From an uncultured Bacteroidia bacterium (lineage in GTDB: Bacteria > Bacteroidota > Bacteroidia > Bacteroidales > F082), in the NCBI GenBank assembly GCA_902801625.1, contig CADCJI010000018.1, positions 1-54,416 on the forward strand: a DNA stretch of 54,416 nt. Direction: 5' to 3'. How positions within the stretch are numbered: position 1 is the stretch's first letter; the number at the start of each line of letters is the position of its first letter. Both the position numbers and the translations under genes were made by a program. Positions 1-54,416 of this stretch are shown here, piece after piece. The notes under the pieces were generated by a model that saw nothing but the letters and a program-made list of their open reading frames with translations, had not been told where the DNA came from and did no database searches.

Positions 1-22
1 GAATTAAGTTGAGACTAAAAGG

Positions 23-51
23 AAAGAGTCCGGTACAATACCGAACTCTTT
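23..51. terminator. Hairpin downstream of the feo genes
   Basis: A 13-bp inverted repeat (AAAGAGTCCGGTA / TACCGAACTCTTT, one mismatch, 3-nt loop) lies about 80 bp beyond the end of the feo transcript. There is no long T-tract on either side, so it is either a weak bidirectional terminator or belongs to a gene left of the window. The 70 bp between it and the FeoB-associated gene show nothing else. Confidence 0.4.
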
Positions 52-128
52 ACCTAAACAATTAATGTTTAACCGTCCAACTTCTGGGGGTCACATCATT
101 TGCGAAACGGGCTTTTTTTTGTGCCTAA

Positions 129-302
129 TCAGCGACTTTTCAGCGGACAATCCGCTGAGCATGATGTACATTTACTGGAATTAGCCTTGCTTTTGCCATT
201 GTCATTACAAGAACAATTGCCCTTGCCAAGACGCATGGCGCGGATGGCGACAATGACCATCGCCAGGACAACCAAAAGCACTATGACGGTAGGCAAATTC
301 AT
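129..302 (-). CDS. FeoB-associated Cys-rich membrane protein
   Basis: A 57-residue protein with one N-terminal membrane span (about residues 3-22, VIVLLVVLAMVIVAIRAM) followed by a short tail with six cysteines (GNCSCN, KCTSCSADC). This is the pattern of the small FeoB-associated Cys-rich protein often encoded directly after feoB in Bacteroidota and Firmicutes; it is thought to support Fe(II) uptake, perhaps by binding iron or organising FeoB. The ATG at 302 overlaps the feoB TGA (ATGA), which implies translational coupling and decides the start; a longer frame from 389 lies inside feoB and is not needed. The last codons form a small hairpin (141-157). Family call fairly sure; exact role is not known. 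Confidence 0.85.
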   Translation of the reverse strand: MNLPTVIVLLVVLAMVIVAIRAMRLGKGNCSCNDNGKSKANSSKCTSCSADCPLKSR

Positions 303-2665
303 GCGATGACGGCGTTGGCAATGAGATAGGCAATCCAAGCGCAGACCCAAGCGACGACGCATTGGAACAGAATAATGAACAGCATCCATTTGGCGCCCAG
401 CTCACGACGGATGGCAGCCATGGCCGCCACGCAAGGCGTGTAAAGCAGGCAGAAGACCAACATGGAGATGCTGGTGACGGTGGTGAAAAGTACTTTGGCA
501 TTCAGGACCTCAAGGGTGGCCACGACGCTCTCCTTGGCCATGAAACCGCTGATCAATGCTGTGACGACCTGCCAGTTGCCCAAACCTATGGGACGGAAGA
601 TGGGTGCAATCCAACCAGCTACACTGGCCAACATGCTCCCTTCTCCATTCTCCACCATGTTGAAGTGGAAGTCGAAGGTCTGAAGGAACCAGATCACCAA
701 CGTGGCCAAGAAAATAACCGTAAAGGCGCGTTGCAGGAAGTCTTTGGTTTTGTCCCACAAAAGGTGCGCCACGTTCTTGAGACCAGGCAGTCGGTAGTTG
801 GGCAACTCCATGACGAAGGGCGCCACATCACCTTTGTGTCCGAACCATTTGGTGAACAAAGCTGTGATGATGCCTACGATAATGCCCAACAGATAAAGGC
901 AAATCAGCACCAGGCCGCCGTGTCCCGGGAAGAAGGCTGCCGTGAAGAAGCCATAAATCGGAATCTTGGCCGAGCAGCTCATGAAAGGCGTCAGCAAGAT
1001 GGTTCGCCAACGGTCGTGGGTGGAGTGGAGGGTGCGCGTCGACATCACGGCAGGTACGGTGCAACCAAAACCAATGAGCATAGGCACAATGCTGTGGCCG
1101 GTGAGACCAAGCTTTCTCAAAAAACTATCGCTGACGAAGGCCACACGTGCCATATAACCGCTGTCCTCCAACAGACTGAGGAAGAAGAACAGCAATATAA
1201 TAATAGGTACGAAACTCAAGACGCTGCCTACGCCACCAAAGATGCCATCCACAACTAGCGACTGCACGGCGGGACTGACATTCCAGTTGGCCAAAGCCGT
1301 TCCGCATTGCTCGGCCAGCCACGAGATGCCTTGGTCGAGCCAATCCTGCAAAGGTGCTCCAAGAAGGTCGATGGAGAGATAGATGATGCCTACCATGACT
1401 AGGATAAAGATGGGTATGGCAGTCCATTTGCCCGTCAGGATGCGGTCGATGCGGCGACTGCGTTGGTATTCCTTGCTTTCCTTGGGTTTTACTACGGTCT
1501 TGTCGCAGAGCTTCTTGATGAACGCGAAACGCATCTCGGCCATGGCCGCAGCGCGGTCGAGACCGCGTTCTTCTTCCATCTGCACGATGAGATGCTCCAA
1601 GGTCTCTTTCTCGTTTTGGGAGAGCTGCAAAGCCTCCATCACGATGGGGTCGCCTTCCACGAGCTTTGAAGCTGCAAACCTGACAGGGATGTCGGCGCGT
1701 TGGGCATGGTCCTCGATGAGGTGCATGATGCTGTGGAGGCAGCGGTGTACGGCGCCGCCATGGTCGTCCTTGTCGCAGAAGTCCTGACGCACAGGGGCTT
1801 CCTGGTATTTTGCAATATGTATGGCATGGTCGACAAGCTCGGAAACGCCTTCGTTCTTGGCGGCAGAGATGGGCACCACGGGCAGGCCGAGGATTTGCTC
1901 CATTTCGTTGACGAGGATGCTGCCCCCGTTGTTGCGTACCTCATCCATCATGTTGAGTGCCAAAACCATAGGTACGCCCAATTCCATGAGTTGCATGGTG
2001 AGGTAGAGGTTGCGCTCGATGTTGTTGGCATCCACAATGTTAATGATGCCTTTGGGCTTCTCCTTCATGATGAACTCACGTGATACGATCTCCTCAGAGG
2101 TGTATGGCGACAGGGAATAGATGCCCGGCAGGTCGGTGACCGAGGTGTCGGGATGCCCTTTGATGGTGCCGTCCTTGCGGTCGACGGTGACGCCTGGGAA
2201 GTTGCCCACATGCTGGTTGGCGCCCGTCAACTGGTTGAAAAGGGTGGTCTTGCCGCAGTTCTGTTGACCGGCGAGGGCGAAGGTCAGTTTAGTGCCTCTG
2301 GGTAGTGGTTTCTCGTGGGTCTTGTCGTGGTAGATTCCTTCCTCACCCAAGCCTGGGTGGGCGTTGTGGTCGGGGAGGGATGTGATATACAAGCGGTCAA
2401 TGCTGGTATCTTTGTCTTTTTCTTCGGTTTGGGTTCCGTCGCAAGGCTCCACTCCAATAAGGGCGGCATCGGCCTTACGGAGCGTCAAGGCATAGCCGTG
2501 TACCATGATTTCCATCGGGTCGCCCAAAGGTGCGTATTTCACCAGTTTGACAATGGCATCGGGGATGAGGCCCATGTCCAGGAAATGCTGTCGGCGTTGC
2601 CCTTCTCCGTTCACCTTCTGAATGCGTGCGGATTGTCCTATTTCTATTTTGTCGAGGGTTATCAT
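299..2665 (-). CDS. feoB: Ferrous iron transporter, FeoA-FeoB fusion
   Basis: A 788-aa fusion. Residues 1-73 are a FeoA/SH3-like domain (MITLDKIEIGQSARI...), then a linker to about 125, then the FeoB G domain: G1 GQQNCGKT (133-140), G2 in GVTVD, G3 DLPG (178-181), G4 NMMD (238-241). The C-terminal half holds the Gate and FeoB core membrane segments (for example VPMLIGFGCTVPAVMSTRTL, with the conserved Cys). It imports Fe2+ across the inner membrane, with GTP hydrolysis gating the pore. Fusion with FeoA is common in Bacteroidota, so the length is normal for this group. It is followed, with a 4-nt overlap, by the Cys-rich partner. A TATTTTTG -7 box lies 22 nt upstream of the ATG. No Fur-type box was identified by eye. 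Confidence 0.95.
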   Translation of the reverse strand: MITLDKIEIGQSARIQKVNGEGQRRQHFLDMGLIPDAIVKLVKYAPLGDPMEIMVHGYALTLRKADAALIGVEPCDGTQTEEKDKDTSIDRLYITSLPDHNAHPGLGEEGIYHDKTHEKPLPRGTKLTFALAGQQNCGKTTLFNQLTGANQHVGNFPGVTVDRKDGTIKGHPDTSVTDLPGIYSLSPYTSEEIVSREFIMKEKPKGIINIVDANNIERNLYLTMQLMELGVPMVLALNMMDEVRNNGGSILVNEMEQILGLPVVPISAAKNEGVSELVDHAIHIAKYQEAPVRQDFCDKDDHGGAVHRCLHSIMHLIEDHAQRADIPVRFAASKLVEGDPIVMEALQLSQNEKETLEHLIVQMEEERGLDRAAAMAEMRFAFIKKLCDKTVVKPKESKEYQRSRRIDRILTGKWTAIPIFILVMVGIIYLSIDLLGAPLQDWLDQGISWLAEQCGTALANWNVSPAVQSLVVDGIFGGVGSVLSFVPIIILLFFFLSLLEDSGYMARVAFVSDSFLRKLGLTGHSIVPMLIGFGCTVPAVMSTRTLHSTHDRWRTILLTPFMSCSAKIPIYGFFTAAFFPGHGGLVLICLYLLGIIVGIITALFTKWFGHKGDVAPFVMELPNYRLPGLKNVAHLLWDKTKDFLQRAFTVIFLATLVIWFLQTFDFHFNMVENGEGSMLASVAGWIAPIFRPIGLGNWQVVTALISGFMAKESVVATLEVLNAKVLFTTVTSISMLVFCLLYTPCVAAMAAIRRELGAKWMLFIILFQCVVAWVCAWIAYLIANAVIA

Positions 2666-2687
2666 CTAAGGATTCTGTTTGAAGTTG

Positions 2688-2695
2688 CAAAAATA
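2688..2695 (-). promoter_or_regulatory. -7 box for feoB
   Basis: TATTTTTG on the minus strand matches the Bacteroidetes TAnnTTTG -7 element and ends 22 nt before the feoB ATG. I found no good -33 TTTG at the usual spacing. Confidence 0.5.
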
Positions 2696-2798
2696 CGAAG
2701 ACCAAGCATACGCTCCTATCCTTATTTATGATACTTTTTTCCAAATATCATCCTCATTTGTGATGAGCGTAACCTTGTTTGTTGCGTTTTGCACCAAA

Positions 2799-4328
2799 CT
2801 ATGAGCCTTTTTGCAACCTTATTGCATCGCCGTGGGTATAATAACGTAGGGTTACTTCTGGTTTTTTTCTCTCTTCCGTTTTGACTTCGCAAGTGAATGA
2901 TACCTCGGAAATGCCTTCATCCAAGACCGACACGCCTTCGGCGGTCACATCTCCAACTTTGTTGTAGTTCAAGTCGGTAATGCAGGCGTTGCCTTCGAAA
3001 TCATAAATGAGATATTGGCCGGCTTTTATGGTACATGTGAAATGCAGAACTCCATTTGGTGTCCTGATGGCCAGATTGCTTATGCTGCCTTTGCCTTCCA
3101 CGGCTATGCTGAGTGCGAATGGGCTTGTGTAAGGGGAGTTCCATTCCCAATGGTCGTCAGTGAGATTGCAATAATAACGACGAGAGTTGTGTTGGGGATA
3201 GAGGAGAAGAGCATCTCCATCTTTCTTGATGTGCCAGTCGCTGTAAGGGTCTTTAAGTGCTTCCTTCATCTTGTCACTGAAAGCATGAGATAAGCGAAGG
3301 GTCTCCCAAGTTCGAATGGTGTTGAGCATGATATTGGAAAGACCATGTTTCCGCATGGTTTCCACGCTGAAGTCGAGGCCGAAGCCGGCATCGAAAGCGG
3401 CAGCTTTGGAGAGGAACCATTCCAACTCCTCCATTGAGGTCGCTTGCCGTTTTTTGTCAGCGAGATGGATTTGGAAATTTCCTATCATCCACGGCATCTG
3501 GTTGTTGCGATAGAATTCCTGTCTCTCGGTCAGCGTTTCCACGATTTTGGTGCGCATCGATGCGGTCCAGAGTTGGTTTTCGTTGATGCGGCTCAAAAAA
3601 CGCTTTGAATTTGGTGTGAGCAGGTCGGCTTGCAAGAGTTTGTCGGGATTGTATTTGTGCATCGTGTCAAGGAAATGGCCAATGGCCGATTCGCCTTGAT
3701 CATTGTAGGCGTAACTTTTCAAATCATTGAAAATCAAAAGGTCATAAGTTGTATTGGCCAGTTTCTTGGCTTGGGTTTGAGCCATTTGGTCTTGTAGTTC
3801 AAGATCAGGGAGCAAGGCGCGTTCTGGGGTGTCCCAAAGCTTGTAAACCGTTGCGTCTTTCGTGTGGGCTGACCTCCTTGTACCAAAGGCACCACGCACG
3901 CAGCCGTAGAACAGATGGATGTTGCCGACCTCCTCGGTGCTGCGGTATGTGACAAGCTCATCATCGATTTGTAGGACATTGATGGTGGCTGGCACGGAAA
4001 AGAGTTCGGAATGATATACAGCAAACTCGGTTTGGGTCTTATTGATAGGGAGTTGCAGCTGTAATGTCCCTTGTTTCAATAGATGTTTCGAAGGCTTGGG
4101 TGTGACGAGTTTGCTGTCGGTCGGGATGCGATTGACCAACACTTGAAGGCCTAAGTCCAAGCCAGCTTGTCGGCATTTCCCTTTTAGGTAGGCAGTATCT
4201 TTCGGGTTGTCGTCAGCGATCAGATAGGACTTTGTGCTTCTTGTGATGTCGGGAAGGCCTAATGAATCTTGCGCGAATGAAATCATCGCGGACAGCAAGA
4301 AAAAAACGATAGTCAAAACCCTCTTCAT
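2799..4328 (-). CDS. Secreted protein of unknown function, possibly hydrolase-like
   Basis: A 509-aa protein with a clear Sec signal peptide (MKRVLTIVFFLLSAMISFAQ, cleavage after about residue 19). The middle part, about 190-360, has an alternating helix/strand look with Trp- and Asp-rich turns (DLLIFNDLKSYAYNDQGE, MPWMIGNFQIHLADK, FDAGFGLDFSVETM) that recalls TIM-barrel glycoside hydrolases of Bacteroidota, and the last 120 residues look like a beta-sandwich. I cannot name catalytic residues or a family, so this is inference. The ATG shares one base with the stop of dgt (TGATG), so the two genes are translationally coupled although their products work in different compartments. No T9SS domain or lipobox. 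Confidence 0.7.
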   Translation of the reverse strand: MKRVLTIVFFLLSAMISFAQDSLGLPDITRSTKSYLIADDNPKDTAYLKGKCRQAGLDLGLQVLVNRIPTDSKLVTPKPSKHLLKQGTLQLQLPINKTQTEFAVYHSELFSVPATINVLQIDDELVTYRSTEEVGNIHLFYGCVRGAFGTRRSAHTKDATVYKLWDTPERALLPDLELQDQMAQTQAKKLANTTYDLLIFNDLKSYAYNDQGESAIGHFLDTMHKYNPDKLLQADLLTPNSKRFLSRINENQLWTASMRTKIVETLTERQEFYRNNQMPWMIGNFQIHLADKKRQATSMEELEWFLSKAAAFDAGFGLDFSVETMRKHGLSNIMLNTIRTWETLRLSHAFSDKMKEALKDPYSDWHIKKDGDALLLYPQHNSRRYYCNLTDDHWEWNSPYTSPFALSIAVEGKGSISNLAIRTPNGVLHFTCTIKAGQYLIYDFEGNACITDLNYNKVGDVTAEGVSVLDEGISEVSFTCEVKTEERKKPEVTLRYYTHGDAIRLQKGS

Positions 4329-5647
4329 CAGTCAATTCCTCTCAAGTCTTTGTAGAGTTGTACGGCGTAAAGGTCGGTCATGTTGGAGATGAAGTCGATG
4401 ACGGATTGCAACTTGGTGTAAGTGTCGTCGGTTTCCACCTTGAACTGCTCGGGAATGAGCGAAAGGAGCTTTTTGTTGTATGGAGTATTAGGATTCAACA
4501 CGGCGTCAGTGAAGTCCTCCAAAAGTGTGCCAATCACGTTGAAGCCTGTCAACTCGATTTTCACCACAGAGGGATGGCGGTAGATATGCTTCACCGATTC
4601 GTCGCGGCAAACTTCCAAAGCGTTTTTCTCAAACTCGGGCAGGTGGGCAATCAGGCTCTTTTCGAAGCGACCTTCCATGATGGCATCGTAGTGTTTCACA
4701 AAGATGTCGCTGGCACAGTTGACGAGCTTATTAATTAAGGTGGCCCGCAAAAACGCCATCCGCTCGTTGACATCGGTCACGTCGCGATAAACCTCATCCT
4801 TGTGCTTGAACACTTCTTTGTCCTTTGAGACTTCAGGGTTGAAGAACGACAGAAAACACCGCTCGATGGCCTCGGTGCTGACGATGCCGCGTTTGTGGGC
4901 GTCTTCCATGTCGAGGACGAGGTAACAGATGTCATCGGCGGCCTCCATCATATAGGACAGGGGATGACGGGCGTACACCAAATGCTCGTCGTCCAAACGC
5001 GGGATGCCGCATTCTTCGACGACCTCTTTGAAAGCCTCGATTTCAGAATAGAAGACGTTGTATTTCTTGCGGTTGCCTTTGTCGAAGGAAGGGTAGGGGT
5101 ATTTTAATAAAGTGGCCAATGTGGCCGAAGTCAGAGAGAAGCCTCCTGCGCGCCGACCCGTGAACTGGTGGGTCAGTTGGCGGAAGGCGTTGGCATTGCC
5201 CTCAAAGGCGATGAGGTCGCTCCATTGCTCGGGCAGCACTTGACTTTGCAACGTTTTGCCTTTGCCGTCTTTGAAGAAACTGCTGATGGTGTCCTCGCCC
5301 GAATGGCCGAAGGGCGGGTTGCCCAAGTCGTGGGCCAGACAAGCTGAGGCCACGATGGTCTCAATATCGGACTGACGCTCTTTCAACTCAGGGTGCTTCT
5401 TGGCGAGTTTCTCTATCGTCCGGCAAGCTATGGAACGTCCTACGCTGGCCACTTCCAAACTGTGAGTCAAGCGGTTGTGAACCATTTGCGCACCTGGCAA
5501 CGGGAACACTTGGGTCTTGTTTTCCAAGCGGCGGAAGGGGCTGCTGAAGATGATGCGATCGTAGTCGCGCTGGAAAGAGCTGCGGATGTCGGGACTCTTG
5601 TGCGGCTGCGCATAACGTTTGTTGGAGAGGAGGTCGTTCCAATTCAT
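4328..5647 (-). CDS. dgt: Deoxyguanosinetriphosphate triphosphohydrolase-like protein
   Basis: An HD-superfamily dNTPase of 439 aa that splits dNTPs (classically dGTP) to deoxynucleoside and tripolyphosphate. Visible motifs: the first His in VHNRLTHSLEVASVGR, the paired HD in ACLAHDLGNPPFGHSGE, and the distal Asp in MMEAADDICYLVLDMED. The fold covers the whole length expected for Dgt type 1/2 proteins. The ATG at 5647 (MNWNDLL) is chosen over an in-frame TTG at 5653. A -7 box (TATTTTTG) ends 22 nt upstream. It is the first gene of a two-gene unit with the secreted protein that follows. Confidence 0.9.
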   Translation of the reverse strand: MNWNDLLSNKRYAQPHKSPDIRSSFQRDYDRIIFSSPFRRLENKTQVFPLPGAQMVHNRLTHSLEVASVGRSIACRTIEKLAKKHPELKERQSDIETIVASACLAHDLGNPPFGHSGEDTISSFFKDGKGKTLQSQVLPEQWSDLIAFEGNANAFRQLTHQFTGRRAGGFSLTSATLATLLKYPYPSFDKGNRKKYNVFYSEIEAFKEVVEECGIPRLDDEHLVYARHPLSYMMEAADDICYLVLDMEDAHKRGIVSTEAIERCFLSFFNPEVSKDKEVFKHKDEVYRDVTDVNERMAFLRATLINKLVNCASDIFVKHYDAIMEGRFEKSLIAHLPEFEKNALEVCRDESVKHIYRHPSVVKIELTGFNVIGTLLEDFTDAVLNPNTPYNKKLLSLIPEQFKVETDDTYTKLQSVIDFISNMTDLYAVQLYKDLRGID

Positions 5648-5669
5648 CGGCAAAATCGTTTAGATAGTG

Positions 5670-5677
5670 CAAAAATA
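5670..5677 (-). promoter_or_regulatory. -7 box for dgt
   Basis: TATTTTTG on the minus strand fits TAnnTTTG, 22 nt before the chosen ATG. No clear -33 element. Confidence 0.55.
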
Positions 5678-5702
5678 CAATTTTTTTCGATGTTATACCC
5701 AT

Positions 5703-5827
5703 AGATTCCCAAGGGAATGGAGTTGAGTTTTGTTTATAAATGCGGCGGCAGTGAGGTTGTACCTTTGGAAACACTTCAAGCCGCCGCTGGTTCATTCTAC
5801 GACAACACTCCATTCCCGTAGGGAATC
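5703..5827. repeat. Compound palindrome between dgt and the DMT permease gene
   Basis: The left arm (5703-5727) and right arm (5802-5827) are inverted copies of each other, and each arm is itself a small palindrome (ATTCCC..GGGAAT). Inside them an inner stem GCGGCGGC (5742-5749) pairs with GCCGCCGC (5780-5787). The left arm starts with TAGATTCCC, the same core found in the terminator-tip elements at 21.2, 38.0 and 47.5 kb. It fills the space between two divergent promoters. Confidence 0.75.
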
Positions 5828-5852
5828 TCGTTTCCAATTCAAAAAAAATCCC

Positions 5853-5860
5853 TACTTTTG
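5853..5860 (+). promoter_or_regulatory. -7 box for the DMT permease gene
   Basis: TACTTTTG matches TAnnTTTG, 26 nt before the ATG at 5887. A TTTC at 5831 is a possible weak -33. Confidence 0.5.
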
Positions 5861-5886
5861 CCGCCAATTCCAAAGTAACAAGCACC

Positions 5887-6792
5887 ATGTGGGTAGTCTT
5901 ATCTTTGATTTCAGCCGTCCTGCTCGGCTTTTACGACATCTTCAAGAAACAAACCGTCGTCAACAACGCCATCATACCCGTTTTGTTCTATAGCACGATG
6001 ATCAGTGGGCTCATGTTCTTGCCTTTCGTCTTGCTGTCGCATTTCAAGCCTTACATTTTCGATGGCGATTTCATGCAGAAACTTTACATCGAACCTCTAA
6101 CGGCACGACAGCATTTGCTCATCATGGGTAAGACAGCCCTTATTCTCTGTTCGTGGATGTTCAGTTATTCAGCGATGAAGCACTTACCCATTACTGTAGT
6201 GGGTCCTGTCAACCAGCTGCGCCCCGCCATCACTGTTATTTTGATGTTTTGCGTTTTTCATGAAAGCCTGACATGGTTGCAGGGCACGGGTGTGGTTTTG
6301 GCCATCATTTCGTTCTACTTTATGAACCGATCGGGCAAACTTGAAGGCATTCAATTCAAGTCGAACAAATGGGTCTATATGCTGCTGGGCTCGGCTGTTC
6401 TCGTGGCTCTGAGTGGGGTCTATGACAAGTTCCTGCTCAGCAAGGAGAGTATCTCACCCTCTACCATACAGGCGTGGTACACCATTTATGACTTTCTCAT
6501 GATGGCCGTGCTGTTCCTCATCATCTGGCTGCCGAAACGCAAAGATCAACCCTTTGAATGGCGTTGGGGCATTGTGGCCATGGCGGTCTTCGTCACCGTG
6601 GCAGATGTCATCTATCTCACAGGCCTCAAACAAGATGCAGCCGTGGTGGTGCTTATCCCGCTCATCCTCTACGGTGTGCGTCTCGTCGTGTCGTTTGTCT
6701 ATGGCGTTTTCGGCTTCAAGGAGCAAAACATCCGCAGCAAGATTATCCCTTTGCTGATGGTGTTGGCGGCACTAGTGTGTTTGTGCATTTGA
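5887..6792 (+). CDS. EamA/DMT-family permease
   Basis: A 301-aa hydrophobic protein with about ten membrane spans in two repeated halves, the layout of drug/metabolite transporter (EamA) proteins. The first half holds the typical MKHLPITVVGPVNQLRPAITVIL segment (small residues, Pro and Gln in the third to fourth span). It probably exports or exchanges a small metabolite across the inner membrane; the substrate cannot be read from sequence. It stands alone, divergent from dgt across a palindromic spacer. No truncation. Confidence 0.85.
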   Translation: MWVVLSLISAVLLGFYDIFKKQTVVNNAIIPVLFYSTMISGLMFLPFVLLSHFKPYIFDGDFMQKLYIEPLTARQHLLIMGKTALILCSWMFSYSAMKHLPITVVGPVNQLRPAITVILMFCVFHESLTWLQGTGVVLAIISFYFMNRSGKLEGIQFKSNKWVYMLLGSAVLVALSGVYDKFLLSKESISPSTIQAWYTIYDFLMMAVLFLIIWLPKRKDQPFEWRWGIVAMAVFVTVADVIYLTGLKQDAAVVVLIPLILYGVRLVVSFVYGVFGFKEQNIRSKIIPLLMVLAALVCLCI

Positions 6793-6827
6793 CATCTATT
6801 TAAGCAATTATTATTAGTTGATTATCT

Positions 6828-6871
6828 TTATTTTGCATTATTTTGATATTGGTATAAAACTTGCAAAATAA
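6828..6871. terminator. AT-rich inverted repeat after the permease gene
   Basis: TTATTTTGCA (6828-6837) pairs with TGCAAAATAA (6862-6871) over a 24-nt loop. It lies between the permease stop and the promoter of the giant gene and may end the permease transcript, but it is AT-rich and has no T-tract. Confidence 0.3.
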
Positions 6872-6898
6872 TAGGTGAAATTATATGGCTTTTTTTAC

Positions 6899-6906
6899 TA
6901 ATTTTG
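6899..6906 (+). promoter_or_regulatory. -7 box for the giant surface protein gene
   Basis: TAATTTTG matches TAnnTTTG and lies 56 nt before the ATG at 6963, leaving an AT-rich leader. Confidence 0.5.
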
Positions 6907-6962
6907 CACCGTTTTTTTTGTTGGTTTTCTAGCAGTGCATTTTTATTAGTAACTATTTAAAA

Positions 6963-9900
6963 ATGAGAAAATTGAACGCAATGAATAAAGGGTTGAATTT
7001 TAGATTGAGCATGCTTGTCTCGCTCTTATTTTCCTTTTTTGGTGCAAATGCCCAAAGCACCGATTTCACTGGCTATTGGTTTATTGCCAATGCCGATGGC
7101 TATTCTGTTGGCAATGTTAACAACTATTATTTGGTTCCCGCTAAAGATCCTCAAGTGGCTCATTATGCAGATGCCTACTTCAATGATCAATACTGTAGTA
7201 ACAACGGTAGTGGCGATTACACTGGTGACCATTATGGTGACCCCGAGAAGCCTTTCCTGACCACCCATCGTAACGATACAGATGCTGAGCCTGAAAATCT
7301 GATTTGGCATGTTGTATCAACAGGAGATGGTTATTATTACATCATTCATGCATTGTCTGGAAAATATGTGCTGTATGAGCCTCCCTATCAATCGGCGGTG
7401 AATCGAAAGTCAATGCACCTGCAAGAGACGGACTCGCCTAGCGACAACAATAAGTTTGAAATTACGGGGAGCTTGACAGGTAATATCAATATCCGGCCCT
7501 TCAGTCTTACTACAGGCAATCGTTATTGGAATCCTGCCACTAATAATTACAATCAATATTATGCTAATGGCGGTAATTATGTGCATGTTGGTATGATTGG
7601 CGTCTATAACAGTGCGACTGATACCAAATCCTGCTGGCGTTTCGAGGAAGATGTCTTGGAAATGCCTACGTTTACGGTAAATGAGGCCGACAAAGAAGTC
7701 ACTATCAATAACGACCAATTAGATGTCACCATATATTACACTTTGGATGGCTCCACGCCCGACAACACCAGTAGCAGTTTTGCTGCTCCTGGCGGAACCG
7801 TCAACATAGGACCGTATAGAAAAGTAGTCAAAGCTGTAGCCTATAGGGATGGTGTCTATACCAACGTGGCCACGATTGAGGTTGACTTCCGCGTGGCTAT
7901 AGAAATCAGTAGCTTAGATGAGATTGTCGACACCGATGGCTTTTATCAACTCATCGCTGACATTGACGATGCTTCGAGCCATACCACAATCAATAGTTTT
8001 ACTGGAAGATTTGATGGACAGTTCCACACCATTTCTGGCTTGACACAGCCTTTATTTGGTACAGTAAATAATGCTACGGTTTATAATATAGTGTTGAAAG
8101 ACGTAAACATTGAAAATCACGAAGGTAACACCGGAGCCATTGCTTGCGAAATCAACGAAGGCACATGCATTTACAACTGCGGCATTCTCAGTGGTTCGGT
8201 GGGAGGCACTGGCGACACAGGCGGTATTGTGGGATTGCTCACTGCCACCTCGGTCCAGACTATCCCAGATGGTTTCATGCCCACTCGCGTCATTAATTGC
8301 TACAGCTATGCCGATATTACCTCTGCAGGTGAGTATGCGGCAGGCATCGTTGGAAACAATTCGAGAGGCTCGACTTCACAAATCACCAACGGAAAGTACA
8401 ATAATTTGAGAACAGTGGTGGTGAACTGCATGTTCTATGGTGATGTACTTGCTGGAACAAACAAAGCTCCCGTTTATGGCAACAAACGCTTGCAAAATAG
8501 CACCAACGGCATCAACAATTACAACTATTTCATGGTTTCCGCCACTCTTGATGACGAATTCACCAATATCAATCAGTACAATTGCTCATGGCCTGTCGAA
8601 GAGCGGTTCTTGACCCGTTTCGAGTATTTCCGTAATATCCTCAACAGTAACCGTCGTTTGTGCACATGGTGGATTACCCAAAAACAGTATGACGACCAGA
8701 CCGACAACGACATTAATCTCATGGCCAAGTGGGTGCTCGACCCGAGCATTGCGCCTTATCCCATTCTGAAACCTTGGGGTAAGTATCCTTCAAACATTAA
8801 TGTGGATCAAAACCAGGTGTGGGATGAGGCAAGCCAGACATGGAAGAGTCGTGACAACGCCTTGCCATTCCAAGGTAAGAAGTTGGGCACACTGTCGGTT
8901 ACGGTTAAGGCTGGTTCCCACAATAGTAGTGCACAGGATGTGGTTTTGACGCTTCCTATTCTTGACATGGACACTTTGCATCATGATTTCAGCTATGCTA
9001 AAGTGCAGTTACCATATTACAATGAGCAATTTGGTAATGCTAATGCCACTACCCATGCCGAAAAATATGGTAACAACTATACAGATAAGGTGGTTACAGG
9101 ATGGAAGATTAACTCAGTGACAGATGGCACACAAGGCACTTTTGTGGAGAATTGGGAGAGTGGTTACAATTTTGCAGACCGCTATTGCACTGACAAGGAT
9201 CTTTACGCTGTTAGTGGTCGCGTTTTCGCGCAAGGTGGCTATTACTATGTTCCGGAAGGTGTTACGGCTATCACCATTGAAGCCTATTGGGGCAATGCCG
9301 TGTATTTGCACAATAAAGAGCATTCCATCGACCGTGTCAATTTGGGCGATAACGACTTTACACCAGCAGGCAAGTTTCCTGCGACATTTAACGGACAACC
9401 AGTGTATGCGGATATCAAGACCGCTATCAATAGTGGTATGGCTTTAGAGGGTTCGGGTGCTTCGGTGGTGACGGTTTACGACCAAGCCTTGGTGTTGGTT
9501 GGTAATGTTCAGCATAGGAATAGCGGAACGGTTGACATTCTTGGTTGGACAAATGGAAATGGAAACGAAGAATTCGCAACCCATAACAGGCCTTTCACCA
9601 TCACTAGTGTCGACCTTGACTTTGACAACGAGCCTGACTATTGTTTTGAATGGCAGTTTTGCGTTAATACCATCCGTTTGAATCTTCATCCCATACGATT
9701 TGATTTCTTGCCGGTTCCCACCTTGGGTATGGCCATTCGAAAGGACGGTGCCTTGCAGACCATTGGCACGTTTGTACCACGCGGCCATTTTGAGATTACG
9801 GAAACTGCATTTATGCATACCGGTCAGTTTGAGTATGACACACGTGACAACTATCGTAAGGAAGAGTCACCCGTGATTCTGAATGGTGGTGAGTTTGAAC

Positions 9901-12900
9901 AAATCGTTTCTTCGAATAGTTGGAATAATACTTTAGGTCCCCTTAATCGTACTAAATACTTCATTTTGGGTGGCCACGTATGGATGAAAGAATTCACGCC
10001 AGGAAAACATGGTGACTTGAATGCAGCTACCCGACATTGCGCTGTCAGTGTTTTGGGTGGAGAATATGAACGCTTCTGCCTTTCAGGTGTCTTTCTTGTC
10101 AACAATCATGTACATAGTACCCCCGACAATCCTCATTGCTACACCAATGGTGGAAAGTTTGGCATCATGTCAGGTGCGGGCATGGAAGACATTTACGGCA
10201 ATGTCACTTTCAAGGTCGACCATTCACTGATTGGTGAGTTTTATGGTGGCGGCCTCAATGCAGCAAGACCTGTCACGGGGAGTATTGACGTCACCATCAA
10301 TAACAGCATTGTGGGTAAGTATTGTGGAGGTCCCTTTACAGGCGACATGCTAGAAGGTACCACGGTGACCACTGTGGCCAACAACACCATCTTCGGACAA
10401 TTCTATGGCGGTGGCAACGGTGGTACTAACTTCAACCGCAACCGCCTATATAACAATGGTCAGGCAGCTCTTAGTTTCATTACGGAAGCCAATTGGAGAG
10501 GGGCAGGAAAATTCGATGAGTTTACTCCTCTTAGTTATGTTAGTAGCGATGCAGGCTACCAAGCCCAGTTTGAGTTTGAATTAATTGACATGAGCTCCGG
10601 ATCGGCTAATAATGTTGTGATGCGAACCTACCGTCATGAGGCTCAGTTTACGGCCACTGAGGTAAGGGAGGTTAATTCTGCCTTGACCGATTGCACGGTA
10701 TTACAGGACTTTTACGGAGGCGGTAACCTCGGTAAGGTGACGGGGAATGTGACTTCTACTTTACTTAACACCACCATTTGGGGTTCGGCCTATGGTGGAG
10801 GCAACTCAAGCGATGTGCCCTCGTTCCCCATTCACGACAAAGAGTCTGTTGTGTTCCCGTGGCGCGACTTGGCTAGCATCAACCATGCCGGCTCGTTGGA
10901 TTACGTGAGAGACGATGGTGAAATCAGATACTACAAATGGATCCATGACCTTCCTGACGGTGTCACCGCGAGTACTAATAATCCTGCTTTCCAATACGAA
11001 GGGGAATGGTATTGTTATACTGAGAAGGATATGACCAACCTTGGCAGTGTGGGTGGCAATACCATCCTCAATGTCAATGGTAACAGTAAAATCTATGGCG
11101 TGCGCGAAGAACTAGACAGTGGCAATGCTCAAACATTCTACGATGGTGCAGCCTTCGGTGGGGGTAACGAAAGCGCTGTGTTTGGTAACTCAACGGTCAC
11201 TGTAGACGGTGATGACGATATATTGGTGAGTAATGTCTATGGTGGCGGTAACGTCGCTATTACTGGAGGCAGTTCCAACGTTGTGATATATAACGGCACC
11301 ATAGGTGTGGCTACTGAAAATGATGTTCCTTATGTAGGTTCTGGTTATGTGTTTGGAGGCGGTAGAGGTTTGTTTGAAGACGAAAACGCGGGCAGTGTGG
11401 GTGTCAATTCCAGTGTCCTCATGGAAGGAGGTCACGTGCTTAGGTGTGTATATGGTGGTTCGGAGTATGGCAATGTGGGGGCGACAACAACCGAAAATGG
11501 GTTGAGTGTTCCTGTAGATGACACAGGCATCTCTACCGTCACCATCAATGGAGGCTCGGTAGGCATTGAGCGTTCGGTTGATTCAATCATTGCAGTCCAA
11601 TATGGCAATGTTTTTGGTGGTGGCAAGGGTAACTTGGATTACTCCTTCAATATGAGGACTAATATTAACAAGGCTGTCGTCAACATTAATGGTGGTAGGA
11701 TATACGGTAGCGTGTTTGGTGGTGGCGAGGAAGGCCATGTGCTTGGCGATGTACTCTTGAATGTCACCAATGGCCGTATTGGCACCTTCGGTTACACAGG
11801 ATATGACGGCTGCGTTTTCGGAGGTGGTCTGGGCAGCAACACCATCGCCTTAACTGCGGGTAGCGTTGGCGGCAACATTGAAGTCAATGTCACAGGTGGT
11901 ACAATGTTAGGCTCTGTGTATGGTGGTGGACGTTGTGGATCTGTTGGTTTCTTTTTTGCTCCTGTGGAGGATGAAGAACATTATGGCATCATGCAGGAAG
12001 GCGACGACCATGGCTTTATTACCGTCAATATCAGTGGCGGCGAAATCGGACATGGTTTGGCAGGCTCTGGTATTCCCGACCATATCGGCGGCAATGTGTA
12101 TGGTGGTTGCAAGGGTATTGTTGAGGCACCTTCTCCCACTTCAATAGCGGAAAAGATGGCCTATGCAAAAGAGACTACCGTGAATATTTTTGAAGCGAAT
12201 GGTCACGCTCCTTTCATTAGAGGTTCTGTATTCGGAGGCTCAGAGGACGGTCACATCCTCGACAACACCCATGTCAACATTATGGCTGGACAGGTGGGTG
12301 GCACTGAGCTTGATAATTTGACCGCTGACGGCAATTCACTCCATGGAAACGTGTATGGTGGAGGTCGCGGATGGGATCAATATTATGATGAAGAAGGTAA
12401 ATTGCGTTACTGTCTAACCTCTGGTCATGTATACGGCAATGCTTACGTTACTATTTCAGGAGGTAAAATCTGCCGTAACGTGTATGGTGGTGGCAATATG
12501 TCGTCGGTGGGCCAATATGAGATCTTGCTTGACGGGGAAGGGAACCCCATCTTGGATGAAAATGGCAATACGCAGTATGTTTTGGACGACAACGGCGATC
12601 CCATTCCCGTTGCTGGTACAGGCTTGGCGCAAATCGACATGACGGGAGGCGAAATCGGTAACCAGAACGATGAAGGAAGAATGCATGGAAATGTGTTTGG
12701 TTCTTCACGTGGTATGGCTGGTGCCGAATTCAAGGAATTGGGCTGCGTCCACAATACGGATGTGAAGATTGAAGGCGATGCTATCGTCAAGGGTAGCGTT
12801 TTTGGCGGAGGTGAGGACGGTCATGTGATCCAGAATACGAAAGTCACCATCAATGGTGGAACCATCGGCGTTACCGAAGGCGATCCGTTCAAGGGCAATG

Positions 12901-15900
12901 TCTATGGCGGTGGCCGTGGCATCGACCTTGACCCCAATGGAGAGACCAGCCCGACGGCAGGTCTTGTCAAAGGTCATACTAGAGTGTATGTCAACGGCGG
13001 CAGCATTATCAACAGCGTCTATGGCGGTGGCAACATGAGTCTGGTGGGCGAGGAGCGAGTGGTTAACGTGAATGGTGGTCTGGTGAAGGTGAATGTATTT
13101 GGCGGTAGTAAAGCCCTGCCCGAAGGTCGTGTTCAGCTGGGCATGAAGACGGTAAACATGCGTGGCGGACATGTCATGGGCAACGTTTATGGCTGCAACA
13201 ACAATGCTTTGGACGGCGATGTTGACCATCCTAAAGATTGGACCTCTTTTGTCAACATCAATGGTGGCGAGATTGACGGCAACGTTTTCGGCGCAGGCTA
13301 TTCTTGCACCGTTAATGGCTCGGTTTGCGTCAATATTGGTAAAGACGCTATCCTCAATGCACCTAATAAGGAATACAATCTCTATTATAAGGATTGCGGT
13401 GGTGATGAACCTCAGTATAATCCCGAAGGTATTGAACCGGCAGCAACCAAATTGATTATCGGTAATTCTGTGTACGGAGGCTCCGACTTCTATGGCAATA
13501 ATTCCAACTCCAACACTTGGACGGATTTCATTGTGTCGGGTTACAGTAACATTTATATTGACGGAACAGGATACGATACACAAAACCAAGGGTCGAATAC
13601 TGAAATGACGATTTTAGGAGGCTTGTTTGGCAGTAGTACCCACTGCGAGTCGGGAGCCGAAGGGCGTCATATCCTGCTTAAGGCTTACGGTCACCGTGAT
13701 GATGATGGAGCCAATACCGAACTCACCCATGCCACTCGAACCTTGAAAACTATCCAGCGGTGCGGCAATCTGGTGATTGACCATTCCAATGTTAATCTTA
13801 GCGGTATGAACGACATAAGTGGTAATGGAAAACGCCAATATGCCGTGCTTAAGGTTGATACGACCTTGTATATGGCCAATGCTAGTGGCTTTGTGTTGGG
13901 CTCACCCAGCGTCCCTGCTTATATGGATTCTATCCGCAAGGTGCGCAGCGTGCATCTGAAACAATCCTCCTATTCTGTTTACGATGTGCCTTTCTATGGC
14001 ATGCTTGACGATGATGCCTATGACTATTGGGAGTGGATTGGCATCAAAGGCGATTCAGAGGAAACGGCACACTTGTACTATACAGTTTCCAACACTTCGA
14101 CGCCTTTGACTTACGCTCAAGAGAATGTCCTGGTCTTCAAGGGTGATTCAAGGCTTTGGGTAAGATATCACCGCAGAGAACAACAAGACGATGGCAGTTG
14201 GGTTGACTTGGGTCAATACTATGGCGAATTGGAAGGCTTCTTCCGTATGAGAAGTCCGTTCCAGCCATGGGGCACTGAGAGTTTCGCATACGCACGCCCT
14301 AAGATTTCAGAAGGCAATACTGAAAATACAGCGGATGGTGGCTTCTTGAGCTACAATACGCCATACAATTTCTTTGTCGACTTGGGTGAATCGTTCACCA
14401 ATACCCATCAGCATCCTTATACGAATGTGTTGCAATTCTTCAAAGGTGACCGTATTGATTATCGTGAATGGGTGATTCGTGAGTTCAGAGGTCGCCGCTG
14501 GTATGTTGACGGCACAAGAGGCTGGGGAAGAGACGATATGTCGAAGACTGACGGTTGGGGACTTTATCCTGACATGCCTAAAAAGACGGTCTCGGGAGCT
14601 GTGACCTATGATCAAAGTACGCAGACAGGTAATTTTGGAGGTATCTGTTCTGAGATTTTCACGGATGGAAGTCTTATTGACTACAATTATGATTACCAAA
14701 ACGATATCATCTATGTGGTGGGTGCCTTGTCGGCAGAAGACGAAAGTGCTTTGATTCAAGGTGGAACGATTGAAGTGGAAGGTGAGACGCAGACCTATCC
14801 GTTGAAGCTCTATCGCTATCCTGGTGGACATCCCTTGAATTGGTCACGCCAACATAGTAATGAACCCTATTATGATCTTGGCGATGGAACGCTCAATCTC
14901 ACTTCGACCAATGAAGGTCTGACCTATCCGAATAGTGAGGGTCCAGGAGCCAACTATGGTGCTATGCTTGTGGTTCAAGATGATGAAACGATAGCTTTGG
15001 ATAACGTGCAGATGGACGGTTTGTATGGTCATGTCCAAGGAGACGATGCCTATTTCTTGATACCAGGAACCTACTATCCTGACCCCGAATTGGAACCTTA
15101 TCCAGAGGCTGATCCAGCGATTGACCCTTCTACACTTGGTGTGCCGGTCTTTAACCAAAACGAAGTGTCGGAACCATTGATTGTGACTCACTCGAATTCG
15201 GAACTGACTTTGAACGGTTCAACGATGAACGGCACAGGTGTCACCAGGTTTGGAACCATCTTGGAGCGTGGCTATAACAATACGAATGCTGATGTGTGGT
15301 ACACCAATGCCGATTACAGCGACAATGGTGAAGTCACGCATCATGGCGGTGGTATCTATGTGAATCCTACGGCTACAGTAAATGTTGAGAATGTGGTGAC
15401 TATTGTCGGTAACAAGCAGAACTTGCAAATTGGAACTGATGCTGCCGAAGCCATCGAAAGTAATGTCTATTTGCCCACATTCGACAAACACCTTAATATA
15501 ATAGGAGAGATGCCTCTTGACGAGGCAACGAGCATAGGCGTTACCAGCCCTATAAGGAATATTGCTCCTCATTTTGTCCACAACACCTTCTCGCCAGTAG
15601 CGGTGGCCTTGACTCAGGCGCAAGCTGAATCTGCATGGAACCGTAATAATTTCCATGATGATTTGGAATGGTTCTTCTCGAATGAGAGCTTCGCTTTACC
15701 CAAGTACACATATTATTCCACATCCATTTCGGACTATGCCTATCCATTGACGGACCAAAGTCAGCACATCAACCATTTTGATCCGACCAAGACCTTGTTC
15801 TTTGGCTGGACTTGGAACAACGTTGTGAGAAGCGCTCCTCAAGAATTTGCCTTAGATGCCATCGATTCGCCTTACGATTTGGCATGGCTTATAAGTTTGG

Positions 15901-18900
15901 TGAATGGTAGCAATCGCCAAACACCTTCAAATGATTTTTCAAATACGACGATAAAGCAGACGGATGATATTGACCTGCAGATGTATGTTTGGGTGCCTGT
16001 TGGCGCACAAAAGACGGGCTCGTCAAGCTTTGCCGGAACCTATGACGGACAAGGACATTTGATTGAGAATTTGGATATCGCTTATATTGGCGAGGGCGAC
16101 CGCAGGTATGAACGCGCTAATTATGGCCTGTTTGGTAGTGTGAATGGCGGTGCCGTCGACCGTACATTTGTAGTCAGTGGTTACATCTGCCCAGTGGGCT
16201 CTGCCAACATTGGTGGTTTGGTGGGTGCTATGGAGGGTGTCTCAGCCATGATTTCGAATAGTGAGGCTTCGGTTGACATCTACAGTCCTGACAAAGAGAA
16301 TTCCGAGAATGCCACAGGAGGTTTGGTGGGTAATATGTTGGATGGCGAAATCCATTCTTCTATGGCCATGCCTATCATCCATGCCAATCTCTATTATTCT
16401 ATCGGTGGCTTGGTGGGTCGTACCATCGGCGGCGGACAAGGCGAAAGCGTCAGGAAACCTAAAATCAACAACTCGTTTGCTAATGTCAGATTTGATGTGG
16501 CGAACAATGCCTCGGTTACGGTGGGTGGCTTGATAGGCATCAATTATGGTGCAGATATGGAGAACTGCTATTTGCATTTGCAGAACAACGGTGCAGGACT
16601 AAACAACTCCAATTTTGCCTTGTTGGCCGGTCTTAACAACGGTGGTAAAATCAGATATTCCTATGCCTACGAAGGATATGATTACCCATTCACAAGGGTG
16701 ATGGGCAGTGGTGGCGACCCCAACCTCAGCGACTGCTACAAGTACAGTCCAATCATGGATGCGGACAACTTGGGCTATATGTATTTTGACAATGTGGTTA
16801 CTATTAGTGATAAGAAAGTACCCATGTTCAGGCTGTTGAACAAGTGGGTGGCGAGATCCACTAATAGTGGTGATTATTCATCTTGGTATCGTCCTGCCAT
16901 CGCTGAAATCAATGGTGACCTCCCCGTGTTGCTCTTGAACAACGAGGACGATGGCAAGTTAGGTATGGGCGATTTCCGCAGCATGGCCACTTACAAAGGT
17001 GGTTATCCACAGTTGGGCGCCTTCCCCGAAAATGATGAACAAAACCCATACGTTGTGCTGCAATATGGAGGCCCCATACGCGATGGTTCTGACGATGAAC
17101 TTGACGCCATGGTGGAGCGGATGGGCAACTTTAATGATACACAGCAAGAAACCATCAAGGATTACCTGTATGTATATGGTGACATTACCCAAGAATTGAC
17201 GTCGGCTTTGGCAGCTAGTAAGATTGGCAAGGTGAGCATTCATGAGGACGCTGCAATTCAGCATCCTGGTACTTTGTCAGAATTTGAAAACACCTACGTG
17301 GGTGTCACTTTCGACAACTCATACTGCCAAGCCTATTCCACGCCAGGCATCAACGAAGGCCTGTACGGCGAAGGCCCGTTCCTGCTGCCACGCGACTGGC
17401 ACATGTTCTCTTCGCCGTTGCAAGAGGCTCCTTTGGGATTCGACTATAAGGGCCATAATATAGATACCTATAGTAATTCAGACCATAGCGATGCAGATCA
17501 TTACAACAACCCATGGGAAAGCATGGAACAAGAGTTTACTTGGCTCAATGGCAATCAGACTGGCAATATTCGCTATTGGATGAAAGGCTGGGAAAACAGC
17601 TTGAGCCAACAAGGTCACGAGACGGAGGAAACTGGTAACAATTGGGTAGACGGTTACTTCCCGAGCCGAGTCTCGAGCGTGGGCAGCAACGTGACGGGCT
17701 TCGAGTTCGGTCAAGGCTGGATAGACGAGACAAACTCGAACCTACATTCTGACGAGATAGGTTGCTTCCCCTACGGCATGGATTTCTACACTTGGACCGA
17801 GCCGTTGTACCACTGGATCAACTTCAAACGAAATGGTCCGAACCACTGGCACAGCGATGTGAACCCGTTGACAGACCATCACGACCATCTCGACTACAAG
17901 CCCGTCGAAAATGATGACAGGTTCCAAGCCAATGTGAATGAGGAGATACTAATTCCCGGAAGGGGCTACATGATGGCCATTAGCGACACGACGTTCATGC
18001 AGAGCCATGGTAAGTTGAATAATGACAACCAAGGCATCTATCTCACGAAGCGAGGTGCCAATCTGAAAGGGTGGAATTTGGTGGGCAATCCCTACCATGC
18101 CTACCTCGATTTCAATGCAGTGGCCATGAAGAATGGAAATGTATTGAGCAAGCAGAATGGCAATGCATTCTACGTAATCTATGATGCTGATAGATATGAG
18201 ACTGACGCTTACGTTTACTACCCGATGACGGGTTCGGAAGGAGGTGCTTACGCGGGTCAGTTCCTGCATCCTCATCAAGGCTTCTATGTATTGGCTGGGG
18301 ATGAAGGTGTTCTCCAGTTTACGGAAGACATGACCGTTGCTCGACAATCACTCAATCCGGATGATGGAGATTTTGACGGCCACTTCCGAGGTTGGAAACC
18401 GAAATATCCTTTGGTGAATCTCTATTTAAGCAGCGAGAATGGTTGTAATGATGTGACGGTGGTCGAGTTTGAGCGTCCCGATTGGGGTGGAGCCCGCAAG
18501 ATAAAGGAATTGCGCATGGGCAATGGCTTGTTCTATGCCCAGCACAACGACACTCACTATGCAGCGCTCTTCGTCAAGAAGGGTACTGAGCGTGTGCCGC
18601 TGTGGTTTGAACCCATGGAGGATGATGTTTTCACAATTAAGTGGGAGACCGCCAATGGTGTCTTCCATAGCATGTATCTTGTCGATAACATGACGGGAAT
18701 ACGTTATGATATGACAGAGAATGACAGCTACTCATTCCAAGGTCATGTGGGTGATTATCCTTCGCGCTTCTACATTACCTTTGACGTGACTGATGTGGAA
18801 GAGCATGAGGAAGACATCAATCACAGCTTTGCCTTCTTCGATGGCTCCCAATGGATGGTGACAGGCAATGGTGAACTTGAGTTCATTGACCTGCAAGGCC

Positions 18901-19037
18901 GTGTGCTGAGCCGGATGAGAGTGAGCGGTGGACAAAGCAGGGTGAATTTGCCTGATGTGGCCAGCGGCATGTATCTGTTCCGCTTGACCAATGGACAAGA
19001 AACAAAGATTCAGAAAATCATAGTAAATAGGAGGTAA
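6963..19037 (+). CDS. Giant T9SS-exported repeat protein (4024 aa)
   Basis: One uninterrupted 12-kb frame. Signal peptide at 1-31 (ends GANAQ). Residues about 32-240 resemble a beta-trefoil-like module; 245-310 a chitobiase C-terminal-type beta module (YYTLDGSTPDN); about 345-480 a first GLUG-like stretch (GRFDGQFHTISGL, GGIVG). Residues about 1090-2220 carry roughly 25 irregular repeats with a [VFA][YF]GG[GS] signature (VFGGGEEGHVLG, VYGGGNMSLVG), each with short hydrophobic/Gly strands, suggesting a long beta-helix or solenoid. A second GLUG block (GGLVGAMEG, GGLVGNMLDG, GGLIGINYG) spans about 3020-3200. Near 3700 is the NLVGNPYHAYLDF module, common just before T9SS signals, and the last 70 residues (GELEFIDLQGRVLSRM ... 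GMYLFRLTNG) form a type A sorting domain. It should be secreted by T9SS and anchored at or released from the cell surface. Function unknown; adhesin or glycan binding is a guess. A small gene follows 4 nt downstream. Confidence 0.9.
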   Translation: MRKLNAMNKGLNFRLSMLVSLLFSFFGANAQSTDFTGYWFIANADGYSVGNVNNYYLVPAKDPQVAHYADAYFNDQYCSNNGSGDYTGDHYGDPEKPFLTTHRNDTDAEPENLIWHVVSTGDGYYYIIHALSGKYVLYEPPYQSAVNRKSMHLQETDSPSDNNKFEITGSLTGNINIRPFSLTTGNRYWNPATNNYNQYYANGGNYVHVGMIGVYNSATDTKSCWRFEEDVLEMPTFTVNEADKEVTINNDQLDVTIYYTLDGSTPDNTSSSFAAPGGTVNIGPYRKVVKAVAYRDGVYTNVATIEVDFRVAIEISSLDEIVDTDGFYQLIADIDDASSHTTINSFTGRFDGQFHTISGLTQPLFGTVNNATVYNIVLKDVNIENHEGNTGAIACEINEGTCIYNCGILSGSVGGTGDTGGIVGLLTATSVQTIPDGFMPTRVINCYSYADITSAGEYAAGIVGNNSRGSTSQITNGKYNNLRTVVVNCMFYGDVLAGTNKAPVYGNKRLQNSTNGINNYNYFMVSATLDDEFTNINQYNCSWPVEERFLTRFEYFRNILNSNRRLCTWWITQKQYDDQTDNDINLMAKWVLDPSIAPYPILKPWGKYPSNINVDQNQVWDEASQTWKSRDNALPFQGKKLGTLSVTVKAGSHNSSAQDVVLTLPILDMDTLHHDFSYAKVQLPYYNEQFGNANATTHAEKYGNNYTDKVVTGWKINSVTDGTQGTFVENWESGYNFADRYCTDKDLYAVSGRVFAQGGYYYVPEGVTAITIEAYWGNAVYLHNKEHSIDRVNLGDNDFTPAGKFPATFNGQPVYADIKTAINSGMALEGSGASVVTVYDQALVLVGNVQHRNSGTVDILGWTNGNGNEEFATHNRPFTITSVDLDFDNEPDYCFEWQFCVNTIRLNLHPIRFDFLPVPTLGMAIRKDGALQTIGTFVPRGHFEITETAFMHTGQFEYDTRDNYRKEESPVILNGGEFEQIVSSNSWNNTLGPLNRTKYFILGGHVWMKEFTPGKHGDLNAATRHCAVSVLGGEYERFCLSGVFLVNNHVHSTPDNPHCYTNGGKFGIMSGAGMEDIYGNVTFKVDHSLIGEFYGGGLNAARPVTGSIDVTINNSIVGKYCGGPFTGDMLEGTTVTTVANNTIFGQFYGGGNGGTNFNRNRLYNNGQAALSFITEANWRGAGKFDEFTPLSYVSSDAGYQAQFEFELIDMSSGSANNVVMRTYRHEAQFTATEVREVNSALTDCTVLQDFYGGGNLGKVTGNVTSTLLNTTIWGSAYGGGNSSDVPSFPIHDKESVVFPWRDLASINHAGSLDYVRDDGEIRYYKWIHDLPDGVTASTNNPAFQYEGEWYCYTEKDMTNLGSVGGNTILNVNGNSKIYGVREELDSGNAQTFYDGAAFGGGNESAVFGNSTVTVDGDDDILVSNVYGGGNVAITGGSSNVVIYNGTIGVATENDVPYVGSGYVFGGGRGLFEDENAGSVGVNSSVLMEGGHVLRCVYGGSEYGNVGATTTENGLSVPVDDTGISTVTINGGSVGIERSVDSIIAVQYGNVFGGGKGNLDYSFNMRTNINKAVVNINGGRIYGSVFGGGEEGHVLGDVLLNVTNGRIGTFGYTGYDGCVFGGGLGSNTIALTAGSVGGNIEVNVTGGTMLGSVYGGGRCGSVGFFFAPVEDEEHYGIMQEGDDHGFITVNISGGEIGHGLAGSGIPDHIGGNVYGGCKGIVEAPSPTSIAEKMAYAKETTVNIFEANGHAPFIRGSVFGGSEDGHILDNTHVNIMAGQVGGTELDNLTADGNSLHGNVYGGGRGWDQYYDEEGKLRYCLTSGHVYGNAYVTISGGKICRNVYGGGNMSSVGQYEILLDGEGNPILDENGNTQYVLDDNGDPIPVAGTGLAQIDMTGGEIGNQNDEGRMHGNVFGSSRGMAGAEFKELGCVHNTDVKIEGDAIVKGSVFGGGEDGHVIQNTKVTINGGTIGVTEGDPFKGNVYGGGRGIDLDPNGETSPTAGLVKGHTRVYVNGGSIINSVYGGGNMSLVGEERVVNVNGGLVKVNVFGGSKALPEGRVQLGMKTVNMRGGHVMGNVYGCNNNALDGDVDHPKDWTSFVNINGGEIDGNVFGAGYSCTVNGSVCVNIGKDAILNAPNKEYNLYYKDCGGDEPQYNPEGIEPAATKLIIGNSVYGGSDFYGNNSNSNTWTDFIVSGYSNIYIDGTGYDTQNQGSNTEMTILGGLFGSSTHCESGAEGRHILLKAYGHRDDDGANTELTHATRTLKTIQRCGNLVIDHSNVNLSGMNDISGNGKRQYAVLKVDTTLYMANASGFVLGSPSVPAYMDSIRKVRSVHLKQSSYSVYDVPFYGMLDDDAYDYWEWIGIKGDSEETAHLYYTVSNTSTPLTYAQENVLVFKGDSRLWVRYHRREQQDDGSWVDLGQYYGELEGFFRMRSPFQPWGTESFAYARPKISEGNTENTADGGFLSYNTPYNFFVDLGESFTNTHQHPYTNVLQFFKGDRIDYREWVIREFRGRRWYVDGTRGWGRDDMSKTDGWGLYPDMPKKTVSGAVTYDQSTQTGNFGGICSEIFTDGSLIDYNYDYQNDIIYVVGALSAEDESALIQGGTIEVEGETQTYPLKLYRYPGGHPLNWSRQHSNEPYYDLGDGTLNLTSTNEGLTYPNSEGPGANYGAMLVVQDDETIALDNVQMDGLYGHVQGDDAYFLIPGTYYPDPELEPYPEADPAIDPSTLGVPVFNQNEVSEPLIVTHSNSELTLNGSTMNGTGVTRFGTILERGYNNTNADVWYTNADYSDNGEVTHHGGGIYVNPTATVNVENVVTIVGNKQNLQIGTDAAEAIESNVYLPTFDKHLNIIGEMPLDEATSIGVTSPIRNIAPHFVHNTFSPVAVALTQAQAESAWNRNNFHDDLEWFFSNESFALPKYTYYSTSISDYAYPLTDQSQHINHFDPTKTLFFGWTWNNVVRSAPQEFALDAIDSPYDLAWLISLVNGSNRQTPSNDFSNTTIKQTDDIDLQMYVWVPVGAQKTGSSSFAGTYDGQGHLIENLDIAYIGEGDRRYERANYGLFGSVNGGAVDRTFVVSGYICPVGSANIGGLVGAMEGVSAMISNSEASVDIYSPDKENSENATGGLVGNMLDGEIHSSMAMPIIHANLYYSIGGLVGRTIGGGQGESVRKPKINNSFANVRFDVANNASVTVGGLIGINYGADMENCYLHLQNNGAGLNNSNFALLAGLNNGGKIRYSYAYEGYDYPFTRVMGSGGDPNLSDCYKYSPIMDADNLGYMYFDNVVTISDKKVPMFRLLNKWVARSTNSGDYSSWYRPAIAEINGDLPVLLLNNEDDGKLGMGDFRSMATYKGGYPQLGAFPENDEQNPYVVLQYGGPIRDGSDDELDAMVERMGNFNDTQQETIKDYLYVYGDITQELTSALAASKIGKVSIHEDAAIQHPGTLSEFENTYVGVTFDNSYCQAYSTPGINEGLYGEGPFLLPRDWHMFSSPLQEAPLGFDYKGHNIDTYSNSDHSDADHYNNPWESMEQEFTWLNGNQTGNIRYWMKGWENSLSQQGHETEETGNNWVDGYFPSRVSSVGSNVTGFEFGQGWIDETNSNLHSDEIGCFPYGMDFYTWTEPLYHWINFKRNGPNHWHSDVNPLTDHHDHLDYKPVENDDRFQANVNEEILIPGRGYMMAISDTTFMQSHGKLNNDNQGIYLTKRGANLKGWNLVGNPYHAYLDFNAVAMKNGNVLSKQNGNAFYVIYDADRYETDAYVYYPMTGSEGGAYAGQFLHPHQGFYVLAGDEGVLQFTEDMTVARQSLNPDDGDFDGHFRGWKPKYPLVNLYLSSENGCNDVTVVEFERPDWGGARKIKELRMGNGLFYAQHNDTHYAALFVKKGTERVPLWFEPMEDDVFTIKWETANGVFHSMYLVDNMTGIRYDMTENDSYSFQGHVGDYPSRFYITFDVTDVEEHEEDINHSFAFFDGSQWMVTGNGELEFIDLQGRVLSRMRVSGGQSRVNLPDVASGMYLFRLTNGQETKIQKIIVNRR

Positions 19038-19041
19038 CAAG

Positions 19042-19305
19042 ATGGAAAGGGGAAAACTGATGAAAGTCTTGAGAAACATAATGTTGCTGTTGTTGCTGTC
19101 GTTGACGATGGCTGCAAATGCACAGATTTTCATTGATGATGACGAGTTTGAGGGCACGTTGCGTAATGGAAAGTCTAGTTCGATTCTGCTTGTGCCGATA
19201 CAAGGTCAGCAAACCGACCAGTATGTGCCTCTCGGAGAAGAGATACTATTGTTGGGGTGTCTTGGCGGTGCCTATCTGCTGAAGAAACGCAATAGAAAGA
19301 ATTGA
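19042..19305 (+). CDS. Small single-span protein with a VPLGEE C-terminal signal-like motif
   Basis: An 87-aa protein: signal peptide (LLLLLSLTMAANAQ), a short acidic middle (IFIDDDEFEGTL), then VPLGEE followed by a hydrophobic span (ILLLGCLGGAYLL) and a basic tail (KKRNRKN). The Pro-Gly motif, span and basic tail have the three-part form of C-terminal sorting or anchoring signals; I recall similar PLG-hydrophobic-KKRK ends in other small Bacteroidales proteins beside T9SS cargo, but cannot name a family. It starts 4 nt after the giant gene, with AGGAGG at 19029-19034 overlapping that gene's end, an unusually strong Shine-Dalgarno for this phylum. An ATG at 19060 is an alternative start. Likely cotranscribed with the giant gene and perhaps part of its export or anchoring. 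Confidence 0.75.
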   Translation: MERGKLMKVLRNIMLLLLLSLTMAANAQIFIDDDEFEGTLRNGKSSSILLVPIQGQQTDQYVPLGEEILLLGCLGGAYLLKKRNRKN

Positions 19306-19315
19306 TGCTGTTATT

Positions 19316-19337
19316 GAGATGTGGCGTGCTGCATCTC
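19316..19337. terminator. Short hairpin after the small partner gene
   Basis: GAGATG pairs with CATCTC, with further pairing in the loop, 10 nt after the stop. It has no T-tract, so it is only a possible terminator. Confidence 0.25.
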
Positions 19338-19360
19338 TACACAAACTCTAAATTGCATTG

Positions 19361-19408
19361 AAAAATCAACTAGTTTTCTTTAAAAATAAGGAACCTATGT
19401 TGATTTTT
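19361..19408. promoter_or_regulatory. Inverted repeat abutting the fadD promoter
   Basis: AAAAATCAAC (19361-19370) and GTTGATTTTT (19399-19408) are perfect inverted repeats 28 nt apart, ending 2 nt before the -7 box. The right half followed by T's could act as a terminator of the upstream transcript, or the pair could be an operator over the -33 region. Sequence alone does not decide. Confidence 0.4.
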
Positions 19409-19410
19409 TC

Positions 19411-19418
19411 TATATTTG
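19411..19418 (+). promoter_or_regulatory. -7 box for the acyl-CoA synthetase gene
   Basis: TATATTTG matches TAnnTTTG, 31 nt before the ATG at 19450. Confidence 0.6.
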
Positions 19419-19449
19419 CCCCTCAAATTGGAAATGAATTATCTTGGAT

Positions 19450-21219
19450 ATGGAAATAAAAAGAGTCTTCGATCTTCTTGACAACTATGTCGAGAAGTAC
19501 CCCAACCAACAAGAAGCCCTTGCTGGAAAAAAGAACGGTCAATGGGTGAAATACAGTTCTACATCATATAAAGAACATGCCGATACGCTGAGTTATGCCC
19601 TTATTGAGTTGGGCATTGAGAAAGGCGACAAGGTGGCGATGATTTTGACCAACCGTCCCGAATGGAACATGCTTGACATGGCTATCAGCCAAGTGGGTGC
19701 CGTCACGGTTCCTGTCTATCCCACCATCAGCGAAGAGGACTACCGCTACATCCTTCACGACTGCGATGCCAAGATGGTCATCATCGACGGCCTTAGCGTG
19801 ATGAACAAGGTGACCAACATCTTGCCTGATGCGCCCAACGTAAAATTGGTCTATACCATGGTCGACCGCGAGAAATATCCCTATTTCGACCAGCTGCTTC
19901 AACTTGGTAAGGAACATCCTCATGCTGAGGAGTTGGCTGCCCGCAAGGCTGCTGTCGATGAAATGGAGTGTGCCACCATCATTTATACTTCGGGTACCAC
20001 TGGTACGCCTAAAGGTGTGATGCTCTCTCACCACAACTTGATGAACCAGTTCCCGAACTTCCACTACACCATCAGCGACACCTCGAACAAGGCCTTCAGC
20101 TTCCTGCCCGTGTGTCATGCCTACGAGCGCGCACTGAATTATTGCTACCAGTATCGCGGCATGTCGATTTACTATGCCGAGAGTTTGGGTACCATTGCCA
20201 ACGACATGCGCGAGGTGCATCCCACAATGATGTGCGCTGTGCCGCGTGTGCTTGAACGATTCTACGACGCCATCCTGCAGTCGGGCAAAAAGCAGAAGGG
20301 CATCAAGAAACGCATCTTCTTCTGGGCAGTGCGCCTTGGCGAGCGTTACAAGATTGACGCGGTCAGCCGCCATTGGTTCTATGATTGGAAGTTGGGTATC
20401 GCCGACAAGTTAGTATACGCCAAAATCAGACAGGGCATTGGCGCCGACAATTTCGACATCATCGTGTCGGGTGCTGCTGCCATTTCACAGAAGATCGCTG
20501 GATTCTTCTCGGCCATCAAGATGCCCGTGTTCGAAGGCTATGGTTTGACTGAAACCTCTCCTGTTATCGCCGTCAGTAACCGCAATCCACATGGGCGCGA
20601 AGTAGGTTATGTGGGGCAGCCGTTGCCAGGCACCGAGGTGAAGATTGCCGAAAACGGCGAAATCCTTTGTCGTGGCCACAATGTGATGATGGGCTACTAT
20701 AAACAGCCTGAGCTCACCAAAGAAGTGATTGATGAGGATGGTTGGTTCCACACGGGCGATATGGGTGAGTTTGACCAATATAACCGCCTGAAGATAACAG
20801 GTCGTATCAAGAGCCTCTTCAAGACTTCGGGCGGCAAATACATCAACCCTGACATGATTGAAGCCAAGTTCTCCTCCTCCAAACTGATTGAGCAGATTTT
20901 GGTGGTAGGTGAGAACCAGAAGTTTGCCGGTGCCCTCATCATCCCGAGCTTTACCGACCTAAAGGCTTGGTGTGCCGAAGAGAACATCCCTTACACGACC
21001 AACGAGGAGATGATCCAAAAACCTGAAGTGCTGAAGCGTTATGCTGCCGAAATCAACGAGCTGAACAAGGGTTTGGGCGAGACCGAAAAGGTCAAGAAGC
21101 AGGTGTTGCTTGCCGATGAGTGGAGCATCAACAATGGCATGCTCACTCCGACGCTCAAGGCCAAGCGTAAAGTCATTACCGCGAAGTATAAGGATGTCAT
21201 CGATAAGATGTTCGCTTAG
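19450..21219 (+). CDS. fadD: Long-chain fatty acid-CoA ligase (AMP-binding)
   Basis: A 589-aa member of the ANL adenylating enzymes. The phosphate-binding loop YTSGTTGTPKGVM is at about 179-191, the adenine motif GYGLTETSP near 365-373, and the hinge/ATP motif (GWFHTGDMG, ITGRIKSLFKTSGGKYINP) follows, with the C-terminal Lys-bearing lid intact. It activates fatty acids to acyl-CoA through an acyl-AMP intermediate at the inner face of the membrane, for lipid synthesis or degradation. The ATG at 19450 is preferred to an in-frame TTG at 19444. It is monocistronic, ending against convergent speA across two large hairpins. The gene symbol is by family; chain-length preference is unknown. Confidence 0.9.
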   Translation: MEIKRVFDLLDNYVEKYPNQQEALAGKKNGQWVKYSSTSYKEHADTLSYALIELGIEKGDKVAMILTNRPEWNMLDMAISQVGAVTVPVYPTISEEDYRYILHDCDAKMVIIDGLSVMNKVTNILPDAPNVKLVYTMVDREKYPYFDQLLQLGKEHPHAEELAARKAAVDEMECATIIYTSGTTGTPKGVMLSHHNLMNQFPNFHYTISDTSNKAFSFLPVCHAYERALNYCYQYRGMSIYYAESLGTIANDMREVHPTMMCAVPRVLERFYDAILQSGKKQKGIKKRIFFWAVRLGERYKIDAVSRHWFYDWKLGIADKLVYAKIRQGIGADNFDIIVSGAAAISQKIAGFFSAIKMPVFEGYGLTETSPVIAVSNRNPHGREVGYVGQPLPGTEVKIAENGEILCRGHNVMMGYYKQPELTKEVIDEDGWFHTGDMGEFDQYNRLKITGRIKSLFKTSGGKYINPDMIEAKFSSSKLIEQILVVGENQKFAGALIIPSFTDLKAWCAEENIPYTTNEEMIQKPEVLKRYAAEINELNKGLGETEKVKKQVLLADEWSINNGMLTPTLKAKRKVITAKYKDVIDKMFA

Positions 21220-21220
21220 C

Positions 21221-21297
21221 AGTTTTTGTTCTACCGTGCATAGATTCCATTCCCGCATACCCTTGCTTGGAATGACATGCACGGTAGAGCAAAAACT
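21221..21297. terminator. Terminator-like hairpin with conserved ATAGATTCC/GGAATGACAT tip (copy 1)
   Basis: The outer arms 21221-21241 and 21277-21297 pair over 21 bp with one mismatch; the A5/T5 ends make it a bidirectional terminator after fadD. The tip holds ATAGATTCC ... GGAATGACAT, which recurs in other hairpins of the window whose outer arms are unrelated. Confidence 0.8.
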
Positions 21298-21298
21298 T

Positions 21299-21370
21299 GA
21301 ATTGCCTGACCTCTAATGTCATTCCTGTTAAGGAATGTGCGATTGGAATCTATTAGAGGTCAGGCAATTC
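21299..21370. terminator. Terminator-like hairpin with the conserved tip in reverse orientation (copy 2)
   Basis: Arms 21299-21317 and 21352-21370 are a perfect 19-bp inverted repeat. The tip, read on the minus strand, is AGATTCC ... GGAATGAC with flanking AT, the same core as the adjacent hairpin but inverted. It ends 3 nt before the speA stop, so the two hairpins separate two convergent genes, one core facing each gene. Confidence 0.8.
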
Positions 21371-21373
21371 ATT

Positions 21374-23260
21374 TTACTCCAAATAAGTATATCCGTATAG
21401 CCCTGACCGGTAGTTCGACAAGAACTCCTTGCCTTCTTCAACCGAAATCTTGCCTTCCTTCACGCACTTGGTGACCCAAGTCTCCACCGTGCGGACGAGT
21501 TTCTTCGGGCTGTATTGCACATATTCCAGCACATCAGCCACGGTCTCGCCATCGATGACTTGGTCGATGTAGTAGCCCTTTTCGTCCACCGAGATGTGCA
21601 CCGCGTTGGTGTCGCCAAACAGGTTGTGGAGGTCGCCCAAGATCTCCTGATAGGCACCCACGAGGAAAACACCAATATAATAGTGTTCCTTTTCGCCAAA
21701 GGAGTGCAGCGGGATGGTGTGTTGCGTCGACTTGGCGACAAAGTTGGTGATTTTGCCGTCGCTGTCGCAAGTGATGTCCTGCAAGGTGGCGAGGTGGGTT
21801 GGGTTCTCATCAAGTCTTTGGATGGGGATGATGGGGAAGAGCTGGTCGATGGCCCAAAGGTCGGGCAGCGACTGGAACAGCGAGAAGTTGCAAAAGTATT
21901 TGTCGGCCAAGAGCTTCGGCAATGAAGTGAAGTCTTCGGGAACGCGTTTCAGGCTGTTGGCGATGTGGTTCACCTCGCGGGCAATGCTCCAAAACAGGCG
22001 TTCAATCTTGGCACGCGACTTGAGGTCGAGCAGGCCGAGGCTGAACAGGTTGAGGGCTTCCTCACGGATTTCTTGGGCATCGTGCCAGATTTCCAAGGAA
22101 GAGCTCTTGGTCAGCTCGTCCCATGAATCATAAAGTTCCTTGATGAGCTCGTGGTCGTTTTCCTCAGGCTCCTCATCGTCGTCCCATTCAGGCAGAGAGG
22201 TCTTTTCCAGCACCTCGAAGATGAGCACAGAGTGATGTGCTGTTAGGGCGCGCCCCGACTCGCAGATGACGTTGGGGTGGGGGAGTTCGTTCTTGTCACA
22301 GGCATCCACGATGGTATAGATGGCGTTGTTGGCGTATTCCTGGATGCTGTAGTTGACCGAGCTGGCGCTACTTGAGCTGGTGCCGTCGTAGTCGACGCCG
22401 AGGCCACCGCCCATGTCGACGTATTCGATATGGTAGCCCATCTTGTAAAGTTGCACATAGAATTGTGCCGCCTCACGCAAGGCCACATTGATTTTCTTGA
22501 TCTTGCTGACCTGGCTGCCGATGTGGTAGTGTACCAATTTCAGGCAGTCCTTCATGTCGTGTTCTTCAAGGAAGTCGAGGGCTTCGAGGAGTTCGGAAGA
22601 GGTGAGGCCGAACTTGCTGCCGTCGCCACCCGATTCCTCCCATTTGCCTGCGCCGGAGCTGGCCAACTTGATGCGCACACCGAGGTTCGGCGTGACTTTC
22701 AGTCGACGGGCAATCTTGGCCGTAATCTTCAGTTCGTTAAGCTTTTCAATGACGATGATAATTTTACGACCCATCTTTTGGGCCAGCAAGGCGAGTTCGA
22801 TGAATTCTTCGTCCTTGTAGCCATTACAAATAATGAGCGAGTCGGAGTCGGTGCCGAGGGCGATGATGGCGTGGAGCTCTGGCTTTGAGCCGGCTTCCAG
22901 ACCGATGTTGCACTTCTTGCCGTGGCTGACGATCTCCTCGACCACGGGGCGCATTTGGTTCACCTTGATGGGCATCACCACGAAGTTTTGGCCGTGGAAT
23001 TCGTATTCCTTGGCCGCCTCCTTGAAGCAGGAATCGATCTTGTTGATGCGGTCGTCGAGGATGTCGGGGAAACGTAACAGCATAGGAGCTGAGACGTCCC
23101 TAAGTGACAGCTCGTCAACCAGTTCTGGCAGGTCGACCGAGGCACAGCCTTCCTTGGGTGTCACGACCATGTGGCCTTTTTCGTTGATGGAAAAATAACT
23201 ACCGCCCCAGCCTTTCACGTTGTAAAGGTCTTCGGAGTCTTCAATGCGCCATTTTCTCAT
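21374..23260 (-). CDS. speA: Biosynthetic arginine decarboxylase
   Basis: A 628-aa fold III (alanine racemase-like) PLP decarboxylase, the usual SpeA length. The PLP Lys is K99 in MPIKVNQ; the Gly-rich phosphate site appears as VDMGGGLGVDYDG, and the C-terminal barrel carries CESGRALTAHHSVLIFEV, where the Cys is the second-subunit catalytic residue of this family. It makes agmatine from arginine, the first step of the agmatine route to putrescine/spermidine. The Mg2+-dependent biosynthetic form is cytoplasmic in most bacteria. Single gene, convergent with fadD. A TAGTTTTG -7 box lies 28 nt upstream. Confidence 0.95.
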   Translation of the reverse strand: MRKWRIEDSEDLYNVKGWGGSYFSINEKGHMVVTPKEGCASVDLPELVDELSLRDVSAPMLLRFPDILDDRINKIDSCFKEAAKEYEFHGQNFVVMPIKVNQMRPVVEEIVSHGKKCNIGLEAGSKPELHAIIALGTDSDSLIICNGYKDEEFIELALLAQKMGRKIIIVIEKLNELKITAKIARRLKVTPNLGVRIKLASSGAGKWEESGGDGSKFGLTSSELLEALDFLEEHDMKDCLKLVHYHIGSQVSKIKKINVALREAAQFYVQLYKMGYHIEYVDMGGGLGVDYDGTSSSSASSVNYSIQEYANNAIYTIVDACDKNELPHPNVICESGRALTAHHSVLIFEVLEKTSLPEWDDDEEPEENDHELIKELYDSWDELTKSSSLEIWHDAQEIREEALNLFSLGLLDLKSRAKIERLFWSIAREVNHIANSLKRVPEDFTSLPKLLADKYFCNFSLFQSLPDLWAIDQLFPIIPIQRLDENPTHLATLQDITCDSDGKITNFVAKSTQHTIPLHSFGEKEHYYIGVFLVGAYQEILGDLHNLFGDTNAVHISVDEKGYYIDQVIDGETVADVLEYVQYSPKKLVRTVETWVTKCVKEGKISVEEGKEFLSNYRSGLYGYTYLE

Positions 23261-23288
23261 TTCGCTTTGTTTTATTGGTTTTGGGCTG

Positions 23289-23296
23289 CAAAACTA
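23289..23296 (-). promoter_or_regulatory. -7 box for speA
   Basis: TAGTTTTG on the minus strand fits TAnnTTTG, 28 nt before the ATG. Confidence 0.55.
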
Positions 23297-23338
23297 TTAA
23301 AAAAACCGATTGTTGATGCGTTATTTGTGTATTATGAC

Positions 23339-23346
23339 TAATTTTG
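23339..23346 (+). promoter_or_regulatory. -7 box upstream of the BadF-type kinase
   Basis: TAATTTTG matches TAnnTTTG. It is 190 nt before the kinase ATG, so the transcript would carry the nested palindromic leader at 23360-23516. Confidence 0.4.
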
Positions 23347-23359
23347 CACAAAATAATAT

Positions 23360-23516
23360 GGGAAAGACAATCATAAGCCTTTACCCTCATGGCGGAGGAA
23401 TATCCGCCATCCCTCAAGCGCGAAGACGAGTCTTTCACGTTTGGGGATTGCGGGTCACCTCATTCCACGAATGTGGAACCGCAATGAGGGATTTAGGTGG
23501 AAGAATTGTCATTCCC
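23360..23516. repeat. Nested palindromic leader of the kinase gene
   Basis: Several stems sit one inside another: GGGAAAGACAAT (23360-23371) with ATTGTCATTCCC (23505-23516), CCCTCAT (23384-23390) with ATGAGGG (23484-23490), ATGGCGGA (23389-23396) with TCCGCCAT (23403-23410), and TTCCAC (23463-23468) with GTGGAA (23473-23478). The outer right arm contains the GGAATGACA motif (reverse strand) of the terminator-tip elements. It may be a mobile palindrome or a structured leader RNA. Confidence 0.6.
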
Positions 23517-23536
23517 TATAATATAATCATAAGCGA

Positions 23537-24376
23537 ATGAGATTAATCATCGATGCCGGCTCCACCAAAATGGGATGGATTCTCATGGATGGCCCTGTGG
23601 TTAAAGCACATTTTGTGACCAAGGGCTTCAACCCGAATTATTCTCCCATGCAAGACCTTGTAGAGATATGCCGCGGCGCGTCTCTACCCAACGGCAACAT
23701 TCATTCCATCCATTATTACGGCACGGGCTGTGGCAACGAACAGAATTGCCAAGCCATCAAAGAAGTGTTCCAAAACCAATTTCCCGATGCGGAAATCCAT
23801 GTCACCCATGATCTGATGGCCGCCTGTCATGCCGTCTTAGGCCATGAAAGAGGCATCGCTTGCATTCTTGGAACGGGTTCAAATTCTTGTCTTTATGATG
23901 GCAAGGACATCCTCGAAAAAGCGGTGTCGTTGGGCTATCTTGTCGGTGACGAAGGCAGTGGCATGCACATCGGCAGGGAAGTGGTGAGGGCCTATTTCTA
24001 TGGCTTCATGCCTGAGGAATTGCGGATAAAATTCGATATGGAGTATCATTTGGTGTTGAAGGATTTCATTCAGAGGCTGTATCACGAAGGCCAGCCTTCA
24101 AAGTATTTAGCCTCCTTTGCCAGATTTGCAGGAGAAAACCAGTCACATCCTTATATCCAAGGCTTGGTGAAAGGCTGTTTCAAAGCCTTCATTGAGGCCT
24201 TTGTTCTTCGTTACGAAGGTTGTAAATCATTAAGAGTTAGTTTTATTGGCTCTGTGGCTTTCTATTTTCAGGACATCTTGAAAGAAAGCCTTTCCGATTA
24301 TGGCCTCACTTTGGGTGAGATTATGCAAGCGCCTGCTGAAGGGTTGATAAAGTATTATCAAGGAGGGACTACCTGA
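23537..24376 (+). CDS. BadF/BadG/BcrA/BcrD-family ATPase, N-acetylglucosamine kinase-like
   Basis: A 279-aa actin-fold kinase. Phosphate 1 motif at the start (LIIDAGSTKMGWILMDG), the catalytic region near HVTHDLMAAC, and the phosphate 2 motif CILGTGSNSCLYDG followed by the sugar-kinase-like LGYLVGDEGSGMHIGREVV. Bacteroidota proteins of this size and pattern are usually annotated as N-acetylglucosamine kinase-like, phosphorylating amino sugars in the cytoplasm, but the family also includes other activators and the substrate is uncertain. The long leader upstream is highly palindromic. The next gene starts 53 nt later with its own -7 box. Confidence 0.8.
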   Translation: MRLIIDAGSTKMGWILMDGPVVKAHFVTKGFNPNYSPMQDLVEICRGASLPNGNIHSIHYYGTGCGNEQNCQAIKEVFQNQFPDAEIHVTHDLMAACHAVLGHERGIACILGTGSNSCLYDGKDILEKAVSLGYLVGDEGSGMHIGREVVRAYFYGFMPEELRIKFDMEYHLVLKDFIQRLYHEGQPSKYLASFARFAGENQSHPYIQGLVKGCFKAFIEAFVLRYEGCKSLRVSFIGSVAFYFQDILKESLSDYGLTLGEIMQAPAEGLIKYYQGGTT

Positions 24377-24385
24377 GATTTTTAT

Positions 24386-24393
24386 TATTTTTG
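24386..24393 (+). promoter_or_regulatory. -7 box for the FISUMP gene
   Basis: TATTTTTG matches TAnnTTTG, 36 nt before the ATG at 24430. Confidence 0.5.
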
Positions 24394-24429
24394 CAACTTC
24401 TTATTTATCATTAACCAAAATTATCAGTT

Positions 24430-25671
24430 ATGAAAAGAGTATTTATCTTATTGGTGAGTTTGTTCGCGATGATGGCATCAAGCTTGAGTGCTACGGCACA
24501 GGAGATTACTATCACATTGTATCCAGGCAATAACTGGATTAGCTATCCCAATGCTGAAGTTATGGATATTGCCTCGGCTTTGGGTGACTTTGTCCCTATG
24601 AATGGAGACGTTATCAAGTCGCAGTACACCTCTTCCTCCTATAACAACGGAAACTGGAGGGGAGGCGTAGCGCACTTCATGCCTGGCTGGGGATACATGT
24701 ACTATTCTGCGCGTAGCGAGACGGTAGAATTCTCCTTCGCGCAGTCCTCATCCACTTCCGTGGCGACTGCCATGCCGACCGACATCACCGCCACGAGTGC
24801 GGCGGTAGGCGGCACGGTGACTGTGCTTGAGGGTTCGCACGTGTTCCTGCGAGGCGTGTGTTGGGGTACGGAGCCGAATCCCGACATTGATGGCGAGCAT
24901 ACCACCGAGGAAACTGGCATTGGCAGCTTCAGCAGCACGCTGGAAGGCCTGAACCCGAACACGACCTATTATGTGCGTGCCTACGCGGTCTCTGACCATG
25001 GTTTGGCCTATGGCAACGAGCAGAGCTTCACCACCGAGGCAGGCGGCGGCAGCGGAGGCGACCACGCCTACGTTGACCTCGGCCTGCCGAGCGGCCTGTT
25101 GTGGGCCACCTGCAACGTGGGTGCCGACAACCCCGAGGACTACGGTGACTATTTTGCATGGGGCGAGACACAGCCGAAGGAATATTACGACTGGAGCACC
25201 TACCAGTATGCAAACGGCACCTCTTGGCAAGACCCGCAACTCACCAAGTACTGCACCAATGCCGACTATGGCTACAACGGCTTCACCGACGATCTGACCA
25301 CCCTGTTGCCCGAGGACGACGCGGCCACGGCCAACTGGGGCTCTGACTGGCGCATGCCCACCAAGGAGGAATGGCAGGAGCTCTACAACAACACAACCGT
25401 TACTTGGACGACCCAGAACGGCGTGAACGGAAGACTCTTCACCGCCTCGAACGGCAACAGTCTCTTCCTGCCTGCCGCTGGCTGCCGCTACTATAGCGGT
25501 CTCGACTATGCTGGCAGTTGGGGCAGCTACTGGTCGAGTTCGCTCAACACGGTCTACCCGGGCAGCGCGTGGTTCTTCTGCTTCGTTTCGGACGATTTCC
25601 GTATGAGCAGCGACGACTACCGCTACCGTGGGTTCACTGTACGGCCCGTTTGTTCTTCGCGTCAGAACTAA
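24430..25671 (+). CDS. Secreted Fn3-FISUMP protein, candidate DGR variable protein
   Basis: 413 aa. Signal peptide to about residue 24 (SLSATAQ); an N-terminal beta module (NNWISYPNAEVMDIASALGDF); an Fn3-like domain at about 115-202 (LNPNTTYYVRAYAV); a Gly-rich linker; then a FISUMP/C-type-lectin-like domain from about 211 (YVDLGLPSGLLWATCNVG, YFAWGET, WRMPTKEEW, GCRYYSG, YWSSS, GFTVRPV). In other Bacteroidota, lectin-fold proteins of this kind serve as targets of diversity-generating retroelements, the variable region being the last 40 or so codons. Here that stretch is rich in Ser, Tyr, Asp, Asn and Trp codons, and a GC-rich stem-loop follows the stop. The 3' half looks more GC-rich than the 5' end. 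No T9SS domain. Export is clear; the DGR link is inference because no template repeat or reverse transcriptase lies in the window. Confidence 0.85.
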   Translation: MKRVFILLVSLFAMMASSLSATAQEITITLYPGNNWISYPNAEVMDIASALGDFVPMNGDVIKSQYTSSSYNNGNWRGGVAHFMPGWGYMYYSARSETVEFSFAQSSSTSVATAMPTDITATSAAVGGTVTVLEGSHVFLRGVCWGTEPNPDIDGEHTTEETGIGSFSSTLEGLNPNTTYYVRAYAVSDHGLAYGNEQSFTTEAGGGSGGDHAYVDLGLPSGLLWATCNVGADNPEDYGDYFAWGETQPKEYYDWSTYQYANGTSWQDPQLTKYCTNADYGYNGFTDDLTTLLPEDDAATANWGSDWRMPTKEEWQELYNNTTVTWTTQNGVNGRLFTASNGNSLFLPAAGCRYYSGLDYAGSWGSYWSSSLNTVYPGSAWFFCFVSDDFRMSSDDYRYRGFTVRPVCSSRQN

Positions 25672-25700
25672 CCCTTGTTACGGGCAAGACGGGCAAAGAG

Positions 25701-25769
25701 CGAAAAAGTTATCGGGCGGGGGCGCACGCGGTAGCGTGCACGAAGGCCCCCGTCCAGCAACTTTTTTCG
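25701..25769. promoter_or_regulatory. GC-rich three-stem hairpin directly after the FISUMP gene
   Basis: Outer stem CGAAAAAGTT / AACTTTTTTCG, middle stem GGGGGC (25718-25723) / GCCCCC (25746-25751), inner stem GCACGC (25724-25729) / GCGTGC (25734-25739) with a GGTA loop. It may be a terminator (T6 on the right). Its place 30 bp after a putative variable region also fits the hairpin/cruciform found downstream of DGR variable repeats. Confidence 0.7.
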
Positions 25770-25788
25770 GAATAAAAAAACAAATCAT

Positions 25789-25986
25789 ATGTCACAATTA
25801 AAAGAAATACTTGAAAAGGAGAAAGAACGTGGCTCGTTGGAGCAGTGTGCGGTAATCCATCTGTTCCGTGAGGGCACATTTTACCGTGCCTACGAATGGA
25901 GCGCGTGGCTTTGTGTTCGCTATTTCGCTGAACTTAAGGTCACGCATCGTATGTTGAAAGGTGGCGAGTGGGGTGCTCTCTGCTGA
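25789..25986 (+). pseudogene. Truncated small ORF, possible DGR-associated remnant
   Basis: 65 codons from ATG: a charged N-terminal helix (SQLKEILEKEKERGS) and an aromatic, compact stretch (FREGTFYRAYEWSAWLCVRYF) that looks like a real folded protein, ending abruptly in KGGEWGALC and a stop. I know similar starts in longer Bacteroidales proteins next to FISUMP genes, but cannot cite a family. Neither other frame continues the protein, so an internal deletion, rather than a simple frameshift, best explains the short end. A hairpin terminator follows at 26019. It could also be a genuine short protein. Confidence 0.45.
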
Positions 25987-26018
25987 CAGTGAACCTAAGT
26001 CAAGGGCGTTAGTTTTGT

Positions 26019-26045
26019 GGAGACATGCTATTTGGGCGTGTCTCC
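26019..26045 (+). terminator. Terminator after the truncated ORF
   Basis: GGAGACA (26019-26025) pairs with TGTCTCC (26039-26045), followed by ATTGTTTTTG. Confidence 0.55.
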
Positions 26046-26070
26046 ATTGTTTTTGTGTCGTCTTTTCAGC

Positions 26071-26482
26071 CGCTTTGCGCCGCGTCGCTTCGTGTCATTG
26101 CGAGGAGGCACGACGAAGCAATCCAGGGAAGCCGCAACCTGCAAACGCTGTCGTTTACCAGCTATGTTATGTTTAGAACCCTCGTCGTTTCGCGTCATTG
26201 CGAGGAGGGACGACGAAGCAATCTAGGAGTGTCGCTTTTTATCTGGATTGCTTCGTACCTCGCAATGACGCAAAGCGGGTCCGGGTGCGAAGCCCAGTAA
26301 TGAGCGTCGCATAGTTTCTTTGTCGCTTTGCGCCGCGTCGCTTCGCGTCATTGCGAGGAGGAACGACGAAGCAATCTAGGGAAGCCGCAACCTGCAAATG
26401 CTGTCGTTTACCAGCTATGTAATGTTTAGGACCCTCGTCGTTTCGCGTCATTGCAAGGAGGAACGACGGGCGCCATCTAGGA
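26071..26482. repeat. Array of GATTGCTTCGT / CATTGCGAGG palindromic repeats with a 158-bp direct duplication
   Basis: Copies of CGTCATTGCGAGGAGG.ACGACGAAGCAATC occur at about 26095, 26193, 26346 and 26443, with an inverted copy (GATTGCTTCGTACCTCGCAATGACG) at 26246. Block 26071-26228 is repeated directly, with few differences, at 26324-26482. The 500 bp between the truncated ORF and the GIY-YIG gene hold only this array and the terminator at 26019; I see no gene. Such palindromes are known as dispersed REP-like repeats in many bacterial genomes. Confidence 0.85.
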
Positions 26483-26488
26483 ATCACG

Positions 26489-26785
26489 TTACAATAAATA
26501 GTACAAGTCATCCCAATTCGGATTCGTTCCTTCAATCAAGGCAATCTTCGCAGCTCTCGACCCTCCTTTTATCTGCTTCTCCCTTTCAATAGCCTCTTTG
26601 ATGGAAAGGTGCTCTTCGTAATAGCCCAACTTGTCGACAGAATACTTCGCCGTGAAACTTTCGGGATGGAGCTTTGTCTTATGCTCATAGACACGGCGTT
26701 TCAAGAAAGAGGTAACACCAGTGTATAGTGTTCCATTGCGATTGTTGAAAAGGATGTAGACGAAGCCTTTTTTGTCTGGGTTCAT
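26489..26785 (-). CDS. GIY-YIG nuclease superfamily protein (UPF0213-like)
   Basis: A 98-aa single-domain protein with the GIY-YIG core: YILFNNRNGTLYTGVTS, the catalytic Arg in KRRVYEHK, and a following helix with the Glu/Lys-rich IEREKQIKGG. Single-domain members of this type are common in Bacteroidota; most have no proven role, and related proteins have weak DNA nuclease activity. The frame is open and starts at a good ATG with a TACCTTTG -7 box 20 nt upstream. It sits between two clusters of palindromic repeats, the stop being 7 nt from the nearest copy, so it may be carried by, or act on, these elements; that is speculation. Confidence 0.85.
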   Translation of the reverse strand: MNPDKKGFVYILFNNRNGTLYTGVTSFLKRRVYEHKTKLHPESFTAKYSVDKLGYYEEHLSIKEAIEREKQIKGGSRAAKIALIEGTNPNWDDLYYLL

Positions 26786-26805
26786 GTCGTGTGAGGTTTT
26801 GTTTG

Positions 26806-26813
26806 CAAAGGTA
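26806..26813 (-). promoter_or_regulatory. -7 box for the GIY-YIG gene
   Basis: TACCTTTG on the minus strand matches TAnnTTTG, 20 nt before the ATG. Confidence 0.55.
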
Positions 26814-26853
26814 TGGAATTAAAGTGAATGGATTATATGAAACTTTATTATCT

Positions 26854-26953
26854 GGATTGCTTCGTACCTCGCAATGACGCAAAGCGAGTCTGCAATGGAT
26901 TGCTTCGTACCTCGCAAATCTTTGATTCGACGTAGTCAATGACGCGAAGCGGG
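26854..26953. repeat. Two further GATTGCTTCGT repeats, the second interrupted
   Basis: A full copy starts at 26855 (GATTGCTTCGTACCTCGCAATGACGC). A second starts at 26898 but breaks after CTCGCAA and resumes with CAATGACGCGAAGCGGG after about 21 extra bases (26917-26937), with CAA on both sides of the insert. Same family as the array on the other side of the GIY-YIG gene, in the inverted direction. Confidence 0.8.
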
Positions 26954-26971
26954 AGAGGGAGCGAAGCCAAG

Positions 26972-27101
26972 AGGCACGCTACATCCTCATGTGAGGTGGC
27001 GTGCCTACAGCACGCAGGTCACTGTGGCTGGTGTGTCGAGCCCCACACGATATCGTGTGGGGTAAATAGGAGGTCGTGTCTCCGACACGGGCTGTCGCAG
27101 C
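26972..27101. repeat. Run of short perfect hairpins overlapping the miaA 3' end
   Basis: Consecutive stems: AGGCACGC (26972-26979) / GCGTGCCT (26999-27006) with an inner CCTCA/TGAGG; a perfect 22-bp palindrome CCCCACACGAT/ATCGTGTGGGG (27041-27062); CGTGTC/GACACG (27075-27089); GCTG/CAGC (27091-27101). The last three fall inside the miaA reading frame and encode its C-terminal extension. Confidence 0.65.
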
Positions 27102-28074
27102 ACAACTCATCAGACGTGATCCATGTGTAACTCTTATCCTTCCTCAACCAAGTCATCTGCCGCTTGGCGTACTGCCGCGTGTGGATCTTGATTTGCTCAA
27201 CGGCCTCTTCAAGGGTGCATTGCCCATCATAATAGGTGAAGAGTTCCTTGTAGCCTACGGTGTTTAAGGCATTTAAATGGCGTTTGGGATACAAGGCTTT
27301 GGCTTCTTCCAAAAGGCCTTGCTCCATCATCATGTCGACACGGCGGTCGATGCGCTCGATGAGGGCTTGTCGGTCCCAAAGCAGGGCGTATTTCTTGATG
27401 TCGAAGTCGCGGTGGACGGTGTTGCCACTGCGGAAGGAGGAGAAAGGCTGTCCCGTTTGGTAACAGACCTCCAAAGCCCTTTGCAAGCGGCGAGGGTTCT
27501 GTTGGTCGACGGTGGCATAATACTCGGGGTCGAGGCGCTGGACTTCGTCTTGGAGGACTTTCAAGCCTCCATTGTCCAACAGTCTTTGCACTTTCTCCCT
27601 GATTTCGGGCTCCACATCAGGCATAGCATCGATGCCATTGCAGACCGCATCGATGAAAAGACCGGAGCCGCCCGTCATGATGACGGCATCGTGGGTCTTG
27701 AAGAGCTCATCCAACAATTGTAGAACATCGCGCTCATAGTCGGCCACGTCGTATTTGTCCTCGATGCTGATGTGGTGCACGAAGTAATGCTTGGCTTGAC
27801 TCAGCTCATCGTCGGTGGGTGCTGCCGTGCCGATGCACATTTCTTTATAGAACTGCCGGCTATCGGCGGAGAGGATGACGGTGTTCAAAGCCTTGGCCAC
27901 TTTGATGGCGAAAGCGGTCTTGCCTGATGCGGTGGGGCCAGCGATGACGACTAAGGTTTTCTTATTAGTAGGGTACGGGCCCTTCGACAGGCTCAGGGAC
28001 TCTTCGCTTTTCATAAGGCTAAGGTCCCTGAGCTCGTCGAAGGGCCGATTTATATGGTTTATGCCATTATCCAT
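27019..28074 (-). CDS. miaA: tRNA dimethylallyltransferase with palindrome-encoded ends
   Basis: 351 aa, longer than the usual 300 or so. The core is canonical: P-loop GPTASGKT (46-53), DSRQFYKEM with the conserved Asp/Ser/Arg/Gln, the MTGGSGLF motif and the C-terminal RQYAKRQMTWLRKD. It transfers a dimethylallyl group to A37 of tRNAs reading UNN codons. Residues about 10-33 (RPFDELRDLS ... SLSKGP) are encoded by a dispersed palindrome, and the last 30 or so residues (DELCCDSPCRRHDLL ... ) by another set of palindromes. The ATG at 28074 follows the cca stop by one base (TGAAATG), which supports it; an ATG at 28011, within the repeat loop, is the alternative. Third gene of clpC-cca-miaA. Confidence 0.92.
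   Translation of the reverse strand: MDNGINHINRPFDELRDLSLMKSEESLSLSKGPYPTNKKTLVVIAGPTASGKTAFAIKVAKALNTVILSADSRQFYKEMCIGTAAPTDDELSQAKHYFVHHISIEDKYDVADYERDVLQLLDELFKTHDAVIMTGGSGLFIDAVCNGIDAMPDVEPEIREKVQRLLDNGGLKVLQDEVQRLDPEYYATVDQQNPRRLQRALEVCYQTGQPFSSFRSGNTVHRDFDIKKYALLWDRQALIERIDRRVDMMMEQGLLEEAKALYPKRHLNALNTVGYKELFTYYDGQCTLEEAVEQIKIHTRQYAKRQMTWLRKDKSYTWITSDELCCDSPCRRHDLLFTPHDIVWGSTHQPQ
27978..28046. repeat. CCCTTCGACAGGCTCAGGG palindrome inside miaA
   Basis: Arms 27978-28002 and 28022-28046 pair over about 25 bp with a few mismatches around a 19-nt loop. The sequence belongs to a palindrome type I recognise from many bacterial genomes, and here it is read in frame as MiaA residues 10-33. Confidence 0.85.
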
Positions 28075-28075
28075 T

Positions 28076-29551
28076 TCACACTTTATTAGGCACTAGTCCG
28101 TTATTAGCCACCACAATAGGTTCTTGGATTTCCTTCACCACGCTGAGACCTAGCTTTTGTCCTTCTTCCTTCATAAAGGCATACGCCTCGCTGAAGTTGT
28201 TCCCTATAATGCCGTCAAGAATGGCCTCGCGGATGGCGTTTTTGATGACGCCGACCTCGCGACCCTCGGGAATGCCGAAGGTCTCCATGATGGCGATGCC
28301 GTCGATGGGCGGCTGCCAATTGCGTAGGTGGTCCTTGGCCTCTATCTCTTTCAGCTTCTCCTGAACAATCTCGAAGTTATGGTGGAATTTCTTCACCTTC
28401 TCTTCGTTCTTCGAGGTGATGTCGGCGTGGCATAGCAGCATGAGGTCGTCTATGTCGTCGCCAGCATCAAACAAAAGTCTTCTCACTGCGCTGTCGGTGA
28501 CGATGTCTTCTGCCAACACGATGGGGCGGAGGTGAAGGAGCACGAGCTTCTCCACATATTTCATCTTCTCGTTCAAGGGCAACTTCATGGCAGCGAAGAT
28601 CTTGGGCACCATCTTGGAGCCTTTGAACTCGTGGCCGTGGAAGGTCCAGCCCGTGCCGTCCTCCCAACGTTTGGTCTGGGGCTTGGCGATGTCGTGCAAT
28701 AAAGCAGCCCAGCGCAGCCAGAGGTCATCGCTCTTCTCGGCCACTTGGTCAAGCACTTGCAATGTGTGCAGGAAGTTGTCCTTGTGGCCTCTACCTTGCA
28801 CGACTTCCACGCCTTTCAATTGGCAGAGTTGCGGGAAGATGAGTTTCAACAAGCCGCTTTCATCCAATAGCTTGAAGCCAATGGAAGGCTTCGGCGAGAG
28901 GATGATTTTGTTCAGTTCCTCGGTGACACGCTCCATCGACACGATCTTGATGCGTTCGGCATTGCGCTTGATGGCCTCGAAAGACTCGGATTCGATGTAG
29001 AACTTGAGTTGCGAGGCGAACCTGATGGCACGCATCATGCGGAGTGGGTCGTCGGAATAGGTGATGTCGGGGTCTAAGGGTGTCCTCAGCAGCAATTCTT
29101 CCATGTCGGCCATGCCGCCATAGAGGTCGATGAGCGAGCCGAAGTCCTCGGCGTTGAGGCTGAGGGCCATGGCGTTGATGGTGAAGTCGCGGCGGCTGAT
29201 GTCGTCTTCCAAAGTGCCGTTTTCCACCACGGGCTTGCGGCTGTTGCGGTCGTAGGACTCTTTCCTCGCGCCCACAAACTCCACTTCCATGCCGTCGAAA
29301 CGGATCATGGCCGTGCCAAAGGCGCCGTAGTATTTGGCTTCCTTATGACCGGGCAGGAGAGAGGCGACCTTCTTTGCGAGGGTGATGCCGCTGCCCACGG
29401 TGACCACGTCGATGTCATTCGACGGGCGGCGCAACAAGATGTCGCGCACATAGCCGCCGATGACATAGCTCTTGTAGCCCAACTCCGCGCTGGCGTAGGC
29501 AATCACCTTAAAGATCTTGCTGCTGATATGTTTCTTGAAGTCGTAGTTCAT
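28076..29551 (-). CDS. cca: CCA-adding tRNA nucleotidyltransferase with HD domain
   Basis: 491 aa. N-terminal polymerase-beta-type nucleotidyltransferase head: YVIGGYVRDILLRRPSNDIDVV with the GG motif and DxD metal site; flexible loop and RRDFTINAMAL motif; RNA-binding PcnB-type region (DPLRMMRAIRFASQL); then an HD phosphohydrolase domain (LLHDIAKPQTKRW). Adds or repairs the 3' CCA end of tRNAs; the HD part gives 2',3'-cyclic phosphatase-type activities in relatives. Its ATG shares one base with the clpC stop (TGATG), and miaA follows after one base, so the three genes form a tight operon that puts two tRNA-processing enzymes behind a protein-quality-control ATPase. Confidence 0.93.
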   Translation of the reverse strand: MNYDFKKHISSKIFKVIAYASAELGYKSYVIGGYVRDILLRRPSNDIDVVTVGSGITLAKKVASLLPGHKEAKYYGAFGTAMIRFDGMEVEFVGARKESYDRNSRKPVVENGTLEDDISRRDFTINAMALSLNAEDFGSLIDLYGGMADMEELLLRTPLDPDITYSDDPLRMMRAIRFASQLKFYIESESFEAIKRNAERIKIVSMERVTEELNKIILSPKPSIGFKLLDESGLLKLIFPQLCQLKGVEVVQGRGHKDNFLHTLQVLDQVAEKSDDLWLRWAALLHDIAKPQTKRWEDGTGWTFHGHEFKGSKMVPKIFAAMKLPLNEKMKYVEKLVLLHLRPIVLAEDIVTDSAVRRLLFDAGDDIDDLMLLCHADITSKNEEKVKKFHHNFEIVQEKLKEIEAKDHLRNWQPPIDGIAIMETFGIPEGREVGVIKNAIREAILDGIIGNNFSEAYAFMKEEGQKLGLSVVKEIQEPIVVANNGLVPNKV

Positions 29552-32130
29552 CAGACTTTGGCTTCTTCAAGGACTTTCTTTTCGGTCGGGATGATGTTGA
29601 CAATGGTCTCTTCGCCCTTTTCGTCGAGGTCGATGCTGATGGTGTCGCCGATATGGAGGTTGGCGGAGATGATGGCTTCGGCCAAGACGTCTTCCACGTA
29701 CTTCTGGACGGCACGCTTCAGCGGACGGGCACCATACTGCTCGTCCCAGCCCTTCTCGGCGAGGAAGTCCATAGCCTTCTCGGTGATTTCGATCTTGTAG
29801 CCCATCTCTTCGACGCGCTTGACCACTTGACGGATCTCGATGCCGATGATCTTCTGGATATCCTTCTTGTCCAAGGCGTTGAACATCACCACATCGTCGA
29901 CGCGGTTGAGGAACTCGGGCGCGAAGGTGCGCTTCAAGGCGTTGTCGATGACGCTCTGTGAATACTCGTTCTTCGTGTTGAGCTTGGCCTGTGTGCCGAA
30001 GCCCACACCCTGTCCGAAGTCCTTCAATTGGCGCGAGCCGATGTTGGAAGTCATGATGATGATGGTGTTCTTGAAGTCGACTTTGCGACCGAGGCTATCG
30101 GTCAGCTGGCCGTCGTCGAGCACTTGCAGCAACAGGTTGAACACATCAGGGTGAGCCTTCTCGATTTCATCCAAAAGCACGATGGAGTAGGGCTTACGGC
30201 GCACTTTCTCGGTAAGCTGTCCGCCTTCTTCGTAACCCACATATCCAGGAGGCGCTCCCACGAGGCGCGACACGGCGAACTTCTCCATGTATTCGCTCAT
30301 GTCGATGCGGATGAGGGCGTCTTCGCTGTCGAAGAGGAACTTGGCCAGCACCTTGGCGAGGTAGGTCTTACCTACGCCCGTGGGGCCGAGGAAGATGAAC
30401 GAGCCGATGGGCTTGTTTGGGTCTTTCAGTCCGGCACGGTTGCGGCGGATGGCGCGGGTCACCTTCTTGATGGCCTCATCCTGACCGATGACGGTGCCTG
30501 CCAACTCAGTCTCCATATGCATCAGGCGGTCGCCTTCGTTCTTGGCGATGCGTTGCACGGGCACACCGGTCATCATGGCGACGACTTCGGCGACATTCTG
30601 CTCTGTCACGGGTTGGCGATGTGCCACGGCGTTGTCCTCCCAAGCCTTTTTGACATCCTCGAGTTTGGCCATAATCTTCACCTCTTCGTTGCGGTACATG
30701 CCCGCCTCCTCGAACTTCTGCTCGGCGATGGCGGCTTTCTTGTCCTTGCGGACCTCTTCCAAGCGTTTCTCCAGTTCGGTGATTTCGCTCGGTACTTCAA
30801 TGTTCTTGATGTGGACGCGCGCACCAGCCTCATCCAAGGCGTCGATGGCCTTGTCGGGCAGGTGACGGTCGCTGAGGTAACGGTCGGTGAGCTTCACGCA
30901 GGCTTCGATGGCCTCAGGCGTGTAGGTGACCAGGTGATGGTCCTCATATCTCGGTTTGATGTTGTTCAGGATTTCTATGGTCTCGGCGGGCGTGGTAGGC
31001 TCGACGAGGATCTTCTGGAAGCGGCGTTCCAAGGCACCGTCTTTCTCGATGTACTGGCGATATTCATCGAGGGTAGTGGAACCGATGCACTGCAACTCGC
31101 CACGTGCCAAGGCAGGTTTAAACATGTTGCTGGCATCGAGCGAACCATTGGCGTTGCCTGCGCCGACTAGAGTGTGGATCTCGTCGACGAAGAGGATGAT
31201 GTCACGGTTGTTCTCCAACTCGTTGAGGATGGCCTTGATGCGTTCCTCAAACTGGCCACGGTATTTGGTGCCGGCCACGATGGAGCCGATGTCGAGCATG
31301 ACCACTCGCTTATTGAATAAGGTGCGCGGCACGCGGTGTTGCACGATGCGGATGGCCAAGCCTTCGGCGATGGCCGACTTGCCCACGCCAGGTTCGCCAA
31401 TCAAAATGGGGTTGTTTTTCTTGCGTCGGCTGAGGATTTGGGCGATGCGTTCCAGCTCACGCTCACGGCCCACAATGGGGTCGAGACGGTTCTCTTCGGC
31501 GGCTTTGGTGAGGTCGCGACCAAAGTTGTCCAACACGGGCGTTTTGCTCTTGATGTTGCTGGTTTTCTTGGGCTTCTCCTGCTGCGGGCGGATGTCGTTC
31601 ATCAAGTCGTCTTCCTCGTCGTCCTCCTCATCAAAAATGCTAGATGCATAGCCTTGTTGTTCTTCGGGAGCCGATTCCTGTGGGTCGGCGTTTTCAGCAG
31701 TAAAGCGCAGCAGCTCCTGCTTGAAGTTTTCGTAGTTGATGCCTTCAAACTCAAGGTTTTGCGAGATGATGTTGTTCTTCTCGTGCAAGATGGCCAGCAT
31801 GAGGTGTTCCGAGCGGACAATCTCCGAATGGAATTCCTTGGCGATGATATAAGTGAACTTCAGTACGCGCTCCGCCTGTTTGGTCAACGGCAAAGCCAAA
31901 ACTGGGTTTGGGTTGCTGTTGGCGGTGCGCACCGAGGCTTCCAGCTTCTTCGAGAAAACTTCGATGTTCAGGTTGAGGTTCTCCAAAATGCGGATGGCAG
32001 CGCTACCGCCTTCCTTCAACATGCCCAAAAAAAGGTGCTCCAACCCGACGTATGCGTTCCCTAGACGTTGTGCCTCTTGGTGGCTAAGTGACAAAATGGC
32101 ACGAACGCGGGGAGAGAATTTTGCATCCAT
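29551..32130 (-). CDS. clpC: ATP-dependent Clp protease ATP-binding subunit ClpC
   Basis: 859 aa Hsp100 unfoldase. Two N-terminal Clp_N repeats (about 1-150), an acidic linker, first AAA+ module with Walker A GEPGVGKS (245-252), a middle region with a UVR-like helix pair ([30 protein letters not shown]) typical of ClpC rather than ClpB, second AAA+ with Walker A GPTGVGKT near 590 and the C-terminal D2-small domain. It unfolds proteins for ClpP; clpP is not in this window. The ATG at 32130 has a 74-nt leader behind a TACCTTTG -7 box. First gene of clpC-cca-miaA. Confidence 0.95.
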
Positions 32131-32474
32131 ATAGTTATAATTCGTTTGTTATCAATACTTTAATAATATACCCTACTTTTCGCTTGTCTGATTCGTTCAG
32201 AGTGCAAAGGTACAAACAAAAACCGCGCCGCGCCAGTGCCAAAGTCAGATTCTTTAAAAATGAACAAAAACCGCCTTATTTCAACGCTTAACGGTTTTTT
32301 TATCATGAAAAGCGAAAGCTACACCAAATTTTGTCATCATAAACTATTGAACAATCATAAAGTTATAAAAGCAATTGTAAAAAAATGCAGTTTTCAGACT
32401 AAATAAACGACCCAATAGTCTCTATAAGTCAAAATCGATTAAACAAAATTTGTTGAATTAAAAATACTGAGAAA
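32131..32474. other. 344-bp divergent intergenic region, clpC / LRR gene
   Basis: It holds the clpC promoter (-7 box at 32205-32212) and, towards the LRR gene, about 200 bp of AT-rich sequence. I see no convincing TAnnTTTG for the LRR gene, no gene and no strong hairpin; GACTA (32398-32402) and TAGTC (32416-32420) are a minor inverted pair. Confidence 0.6.
32205..32212 (-). promoter_or_regulatory. -7 box for the clpC operon
   Basis: TACCTTTG on the minus strand matches TAnnTTTG, 74 nt before the ATG. A TTTG at 32240-32243 is somewhat too far for a -33. Confidence 0.55.
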
Positions 32475-35156
32475 ATGAAAACTATTCGATTACAATCAAA
32501 AAGGGTCATGATTGCCCTTTCCATTCTTCTGCTGAATGCAGTGGTGATGACTAAAGCGTATGCCTCGTATGACTTTGAGGCAGTTTGTCCATCTGGACAA
32601 ACCTTGTATTACAACATTATCGATGCCACCAGCCACCATGTGGCATTGACATATCCTGGTAATCCCGATCTTGGCCCTTGGGGATGGGAGTATTGGATCG
32701 GTTACCTTCAACCATCCGGAAATATCATTTTGCCGGAATTTGTTTATCACAATGGTGTCGACTACGCCGTTACCGAAATTGGAGATCATGCTTTTTGGCA
32801 GTGCTATGGTCTGACTGGTAGTTTGACTATCCCCAATTCTGTGACCGCAGTTGGCGAAAACGCATTCTGTCAATGCGGCTTCACGGGCAGCCTGACTATT
32901 CCAAATTCTGTGACTACAATAGGCGAAGGAGCTTTTTATTATTGCTGTGGCTTCACGGGTAGCCTGACTATTCCCAATTCCGTGACTACAATAGGCGAAG
33001 GAGCTTTTTATAATTGCAGCGGCTTCACGGGCAGCCTGACTATCCCAAATTCGGTAATCAACATAGCAAATTCAGCATTTGCCTTTTGTTACAATTTCAC
33101 TGGTGCATTGGTGATTCCCGATTCGGTGACCTCAATAGGTGATGAGGCTTTTTCTGCCTGTAGTGGCTTCACTTCGCTATCCATCGGCAATTCCGTGACT
33201 TCAATAGGGATTAATGCTTTTGCTTCATGTAATCAGTTATCTGGTGACTTGGTGATTCCCAACTCTGTGGTTACGATAGGAGAAGGCGCTTTTGAATCTT
33301 GCGCGGGATTCACCCGGAACCTGGTTATTGGCAATTTCGTGACGACAATAGGTGACTATGCTTTTTCCTGGTGCGGTTTTACTGGAAACCTGATCCTTCC
33401 CAACTCTTTGATTACGATAGGAGAAGGTGCTTTTGAAAGTTGTGCTGGATTCACTGGATATTTGACTATTCCCGACTCTGTTGTTACAATAGGTGGTGGT
33501 GCTTTTGATTGGTGTGAGGGTCTTACGGGATTAACTATCGGCAACTCAGTGGCCACTATCGGTAGTGGAGCTTTCTCAGGCTGTTGGGGTCTGACTTCCA
33601 TAATCATCCCGAATTCCGTAACCTTGCTTGAAGGTAATGTTTTTTCGTTTTGCGATGGCATCGAGCAAATCACGGTTGAATCAGGGAATCCGGTTTACGA
33701 CTCCAGAAACAACTGCAACGCCATCATTGAGACGACAACCAACACTTTGGTTACCGGTTGCATAAACACGGTTGTCCCCAATACCGTGACCACTATCGGT
33801 GCAGGTGCATTTTGCGGATGTGGCTTGACTTCTGTCAATCTTCCTGTTTCCGTGACAACAATAGAAGATTATGCTTATAGTAGTTGTTATAATTTAACCT
33901 CTGTTGATATCCCAAATCACGTTGTTTCTTTGGGAAAGGGTGTTTTTCAGTGTTGCAACAGCCTTGAGCAAATTACAGTAAAAGCGGGCAATCCAGCTTA
34001 CGATTCAAGGGACAACAGCAACGCCATCATCGAAACCAACACCAACATTTTGATACAAGGATGCCAGAACACCGTGATCCCAAATTCGGTGACAAAGATT
34101 GGTGATTATGCTTTCCGTGGTTTTTTAGGCCTTACATCCATTGAAATGCCTGATTCTGTGTTGGAAATTGGCGATTGGGCTTTTTGCGGTTCTGGTTTAT
34201 CAGGGAAACTGTCAATCGGGAACTCCGTGACAAGAATTGGTGATATGTCGTTTTATAATTGTCATGACCTGACTTCCATAGAAATCGGAAATTCCGTGAC
34301 AAGAATTGGAAAGCAAGCCTTTAAGGACTGTTATAATCTTTCAGGGGATTTGATCATACCTAATTCCGTAATTGTCATAGATAATTTTGCTTTTTTTAAT
34401 CAAGGCAATGATGGTTTCGACGGCACATTGGTTTTAGGGAGTGCGTTGGATTCTATAGGAATCCGTGCCTTTGCTGGATGCCATTTCAATACTGTGGTTT
34501 CCATGAATGAGACACCACCAACGATTGCCTATGGCGACCTTGATATGTATACTTATCCAGATCTCATCGTCTGCTGTGGCAGCAAAGAGGCATACGAAGC
34601 CTCGGATTGGGCCAACTGCGTGAATTCCATTGAAGAAGATTGTGGCCCTCACAATGTCAATATAGACGAGGACAATATGAGTGGAGGAAATGTAAGTGCT
34701 TCTGTCAGTTCAGCCTACTTAGCGGAAAAAGTGCAACTTACCGTAACTCCCGATGAGGGCATGATGTTGACTTCGCTCATTGTCAGTAATGTAAACGACC
34801 CATCACAAACTGTAACAGTCTATCCCATCGGCAACGGTAGTTCAGCCTATGGCTTTGCCATGCCGCCATTCGATGTGTTAGTCAAGGCGATGTTTGTTGT
34901 TAACAACGCGGTTGGTGAAGGAAACAACATCGCAGTTTCGGCCTATCCCAATCCGACCAACGGTCAAGTGAAAATTGAAGCTGAGGGTGTTAAGTATATT
35001 AGTATAAGCAATACACTTGGCCAAGTCATTTACGAAGGCAAAGTCGAAGACGATGTATTTGAATACGACTTCAGCGGACAAAAGGCTGGGATTTACCTCG
35101 TCAGGATAGAAACTGAACATGGTGTTGTCGTGAAGAAGATCTCTGTTACGAGATGA
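32475..35156 (+). CDS. BspA-type leucine-rich repeat surface protein with T9SS sorting domain
   Basis: 893 aa. Signal peptide about 1-31; then some 20 or more LRR_5 (BspA/Treponema type) repeats of about 23 residues with the pattern LTIPNSVTTIGEGAFYNCSGFTG, from about 95 to 720; a short beta module like those in InlB-type bacterial repeats (YLAEKVQLTVTPDEGMMLTSL ... MPPFDVLVKAMF); and a C-terminal type A sorting domain (VSAYPNPTNGQVKIEA ... GIYLVRIETEHG). BspA-like proteins act in adhesion or binding to host or microbial surfaces. Several adjacent repeats are nearly identical in DNA (32878-33050), which favours slippage or recent duplication. Transcribed away from clpC and ended by a good terminator. 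Confidence 0.92.
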   Translation: MKTIRLQSKRVMIALSILLLNAVVMTKAYASYDFEAVCPSGQTLYYNIIDATSHHVALTYPGNPDLGPWGWEYWIGYLQPSGNIILPEFVYHNGVDYAVTEIGDHAFWQCYGLTGSLTIPNSVTAVGENAFCQCGFTGSLTIPNSVTTIGEGAFYYCCGFTGSLTIPNSVTTIGEGAFYNCSGFTGSLTIPNSVINIANSAFAFCYNFTGALVIPDSVTSIGDEAFSACSGFTSLSIGNSVTSIGINAFASCNQLSGDLVIPNSVVTIGEGAFESCAGFTRNLVIGNFVTTIGDYAFSWCGFTGNLILPNSLITIGEGAFESCAGFTGYLTIPDSVVTIGGGAFDWCEGLTGLTIGNSVATIGSGAFSGCWGLTSIIIPNSVTLLEGNVFSFCDGIEQITVESGNPVYDSRNNCNAIIETTTNTLVTGCINTVVPNTVTTIGAGAFCGCGLTSVNLPVSVTTIEDYAYSSCYNLTSVDIPNHVVSLGKGVFQCCNSLEQITVKAGNPAYDSRDNSNAIIETNTNILIQGCQNTVIPNSVTKIGDYAFRGFLGLTSIEMPDSVLEIGDWAFCGSGLSGKLSIGNSVTRIGDMSFYNCHDLTSIEIGNSVTRIGKQAFKDCYNLSGDLIIPNSVIVIDNFAFFNQGNDGFDGTLVLGSALDSIGIRAFAGCHFNTVVSMNETPPTIAYGDLDMYTYPDLIVCCGSKEAYEASDWANCVNSIEEDCGPHNVNIDEDNMSGGNVSASVSSAYLAEKVQLTVTPDEGMMLTSLIVSNVNDPSQTVTVYPIGNGSSAYGFAMPPFDVLVKAMFVVNNAVGEGNNIAVSAYPNPTNGQVKIEAEGVKYISISNTLGQVIYEGKVEDDVFEYDFSGQKAGIYLVRIETEHGVVVKKISVTR

Positions 35157-35190
35157 ACCTTGTGGAGACGTAATGATAGCTCCTCTACAA

Positions 35191-35234
35191 CACCACAAAG
35201 CCGATAGTAATGTCGACTTTGTGGTGCTTTTTTG
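35191..35234 (+). terminator. Terminator of the LRR gene
   Basis: CACCACAAAG (35191-35200) pairs with CTTTGTGGTG (35217-35226), followed by CTTTTTTTG. Confidence 0.8.
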
Positions 35235-35272
35235 TTTTTATGGGAAACCTTCATGTGAGTTTTTCCCATGGT

Positions 35273-35306
35273 TTTGTCAAACCTATCTAAAAATTCCCTA
35301 TCTTTG
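35273..35306 (+). promoter_or_regulatory. gyrA promoter
   Basis: TTTG (35273-35276), 22-nt spacer, TATCTTTG (35299-35306): both Bacteroidetes elements. The -7 ends 37 nt before the ATG. Confidence 0.7.
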
Positions 35307-35343
35307 CACCCCTATTTATAAAAGAGAAAATTAGAACCCAAAA

Positions 35344-37986
<2,643 letters not shown>

Positions 37987-37990
37987 TGAG

Positions 37991-38053
37991 AATAGCCTCC
38001 CATAGATTCCCGCTTACGCACATGCCTATGTAGGAATGACATGGGAGGCAATT
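37991..38053. terminator. Hairpin with conserved ATAGATTCC/GGAATGACAT tip after gyrA (copy 3)
   Basis: Arms AATAGCCTCCCAT (37991-38003) and ATGGGAGGCAATT (38041-38053) pair over 13 bp with one mismatch; the tip is ATAGATTCC ... GGAATGACAT. The outer arms are unrelated to those of the other copies. No T-tract, so termination is less certain than at the others. Confidence 0.7.
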
Positions 38054-38130
38054 CAAACCACTTTGGAACAATAATTGCTATAGAAAAGAATAATCATAAC
38101 GAAATTGTCAAACTTTAAATAATTGAGAAA

Positions 38131-39309
38131 ATGAAAAAAGTAATGATTTTGCTGGTCATCGCCCTCACTGCCAACGTGATGATGGCCCAAAAGAAAGACA
38201 GAACCGATGCATTCATGTACAACAAGAATGGCCAATACGAGAAGGCCATGGCTTCTATTGAGAAATGCGTCAATCACGAACAATTCCTTGGCATGAAGCC
38301 CAACGACCAGTCCCAGGCTTGGTTGTATCGTGCCGCTATCTACCAGAACATCCTCCAATCGGGTGATGAAGCTCTGATGGCCAAGGCTCCCAACGCATTA
38401 GAAATTATCTACGAATCACTGATGAACTGCATGAAGAATCCCGAATTTATGGAGGATCAACAGAATAAGATGGATATTTATCAGCGTGTGGGTTCGGTCA
38501 TGACCACCTATTATACTAAAGGTGCCGATGACTACAACAGTGGTAAGTTTGCCGAGGCTGCTCCCATGTTCAAGAAGGCTTATGACATCGCCAAGTCGCT
38601 TGGTAGCGCTGATGCCAACGAGATGCTGAACCTGGCCGCCACTTCCGCTTTGAGAGCTGAAGACTACAACACGGCTTTGGCCTATTTCACAGAGGTGAAG
38701 AATAACGGAACGGAAACTGCTGAGGTTTACCGTCACCTTGCTGCTTGCTACAACGGTCTGGGCAATGCAGAACAAGCCATGGCCATGATCAATGCAGGTC
38801 TGGAGAAGGATCCCAGCGACGCCAACCTGATTCTTGAAAAGGTGAATGCCTACCTGAAGGAAGGCAAGGGCGCTGAAGCTGTCCAAGACCTTACCAAGCT
38901 TCTTGAGCTCGACCCCAATAACGCTCAGTTGCTCTTTGTGCTTGGCAACATCTACGGTGACGAGTCCAACGAAGGTCTGTATGACACCGACAAAGCCCGT
39001 CAGTACTATGAGCAAGCCCTCAGCATCAAGCCTGACTACTACGATGCCATCTACAACATCGGCGTGCTTTACACGGCTATGGCCAGCAAATACATCAAGC
39101 AGGCCAACGAAATCACTGGCATCTCGAAAAAGGAATTGGAGCAGTACGATGGCTTGATAGAGCAAGCTAACGAACTCTTGCGCACAGGTCTTCCTTACTT
39201 GAGGCAAGCCTACGACGCCCAACCTTCTGACGATGTGAAGAATGTGCTGAGATCAATCTATGTGCAACTGAAAATGAATGATGAGGTGAAAGCCTTGATG
39301 GGCGAATAA
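38131..39309 (+). CDS. Exported tetratricopeptide repeat protein
   Basis: 392 aa with a Sec signal peptide (MKKVMILLVIALTANVMMAQ) and several TPR helix pairs: ALMAKAPNALEIIYESLMNC, KFAEAAPMFKKAYDIAKSLG, DYNTALAYFTEVKNNG, YRHLAACYNGLGNAEQAMAMINAGLEKDPSD, GLYDTDKARQYYEQALSIKPDYYDAIYNIGVLY. TPR domains bind partner proteins; in the periplasm of Bacteroidota such proteins serve envelope assembly or gliding/secretion complexes, but nothing here fixes the partner. No lipobox. It stands alone between two hairpins and has a good terminator. No clear -7 box was found in front. Confidence 0.85.
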   Translation: MKKVMILLVIALTANVMMAQKKDRTDAFMYNKNGQYEKAMASIEKCVNHEQFLGMKPNDQSQAWLYRAAIYQNILQSGDEALMAKAPNALEIIYESLMNCMKNPEFMEDQQNKMDIYQRVGSVMTTYYTKGADDYNSGKFAEAAPMFKKAYDIAKSLGSADANEMLNLAATSALRAEDYNTALAYFTEVKNNGTETAEVYRHLAACYNGLGNAEQAMAMINAGLEKDPSDANLILEKVNAYLKEGKGAEAVQDLTKLLELDPNNAQLLFVLGNIYGDESNEGLYDTDKARQYYEQALSIKPDYYDAIYNIGVLYTAMASKYIKQANEITGISKKELEQYDGLIEQANELLRTGLPYLRQAYDAQPSDDVKNVLRSIYVQLKMNDEVKALMGE

Positions 39310-39336
39310 GTTCATCCCGACTTAATGTGACAAAGG

Positions 39337-39364
39337 AGCCCCGAAGTTGTTCGGGGCTTTTTTT
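39337..39364 (+). terminator. Rho-independent terminator of the TPR gene
   Basis: AGCCCCGAA pairs with TTCGGGGCT around a GTTG loop, followed by a run of seven T's. Confidence 0.9.
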
Positions 39365-39385
39365 GTGCAATTTTGTGAGTTTTTC

Positions 39386-39414
39386 TTTGAAATTTAATAA
39401 AATCACTATATTTG
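39386..39414 (+). promoter_or_regulatory. Promoter of the NfnAB-like gene
   Basis: TTTG (39386-39389), 17-nt spacer, TATATTTG (39407-39414). Both elements match the Bacteroidetes consensus; the ATG is 44 nt downstream. Confidence 0.75.
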
Positions 39415-39458
39415 CAAGATAATTTTCTCGCAAAAACTAACTCATATTCCATATCATT

Positions 39459-41729
39459 ATGTTCGAGATTATACACAAAGAAACCTTCGCGGCCGAGACC
39501 TACCTCATGGACGTCTATGCACCGCGTATCGCCCATTCGGCTCTTCCGGGTCAGTTCCTTATCATCAAGATGGAAGATCACTCGGAGCGTATCCCGTTGA
39601 CCATCAGCGACTACCATCGCGTCAGAGGAACGGTGACCATCGTGTTCAAGGCCATCGGCGAATCCACCAAGAAAATGGCTGAATACAAGGAAGGCGACCG
39701 CTTTGCCGATATCGTCGGCCCCTTGGGCAAGCCCTCAGAGTTTGCCACGATGACGGCTGAGGAACTGCGTAAACGCTCGTTCGTCTTCATCGGTGGCGGT
39801 GTGGGTATCGCTCCCATCTATCCTCAGGTGAAGTGGTTGAACGACCATGGTGCCACGGCCGACTGTATCATCGGCGCTCGTACCAAAGATTTGTTGATCT
39901 TCGAAAAAGAATTGGCAGAGGTCAGTAACTTGTATGTCACCTCCGATGACGGCTCCACGGGCCGTAAGGGCTTGGTGACCGACGTGCTGCGTCAGTTGGT
40001 AGCCAGTGGCAAGCAGTATGACGAGGCTGTCGCTATTGGCCCTATGATCATGATGAAGTTTGCCACCAAGACCTGCGAGGAATTGGGTATCCGTTGCACG
40101 GTGTCGCTCAACTCGATTATGGTCGACGGCACGGGCATGTGCGGTGCCTGCCGTGTGAGTATCGGTGGCAAGACCAAGTTCACTTGCATCGATGGTCCCG
40201 AGTTCCTGGGTAAGGATGTCGACTTCGACGAGGCCATGAAGCGTCAAGCCATGTATAATAATGTGGTGACGCGCAAGCAACTCCAAGCCGAGGAGAAAGC
40301 CGAAGGCCACGAGTGCCATATCGGAGGCATCTCGGAAGAGAGCTTCGACAAGAAAAAACGTGTGCCTGTTCCGGAACAGAAGCCCGAGGTCCGCGCCCAT
40401 AACTTCGACGAGGTGTGCTTGGGCTATTCAGCCGACATGGCCATCATGGAGGCCCAGCGTTGCCTGCACTGCAAGAACCCGCAATGCGTGGCACATTGCC
40501 CTGTCAACGTCAATATCCCAGATTTCATCGCCCGTGTGGCCAAAGGCGACTTCGAAGGTGCCGCTGGCGTCATCAGCTGCGACTCGGCACTGCCTGCCGT
40601 CTGCGGTCGCGTGTGCCCGCAAGAGACCCAGTGCGAAGGCGCTTGCGTGATGGGCAAGAAATTCGAGCCTATCGCCATCGGCAAGCTGGAGCGTTTCGTT
40701 GGCGACTATGCCATCGAGCACGACCTGCATTTCAGCAGCCAGAGCATCCCGAACGGTCACAAGGTGGCCATCATCGGCAGCGGTCCTTCAGGTTTGACTT
40801 GCGCCAAGGACTTGTTGTCAATGGGCTACGATGTCACCATCTTCGAGGCCTTGCACGAATTGGGCGGTGTGTTGATGTATGGCATCCCGTCGTTCCGTCT
40901 GCCTAAGGACACGGTAGTGAAGAAAGAAGTGGAAAGCGTGCGTAAGTTGGGCGCCAAGTTCGAAAAGGACGTGGTTGTCGGTCGCACCATCACCATCGAC
41001 GAGTTGATGAAACGCGAAGGCTTTGAAGCGGTCTTCGTCGGTTCGGGTGCTGGTTTCCCGATGATGATGAACGTTCCGGGCGAAAACCTCTGCGGTGTGG
41101 TCTCTGCCAACGAATTCCTGACCCGTAACAACTTGCTCTTCGCCTATAAGGAAGGCTATCAAACCCCGAACTTCGTCGGTAAGAAGGTTGCTGTGGTCGG
41201 TGGTGGTAATGTGGCTATGGATGCCGCTCGTACCGCTTTGCGTCTCGGTTCCGAGGTGCATATCGTCTACCGCCGTTCCGAGGCCGAGCTGCCTGCGAGA
41301 GTGGAGGAGGTGCACCATGCCAAGGAAGAAGGTGTCATCTTCGACCTGCTGACGGCTCCTGTTGAGGTGCTGGGCGACGAAAACGGCTGGGTGAAAGGCT
41401 TCAAGTGCGTGAAATGCGAACTGGGCGAGCCCGATGCCTCAGGCCGTAGAAGCCCTGTCCCGATCAAGGACTCGGAGTTTGTCCTCGATGTCGACATGAT
41501 CATCATGGCTCTCGGTACCTCGCCGAACCCGCTGATTGGCAGCACGACCCGCAACCTCGACCTGAACAAGAAGGGTTGCATCGTGGCCGATGAGGTGGGC
41601 ACGACCTCACGTCCCGGCATCTTCGCTGGTGGCGATGCAGTGAGTGGTGCCGCCACGGTCATCCTCGCCATGGGCGCCGGCAAGAAAGCCGCCAAGGCGA
41701 TTGATGAGTACATTAAGAGCCTGCATTAA
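39459..41729 (+). CDS. Fused ferredoxin-NADP oxidoreductase (NfnAB/SudAB-like)
   Basis: 756 aa, two modules. Residues 1 to about 285 are a ferredoxin-NADP reductase/PyrK-like unit: an FAD/NAD fold with FIGGGVGIAPIYPQV and a C-terminal 2Fe-2S cluster (CGACRVSIGGKTKFTC). From about 300 it is GltD-like: 4Fe-4S cysteines CLHCKNPQCVAHCP and CGRVCPQETQCEGAC, then two Rossmann dinucleotide sites (AIIGSGPSGLTCAKDL; AVVGGGNVAMDAARTAL). Separate NfnA and NfnB proteins carry out flavin-based electron bifurcation between NADH, NADPH and ferredoxin; the related sulfide dehydrogenase uses the same plan. Automatic pipelines often call this fusion glutamate synthase, but no large GltB subunit is nearby. Single gene with a strong promoter. 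Confidence 0.9.
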   Translation: MFEIIHKETFAAETYLMDVYAPRIAHSALPGQFLIIKMEDHSERIPLTISDYHRVRGTVTIVFKAIGESTKKMAEYKEGDRFADIVGPLGKPSEFATMTAEELRKRSFVFIGGGVGIAPIYPQVKWLNDHGATADCIIGARTKDLLIFEKELAEVSNLYVTSDDGSTGRKGLVTDVLRQLVASGKQYDEAVAIGPMIMMKFATKTCEELGIRCTVSLNSIMVDGTGMCGACRVSIGGKTKFTCIDGPEFLGKDVDFDEAMKRQAMYNNVVTRKQLQAEEKAEGHECHIGGISEESFDKKKRVPVPEQKPEVRAHNFDEVCLGYSADMAIMEAQRCLHCKNPQCVAHCPVNVNIPDFIARVAKGDFEGAAGVISCDSALPAVCGRVCPQETQCEGACVMGKKFEPIAIGKLERFVGDYAIEHDLHFSSQSIPNGHKVAIIGSGPSGLTCAKDLLSMGYDVTIFEALHELGGVLMYGIPSFRLPKDTVVKKEVESVRKLGAKFEKDVVVGRTITIDELMKREGFEAVFVGSGAGFPMMMNVPGENLCGVVSANEFLTRNNLLFAYKEGYQTPNFVGKKVAVVGGGNVAMDAARTALRLGSEVHIVYRRSEAELPARVEEVHHAKEEGVIFDLLTAPVEVLGDENGWVKGFKCVKCELGEPDASGRRSPVPIKDSEFVLDVDMIIMALGTSPNPLIGSTTRNLDLNKKGCIVADEVGTTSRPGIFAGGDAVSGAATVILAMGAGKKAAKAIDEYIKSLH

Positions 41730-41732
41730 TTA

Positions 41733-41810
41733 GACTATGGCACATGGCTAATGGCCTATGGCTTGCCTTCACGTGAGGGCAGCCATAGGCCATTGTCATA
41801 AGCCATAGTC
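41733..41810. repeat. Heptad-arm palindrome between the NfnAB-like gene and a convergent unknown gene
   Basis: The left arm repeats ATGGC every 7 nt four times (41736-41763). It pairs with GCC-rich units on the right: AATGGCCTATGGCT (41750-41763) with AGCCATAGGCCATT (41781-41794), and GACTATGGC (41733-41741) with GCCATAGTC (41802-41810). The tip is the palindrome CTTCACGTGAG. It fills nearly the whole gap between two stop codons and may act as a bidirectional terminator. Confidence 0.8.
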
Positions 41811-41818
41811 AATAAAAA

Positions 41819-42118
41819 CTATTCCTTAATCTCCACATAAAACACCGTCGGGTCATCATCTTCGCAGAACGACTCATCCGTGTAGTATTGTCCGGGCTTG
41901 TTGTCATCCTGGAAGAGGATGAGCGTCACCTTCTTGAAGGGGATAGGCTGTCCGCTTTTGCTGTAACGCTCGATGTCGGCTTCGGTGAGGCCTTCCATGC
42001 GCATCATCTTGAGCATCATGGCGAGGTCGAGGTTGACGTTGAGCAGGTCTTGTTTCCACTCGATGCTGATGACCGCCGTGGTGTAAAGTTTAAAGTTTTT
42101 GACTTCGATTTTTTTCAT
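41819..42118 (-). CDS. Small protein of unknown function
   Basis: 99 aa, no signal peptide or membrane span, so probably cytoplasmic. The sequence starts MKKIEVKNFKLYTTAVISIEWK and has a Met-rich helix (LDLAMMLKMMRMEGLTEADIERY) followed by two likely beta strands (FKKVTLILFQDD, PTVFYVEIKE) and an acidic turn (ESFCEDDD). I do not recognise the family. The frame is open, with an ATG and codon use like its neighbours. It is boxed in by two heptad-arm palindromes: one after its stop, one just before its start. Confidence 0.65.
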   Translation of the reverse strand: MKKIEVKNFKLYTTAVISIEWKQDLLNVNLDLAMMLKMMRMEGLTEADIERYSKSGQPIPFKKVTLILFQDDNKPGQYYTDESFCEDDDPTVFYVEIKE

Positions 42119-42129
42119 TGCATTTTCTT

Positions 42130-42230
42130 TGGCTACTGGCTACGGCTACTGGCAATTGGCAGCTTTATGACAAGTAGAAAACGTATCCTTTTTTGTGTGG
42201 CTGCCAAAGGCCAAGAGCCAGAAGCCAGAG
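42130..42230. repeat. Heptad-arm palindrome between divergent unknown and MORN genes
   Basis: The left arm (42130-42163) is a run of TGGCTAC-like 7-mers; the right arm (42199-42230), read on the other strand, is TGGCTTC TGGCTCT TGGCCTT TGGCAGC. The arms pair imperfectly around a 35-nt AT-rich loop. Being in a divergent spacer, it cannot serve as a terminator for both neighbours. Confidence 0.75.
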
Positions 42231-42288
42231 GCGATTGACGACGCGAAATTCCGAAAAAAATCCGAATTCTGAAATATTTGCATGAAAA

Positions 42289-42321
42289 TTGCGTCCAATT
42301 GCTGTGAATTTTATACTTTTG
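42289..42321 (+). promoter_or_regulatory. Promoter of the MORN-TonB unit
   Basis: TTG (42289-42291), 22-nt spacer, TACTTTTG (42314-42321), 23 nt before the ATG at 42345. Confidence 0.65.
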
Positions 42322-42344
42322 TCCATCATTAAAAGAAAAAAGAA

Positions 42345-43118
42345 ATGCGTAAAACTTTGATTATCATTGCAATGGCTTTATTTGCCATGCCTATGTTCGC
42401 GCAAACCATTGAAAGCGTGGATGTTTCGAAAGCCAAAAATGGATTGTTTACGACAAATGCCGGTGAATGCACTATCGAGGGTAATGTTGTGAACGGAAAG
42501 AAAGATGGTACTTGGATTGAGTATTTCAACAACAACACCTATTTGCCTAAGAAGATTGTTAATTATCAAAATGGCAAGAAAAACGGTGTTTTTATCGAAA
42601 TAGACAAAACAGGATCCATTACAAAAAAGGCTGAGTATAAGAATGATATGCTCGATGGACAATGCAGCGAGTGGTTCCGTGGAGGTCGCCTCTCGAAGAT
42701 GAACACCTATAAAAACGATATCATGGATGGCAGGCAGGTGATTTGCTATGAGAAAGGTGGCAACCTAGAAGTTTCAGAATACAAGGATGGCAAGCGCAAT
42801 GGCTTGACCACTTGGTTCTATGAGAACGGCGTCAAGAAGATGACCATCGAGTATAAGGACGGCCAATTCAACGGTCTCCAACAGTCATTCTATGAGGACG
42901 GCTCCCTCAAGAAGGAAGCTTCCTACAAGAATGGCAAGATGCAAGGCAAGGAGAAGACCTACGCTCCAAAGGAGAAACCAGCTGAAAAAGAGAAGGAATT
43001 GAAAAAGGAGACTGAAGTTAAGAAAGACAAGCAAGATTTGAAGAAACAGCTGGAGAAGAAGGACATCAAATCGAGTGTTAAGATGCAGGATCTCAAAAAA
43101 GATGTGAAGAAGAATTGA
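42345..43118 (+). CDS. Exported MORN-repeat (YwqK-like) protein
   Basis: 257 aa with a signal peptide (MRKTLIIIAMALFAMPMFAQ). About six MORN_2 repeats follow, of the form DGKRNGLTTWFYENGVKKMTIEYKDGQFNGLQQSFYEDGSLKKEASYKNGKMQGKE (shown here as its repeating idea: YKDGxxNGxxxxFYExGxxKxxxxY). The last 55 residues are Lys/Glu-rich and probably helical. Databases often label such proteins YwqK-family antitoxin; that name comes from one Bacillus protein, and nothing here suggests a toxin pair. The role is probably binding at the envelope. Its TGA overlaps a TTG start of the TonB receptor by 3 nt, so the two are coupled. Confidence 0.85.
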   Translation: MRKTLIIIAMALFAMPMFAQTIESVDVSKAKNGLFTTNAGECTIEGNVVNGKKDGTWIEYFNNNTYLPKKIVNYQNGKKNGVFIEIDKTGSITKKAEYKNDMLDGQCSEWFRGGRLSKMNTYKNDIMDGRQVICYEKGGNLEVSEYKDGKRNGLTTWFYENGVKKMTIEYKDGQFNGLQQSFYEDGSLKKEASYKNGKMQGKEKTYAPKEKPAEKEKELKKETEVKKDKQDLKKQLEKKDIKSSVKMQDLKKDVKKN

Positions 43119-45052
43119 ATCGTCATCTTAGAATAATTTGTTTTTTATTGTTATCGTTGGGCATGATGCTTTCGCGGCTTCATGCCCAAGATACTATTAT
43201 GCTGCAATCAGTCGAGGTGATTGGAGACAAAGAATCGGTGGAGACTTTGAAGCCTTTGGTGGCGCGTAAGCTCGACACCCTCGTGTTGCAATCCAAAAGC
43301 ACTTCAAGCCTCTCGGATCTGTTGATTCAGCATAGTCCCGTGTTTATCAAGACCTATGGGCCGGGCGGTACTTCCACGGCCTCGTTTCGTGGCACGACAG
43401 CCAGCCACACCTTGGTGTTATGGAACGGCTTCCAACTCAATGCGCCCAGCCTCGGACAGGTCGATTTCAGCACCATCCCCGTGTTTTTGGCCGATGATGT
43501 CAGCCTCAACTGGGGTAGTGGCACCTCCAACAACAGTGGCGGTTTGGGCGGTGCGGTCAACATCGACAATACGCACCATTTTGGTGACGGGCTTTTGCTC
43601 GACTTGAAGCAAACCTACGGCAGTTTCAACACCCTTGGCAGTTTCGTCACGGTGGGCCACTACGGCAAGAAGTTCTCCTTCCGTTTGAAAGCCTACCGCA
43701 ATTCGTCGGACAACGACTTTGAATACGAAAACCTCGCTACCATTCCGCATGAGAAGATGAAGCAGCGCAACGCCGACTTTGTCGATTATGGCGTGATGCC
43801 CGAGATGAGCGTGCTGTTGGGCAAGAACGTTATTTCCGTCTCGTCATGGAACCAGTGGAACAACCGCAACCTGCCGCCCATCATGCCCAACGTTTTCAAC
43901 GTGAACTTGGAGGAATGGACGCGCGACAATTTCTCGCGCAACTTCGTGTCTTTCAAGACCTTTTGGGAGACAGGCAACCTACAGCTGAAGTCTGCGGCCT
44001 TTGTGGAAAACCAGCGGTATTTCCTCTTGACCCGCAATCCTGTCACCGACGACACCGTCACTTTTATTAATTCGGAGAACCATGCCTTGATTCTGCACCA
44101 AATCGCCAATTTGGAACAGCAGCTTTACCAAAGCTGGACATTGAAGGCCAAGCTGCAATGGGACAACGAGCAGGTGAGGAGCAACAACTATGAAGGCGAG
44201 AAACAGCGCAATCTGGTGTCGGCTTACGCGGCCGTCAACGGTGAGCCATTCGATTGCGCCCAACTCAACCTCACTGCCCGCTACGACTGGACTGATGGTA
44301 AGGCCATGGGCTTCTTCCCAACGGCGACTTTGTCCTATCAACTGCCGTTCTATAAGGCCATGAGCTTCACTTTGGGTTATTGCCACAATTATAGAAATCC
44401 TTCGTTGAACGACCTCTACTGGTACCCTGGCGGCAATCCCGACTTGTTGCCTGAAAATGGTCGCACCGTTGACTTGGCTGTAAAATACGGCCTGCAAAAA
44501 GGTGCTTTCAAGCTCGACTTGCGCACGGGTGGCTATTTCAGTAACGTGAAGAACTGGATTCAGTGGATGCCGACTTCCTACCGATTCTGGGTGCCTGAGA
44601 ACGTCGCCAAAGTCTATGCACGCGGCGTCGAAAACCACGTTGATGCTGCCTTTGTTAAGGAAAATTGGAAAGTCACGCTGTCGGGCAATTATGTCTTCAC
44701 CGTCACTACCGACGAGAGCGAGAAGGCCTATGTCCAAGGCACCAATGGCAAGCAGCTGATTTACATTCCGCGTCATCATGCTAATGTGTTTCTCAACACG
44801 CAGTGGAAGACCTGGAACCTGAGTTACACCGTTGAGGTGACGGGTCGTCGCAGCACCTCTTACAACGAACAGGAGTTCTTCGCCTACGACCTTCCTTCGT
44901 ATGTGTTGCATCATGTTGCTATAGGCAAGCAAATCAAGAAGTTCCGCATAGAGTTGCGCTGCAACAACCTCACCGACAAGGACTATCAAAACGTCATCTG
45001 GCGCGCCATGCCAGGGAGGAGTTTTGAGGTGATGGGGGAGTTTAGGTATTAG
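43115..45052 (+). CDS. TonB-dependent outer-membrane receptor
   Basis: 645 aa. Signal peptide (RIICFLLLSLGMMLSRLHAQ), an N-terminal plug domain (LSDLLIQHSPVFIKTYGPGGTSTASFRGT, VLWNGFQLN, GGLGGAVNI), a 22-strand barrel with typical RNPSLNDLYWYPGGNPDLLPE, and a closing aromatic residue (GEFRY). It imports a scarce ligand across the outer membrane using TonB/ExbBD energy. The plug resembles BtuB-type (cobalamin) or siderophore receptors; the ligand is not certain and no uptake genes adjoin. The start is a TTG overlapping the TGA of the MORN gene (TTGA); the first in-frame ATG would remove most of the signal peptide, so TTG is the better choice. Confidence 0.9.
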   Translation: MNRHLRIICFLLLSLGMMLSRLHAQDTIMLQSVEVIGDKESVETLKPLVARKLDTLVLQSKSTSSLSDLLIQHSPVFIKTYGPGGTSTASFRGTTASHTLVLWNGFQLNAPSLGQVDFSTIPVFLADDVSLNWGSGTSNNSGGLGGAVNIDNTHHFGDGLLLDLKQTYGSFNTLGSFVTVGHYGKKFSFRLKAYRNSSDNDFEYENLATIPHEKMKQRNADFVDYGVMPEMSVLLGKNVISVSSWNQWNNRNLPPIMPNVFNVNLEEWTRDNFSRNFVSFKTFWETGNLQLKSAAFVENQRYFLLTRNPVTDDTVTFINSENHALILHQIANLEQQLYQSWTLKAKLQWDNEQVRSNNYEGEKQRNLVSAYAAVNGEPFDCAQLNLTARYDWTDGKAMGFFPTATLSYQLPFYKAMSFTLGYCHNYRNPSLNDLYWYPGGNPDLLPENGRTVDLAVKYGLQKGAFKLDLRTGGYFSNVKNWIQWMPTSYRFWVPENVAKVYARGVENHVDAAFVKENWKVTLSGNYVFTVTTDESEKAYVQGTNGKQLIYIPRHHANVFLNTQWKTWNLSYTVEVTGRRSTSYNEQEFFAYDLPSYVLHHVAIGKQIKKFRIELRCNNLTDKDYQNVIWRAMPGRSFEVMGEFRY

Positions 45053-45121
45053 TTGGCAGATGTTAGTCGTTAAAATCGACTTTATAACGAGTCTACTTTC
45101 CCCTCATATCTGAAATTTTCC

Positions 45122-45129
45122 TATCTTTG
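45122..45129 (+). promoter_or_regulatory. -7 box for serS
   Basis: TATCTTTG matches TAnnTTTG, 30 nt before the chosen ATG. It overlaps an upstream in-frame TTG, which argues against that TTG as the start. Confidence 0.6.
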
Positions 45130-45159
45130 CCCGTTTTTACGAAGCAAAACGATAAACCT

Positions 45160-46437
45160 ATGATAGACATCAAGTTTTTAGTCAAAAACCCCGACGTGGT
45201 CAGGGAAAACATCAAGAAGAAATACCAAGATAGCAAGTTACCCCTCGTTGATGAGGCCATCAACTTGTACACCCAATATTGCGACTGCCAGCAGCGTGCC
45301 GACGACCTGCGCTCGCAACGCAACTCCATTTCAAAAGAGATTGGCATCTTGTTCAAGAACAAGGAAGTCGAGAAGGCCAATGAGATGAAGAAACTCGTTG
45401 AGGCCAATGCCCAAGAGTTGGAACAACTCGGCAAGCAACAGACCTCGCTGATGGAGCAACTGACCAAGGTGATGTATGCCATCCCGAACATTATCGCTCC
45501 TGAGGTACCGGTAGGGAAGGACGACAGCTTCAACGTTGAGAAGGAACGTTTTGGTGAGCCTGTGGTGCCTGATTTTGAGGTACCTTATCATGCCGACATC
45601 ATGGCTAAGTTCAATGGCTTGGATTTGGATTCAGCTCACCGTGTGGCTGGCAACGGTTTCTATTACCTTATGGGCGACATTGCACGCCTGCATTCCGCCG
45701 TTATCACCTATGCCCGCGACTTTATGATCGACAGAGGTTTCACCTATTGCATTCCGCCTTTCATGGTGCGTAGCGAGATTGTCTCTGGCGTGATGAGTTT
45801 TGCTGAAATGGATGCCATGATGTACAAGATTGAAGGCGAAGACCTCTATCTCATCGGCACCAGCGAGCACTCGATGATTGGCAAGTTCATCGATCAAATT
45901 GTTCCCGAAGAATCCCTGCCGCTGACACTGACAAGCTATTCACCCTGCTTCCGCAAGGAGAAAGGTGCTCATGGCATCGAAGAACGCGGTGTGTATCGTA
46001 TCCACCAGTTCGAGAAACAAGAAATGGTGGTGCTCTGCAAACAAGAAGACGCCGACTATTGGTACGAACAAATGTGGAAGAATACCGTTGACCTGTTCCG
46101 ATCAATGGACATCCCGGTTCGTACATTGGAGTGCTGCTCTGGTGACTTGGCCGACCTAAAGGTGAAGTCCTTGGATGTTGAGGCATGGTCGCCACGTCAA
46201 AAGAAGTACTTCGAGGTGGGCAGCTGCTCTTACCTTGGTGATGCCCAGGCCCGACGTCTGAAGATCAGAATCAAGGGCAAGAACGGCAACTATTTTGCTC
46301 ACACCTTAAATAATACTGTGGTCGCCCCGCCACGCATGTTGATTGCCTTCTTGGAGAACAACCTCCGCGCCGATGGCTCTGTGGCCATCCCGAAGGCTTT
46401 GCAGCCCTATATGGGTGGAAAAACTGAAATTAAGTGA
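45160..46437 (+). CDS. serS: Seryl-tRNA synthetase
   Basis: 425-aa class IIa synthetase. The N-terminal long antiparallel coiled coil (about 30-100, EKANEMKKLVEANAQELEQLGKQQTSLMEQL) grips the tRNA-Ser variable arm. Catalytic motifs: YLIGTSEHSMIG, motif 2 in CFRKEKGAHGIEERGVYRIHQFEKQE, motif 3 in NGTVVAPPR-like NNTVVAPPRMLIAFLEN. The ATG at 45160 (MIDIKFLVKNPDVV) is used; a longer frame to 45127 runs into the -7 box. Cytoplasmic and essential. It is followed directly by a heptad-arm palindrome that begins in its stop codon. Confidence 0.95.
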   Translation: MIDIKFLVKNPDVVRENIKKKYQDSKLPLVDEAINLYTQYCDCQQRADDLRSQRNSISKEIGILFKNKEVEKANEMKKLVEANAQELEQLGKQQTSLMEQLTKVMYAIPNIIAPEVPVGKDDSFNVEKERFGEPVVPDFEVPYHADIMAKFNGLDLDSAHRVAGNGFYYLMGDIARLHSAVITYARDFMIDRGFTYCIPPFMVRSEIVSGVMSFAEMDAMMYKIEGEDLYLIGTSEHSMIGKFIDQIVPEESLPLTLTSYSPCFRKEKGAHGIEERGVYRIHQFEKQEMVVLCKQEDADYWYEQMWKNTVDLFRSMDIPVRTLECCSGDLADLKVKSLDVEAWSPRQKKYFEVGSCSYLGDAQARRLKIRIKGKNGNYFAHTLNNTVVAPPRMLIAFLENNLRADGSVAIPKALQPYMGGKTEIK

Positions 46438-46533
46438 CTATGGCTTATGGCCTATGACCATGACCACTTTGACCAAAGTCTGAAGCTTCAGCGTTCCCGT
46501 GGAAGTGGTCATAGTCATGGTCAGTGGCCATTG
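46436..46533. repeat. Heptad-arm palindrome between serS and the glycosyltransferase gene
   Basis: The left arm begins GACTATGGC in the serS stop codon, continues ATGGCCT ATGACC ATGACC, and pairs (46448-46469) with 46503-46530. The tip includes a perfect 12-bp palindrome CTGAAGCTTCAG (46480-46491). Its GACTATGGC start matches the element at 41733. Confidence 0.75.
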
Positions 46534-46548
46534 TAAAAAAACAAAACT

Positions 46549-47493
46549 ATGGATATCTCCGTTGTCGTACCCCTGCTGAACGAAGCCGAATCATTGCCCG
46601 AGTTGGAGGCATGGATTCGTCGCGTTATGGACGAGCATGGCTTCTCCTATGAAATCGTCTTTGTTGACGATGGCTCCACCGACAATTCCTGGGCCGTCAT
46701 CCAGCAACTTTCGGAAGCCAATCCGAACGTGAAAGCCTTGCGTTTCAGAAGGAACTATGGTAAGTCGCCCGCCTTGAACGAAGGCTTCAAGGTGGTGCAA
46801 GGTGATGTAGTCATCACTATGGATGCTGACTTGCAGGACAGCCCTGATGAGATTCCTGGACTATACAAAATGATCAAGGAAGAGGGCTATGACCTTGTTT
46901 CTGGTTGGAAGAAGGTGCGTTACGACTCCAAGCTGATGAAAAACATTCCTTCGAAGTTCTTCAACTGGACCACGCGCAGAATGTCAGGCATCAAGTTGCA
47001 CGACTTCAACTGCGGCCTTAAGGCTTATCGCAATGAAGTGGTGAAGAATATCCAAGTGTATGGCGAGATGCACCGTTACATTCCTGTCATTGCCAAGATG
47101 AATGGCTTCGGTCATATTGGTGAGAAAGTAGTGCACCATCAAAAGCGCAAGTTTGGCAAGAGCAAGTTTGGCCTGAGCCGTTTCATTCGCGGCTATCTTG
47201 ACCTGATTACCATCAACTTCATCTCGAAGTTCAGCAACCGTCCGATGCATTTCTTCGGCGTGTTGGGTTCGTTATCGTTTTTGGCTGGTTTTATCATCTC
47301 CGTCTATCTGGTCTGCACCAAGTATTTCGGCCATGTTTATGTCTCTATGACCCGCCGACCGTTATTTTACCTCGGCATCTTGGCAATGATTGTTGGCGTG
47401 CAGCTCTTCTCAACGGGTTTCCTCGCCGAGATGATTACTTCCACGCAGCGTGAGAAACGAGTGTATTCCATTTCGGAACGCATCAACGCATAA
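46549..47493 (+). CDS. Family 2 glycosyltransferase, polyprenyl-phosphate sugar transferase type
   Basis: 314 aa. N-terminal GT-A fold: ISVVVPLLNEAESLPEL, EIVFVDDGSTDNSW, and the metal-binding DADLQD (about 92-97). The second half has NCGLKAYR and KRKFGKSKFGLSRF, typical of DPM1/GtrB/ArnC-like enzymes that load a sugar onto undecaprenyl phosphate. Two C-terminal membrane spans (HFFGVLGSLSFLAGFIISVYLV; PLFYLGILAMIVGVQLFSTGFL) fit the GtrB plan. Likely acts in lipid-linked sugar supply for O-antigen or lipid A modification; substrate unknown. No neighbouring glycan genes. Confidence 0.9.
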   Translation: MDISVVVPLLNEAESLPELEAWIRRVMDEHGFSYEIVFVDDGSTDNSWAVIQQLSEANPNVKALRFRRNYGKSPALNEGFKVVQGDVVITMDADLQDSPDEIPGLYKMIKEEGYDLVSGWKKVRYDSKLMKNIPSKFFNWTTRRMSGIKLHDFNCGLKAYRNEVVKNIQVYGEMHRYIPVIAKMNGFGHIGEKVVHHQKRKFGKSKFGLSRFIRGYLDLITINFISKFSNRPMHFFGVLGSLSFLAGFIISVYLVCTKYFGHVYVSMTRRPLFYLGILAMIVGVQLFSTGFLAEMITSTQREKRVYSISERINA

Positions 47494-47499
47494 GCAAAC

Positions 47500-47558
47500 A
47501 AAAAAAGCCTGCCTTCTATAGATTCCCGAGGGAATGACATAGAAGGCAGGCTTTTTTT
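47500..47558. terminator. Bidirectional terminator with conserved ATAGATTCC/GGAATGACAT tip (copy 4)
   Basis: A7-GCCTGCCTTCTAT (47500-47519) pairs with ATAGAAGGCAGGC-T8 (47539-47558), with the tip ATAGATTCCCGAGGGAATGACAT in its short form. It lies between two convergent genes and has strong A and T tracts. Confidence 0.9.
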
Positions 47559-47564
47559 TACTGA

Positions 47565-47996
47565 TTAATACAATTCGTCAAATCCTCCATCGATACTTTC
47601 ATCAAAGCTGTCGCCGAACTCATCGTTGAATTCCTCTTCATCGAATTCGTCCTCAAATTCATCGAACGGCGAGTCATCGGCAAAGTCGTTGTTTTCCCAG
47701 TCGAAGTCGCGTTCCAGTTTCGATTCGTCGAACTCGTCTTCTTCATCGTGACCGCTGATGAAATCGTCAATCTCATCATCGCTCATCTTGTCGAAGTTCA
47801 CGTCAAGCAAAGCCGAGTCGTTGATGGCGCGGTTCATCGACTTCAGCTCTCGCATCACGGAAGGGGAGACATAAAATTCATCGATGTTTTCCTCACAATA
47901 TTTCAAGTATTTGGGGTCTTTCTCATACACTTCAGCAATGGTCATACCTTCGTATTTGCCAAAGGTGAAAACTGAATCAATGTCATAAAATTTCAT
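47565..47996 (-). CDS. Acidic protein with an ExoX-C-like N-terminal motif
   Basis: 143 aa. The first 45 residues (FTFGKYEGMTIAEVYEKDPKYLKYCEEN) match the small GKYxGxxIxEVxxxDPxYLxW motif known from the C-terminal domain of exodeoxyribonuclease X-like proteins, thought to bind nucleic acid or protein. The rest is a very acidic tail, nearly all Asp, Glu, Phe and Ser (DEFEDEFDEEEFNDEFGDSFDES), likely unstructured. No nuclease active site is present, so it is not an exonuclease. The acidic tail may mimic DNA or recruit a basic partner; this is inference. Convergent with the glycosyltransferase gene. Confidence 0.75.
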   Translation of the reverse strand: MKFYDIDSVFTFGKYEGMTIAEVYEKDPKYLKYCEENIDEFYVSPSVMRELKSMNRAINDSALLDVNFDKMSDDEIDDFISGHDEEDEFDESKLERDFDWENNDFADDSPFDEFEDEFDEEEFNDEFGDSFDESIDGGFDELY

Positions 47997-48081
47997 ATGA
48001 GTTCCTTTCTTTTTTGTCAGTTAATAGTGTCTTTTTCAGTCCGCAAATATCATGCATTTTTCCTTTAATCGCAACAAAAAA

Positions 48082-48453
48082 CTACTTTTTGAAGGCAAAA
48101 AACACAGCGAGGATAATAAAGATAAATGAAAGGATGTGGTTCCAACGGAAGGTCTCTGTCTTGAACACCGTGATGACGATGACAGTGAACACCGTCAGCG
48201 AAACGGCTTCTTGTATGACTTTCAGTTGAATAAGGTTGAATGGGCCTCCGTTTTGCATGGCTCCGATGCGGTTGGCTGGAATCATAAACGAATATTCGAA
48301 CAAGGCGATGCCCCATGACATGAGGATGACCAGAAACAGTGGCCAGTCTTTCGATGAGGGTACGATTTCGAGCAGCTTCAACTGCCCGTACCATGCAAAA
48401 GTCATGAAGACATTTGAAACGATGAGTAAAAGGATGGTGTAGAGGCCTTTCAT
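48082..48453 (-). CDS. DUF486/DMT-like small membrane protein
   Basis: 123 aa with four membrane spans. The start MKGLYTILLLIVSNVFMTFAWYGQLK, the middle FEYSFMIPANRIG and the end ILSFIFIILAVFFAFKK are typical of the DUF486 family, four-helix relatives of drug/metabolite transporters of unknown substrate. The ATG at 48453 is used; longer frames to 48510 or 48562 run through the -7 box region (TACTTTTG at 48478-48485) and into the divergent promoter. Function unknown beyond membrane location. Confidence 0.88.
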   Translation of the reverse strand: MKGLYTILLLIVSNVFMTFAWYGQLKLLEIVPSSKDWPLFLVILMSWGIALFEYSFMIPANRIGAMQNGGPFNLIQLKVIQEAVSLTVFTVIVITVFKTETFRWNHILSFIFIILAVFFAFKK

Positions 48454-48477
48454 TGGATAGTGTTTTGTAACGGGCTG

Positions 48478-48485
48478 CAAAAGTA
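48478..48485 (-). promoter_or_regulatory. -7 box for the DUF486 gene
   Basis: TACTTTTG on the minus strand matches TAnnTTTG, 24 nt before the ATG at 48453; supports that start. Confidence 0.55.
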
Positions 48486-48517
48486 CGGTTATTTCTTTCA
48501 AGTCCGACATTTATTCC

Positions 48518-48525
48518 TATTTTTG
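48518..48525 (+). promoter_or_regulatory. -7 box for the sodium/solute symporter gene
   Basis: TATTTTTG matches TAnnTTTG, 20 nt before the ATG at 48546. Confidence 0.55.
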
Positions 48526-48545
48526 CACAACCAAATTTGAACATC

Positions 48546-50024
48546 ATGAATGCAACCATCATACTTGCTGTTTTTGTTTTTTATACCATCCTTTTGTTTG
48601 TGATTTCGCATTTCACGGCACGGAAGTCCGACAACAATGCTTTTTTCCGGGGCAACAAAAACTCGCCATGGTTCGTGGTAGCCTACGGCATGATTGGTGC
48701 CTCTTTGTCAGGCGTGACCTTCATGTCAGTGCCAGGAGGGGTCTACACAGGCCAATTCACCTATTTTCCCTTGGTACTGGGCTATGTGCTTGGCTATGCG
48801 GTGATTGCGCTTTTGTTGCTTCCATTGTATTATCGGCTTAACTTGACTTCGATTTACTCCTATTTGAATATGCGTTTTGGCCCAAGGTCGGAAAAGACGG
48901 GCGCTGCATTTTTCATCTTGTCGCGATTGCTGGGCTCCGCTTTGCGCATGTATCTTGTTGTTTTTGTACTGTATGAGTTCGTTTTCAAGGACTGGGGCAT
49001 TCCGTTCTGGGTGCCGGCGGTCATTTTTATCGCCATTATTCTTCTCTATACTTTCAAAGGTGGCATCAAGACGGTGGTTTGGACCGATACCTTGCAGACA
49101 ACTTTCCTATTACTGGCTGCTTTTTTGACGGCTTGGTTTATCATGAAGAACCTGAACATCTCGCTGGGCGACCTGCTGAAATCAGCTTCCGAGAAAGGGT
49201 ATACCAAAGTGTTTGAGACCGATTGGACGCACAACAAGTTTTGGGTGAAACAGGTGCTGAGTGGCATGTTCATCACCATCACCATGACAGGCCTGGATCA
49301 AGATATGATGCAGAAGAACCTCACTTGCAAGAACTTACGTGATGCCCAAAAGAATGTGATGACATCAAGCCTGTTGTTTGTTATTGTCAACGGGTTGTTC
49401 CTTTGCTTAGGGGCAGCCTTGATTTATTATGCCCAACAAACGGGGTTCCAACTGCCTGTGAACGAGGCCGGAGTGGTGGTCAACGACAAGATTTTCCCCT
49501 CGGTGGCTTTCTCCTTGAGTAAGTTTACGGCTATCGTTTTCGTTATCGGACTCGTGGCTGCAGGCTATTCCAGCGCCGATGGTACCTTGACAGCGCTGAC
49601 AACCACTTTCTGCTTCGATTTCATGCACTTCGACAAGAAACAGCTGACCGAACAGCAAATCACCCAACGCCGCAAATGGATCCATGTGGCCTTCGCCATG
49701 CTTTACTTGCTGGTTATCATAGCTTTCCGTCCATTCCATAACGAATCGTTGATTGATAAGGTGTTCGACATTGCGGGTTATACTTACGGACCTTTGTTGG
49801 GCTTGTACACTTTTGGCTTGTTCGTCAAAAACAGAAGAGTCGTCGACAAAGCCGTGCCTTTCATTGCTGTCGCGTCACCTATCATCAGCTACTTTTTGAA
49901 GATGTATTCACCGCAATTGTTTGGTGGCTATAAGATAGGTTTTGAAATCTTGATAATCAATGGATTGCTGACGTTTATGGCCTTATTGCTTTTCAGCCGA
50001 AAGGAAAAAATGGTCACTGAATGA
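48546..50024 (+). CDS. Sodium:solute symporter (SSS family)
   Basis: 492 aa with about 13 membrane spans. Family marks: the N-terminal FTARKSDNNAFFRGNKNSPWFVVAYGMIGASLSGVTFMSVPGGVY, and GLVAAGYSSADGTLTALTTTFCFDF, the TM8 Na+-site region with paired Ser. It uses the Na+ gradient to import a solute over the inner membrane. Substrates in SSS range from sugars to sialic acid, amino acids and vitamins; this one cannot be told. The ATG at 48546 is preferred to an in-frame TTG at 48537, which lies only 11 nt from the -7 box. Single gene, divergent from DUF486. Confidence 0.9.
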   Translation: MNATIILAVFVFYTILLFVISHFTARKSDNNAFFRGNKNSPWFVVAYGMIGASLSGVTFMSVPGGVYTGQFTYFPLVLGYVLGYAVIALLLLPLYYRLNLTSIYSYLNMRFGPRSEKTGAAFFILSRLLGSALRMYLVVFVLYEFVFKDWGIPFWVPAVIFIAIILLYTFKGGIKTVVWTDTLQTTFLLLAAFLTAWFIMKNLNISLGDLLKSASEKGYTKVFETDWTHNKFWVKQVLSGMFITITMTGLDQDMMQKNLTCKNLRDAQKNVMTSSLLFVIVNGLFLCLGAALIYYAQQTGFQLPVNEAGVVVNDKIFPSVAFSLSKFTAIVFVIGLVAAGYSSADGTLTALTTTFCFDFMHFDKKQLTEQQITQRRKWIHVAFAMLYLLVIIAFRPFHNESLIDKVFDIAGYTYGPLLGLYTFGLFVKNRRVVDKAVPFIAVASPIISYFLKMYSPQLFGGYKIGFEILIINGLLTFMALLLFSRKEKMVTE

Positions 50025-50044
50025 TGAGATTGTCGAAAAATATG

Positions 50045-50052
50045 TATTTTTG
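50045..50052 (+). promoter_or_regulatory. -7 box for the DUF4831 gene
   Basis: TATTTTTG matches TAnnTTTG, 26 nt before the ATG. Confidence 0.5.
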
Positions 50053-50078
50053 AAGTTTGAAACTAAAACATTACAGAA

Positions 50079-51164
50079 ATGAATAGAATTGTCACAAAAA
50101 TCGCTTTGACGCTGATGGCTTTGACCATAATGGGAGGCCAACTCCATGCACAGTTCACCACGACCTTTGCCAAGAATGTTGCGCCTGGTCAGCAAAACGG
50201 CGTGTATTATTCCTTGCCTCAGACTATGTTGAAACTGGATTTCATCATCGAAGAGGTGAAACTCGAGAAAGGTCCGCTCAGCGACTATGCTTCCAATTAT
50301 TTTGAGATGGAGGACATTGTCGAATATGAAACCACGGAATACAAGCTTCTTGGTGTGAAAATGTCGACTGTTTCGGGTCCAGACCCCAATGCATTGTTTT
50401 TCGTTACCATGCAGGGCACAAGAGGCAGCAAGACGCAATTCGATGTGCTGTCCAATGGCATCATCCGTAGCGTGGGTATCGGCAATGCTGCCGATGCTGT
50501 GGTGGAGATGCCTTTGCCGAGCAAGGAAGAGCAGTCCAATATTCAGGAAGAGGATGAAGTAGGCGAAGGCTTTATTCCTCTGATACTCGCAGGAAAGAAC
50601 AATTCCCAGTTGGCCAAAGAGGTGGCTGATAAGATCGTCGAGATTCGCAAGGCCAAGTTTTACTTGATTTCGGGTGATGTTGAGATGGCTTCCAATCCCG
50701 AGACTTTCAACACCATGTATAAAAAGCTGGATGCCATGGAGAAGGAATACACCAGTCTGCTTTTGGGCAAGAAGGTGGGTAAGAAGTTGGTGAAGACGGT
50801 GTATGTGATTCCGAACAAGGAAGTACCGACCCAAACTGTCGCCAAGTTCTCTGAGACCGAAGGCTTAACCGTGGGCACGGGAGGCTCGGGAAACATGATT
50901 ACGGTGCAGACTCTTTCGCTTAACACGACGGCGGCCATCAATGCTCCCAGCCAGTCGGCCATCGAATCGATGTCGTATGAGAACAAGGTCTTTTACCGTG
51001 TTCCTGAAACGGCTCAGGTGAAGGTGATGTGTGGCAATGCCACTTTGTTGGAAGACAGGGTAACGGTCAATCAGTTGGGTGCCATGCTGATGGCTCCGCT
51101 GACGAATACAAAGTTGGTGTTTGACACCGAAACGGGTCAGATTGTGAATATTAGGATGCAGTAA
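50079..51164 (+). CDS. DUF4831 family exported protein
   Basis: 361 aa with a signal peptide (IALTLMALTIMGGQLHAQ). The N-terminal part (NGVYYSLPQTMLKLDF, KGPLSDYASNYFEMEDIVEYETTEYKLLGVKM, GPDPNALFFV) matches what I know as DUF4831, a family confined to Bacteroidota, predicted in the periplasm or at the outer membrane, with no known role. It is predominantly beta with a helical stretch near 170-230. The last 14 nt overlap the end of convergent kdsA (GATGCAGTAA region), so transcripts of the two genes overlap at their 3' ends with no terminator between. Confidence 0.85.
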   Translation: MNRIVTKIALTLMALTIMGGQLHAQFTTTFAKNVAPGQQNGVYYSLPQTMLKLDFIIEEVKLEKGPLSDYASNYFEMEDIVEYETTEYKLLGVKMSTVSGPDPNALFFVTMQGTRGSKTQFDVLSNGIIRSVGIGNAADAVVEMPLPSKEEQSNIQEEDEVGEGFIPLILAGKNNSQLAKEVADKIVEIRKAKFYLISGDVEMASNPETFNTMYKKLDAMEKEYTSLLLGKKVGKKLVKTVYVIPNKEVPTQTVAKFSETEGLTVGTGGSGNMITVQTLSLNTTAAINAPSQSAIESMSYENKVFYRVPETAQVKVMCGNATLLEDRVTVNQLGAMLMAPLTNTKLVFDTETGQIVNIRMQ

Positions 51165-51972
51165 CTGCTTCCTTGATTCTCACCAATTGTCTCAAAAGAG
51201 ATTCAGCCAAGTCTAAACGGAGCATGTTAGCCCCGTCGGACTTGGCTTTTTTAGGCTCTGGATGCACCTCCATGAAGATACCGTCGGCACCAGCCGCGAT
51301 GCCCGCCTTGGCGATGAGGCTGATTAATTCGGGCTGGCCGCCTGTGACGCCGCTACTTTGGTTGGGCTGTTGCAATGAGTGGGTGACATCCAAAATGACA
51401 GGCACATTGAATTTTTGCATAGCAGCGATATTTCTGTAATCCACCACCAAGTCCTGATAGCCGAACATGGAGCCGCGTTCTGTGAGCATCACCTTGTCGT
51501 TGCCTGATTGGCGCACCTTTTCCACAGCAAAGCCCATGGCCTCGCCGGAGAGGAATTGTCCCTTCTTGATGTTGACGGTCTTGCCCGTTTTGGCGGCGGC
51601 CACTAGCAAGTCGGTCTGACGACAGAGGAAGGCTGGGATTTGCAGTACATCCACATATTCGGCTGCCATGGCGGCTTCCTCGGCGGCATGGATATCGGTC
51701 ACCACGGGGAGTGAAAATTCCTTGCCGATTCTTTGTAGCACTTTCAAGGCTTTCTCATCGCCAATACCCGTGAAGGAGTCGAGCCTTGAGCGGTTGGCCT
51801 TCCGGTAAGATCCCTTGAAAACAAGCGGTATGTTCAGTTTTTGGCAGATGTTTTTTAAGGTCTCGGCGATGAAGAGGGGTGAGGTCTCATCCTCAATCAC
51901 GCAAGGACCGGCCATGAGGAAGAAGCGGTCGGAGCGTAAGCCTTTTAGGAAGTCGAATTTTGTGGTGTCCAT
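51151..51972 (-). CDS. kdsA: 3-deoxy-8-phosphooctulonate (KDO 8-P) synthase
   Basis: 273-aa TIM-barrel DAHP/KDO8P synthase: FLMAGPCVIEDE near the start, FKGSYRKANRSRLDSFTGIG (phosphoenolpyruvate and A5P binding), DIHAAEEA, QIPAFLCRQTDLL, VTHSLQQPNQSSGVTGG and EVHPEPKKAKSDG. Full usual length. It condenses PEP with arabinose 5-phosphate to KDO 8-P, the precursor of the KDO in lipopolysaccharide. A TACCTTTG -7 box lies 17 nt upstream, next to a palindrome that separates it from xerD. Confidence 0.95.
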   Translation of the reverse strand: MDTTKFDFLKGLRSDRFFLMAGPCVIEDETSPLFIAETLKNICQKLNIPLVFKGSYRKANRSRLDSFTGIGDEKALKVLQRIGKEFSLPVVTDIHAAEEAAMAAEYVDVLQIPAFLCRQTDLLVAAAKTGKTVNIKKGQFLSGEAMGFAVEKVRQSGNDKVMLTERGSMFGYQDLVVDYRNIAAMQKFNVPVILDVTHSLQQPNQSSGVTGGQPELISLIAKAGIAAGADGIFMEVHPEPKKAKSDGANMLRLDLAESLLRQLVRIKEAVTAS

Positions 51973-51989
51973 GGCGGTTATTTTTTTTG

Positions 51990-51997
51990 CAAAGGTA
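51990..51997 (-). promoter_or_regulatory. -7 box for kdsA
   Basis: TACCTTTG on the minus strand matches TAnnTTTG, 17 nt before the ATG. Confidence 0.55.
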
Positions 51998-52013
51998 GTG
52001 TTTTTTTTAATGT

Positions 52014-52084
52014 CGGCCCTTCTACAGGCTCAGGGACCTTGGCTTATTGCGTTTTAGCAGGCCCTTGAGCTTGTCGAAAGGCCG
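52014..52084. repeat. CCCTTCGACAGGCTCAGGG palindrome between xerD and kdsA
   Basis: Arms 52014-52038 and 52060-52084 pair with about five mismatches. It starts 5 nt after the xerD stop (reading on the minus strand) and may now terminate xerD. Same family as in miaA and the gyrA tail. Confidence 0.8.
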
Positions 52085-52089
52085 TCTTA

Positions 52090-53013
52090 TCATTGTTTCT
52101 TAAAACGCGGATGATAGCTGGTTAGTGTGTCACGCAGCAATTCATCAGAGATATGCGTGTAGATTTCCGTTGTGCTGACACTGGCATGACCAAGCATTTG
52201 CTGTACAGCAAGGAGATTGGCACCGCCTTCCAAAAGATGGGTTGCGAAACTATGCCTAAAGGTGTGTGGACTGATGGTTTTATCAATACCATTTTTTTCG
52301 GCCAAGTCTTTCACGATGAGGAAGACCATCTGCCGTGTGAGTCCTGTGCCACGGCTGTTAAGGAATACCGTGTCGGTGAATTTGGGTTTGGGCTTGATGT
52401 GCAATCTTGCGCCCTCGATGTATTGGTATAGGATTTTCAGGCTGCTGTCGCCAATGGGCACGAGCCTTTCCTTGCTGCCTTTGCCAAAGATGCGAAGGAA
52501 GCCGTCCTCTTTGTATATGTCGCTGATTTGTAAGTTGATGAGTTCTGAAACGCGCAAGCCACAGCCGTAAAGAACTTCTATCATGGCTTTGTTGCGGTGG
52601 CCTGTGGGTTGGCTGAGATCGATGCTGTCGATCATCTTTTGGATTTCCTCATAGCTCAACACCTCGGGAAGATGTCGTCCTAGGGTGGGTGAGGAGATGA
52701 GTAGGGTCGGATCTTTCTCGGCGATTTCCTCTTGAGTGAGATAACGCCAAAACGACTTCAACCCCGAAAGGATGCGTGCTTGTGAGGTGGCACCGATGTT
52801 CATGTCAAAGAGGTAGGCGAAGAAGTTCTCGATGGTTTCTTGAGTGATGGTGTTGATGTCTGTTGAAACTTTTTCTGCCTCAAGGTATTGCAAAAACAAA
52901 TGGACATCATGGCAATAAGCCTCCACGCTGTTGTCGGACAGCGAAAGCTCCAGCCGCAGGTAGTCGGCATAGTGCTTAATGAGGTTGGGGGTGAGGTTGA
53001 CCTGTTCCATCAT
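52090..53013 (-). CDS. xerD: Tyrosine recombinase XerD
   Basis: 307-aa tyrosine recombinase with a SAM-like N-terminal domain (1-110) and a catalytic domain. All catalytic residues are visible: R154 (GCGLRVSEL), K178 (FGKGSKERL), H250 and R253 (SPHTFRHSFATHL), H276 (MLGHASVSTT) and nucleophile Y285 (EIYTHIS). XerD with XerC resolves chromosome dimers at dif during division. No dif site or mobile-element context is seen nearby, so the housekeeping reading is preferred. A TACCTTTG -7 box lies 10 nt upstream, giving a short leader. Two ATGs in a row make 53013 or 53010 equally good. Confidence 0.93.
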   Translation of the reverse strand: MMEQVNLTPNLIKHYADYLRLELSLSDNSVEAYCHDVHLFLQYLEAEKVSTDINTITQETIENFFAYLFDMNIGATSQARILSGLKSFWRYLTQEEIAEKDPTLLISSPTLGRHLPEVLSYEEIQKMIDSIDLSQPTGHRNKAMIEVLYGCGLRVSELINLQISDIYKEDGFLRIFGKGSKERLVPIGDSSLKILYQYIEGARLHIKPKPKFTDTVFLNSRGTGLTRQMVFLIVKDLAEKNGIDKTISPHTFRHSFATHLLEGGANLLAVQQMLGHASVSTTEIYTHISDELLRDTLTSYHPRFKKQ

Positions 53014-53023
53014 TTTGTTTTTG

Positions 53024-53031
53024 CAAAGGTA
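53024..53031 (-). promoter_or_regulatory. -7 box for xerD
   Basis: TACCTTTG on the minus strand matches TAnnTTTG, 10 nt before the first ATG; implies an almost leaderless mRNA. Confidence 0.5.
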
Positions 53032-53040
53032 CGTTTTTTC

Positions 53041-53070
53041 TTGCTAGAGTGTTGTTTTTTCCTACCTTTG
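53041..53070 (+). promoter_or_regulatory. Promoter of the nitroreductase gene
   Basis: TTG (53041-53043), 19-nt spacer, TACCTTTG (53063-53070), 25 nt before the ATG. Divergent from the xerD promoter. Confidence 0.7.
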
Positions 53071-53095
53071 TCCCGAAAACTAATCGTATCAAAAC

Positions 53096-53740
53096 ATGAA
53101 AAACACAAAATCAACTTTACTATTTGCAGCAGTTATAACCCTCTTGATGCTCACTGGCTGCTCGAGCAATAAAGAAAACACCAATGAACCAGCCGCATCC
53201 GATGTTGTTTCCTTCGATGAGGTATTGGCAACCCGAAGAAGTGTGCGCAGTTATGATGCCTCGAAAACCATCAGCGAGGCCGAGGTACGTGAGCTGCTTG
53301 TTGCAACGCAAGAAGCTCCGTCATGGGCCAACCAACAACCTTCGAAATACTATGTGGCCATGAGTCCGGAGAAAGTCGAGGCGGTGGCCAATCTGGTGGG
53401 TGAGCGCAACAAGCAGAACATCGCTGGAGCCCCCGTGCTGATTGTCTCCACATACGAGAAAGGCAAGTCGGGCTTCTTTCGTGGCGAGCAAACCAACGAG
53501 GTGGGCGACGGCTGGGGTGCCTACGACAACGGCCTCAGTAATGCTTATTTCATCTTGAAGGCCCGTGCCAAGGGCTTCGACACGCTTATCATGGGCATGC
53601 GTGATTCCGAAGCGCTTCGCACACTGTTCAACATCCCTGAAAACGAAGCCATTATGGCTGTCATCTCGCTGGGCTACAGGTCAGGCGAGCCACGTCAGCC
53701 TGAACATAGGCCGTTGGAGGAGGTGGTGCAGTTTTTCTAA
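53096..53740 (+). CDS. Nitroreductase-family lipoprotein
   Basis: 214 aa. Residues 1-22 are a lipoprotein signal peptide with lipobox LTGC (Cys22), followed by a Ser/Asn/Glu-rich linker. The rest is a nitroreductase fold: RRSVRSYDASKTISEAEVRELL (FMN-binding Arg/Ser), EAPSWANQQPSKYYV, GWGAYDNGLSNAYFILKARAKGFDTLIMGM and VISLGYRSGEP. These enzymes use FMN and NAD(P)H to reduce nitro groups, quinones or flavins in the cytosol. Here the signal peptide puts it on the periplasmic side, where NAD(P)H is not available, so another electron donor would be needed. Ends before a strong terminator. Confidence 0.9.
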   Translation: MKNTKSTLLFAAVITLLMLTGCSSNKENTNEPAASDVVSFDEVLATRRSVRSYDASKTISEAEVRELLVATQEAPSWANQQPSKYYVAMSPEKVEAVANLVGERNKQNIAGAPVLIVSTYEKGKSGFFRGEQTNEVGDGWGAYDNGLSNAYFILKARAKGFDTLIMGMRDSEALRTLFNIPENEAIMAVISLGYRSGEPRQPEHRPLEEVVQFF

Positions 53741-53763
53741 TTGTTATAGCACATAAAAACAAA

Positions 53764-53796
53764 ACGGGACGCGAGGCTCAATGTCTCGCGTCCCGT
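53764..53796. terminator. Hairpin between the nitroreductase and DUF1015 genes
   Basis: ACGGGACGCGAG (53764-53775) pairs with CTCGCGTCCCGT (53785-53796). A near-copy of the right arm (TGTCTTGCGTCCC) follows at 53804-53816, a 22-nt tandem duplication that could form an alternative stem. Serves two convergent genes. Confidence 0.7.
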
Positions 53797-53818
53797 GTCA
53801 TAATGTCTTGCGTCCCAA

Positions 53819-54416
53819 TTAATCCAAAGTGTGGATCACCAGACCTGATCTGAGTTTCGGCTCAAACCAAGTGGTCTTGGGAGGCATGATGTTGCCAGTG
53901 TCGGCGATGTCGATGATCTGTTTCATGCTCACAGGATAGAGCGCGAAAGCGACCTTCATCTCACCGCTGTCCACGCGACGCTTCAGTTCGCCGAGGCCAC
54001 GGATACCGCCGACGAAGTCGATGCGCTTGTCGGTGCGGAGGTCCTTGATGCCCAGAATCTTGTCGAGGACAAGGTTGCTGAGGATGGTGACGTCCAACAC
54101 ACCGATCGGGTCGTTGTCGTCGTAGGTGCCGGGTTTGGCGGTTAGGCTGTACCACACGCCCTCGATGTACATCGAGAAGTTATGCAGCTTGTTGGGTTTG
54201 TACTCGGTGTCGCACTCGCAGTGGCAGGGGAACTCGCAATTGCACTTGCCGCCGTCCTTGGTGCAGTTGCACTTGCATTCGATGTCAAAGTTCTCTTGCA
54301 GGGCTTTGAAGAAGTCTTTGGTGCTGAGGCCGTTGAGGTCTTTCACGACGCGGTTGTAGTCGATGACGTTCAGCTGGTTGTCGGGGAAGATGACGGTCAT
54401 GAAGTAGTTGTACTCT
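53819..54416 (-). CDS. DUF1015 family protein, C-terminal part (5' end outside window), with Cys-rich insert
   Basis: The frame is open to the window edge, so at least 198 C-terminal residues of a larger protein (DUF1015 proteins are usually above 400 aa). Family features: an opening like YNYFMTVIFPDNQLNVIDYNRVV, IGVLDVTILSNLVLDKILGIKDLRTDKRIDFVGG, and the end IMPPKTTWFEPKLRSGLVIH. The family is cytoplasmic, often near serine/phosphonate metabolism genes, with no firm activity. Unusually, a short segment (54212-54277) carries eight Cys and one His in 22 residues (ECKCNCTK, KCNCEFPCHCEC), which I do not know from other members and which looks metal-binding. Confidence 0.85.
   Translation of the reverse strand, partial: EYNYFMTVIFPDNQLNVIDYNRVVKDLNGLSTKDFFKALQENFDIECKCNCTKDGGKCNCEFPCHCECDTEYKPNKLHNFSMYIEGVWYSLTAKPGTYDDNDPIGVLDVTILSNLVLDKILGIKDLRTDKRIDFVGGIRGLGELKRRVDSGEMKVAFALYPVSMKQIIDIADTGNIMPPKTTWFEPKLRSGLVIHTLD

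Follow-up and report, generated by a model that had tools for sequence, protein, structure and literature searches.

The question raised by this stretch of DNA, a 54,416-nt window from an uncultured Bacteroidia bacterium, is how hairpins that share one centre can each carry outer arms that pair with one another and differ from hairpin to hairpin. An earlier note on the sequence had placed four such hairpins at 21221, 21299, 37991 and 47500. All four are present as placed, and the pattern, the inverted arms and the fold z-scores agree on them:

21221..21297, + strand: element 1, long tip of 35 nt; left arm 21221-21241, core 21242-21276, right arm 21277-21297
21298..21371, - strand: element 2, long tip of 34 nt; left arm 21298-21317, core 21318-21351, right arm 21352-21371
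37990..38054, + strand: element 3, long tip of 37 nt; left arm 37990-38003, core 38004-38040, right arm 38041-38054
47500..47558, + strand: element 4, short tip of 19 nt; left arm 47500-47519, core 47520-47538, right arm 47539-47558
21240..21278, + strand: near-constant centre ATAGAT...ATGACAT of element 1, found also at 21316-21353 (-), 38002-38042 (+) and 47518-47540 (+)

The pattern AGATTCC-N-GGAATGAC has four matches in the window against 0.01 expected, and none of 100 shuffles gave four. The arms of elements 1 to 4 are inverted repeats of 21, 20, 14 and 29 nt with 95%, 100%, 93% and 86% complementarity (the innermost 20 bp of element 4 are perfect), and the RNA folds reach z-scores of -10.6, -9.0, -5.3 and -8.9 relative to dinucleotide shuffles; all four also fold far better than shuffles as DNA. 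Inner ATTCC/GGAAT pairing, drawn for all of them in the earlier note, is predicted in elements 3 and 4, whereas elements 1 and 2 (21221-21371) are predicted to pair other bases of the long tip. Elements 1 and 2 lie in opposite orientations and occupy the whole gap between the convergent ORFs 19444-21219 (+) and 21374-23260 (-). Element 3 directly follows the stop of ORF 35344-37986 (+), and element 4 is placed between the convergent ORFs 46549-47493 (+) and 47565-47996 (-), where its arms end in an A-tract and a T-tract and so look like a two-way terminator. A known RNA family for the hairpins was rejected, since the window has no Rfam match at gathering thresholds. Elsewhere in the window, a single ORF of 4024 aa spans 6963-19037 (+), and an inverted repeat, GGCCCTTCGACAGGCTCAGGGAC / GTCCCTGAGCTCGTCGAAGGGCC, lies at 27978-28046 in or near an ORF.

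A search of the whole genome (3.58 Mb, 62 contigs) for AGATTCC-N-GGAATGAC, as the earlier note had proposed, returned 53 copies, with none for the reversed-pattern control. The looser motif ATAGAT-N8-38-ATGACAT is found at 91 places (46 forward and 45 reverse, with one match for the reversed control), where the inner stem is mostly TCC/GGA, CCC/GGG or GCC/GGC; a handful of places that lack an inner stem may be chance matches. Read 5' to 3', the unit consists of arm, AT, AG, AT, a short inner stem, loop, inner stem, AT, GAC, AT and the opposing arm, and its centre is an asymmetric internal loop in which AG lies opposite GAC between AT pairs. The AG/GAC loop, like the AT pairs beside it, is close to constant, the inner stem (TCC, CCC, GCC and a few others) varies little, and the outer stem varies widely yet stays paired. 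The common core expected from the window exists but is looser than claimed, since copies with AGATCCC..GGGATGAC and AGATGCC..GGCATGAC also occur. The two tip classes are confirmed as a short one of 18-20 nt and a long one of 34-41 nt, and loops range from 3 to about 25 nt, with about 20 nt in the long tips. Hidden structure in the long loop, in the form of two mini-hairpins, was considered and rejected: among tips of 37 nt (76 distinct), 38 nt (42) and 40 nt (13), other tip lengths being too few for the covariation test, strong covariation is confined to one pair, the variable one in the inner stem. Close neighbours, less than 130 bp apart, form 19 pairs, 16 in one inverted order and 3 in the other, and this predominance of a single inverted order resembles REP dimers.

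Pairing of the arms is specific to the locus. Scored outward from the core, the 53 copies have a mean arm score of 11.7 with their own right arms versus 3.2 with the right arms of other copies; none of 1000 partner shuffles reaches the observed mean, the best giving 4.5, and 47 of the 53 score at least 8. The first two positions outward are T-A in 98% and A-T in 100% of copies, and positions 3-9, each with 3 or 4 pair types, are paired in 92-98% of copies versus 30-53% between loci. The same is seen in the 52 copies of G021, a relative with 93-94% identity in the first locus compared, where the arm score is 10.5 with self and 2.8 between loci. The self-pairing of flanks that the earlier note had reported for four hairpins thus holds across the genome, whereas its description of the outer stems as unrelated to each other does not. 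Among 64 elements compared (those in fetched stretches, variant cores included), 15 match another one at 80% identity or more across arms and core, with 90% as the highest value, and arms such as CCGCCTCCCAT/ATGGGAGGC and TTTTGAAGGCAT/ATGCCTTCAAAA recur in the genome. The alignment of loci L013 and L002 contains a compensated pair change in such subfamily arms. Over all copies, the arms form subfamilies that have diverged with pairing kept, and the four hairpins of the window belong to different ones.

We consider it probable, at roughly 0.6, that these hairpins belong to a REP-like palindromic element that is non-autonomous, of CGTC type and extended by its own outer arms. The machinery that spreads such an element would recognize the bulged hairpin as a structure, and the outer stems would drift into subfamilies with their pairing kept. 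Copies are found at gene 3' ends, those with short tips and A/T tracts being probable two-way terminators, and in frame within genes; after insertion the arms would decay by single changes and the hairpin would sometimes be replaced by another. No insertion event was observed directly, and the 64 elements contain no pair above 90% identity, which leaves recent movement within this genome unproven. One pair in G021 is 98% identical, and since its flanks are also alike, a larger duplication is possible there.

Position relative to genes bears on a different account, in which the hairpins are ordinary intrinsic terminators whose pairing is kept by selection for termination and whose core is a relic or a protein site. 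Against mechanically called ORFs, a rough classification in which locus L022 counts as tandem though its flanking genes are convergent, 18 of the 53 copies are between convergent ORFs, 18 between tandem and only 2 (one dimer) between divergent ones, and 15 lie within 13 ORFs. Among the 12 short-tip copies, 7 are between convergent ORFs and 2 are tandem, and several have A and T tracts; going by position and tracts, short-tip copies of this kind are probably two-way terminators in function. At terminators, paired arms could be maintained by nothing more than selection for termination, which counts against the element reading, and compensatory evolution of terminators has a precedent in the accessible part of PMC5381666. 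The account leaves unexplained the copies inside genes, the subfamily arms and the repeat-like copy numbers, and long-tip copies have loops of about 20 nt. We therefore regard it as very unlikely for the hairpins as a whole.

The copies inside genes sit in frame, and the product is otherwise intact. Of the 10 longest element-spanning ORFs searched against Pfam (the short ORFs of L008, L019 and L040 were left out), all except L009 have a match above the cut-off. The matched families are PMT_2, topoisomerase, glycosyltransferase, GH20, radical SAM, GH77, polyprenyl synthetase, PrmC N-terminal/methyltransferase and FAD oxidase, and the radical SAM, polyprenyl synthetase and GH20b domain matches extend across the insert. 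On the coding strand the 37-nt tips use a single frame, x-I-D-S...N-D-M or N-D-I, in L003 (two copies), L009, L010, L025, L038 and L045, and the short tip of L041 is read in that same frame. L044 and L036 carry the in-gene element in reverse orientation, and L032 carries an inverted pair. In species with empty sites the reading frame around the site is kept.

Orthologous sites, compared over 30 loci each with this genome included, are filled, empty or otherwise occupied. The radical SAM gene of L045 contains an AGATTCC-type element at the same codon in 20 of 30 loci (one with a degenerate core), an 82-nt AGATAC type in 5, and no hairpin at all in the remaining 5; our L045 differs from the empty L203 by 63 bases, or 21 codons/residues. 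The 82-nt inserts at this codon (L188, L190, L196, L199 and L200) are double hairpins with AGATAC/GTATGAC-type centres. At the second copy in L003, a core of this kind is present in 12 of 30 loci (two of them 82-nt nested and two with 61-nt tips), and the rest have other sequence, including unrelated palindromes, or nearly nothing (L355, L361, L362). Across L333-L362, this one loop of a PMT-like membrane protein gene holds in-frame inserts of several unrelated palindromic kinds and is a hot spot for coding palindromes. An inverted repeat in the window at 26186-26277, CGTCATTGCGAGG ... CCTCGCAATGACG, has similar sequence in frame in the PMT-like gene of L350, L357, L358 and L360. The L038 site is filled in 14 of 30 loci, two with 61-nt tips.

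At gene ends, 13 of 30 loci have two elements at the L022 site, in either of two arm alleles, and another 13 have other sequence there; in the last 4 (L410, L412, L415, L416) the same convergent ORFs have overlapping stop codons and no hairpin. Hairpin-free sites such as these and those of L045 bear on the proposal of the earlier note that an element inserts into the loops of existing terminators. Under that proposal the core enters the loop of a pre-existing hairpin, e.g., a terminator, and the outer arms are old host stems. Such insertion can happen, since 768 kb of G021 contain three nested cases (L117, L126, L130) in which a whole element lies within the loop of another, and some filled 47500 sites have outer AAAAAGCC/GGCTTTTT in common with the plain hairpins of other species. 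The hairpin-free sites (4/30 at L022, 5/30 at L045) indicate that it is not needed and not the rule, and the subfamily arms are common to copies at different loci. Within the genus, the 47500 site has the core in 16 of 30 loci (two degenerate) and a plain short hairpin in 14, mostly with GCCACC where filled loci have GCCTGCC and others, and none of these 14 equals the filled stem minus the core. As a general origin of the arms, loop insertion is thus highly improbable.

The site at 21219-21374, home of elements 1 and 2, is occupied by other hairpins in close relatives: G021 has a short-tip element with other arms, and G033 has a plain terminator. A long hairpin in the window at 41733-41810, CTATGGC ... 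AATGGCCTATGGC / GCCATAGGCCATT ... GCCATAG, belongs to a family that occupies the 21219-21374 site of G016 and of G029 and adjoins the orthologous gene end in G066, which indicates that different palindrome families occupy the same gene ends. An imperfect inverted repeat at 46447-46531, ATGGCCTATGACCATGAC / GTCATGGTCAGTGGCCAT, is perhaps a relative of this hairpin.

An important question is what keeps the arms matched as species diverge. Of 26 elements aligned to G021 with both flanks and some core, 20 were used for the count of pair changes; the six omitted are L005, which is inverted, L038, which has another tip, L022 and L044, where the element is replaced or rearranged, and both elements at 21219. 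Among 320 outer-arm pair positions, 261 are unchanged, 12 are lost and 3 gained by one-sided changes, and 44 are unpaired in both genomes. Two-sided changes number 0 of 320, which indicates that homogenization of the arms is not fast. Pairing is lost mostly through single-base changes, and on longer time scales selection, template switching or replacement brings it back. Over longer distances, orthologous arms pair better within than across species at four sites, with scores of 11.4 versus 6.75 at L045 (17 distinct rows, 0 of 2000 shuffles), 16.1 versus 7.7 at 47500 (13 rows, 0 of 2000), 9.85 versus 6.39 at the second copy of L003 (13 rows, 1 of 2000) and 9.0 versus 8.45 at L038 (13 rows, 21 of 2000), differences that relatedness, which the permutations ignore, may inflate. 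The rows were chosen by patterns, which left some orthologs out and brought in a few rows other than the exact ortholog: L335, L336 and L360 in the L003 set come from a neighbouring element, and L177 in the 47500 set was taken on the other strand.

These data are also relevant to a third account, in which the arms are grown or re-formed by template switching, one strand being copied from the other so that flank is inverted and the arms stay alike without selection. Inversion of a spacer and homogenization of arms are known products of template switching according to the portions available of PMC8604942 and PMC8794818, and the tip is inverted in 2 of 6 short-tip orthologs relative to G021 (L011 and L005), with arms kept or nearly kept, as is the core in 5 of the 16 filled 47500 loci. 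One two-sided change between our genome and G021 lies in the inner stem of L012, outside the 320-position count. In the coding gene of L045, where pairing follows lineage, the within-species excess given above is what template switching would produce, subject to the same inflation by relatedness. In addition, where its relatives have 9 pairs, L371 of genome G069 continues for another 6 into coding flank, and at L341, also a coding site, the arms score 20. The one-sided losses and gains against G021, with no two-sided change, argue the other way; L371 differs from L379 in the extension by only two bases, and the L045 site also fits a simple insertion between CAG and GCC. We consider template switching unlikely as the source of the arms. 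Under the element reading, the tip inversions seen between orthologs would reflect occasional template switching across the arms.

The earlier note had also raised the possibility that insertion creates an inverted copy of flanking DNA. In its fullest form this would mean that the bulged REP core seeds palindromes, with template switching copying neighbouring host DNA, coding sequence included, into an inverted arm and keeping the arms matched. Only single cases, L371 and L341, are suggestive of such copying, and simple insertion explains the main coding locus equally; we do not claim host-derived arms at L045, since insertion between CAG and GCC with the arms of the element itself suffices. 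We find this version quite unlikely. If it were true, stems would be made on the spot, genes would gain in-frame peptides, and new terminators could arise from any flank.

Comparison with described repeats places the element close to one REP class. The earlier note had likened its centre to dRS3 of Neisseria and other GGGAATGAC palindromes, and this likeness is supported: the available text of PMC3733652 classes dRS3, together with RPE-4 and RPE-6 of Rickettsia, among the CGTC REPs, whose layout the core shares. As far as that text describes them, CGTC REPs have in common with our element a GTC tag beside the hairpin, AT as the first two stem pairs and a short unpaired tail on the other side, as well as dimers, intergenic and intragenic copies, and no linked transposase gene. 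The AT pairs are present here as part of the searched pattern itself (AGAT...ATGAC). The tag is TGTC rather than CGTC (the base next to GAC is A), and the tail is CTA, its outer A pairing with the T before GTC, whereas the CGTC REPs described there mostly have an unpaired CCA. The inner stem is about 5 bp, AT pairs included, with a loop of 3 to about 25 nt, compared with 8-9 bp and 4-5 nt in the same source. CGTC REPs form dimers there, mostly head to head; 16 of our 19 pairs are in one inverted order, which may be head to head in the convention of that paper. Unlike in CGTC REPs, tag and tail are enclosed by an outer stem, mostly of 5-21 bp, that differs between copies. With tag, tail, stem and loop lengths all different, the element is CGTC-REP-like and not a member of the class.

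Rickettsia palindromic elements are likewise palindromic repeats in frame in unrelated genes, judging by the available parts of PMC3733652 and PMC6649704. They belong to a different lineage, and the identity of their repeats is reported in the accessible text of PMC6649704 to be lost over time, whereas the arms of our element stay paired across species, though with one-sided decay between close species. Quasipalindromes made by template switching share arm matching and the inversion of a spacer between inverted repeats, but as portrayed in the available sections of PMC8794818 and PMC8604942 they are inverted repeats from whatever source, while the centre here is a dispersed conserved element. 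The parts available of the open-licence PMC literature, including a 2025 REP survey (PMC12306157), contain no description of this element.

The outer arms also set the element apart from similar cores in other lineages. A scan of one genome per species for the core pattern gave at least 110 stretches and 80 named records, 79 of which could be scored (L245 ends too near the core). Among the matches listed, 47 records bear names other than Bacteroidales or Bacteroidia; their 47 copies all score below 5 for outer arms and are mostly self-contained hairpins with a median inner stem of 8 bp. The Bacteroidales and Bacteroidia records, 32 of those listed, contribute 42 copies, of which 34 possess outer arms, and here the inner stem has a median of 5 bp. 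The locus-specific outer pairing, which the earlier note had singled out as new, is thus unusual within this set of matches. In the genus, probably an uncultured group of Bacteroidales from the rumen, the strict pattern occurs in 37 of 99 genomes, ours included, at 1 to 59 copies each and 714 in total (our genome is counted there as 52), a copy number that is patchy and repeat-like.

REPs and BIMEs associated with RAYT transposases (GTAG REPs) are also small hairpins found as inverted pairs and at gene 3' ends, and the earlier note had suggested looking for a RAYT or IS200-like transposase. The foot of our element is ATAG in 52 of 53 copies, as opposed to GTAG in RAYT REPs. No linked Y1 gene was found among the Y1 genes examined: the element is present in 1 of 74 fetched Y1 loci and absent from the other 73. 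Y1 genes are present in 43 of 60 genomes, including all 17 with at least 8 copies of the element, and Y1 number correlates with copy number over the 60 (Spearman 0.56, to which relatedness may contribute). Eleven of the 60 have at least 3 Y1 genes yet at most 3 copies, and the 69 proteins taken from the 74 loci, which are a selection of the Y1 matches, include no subfamily that is both universal in and restricted to high-copy genomes. On these grounds a Y1 transposase was rejected as the identified partner of the element; mobilization by an IS200-like Y1 enzyme acting in trans would be possible.

With these copies, rumen Bacteroidales join the lineages that have in-frame palindromic repeats in their genes, and the element connects REPs, Rickettsia-type coding palindromes and terminators, which are usually studied apart. 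Since many genomes of the genus offer sites that are filled, empty, inverted or replaced, the cause of arm matching, whether selection, mobility or template switching, is directly testable in this group, also in coding sequence, in which an RNA hairpin is unlikely to be under selection.
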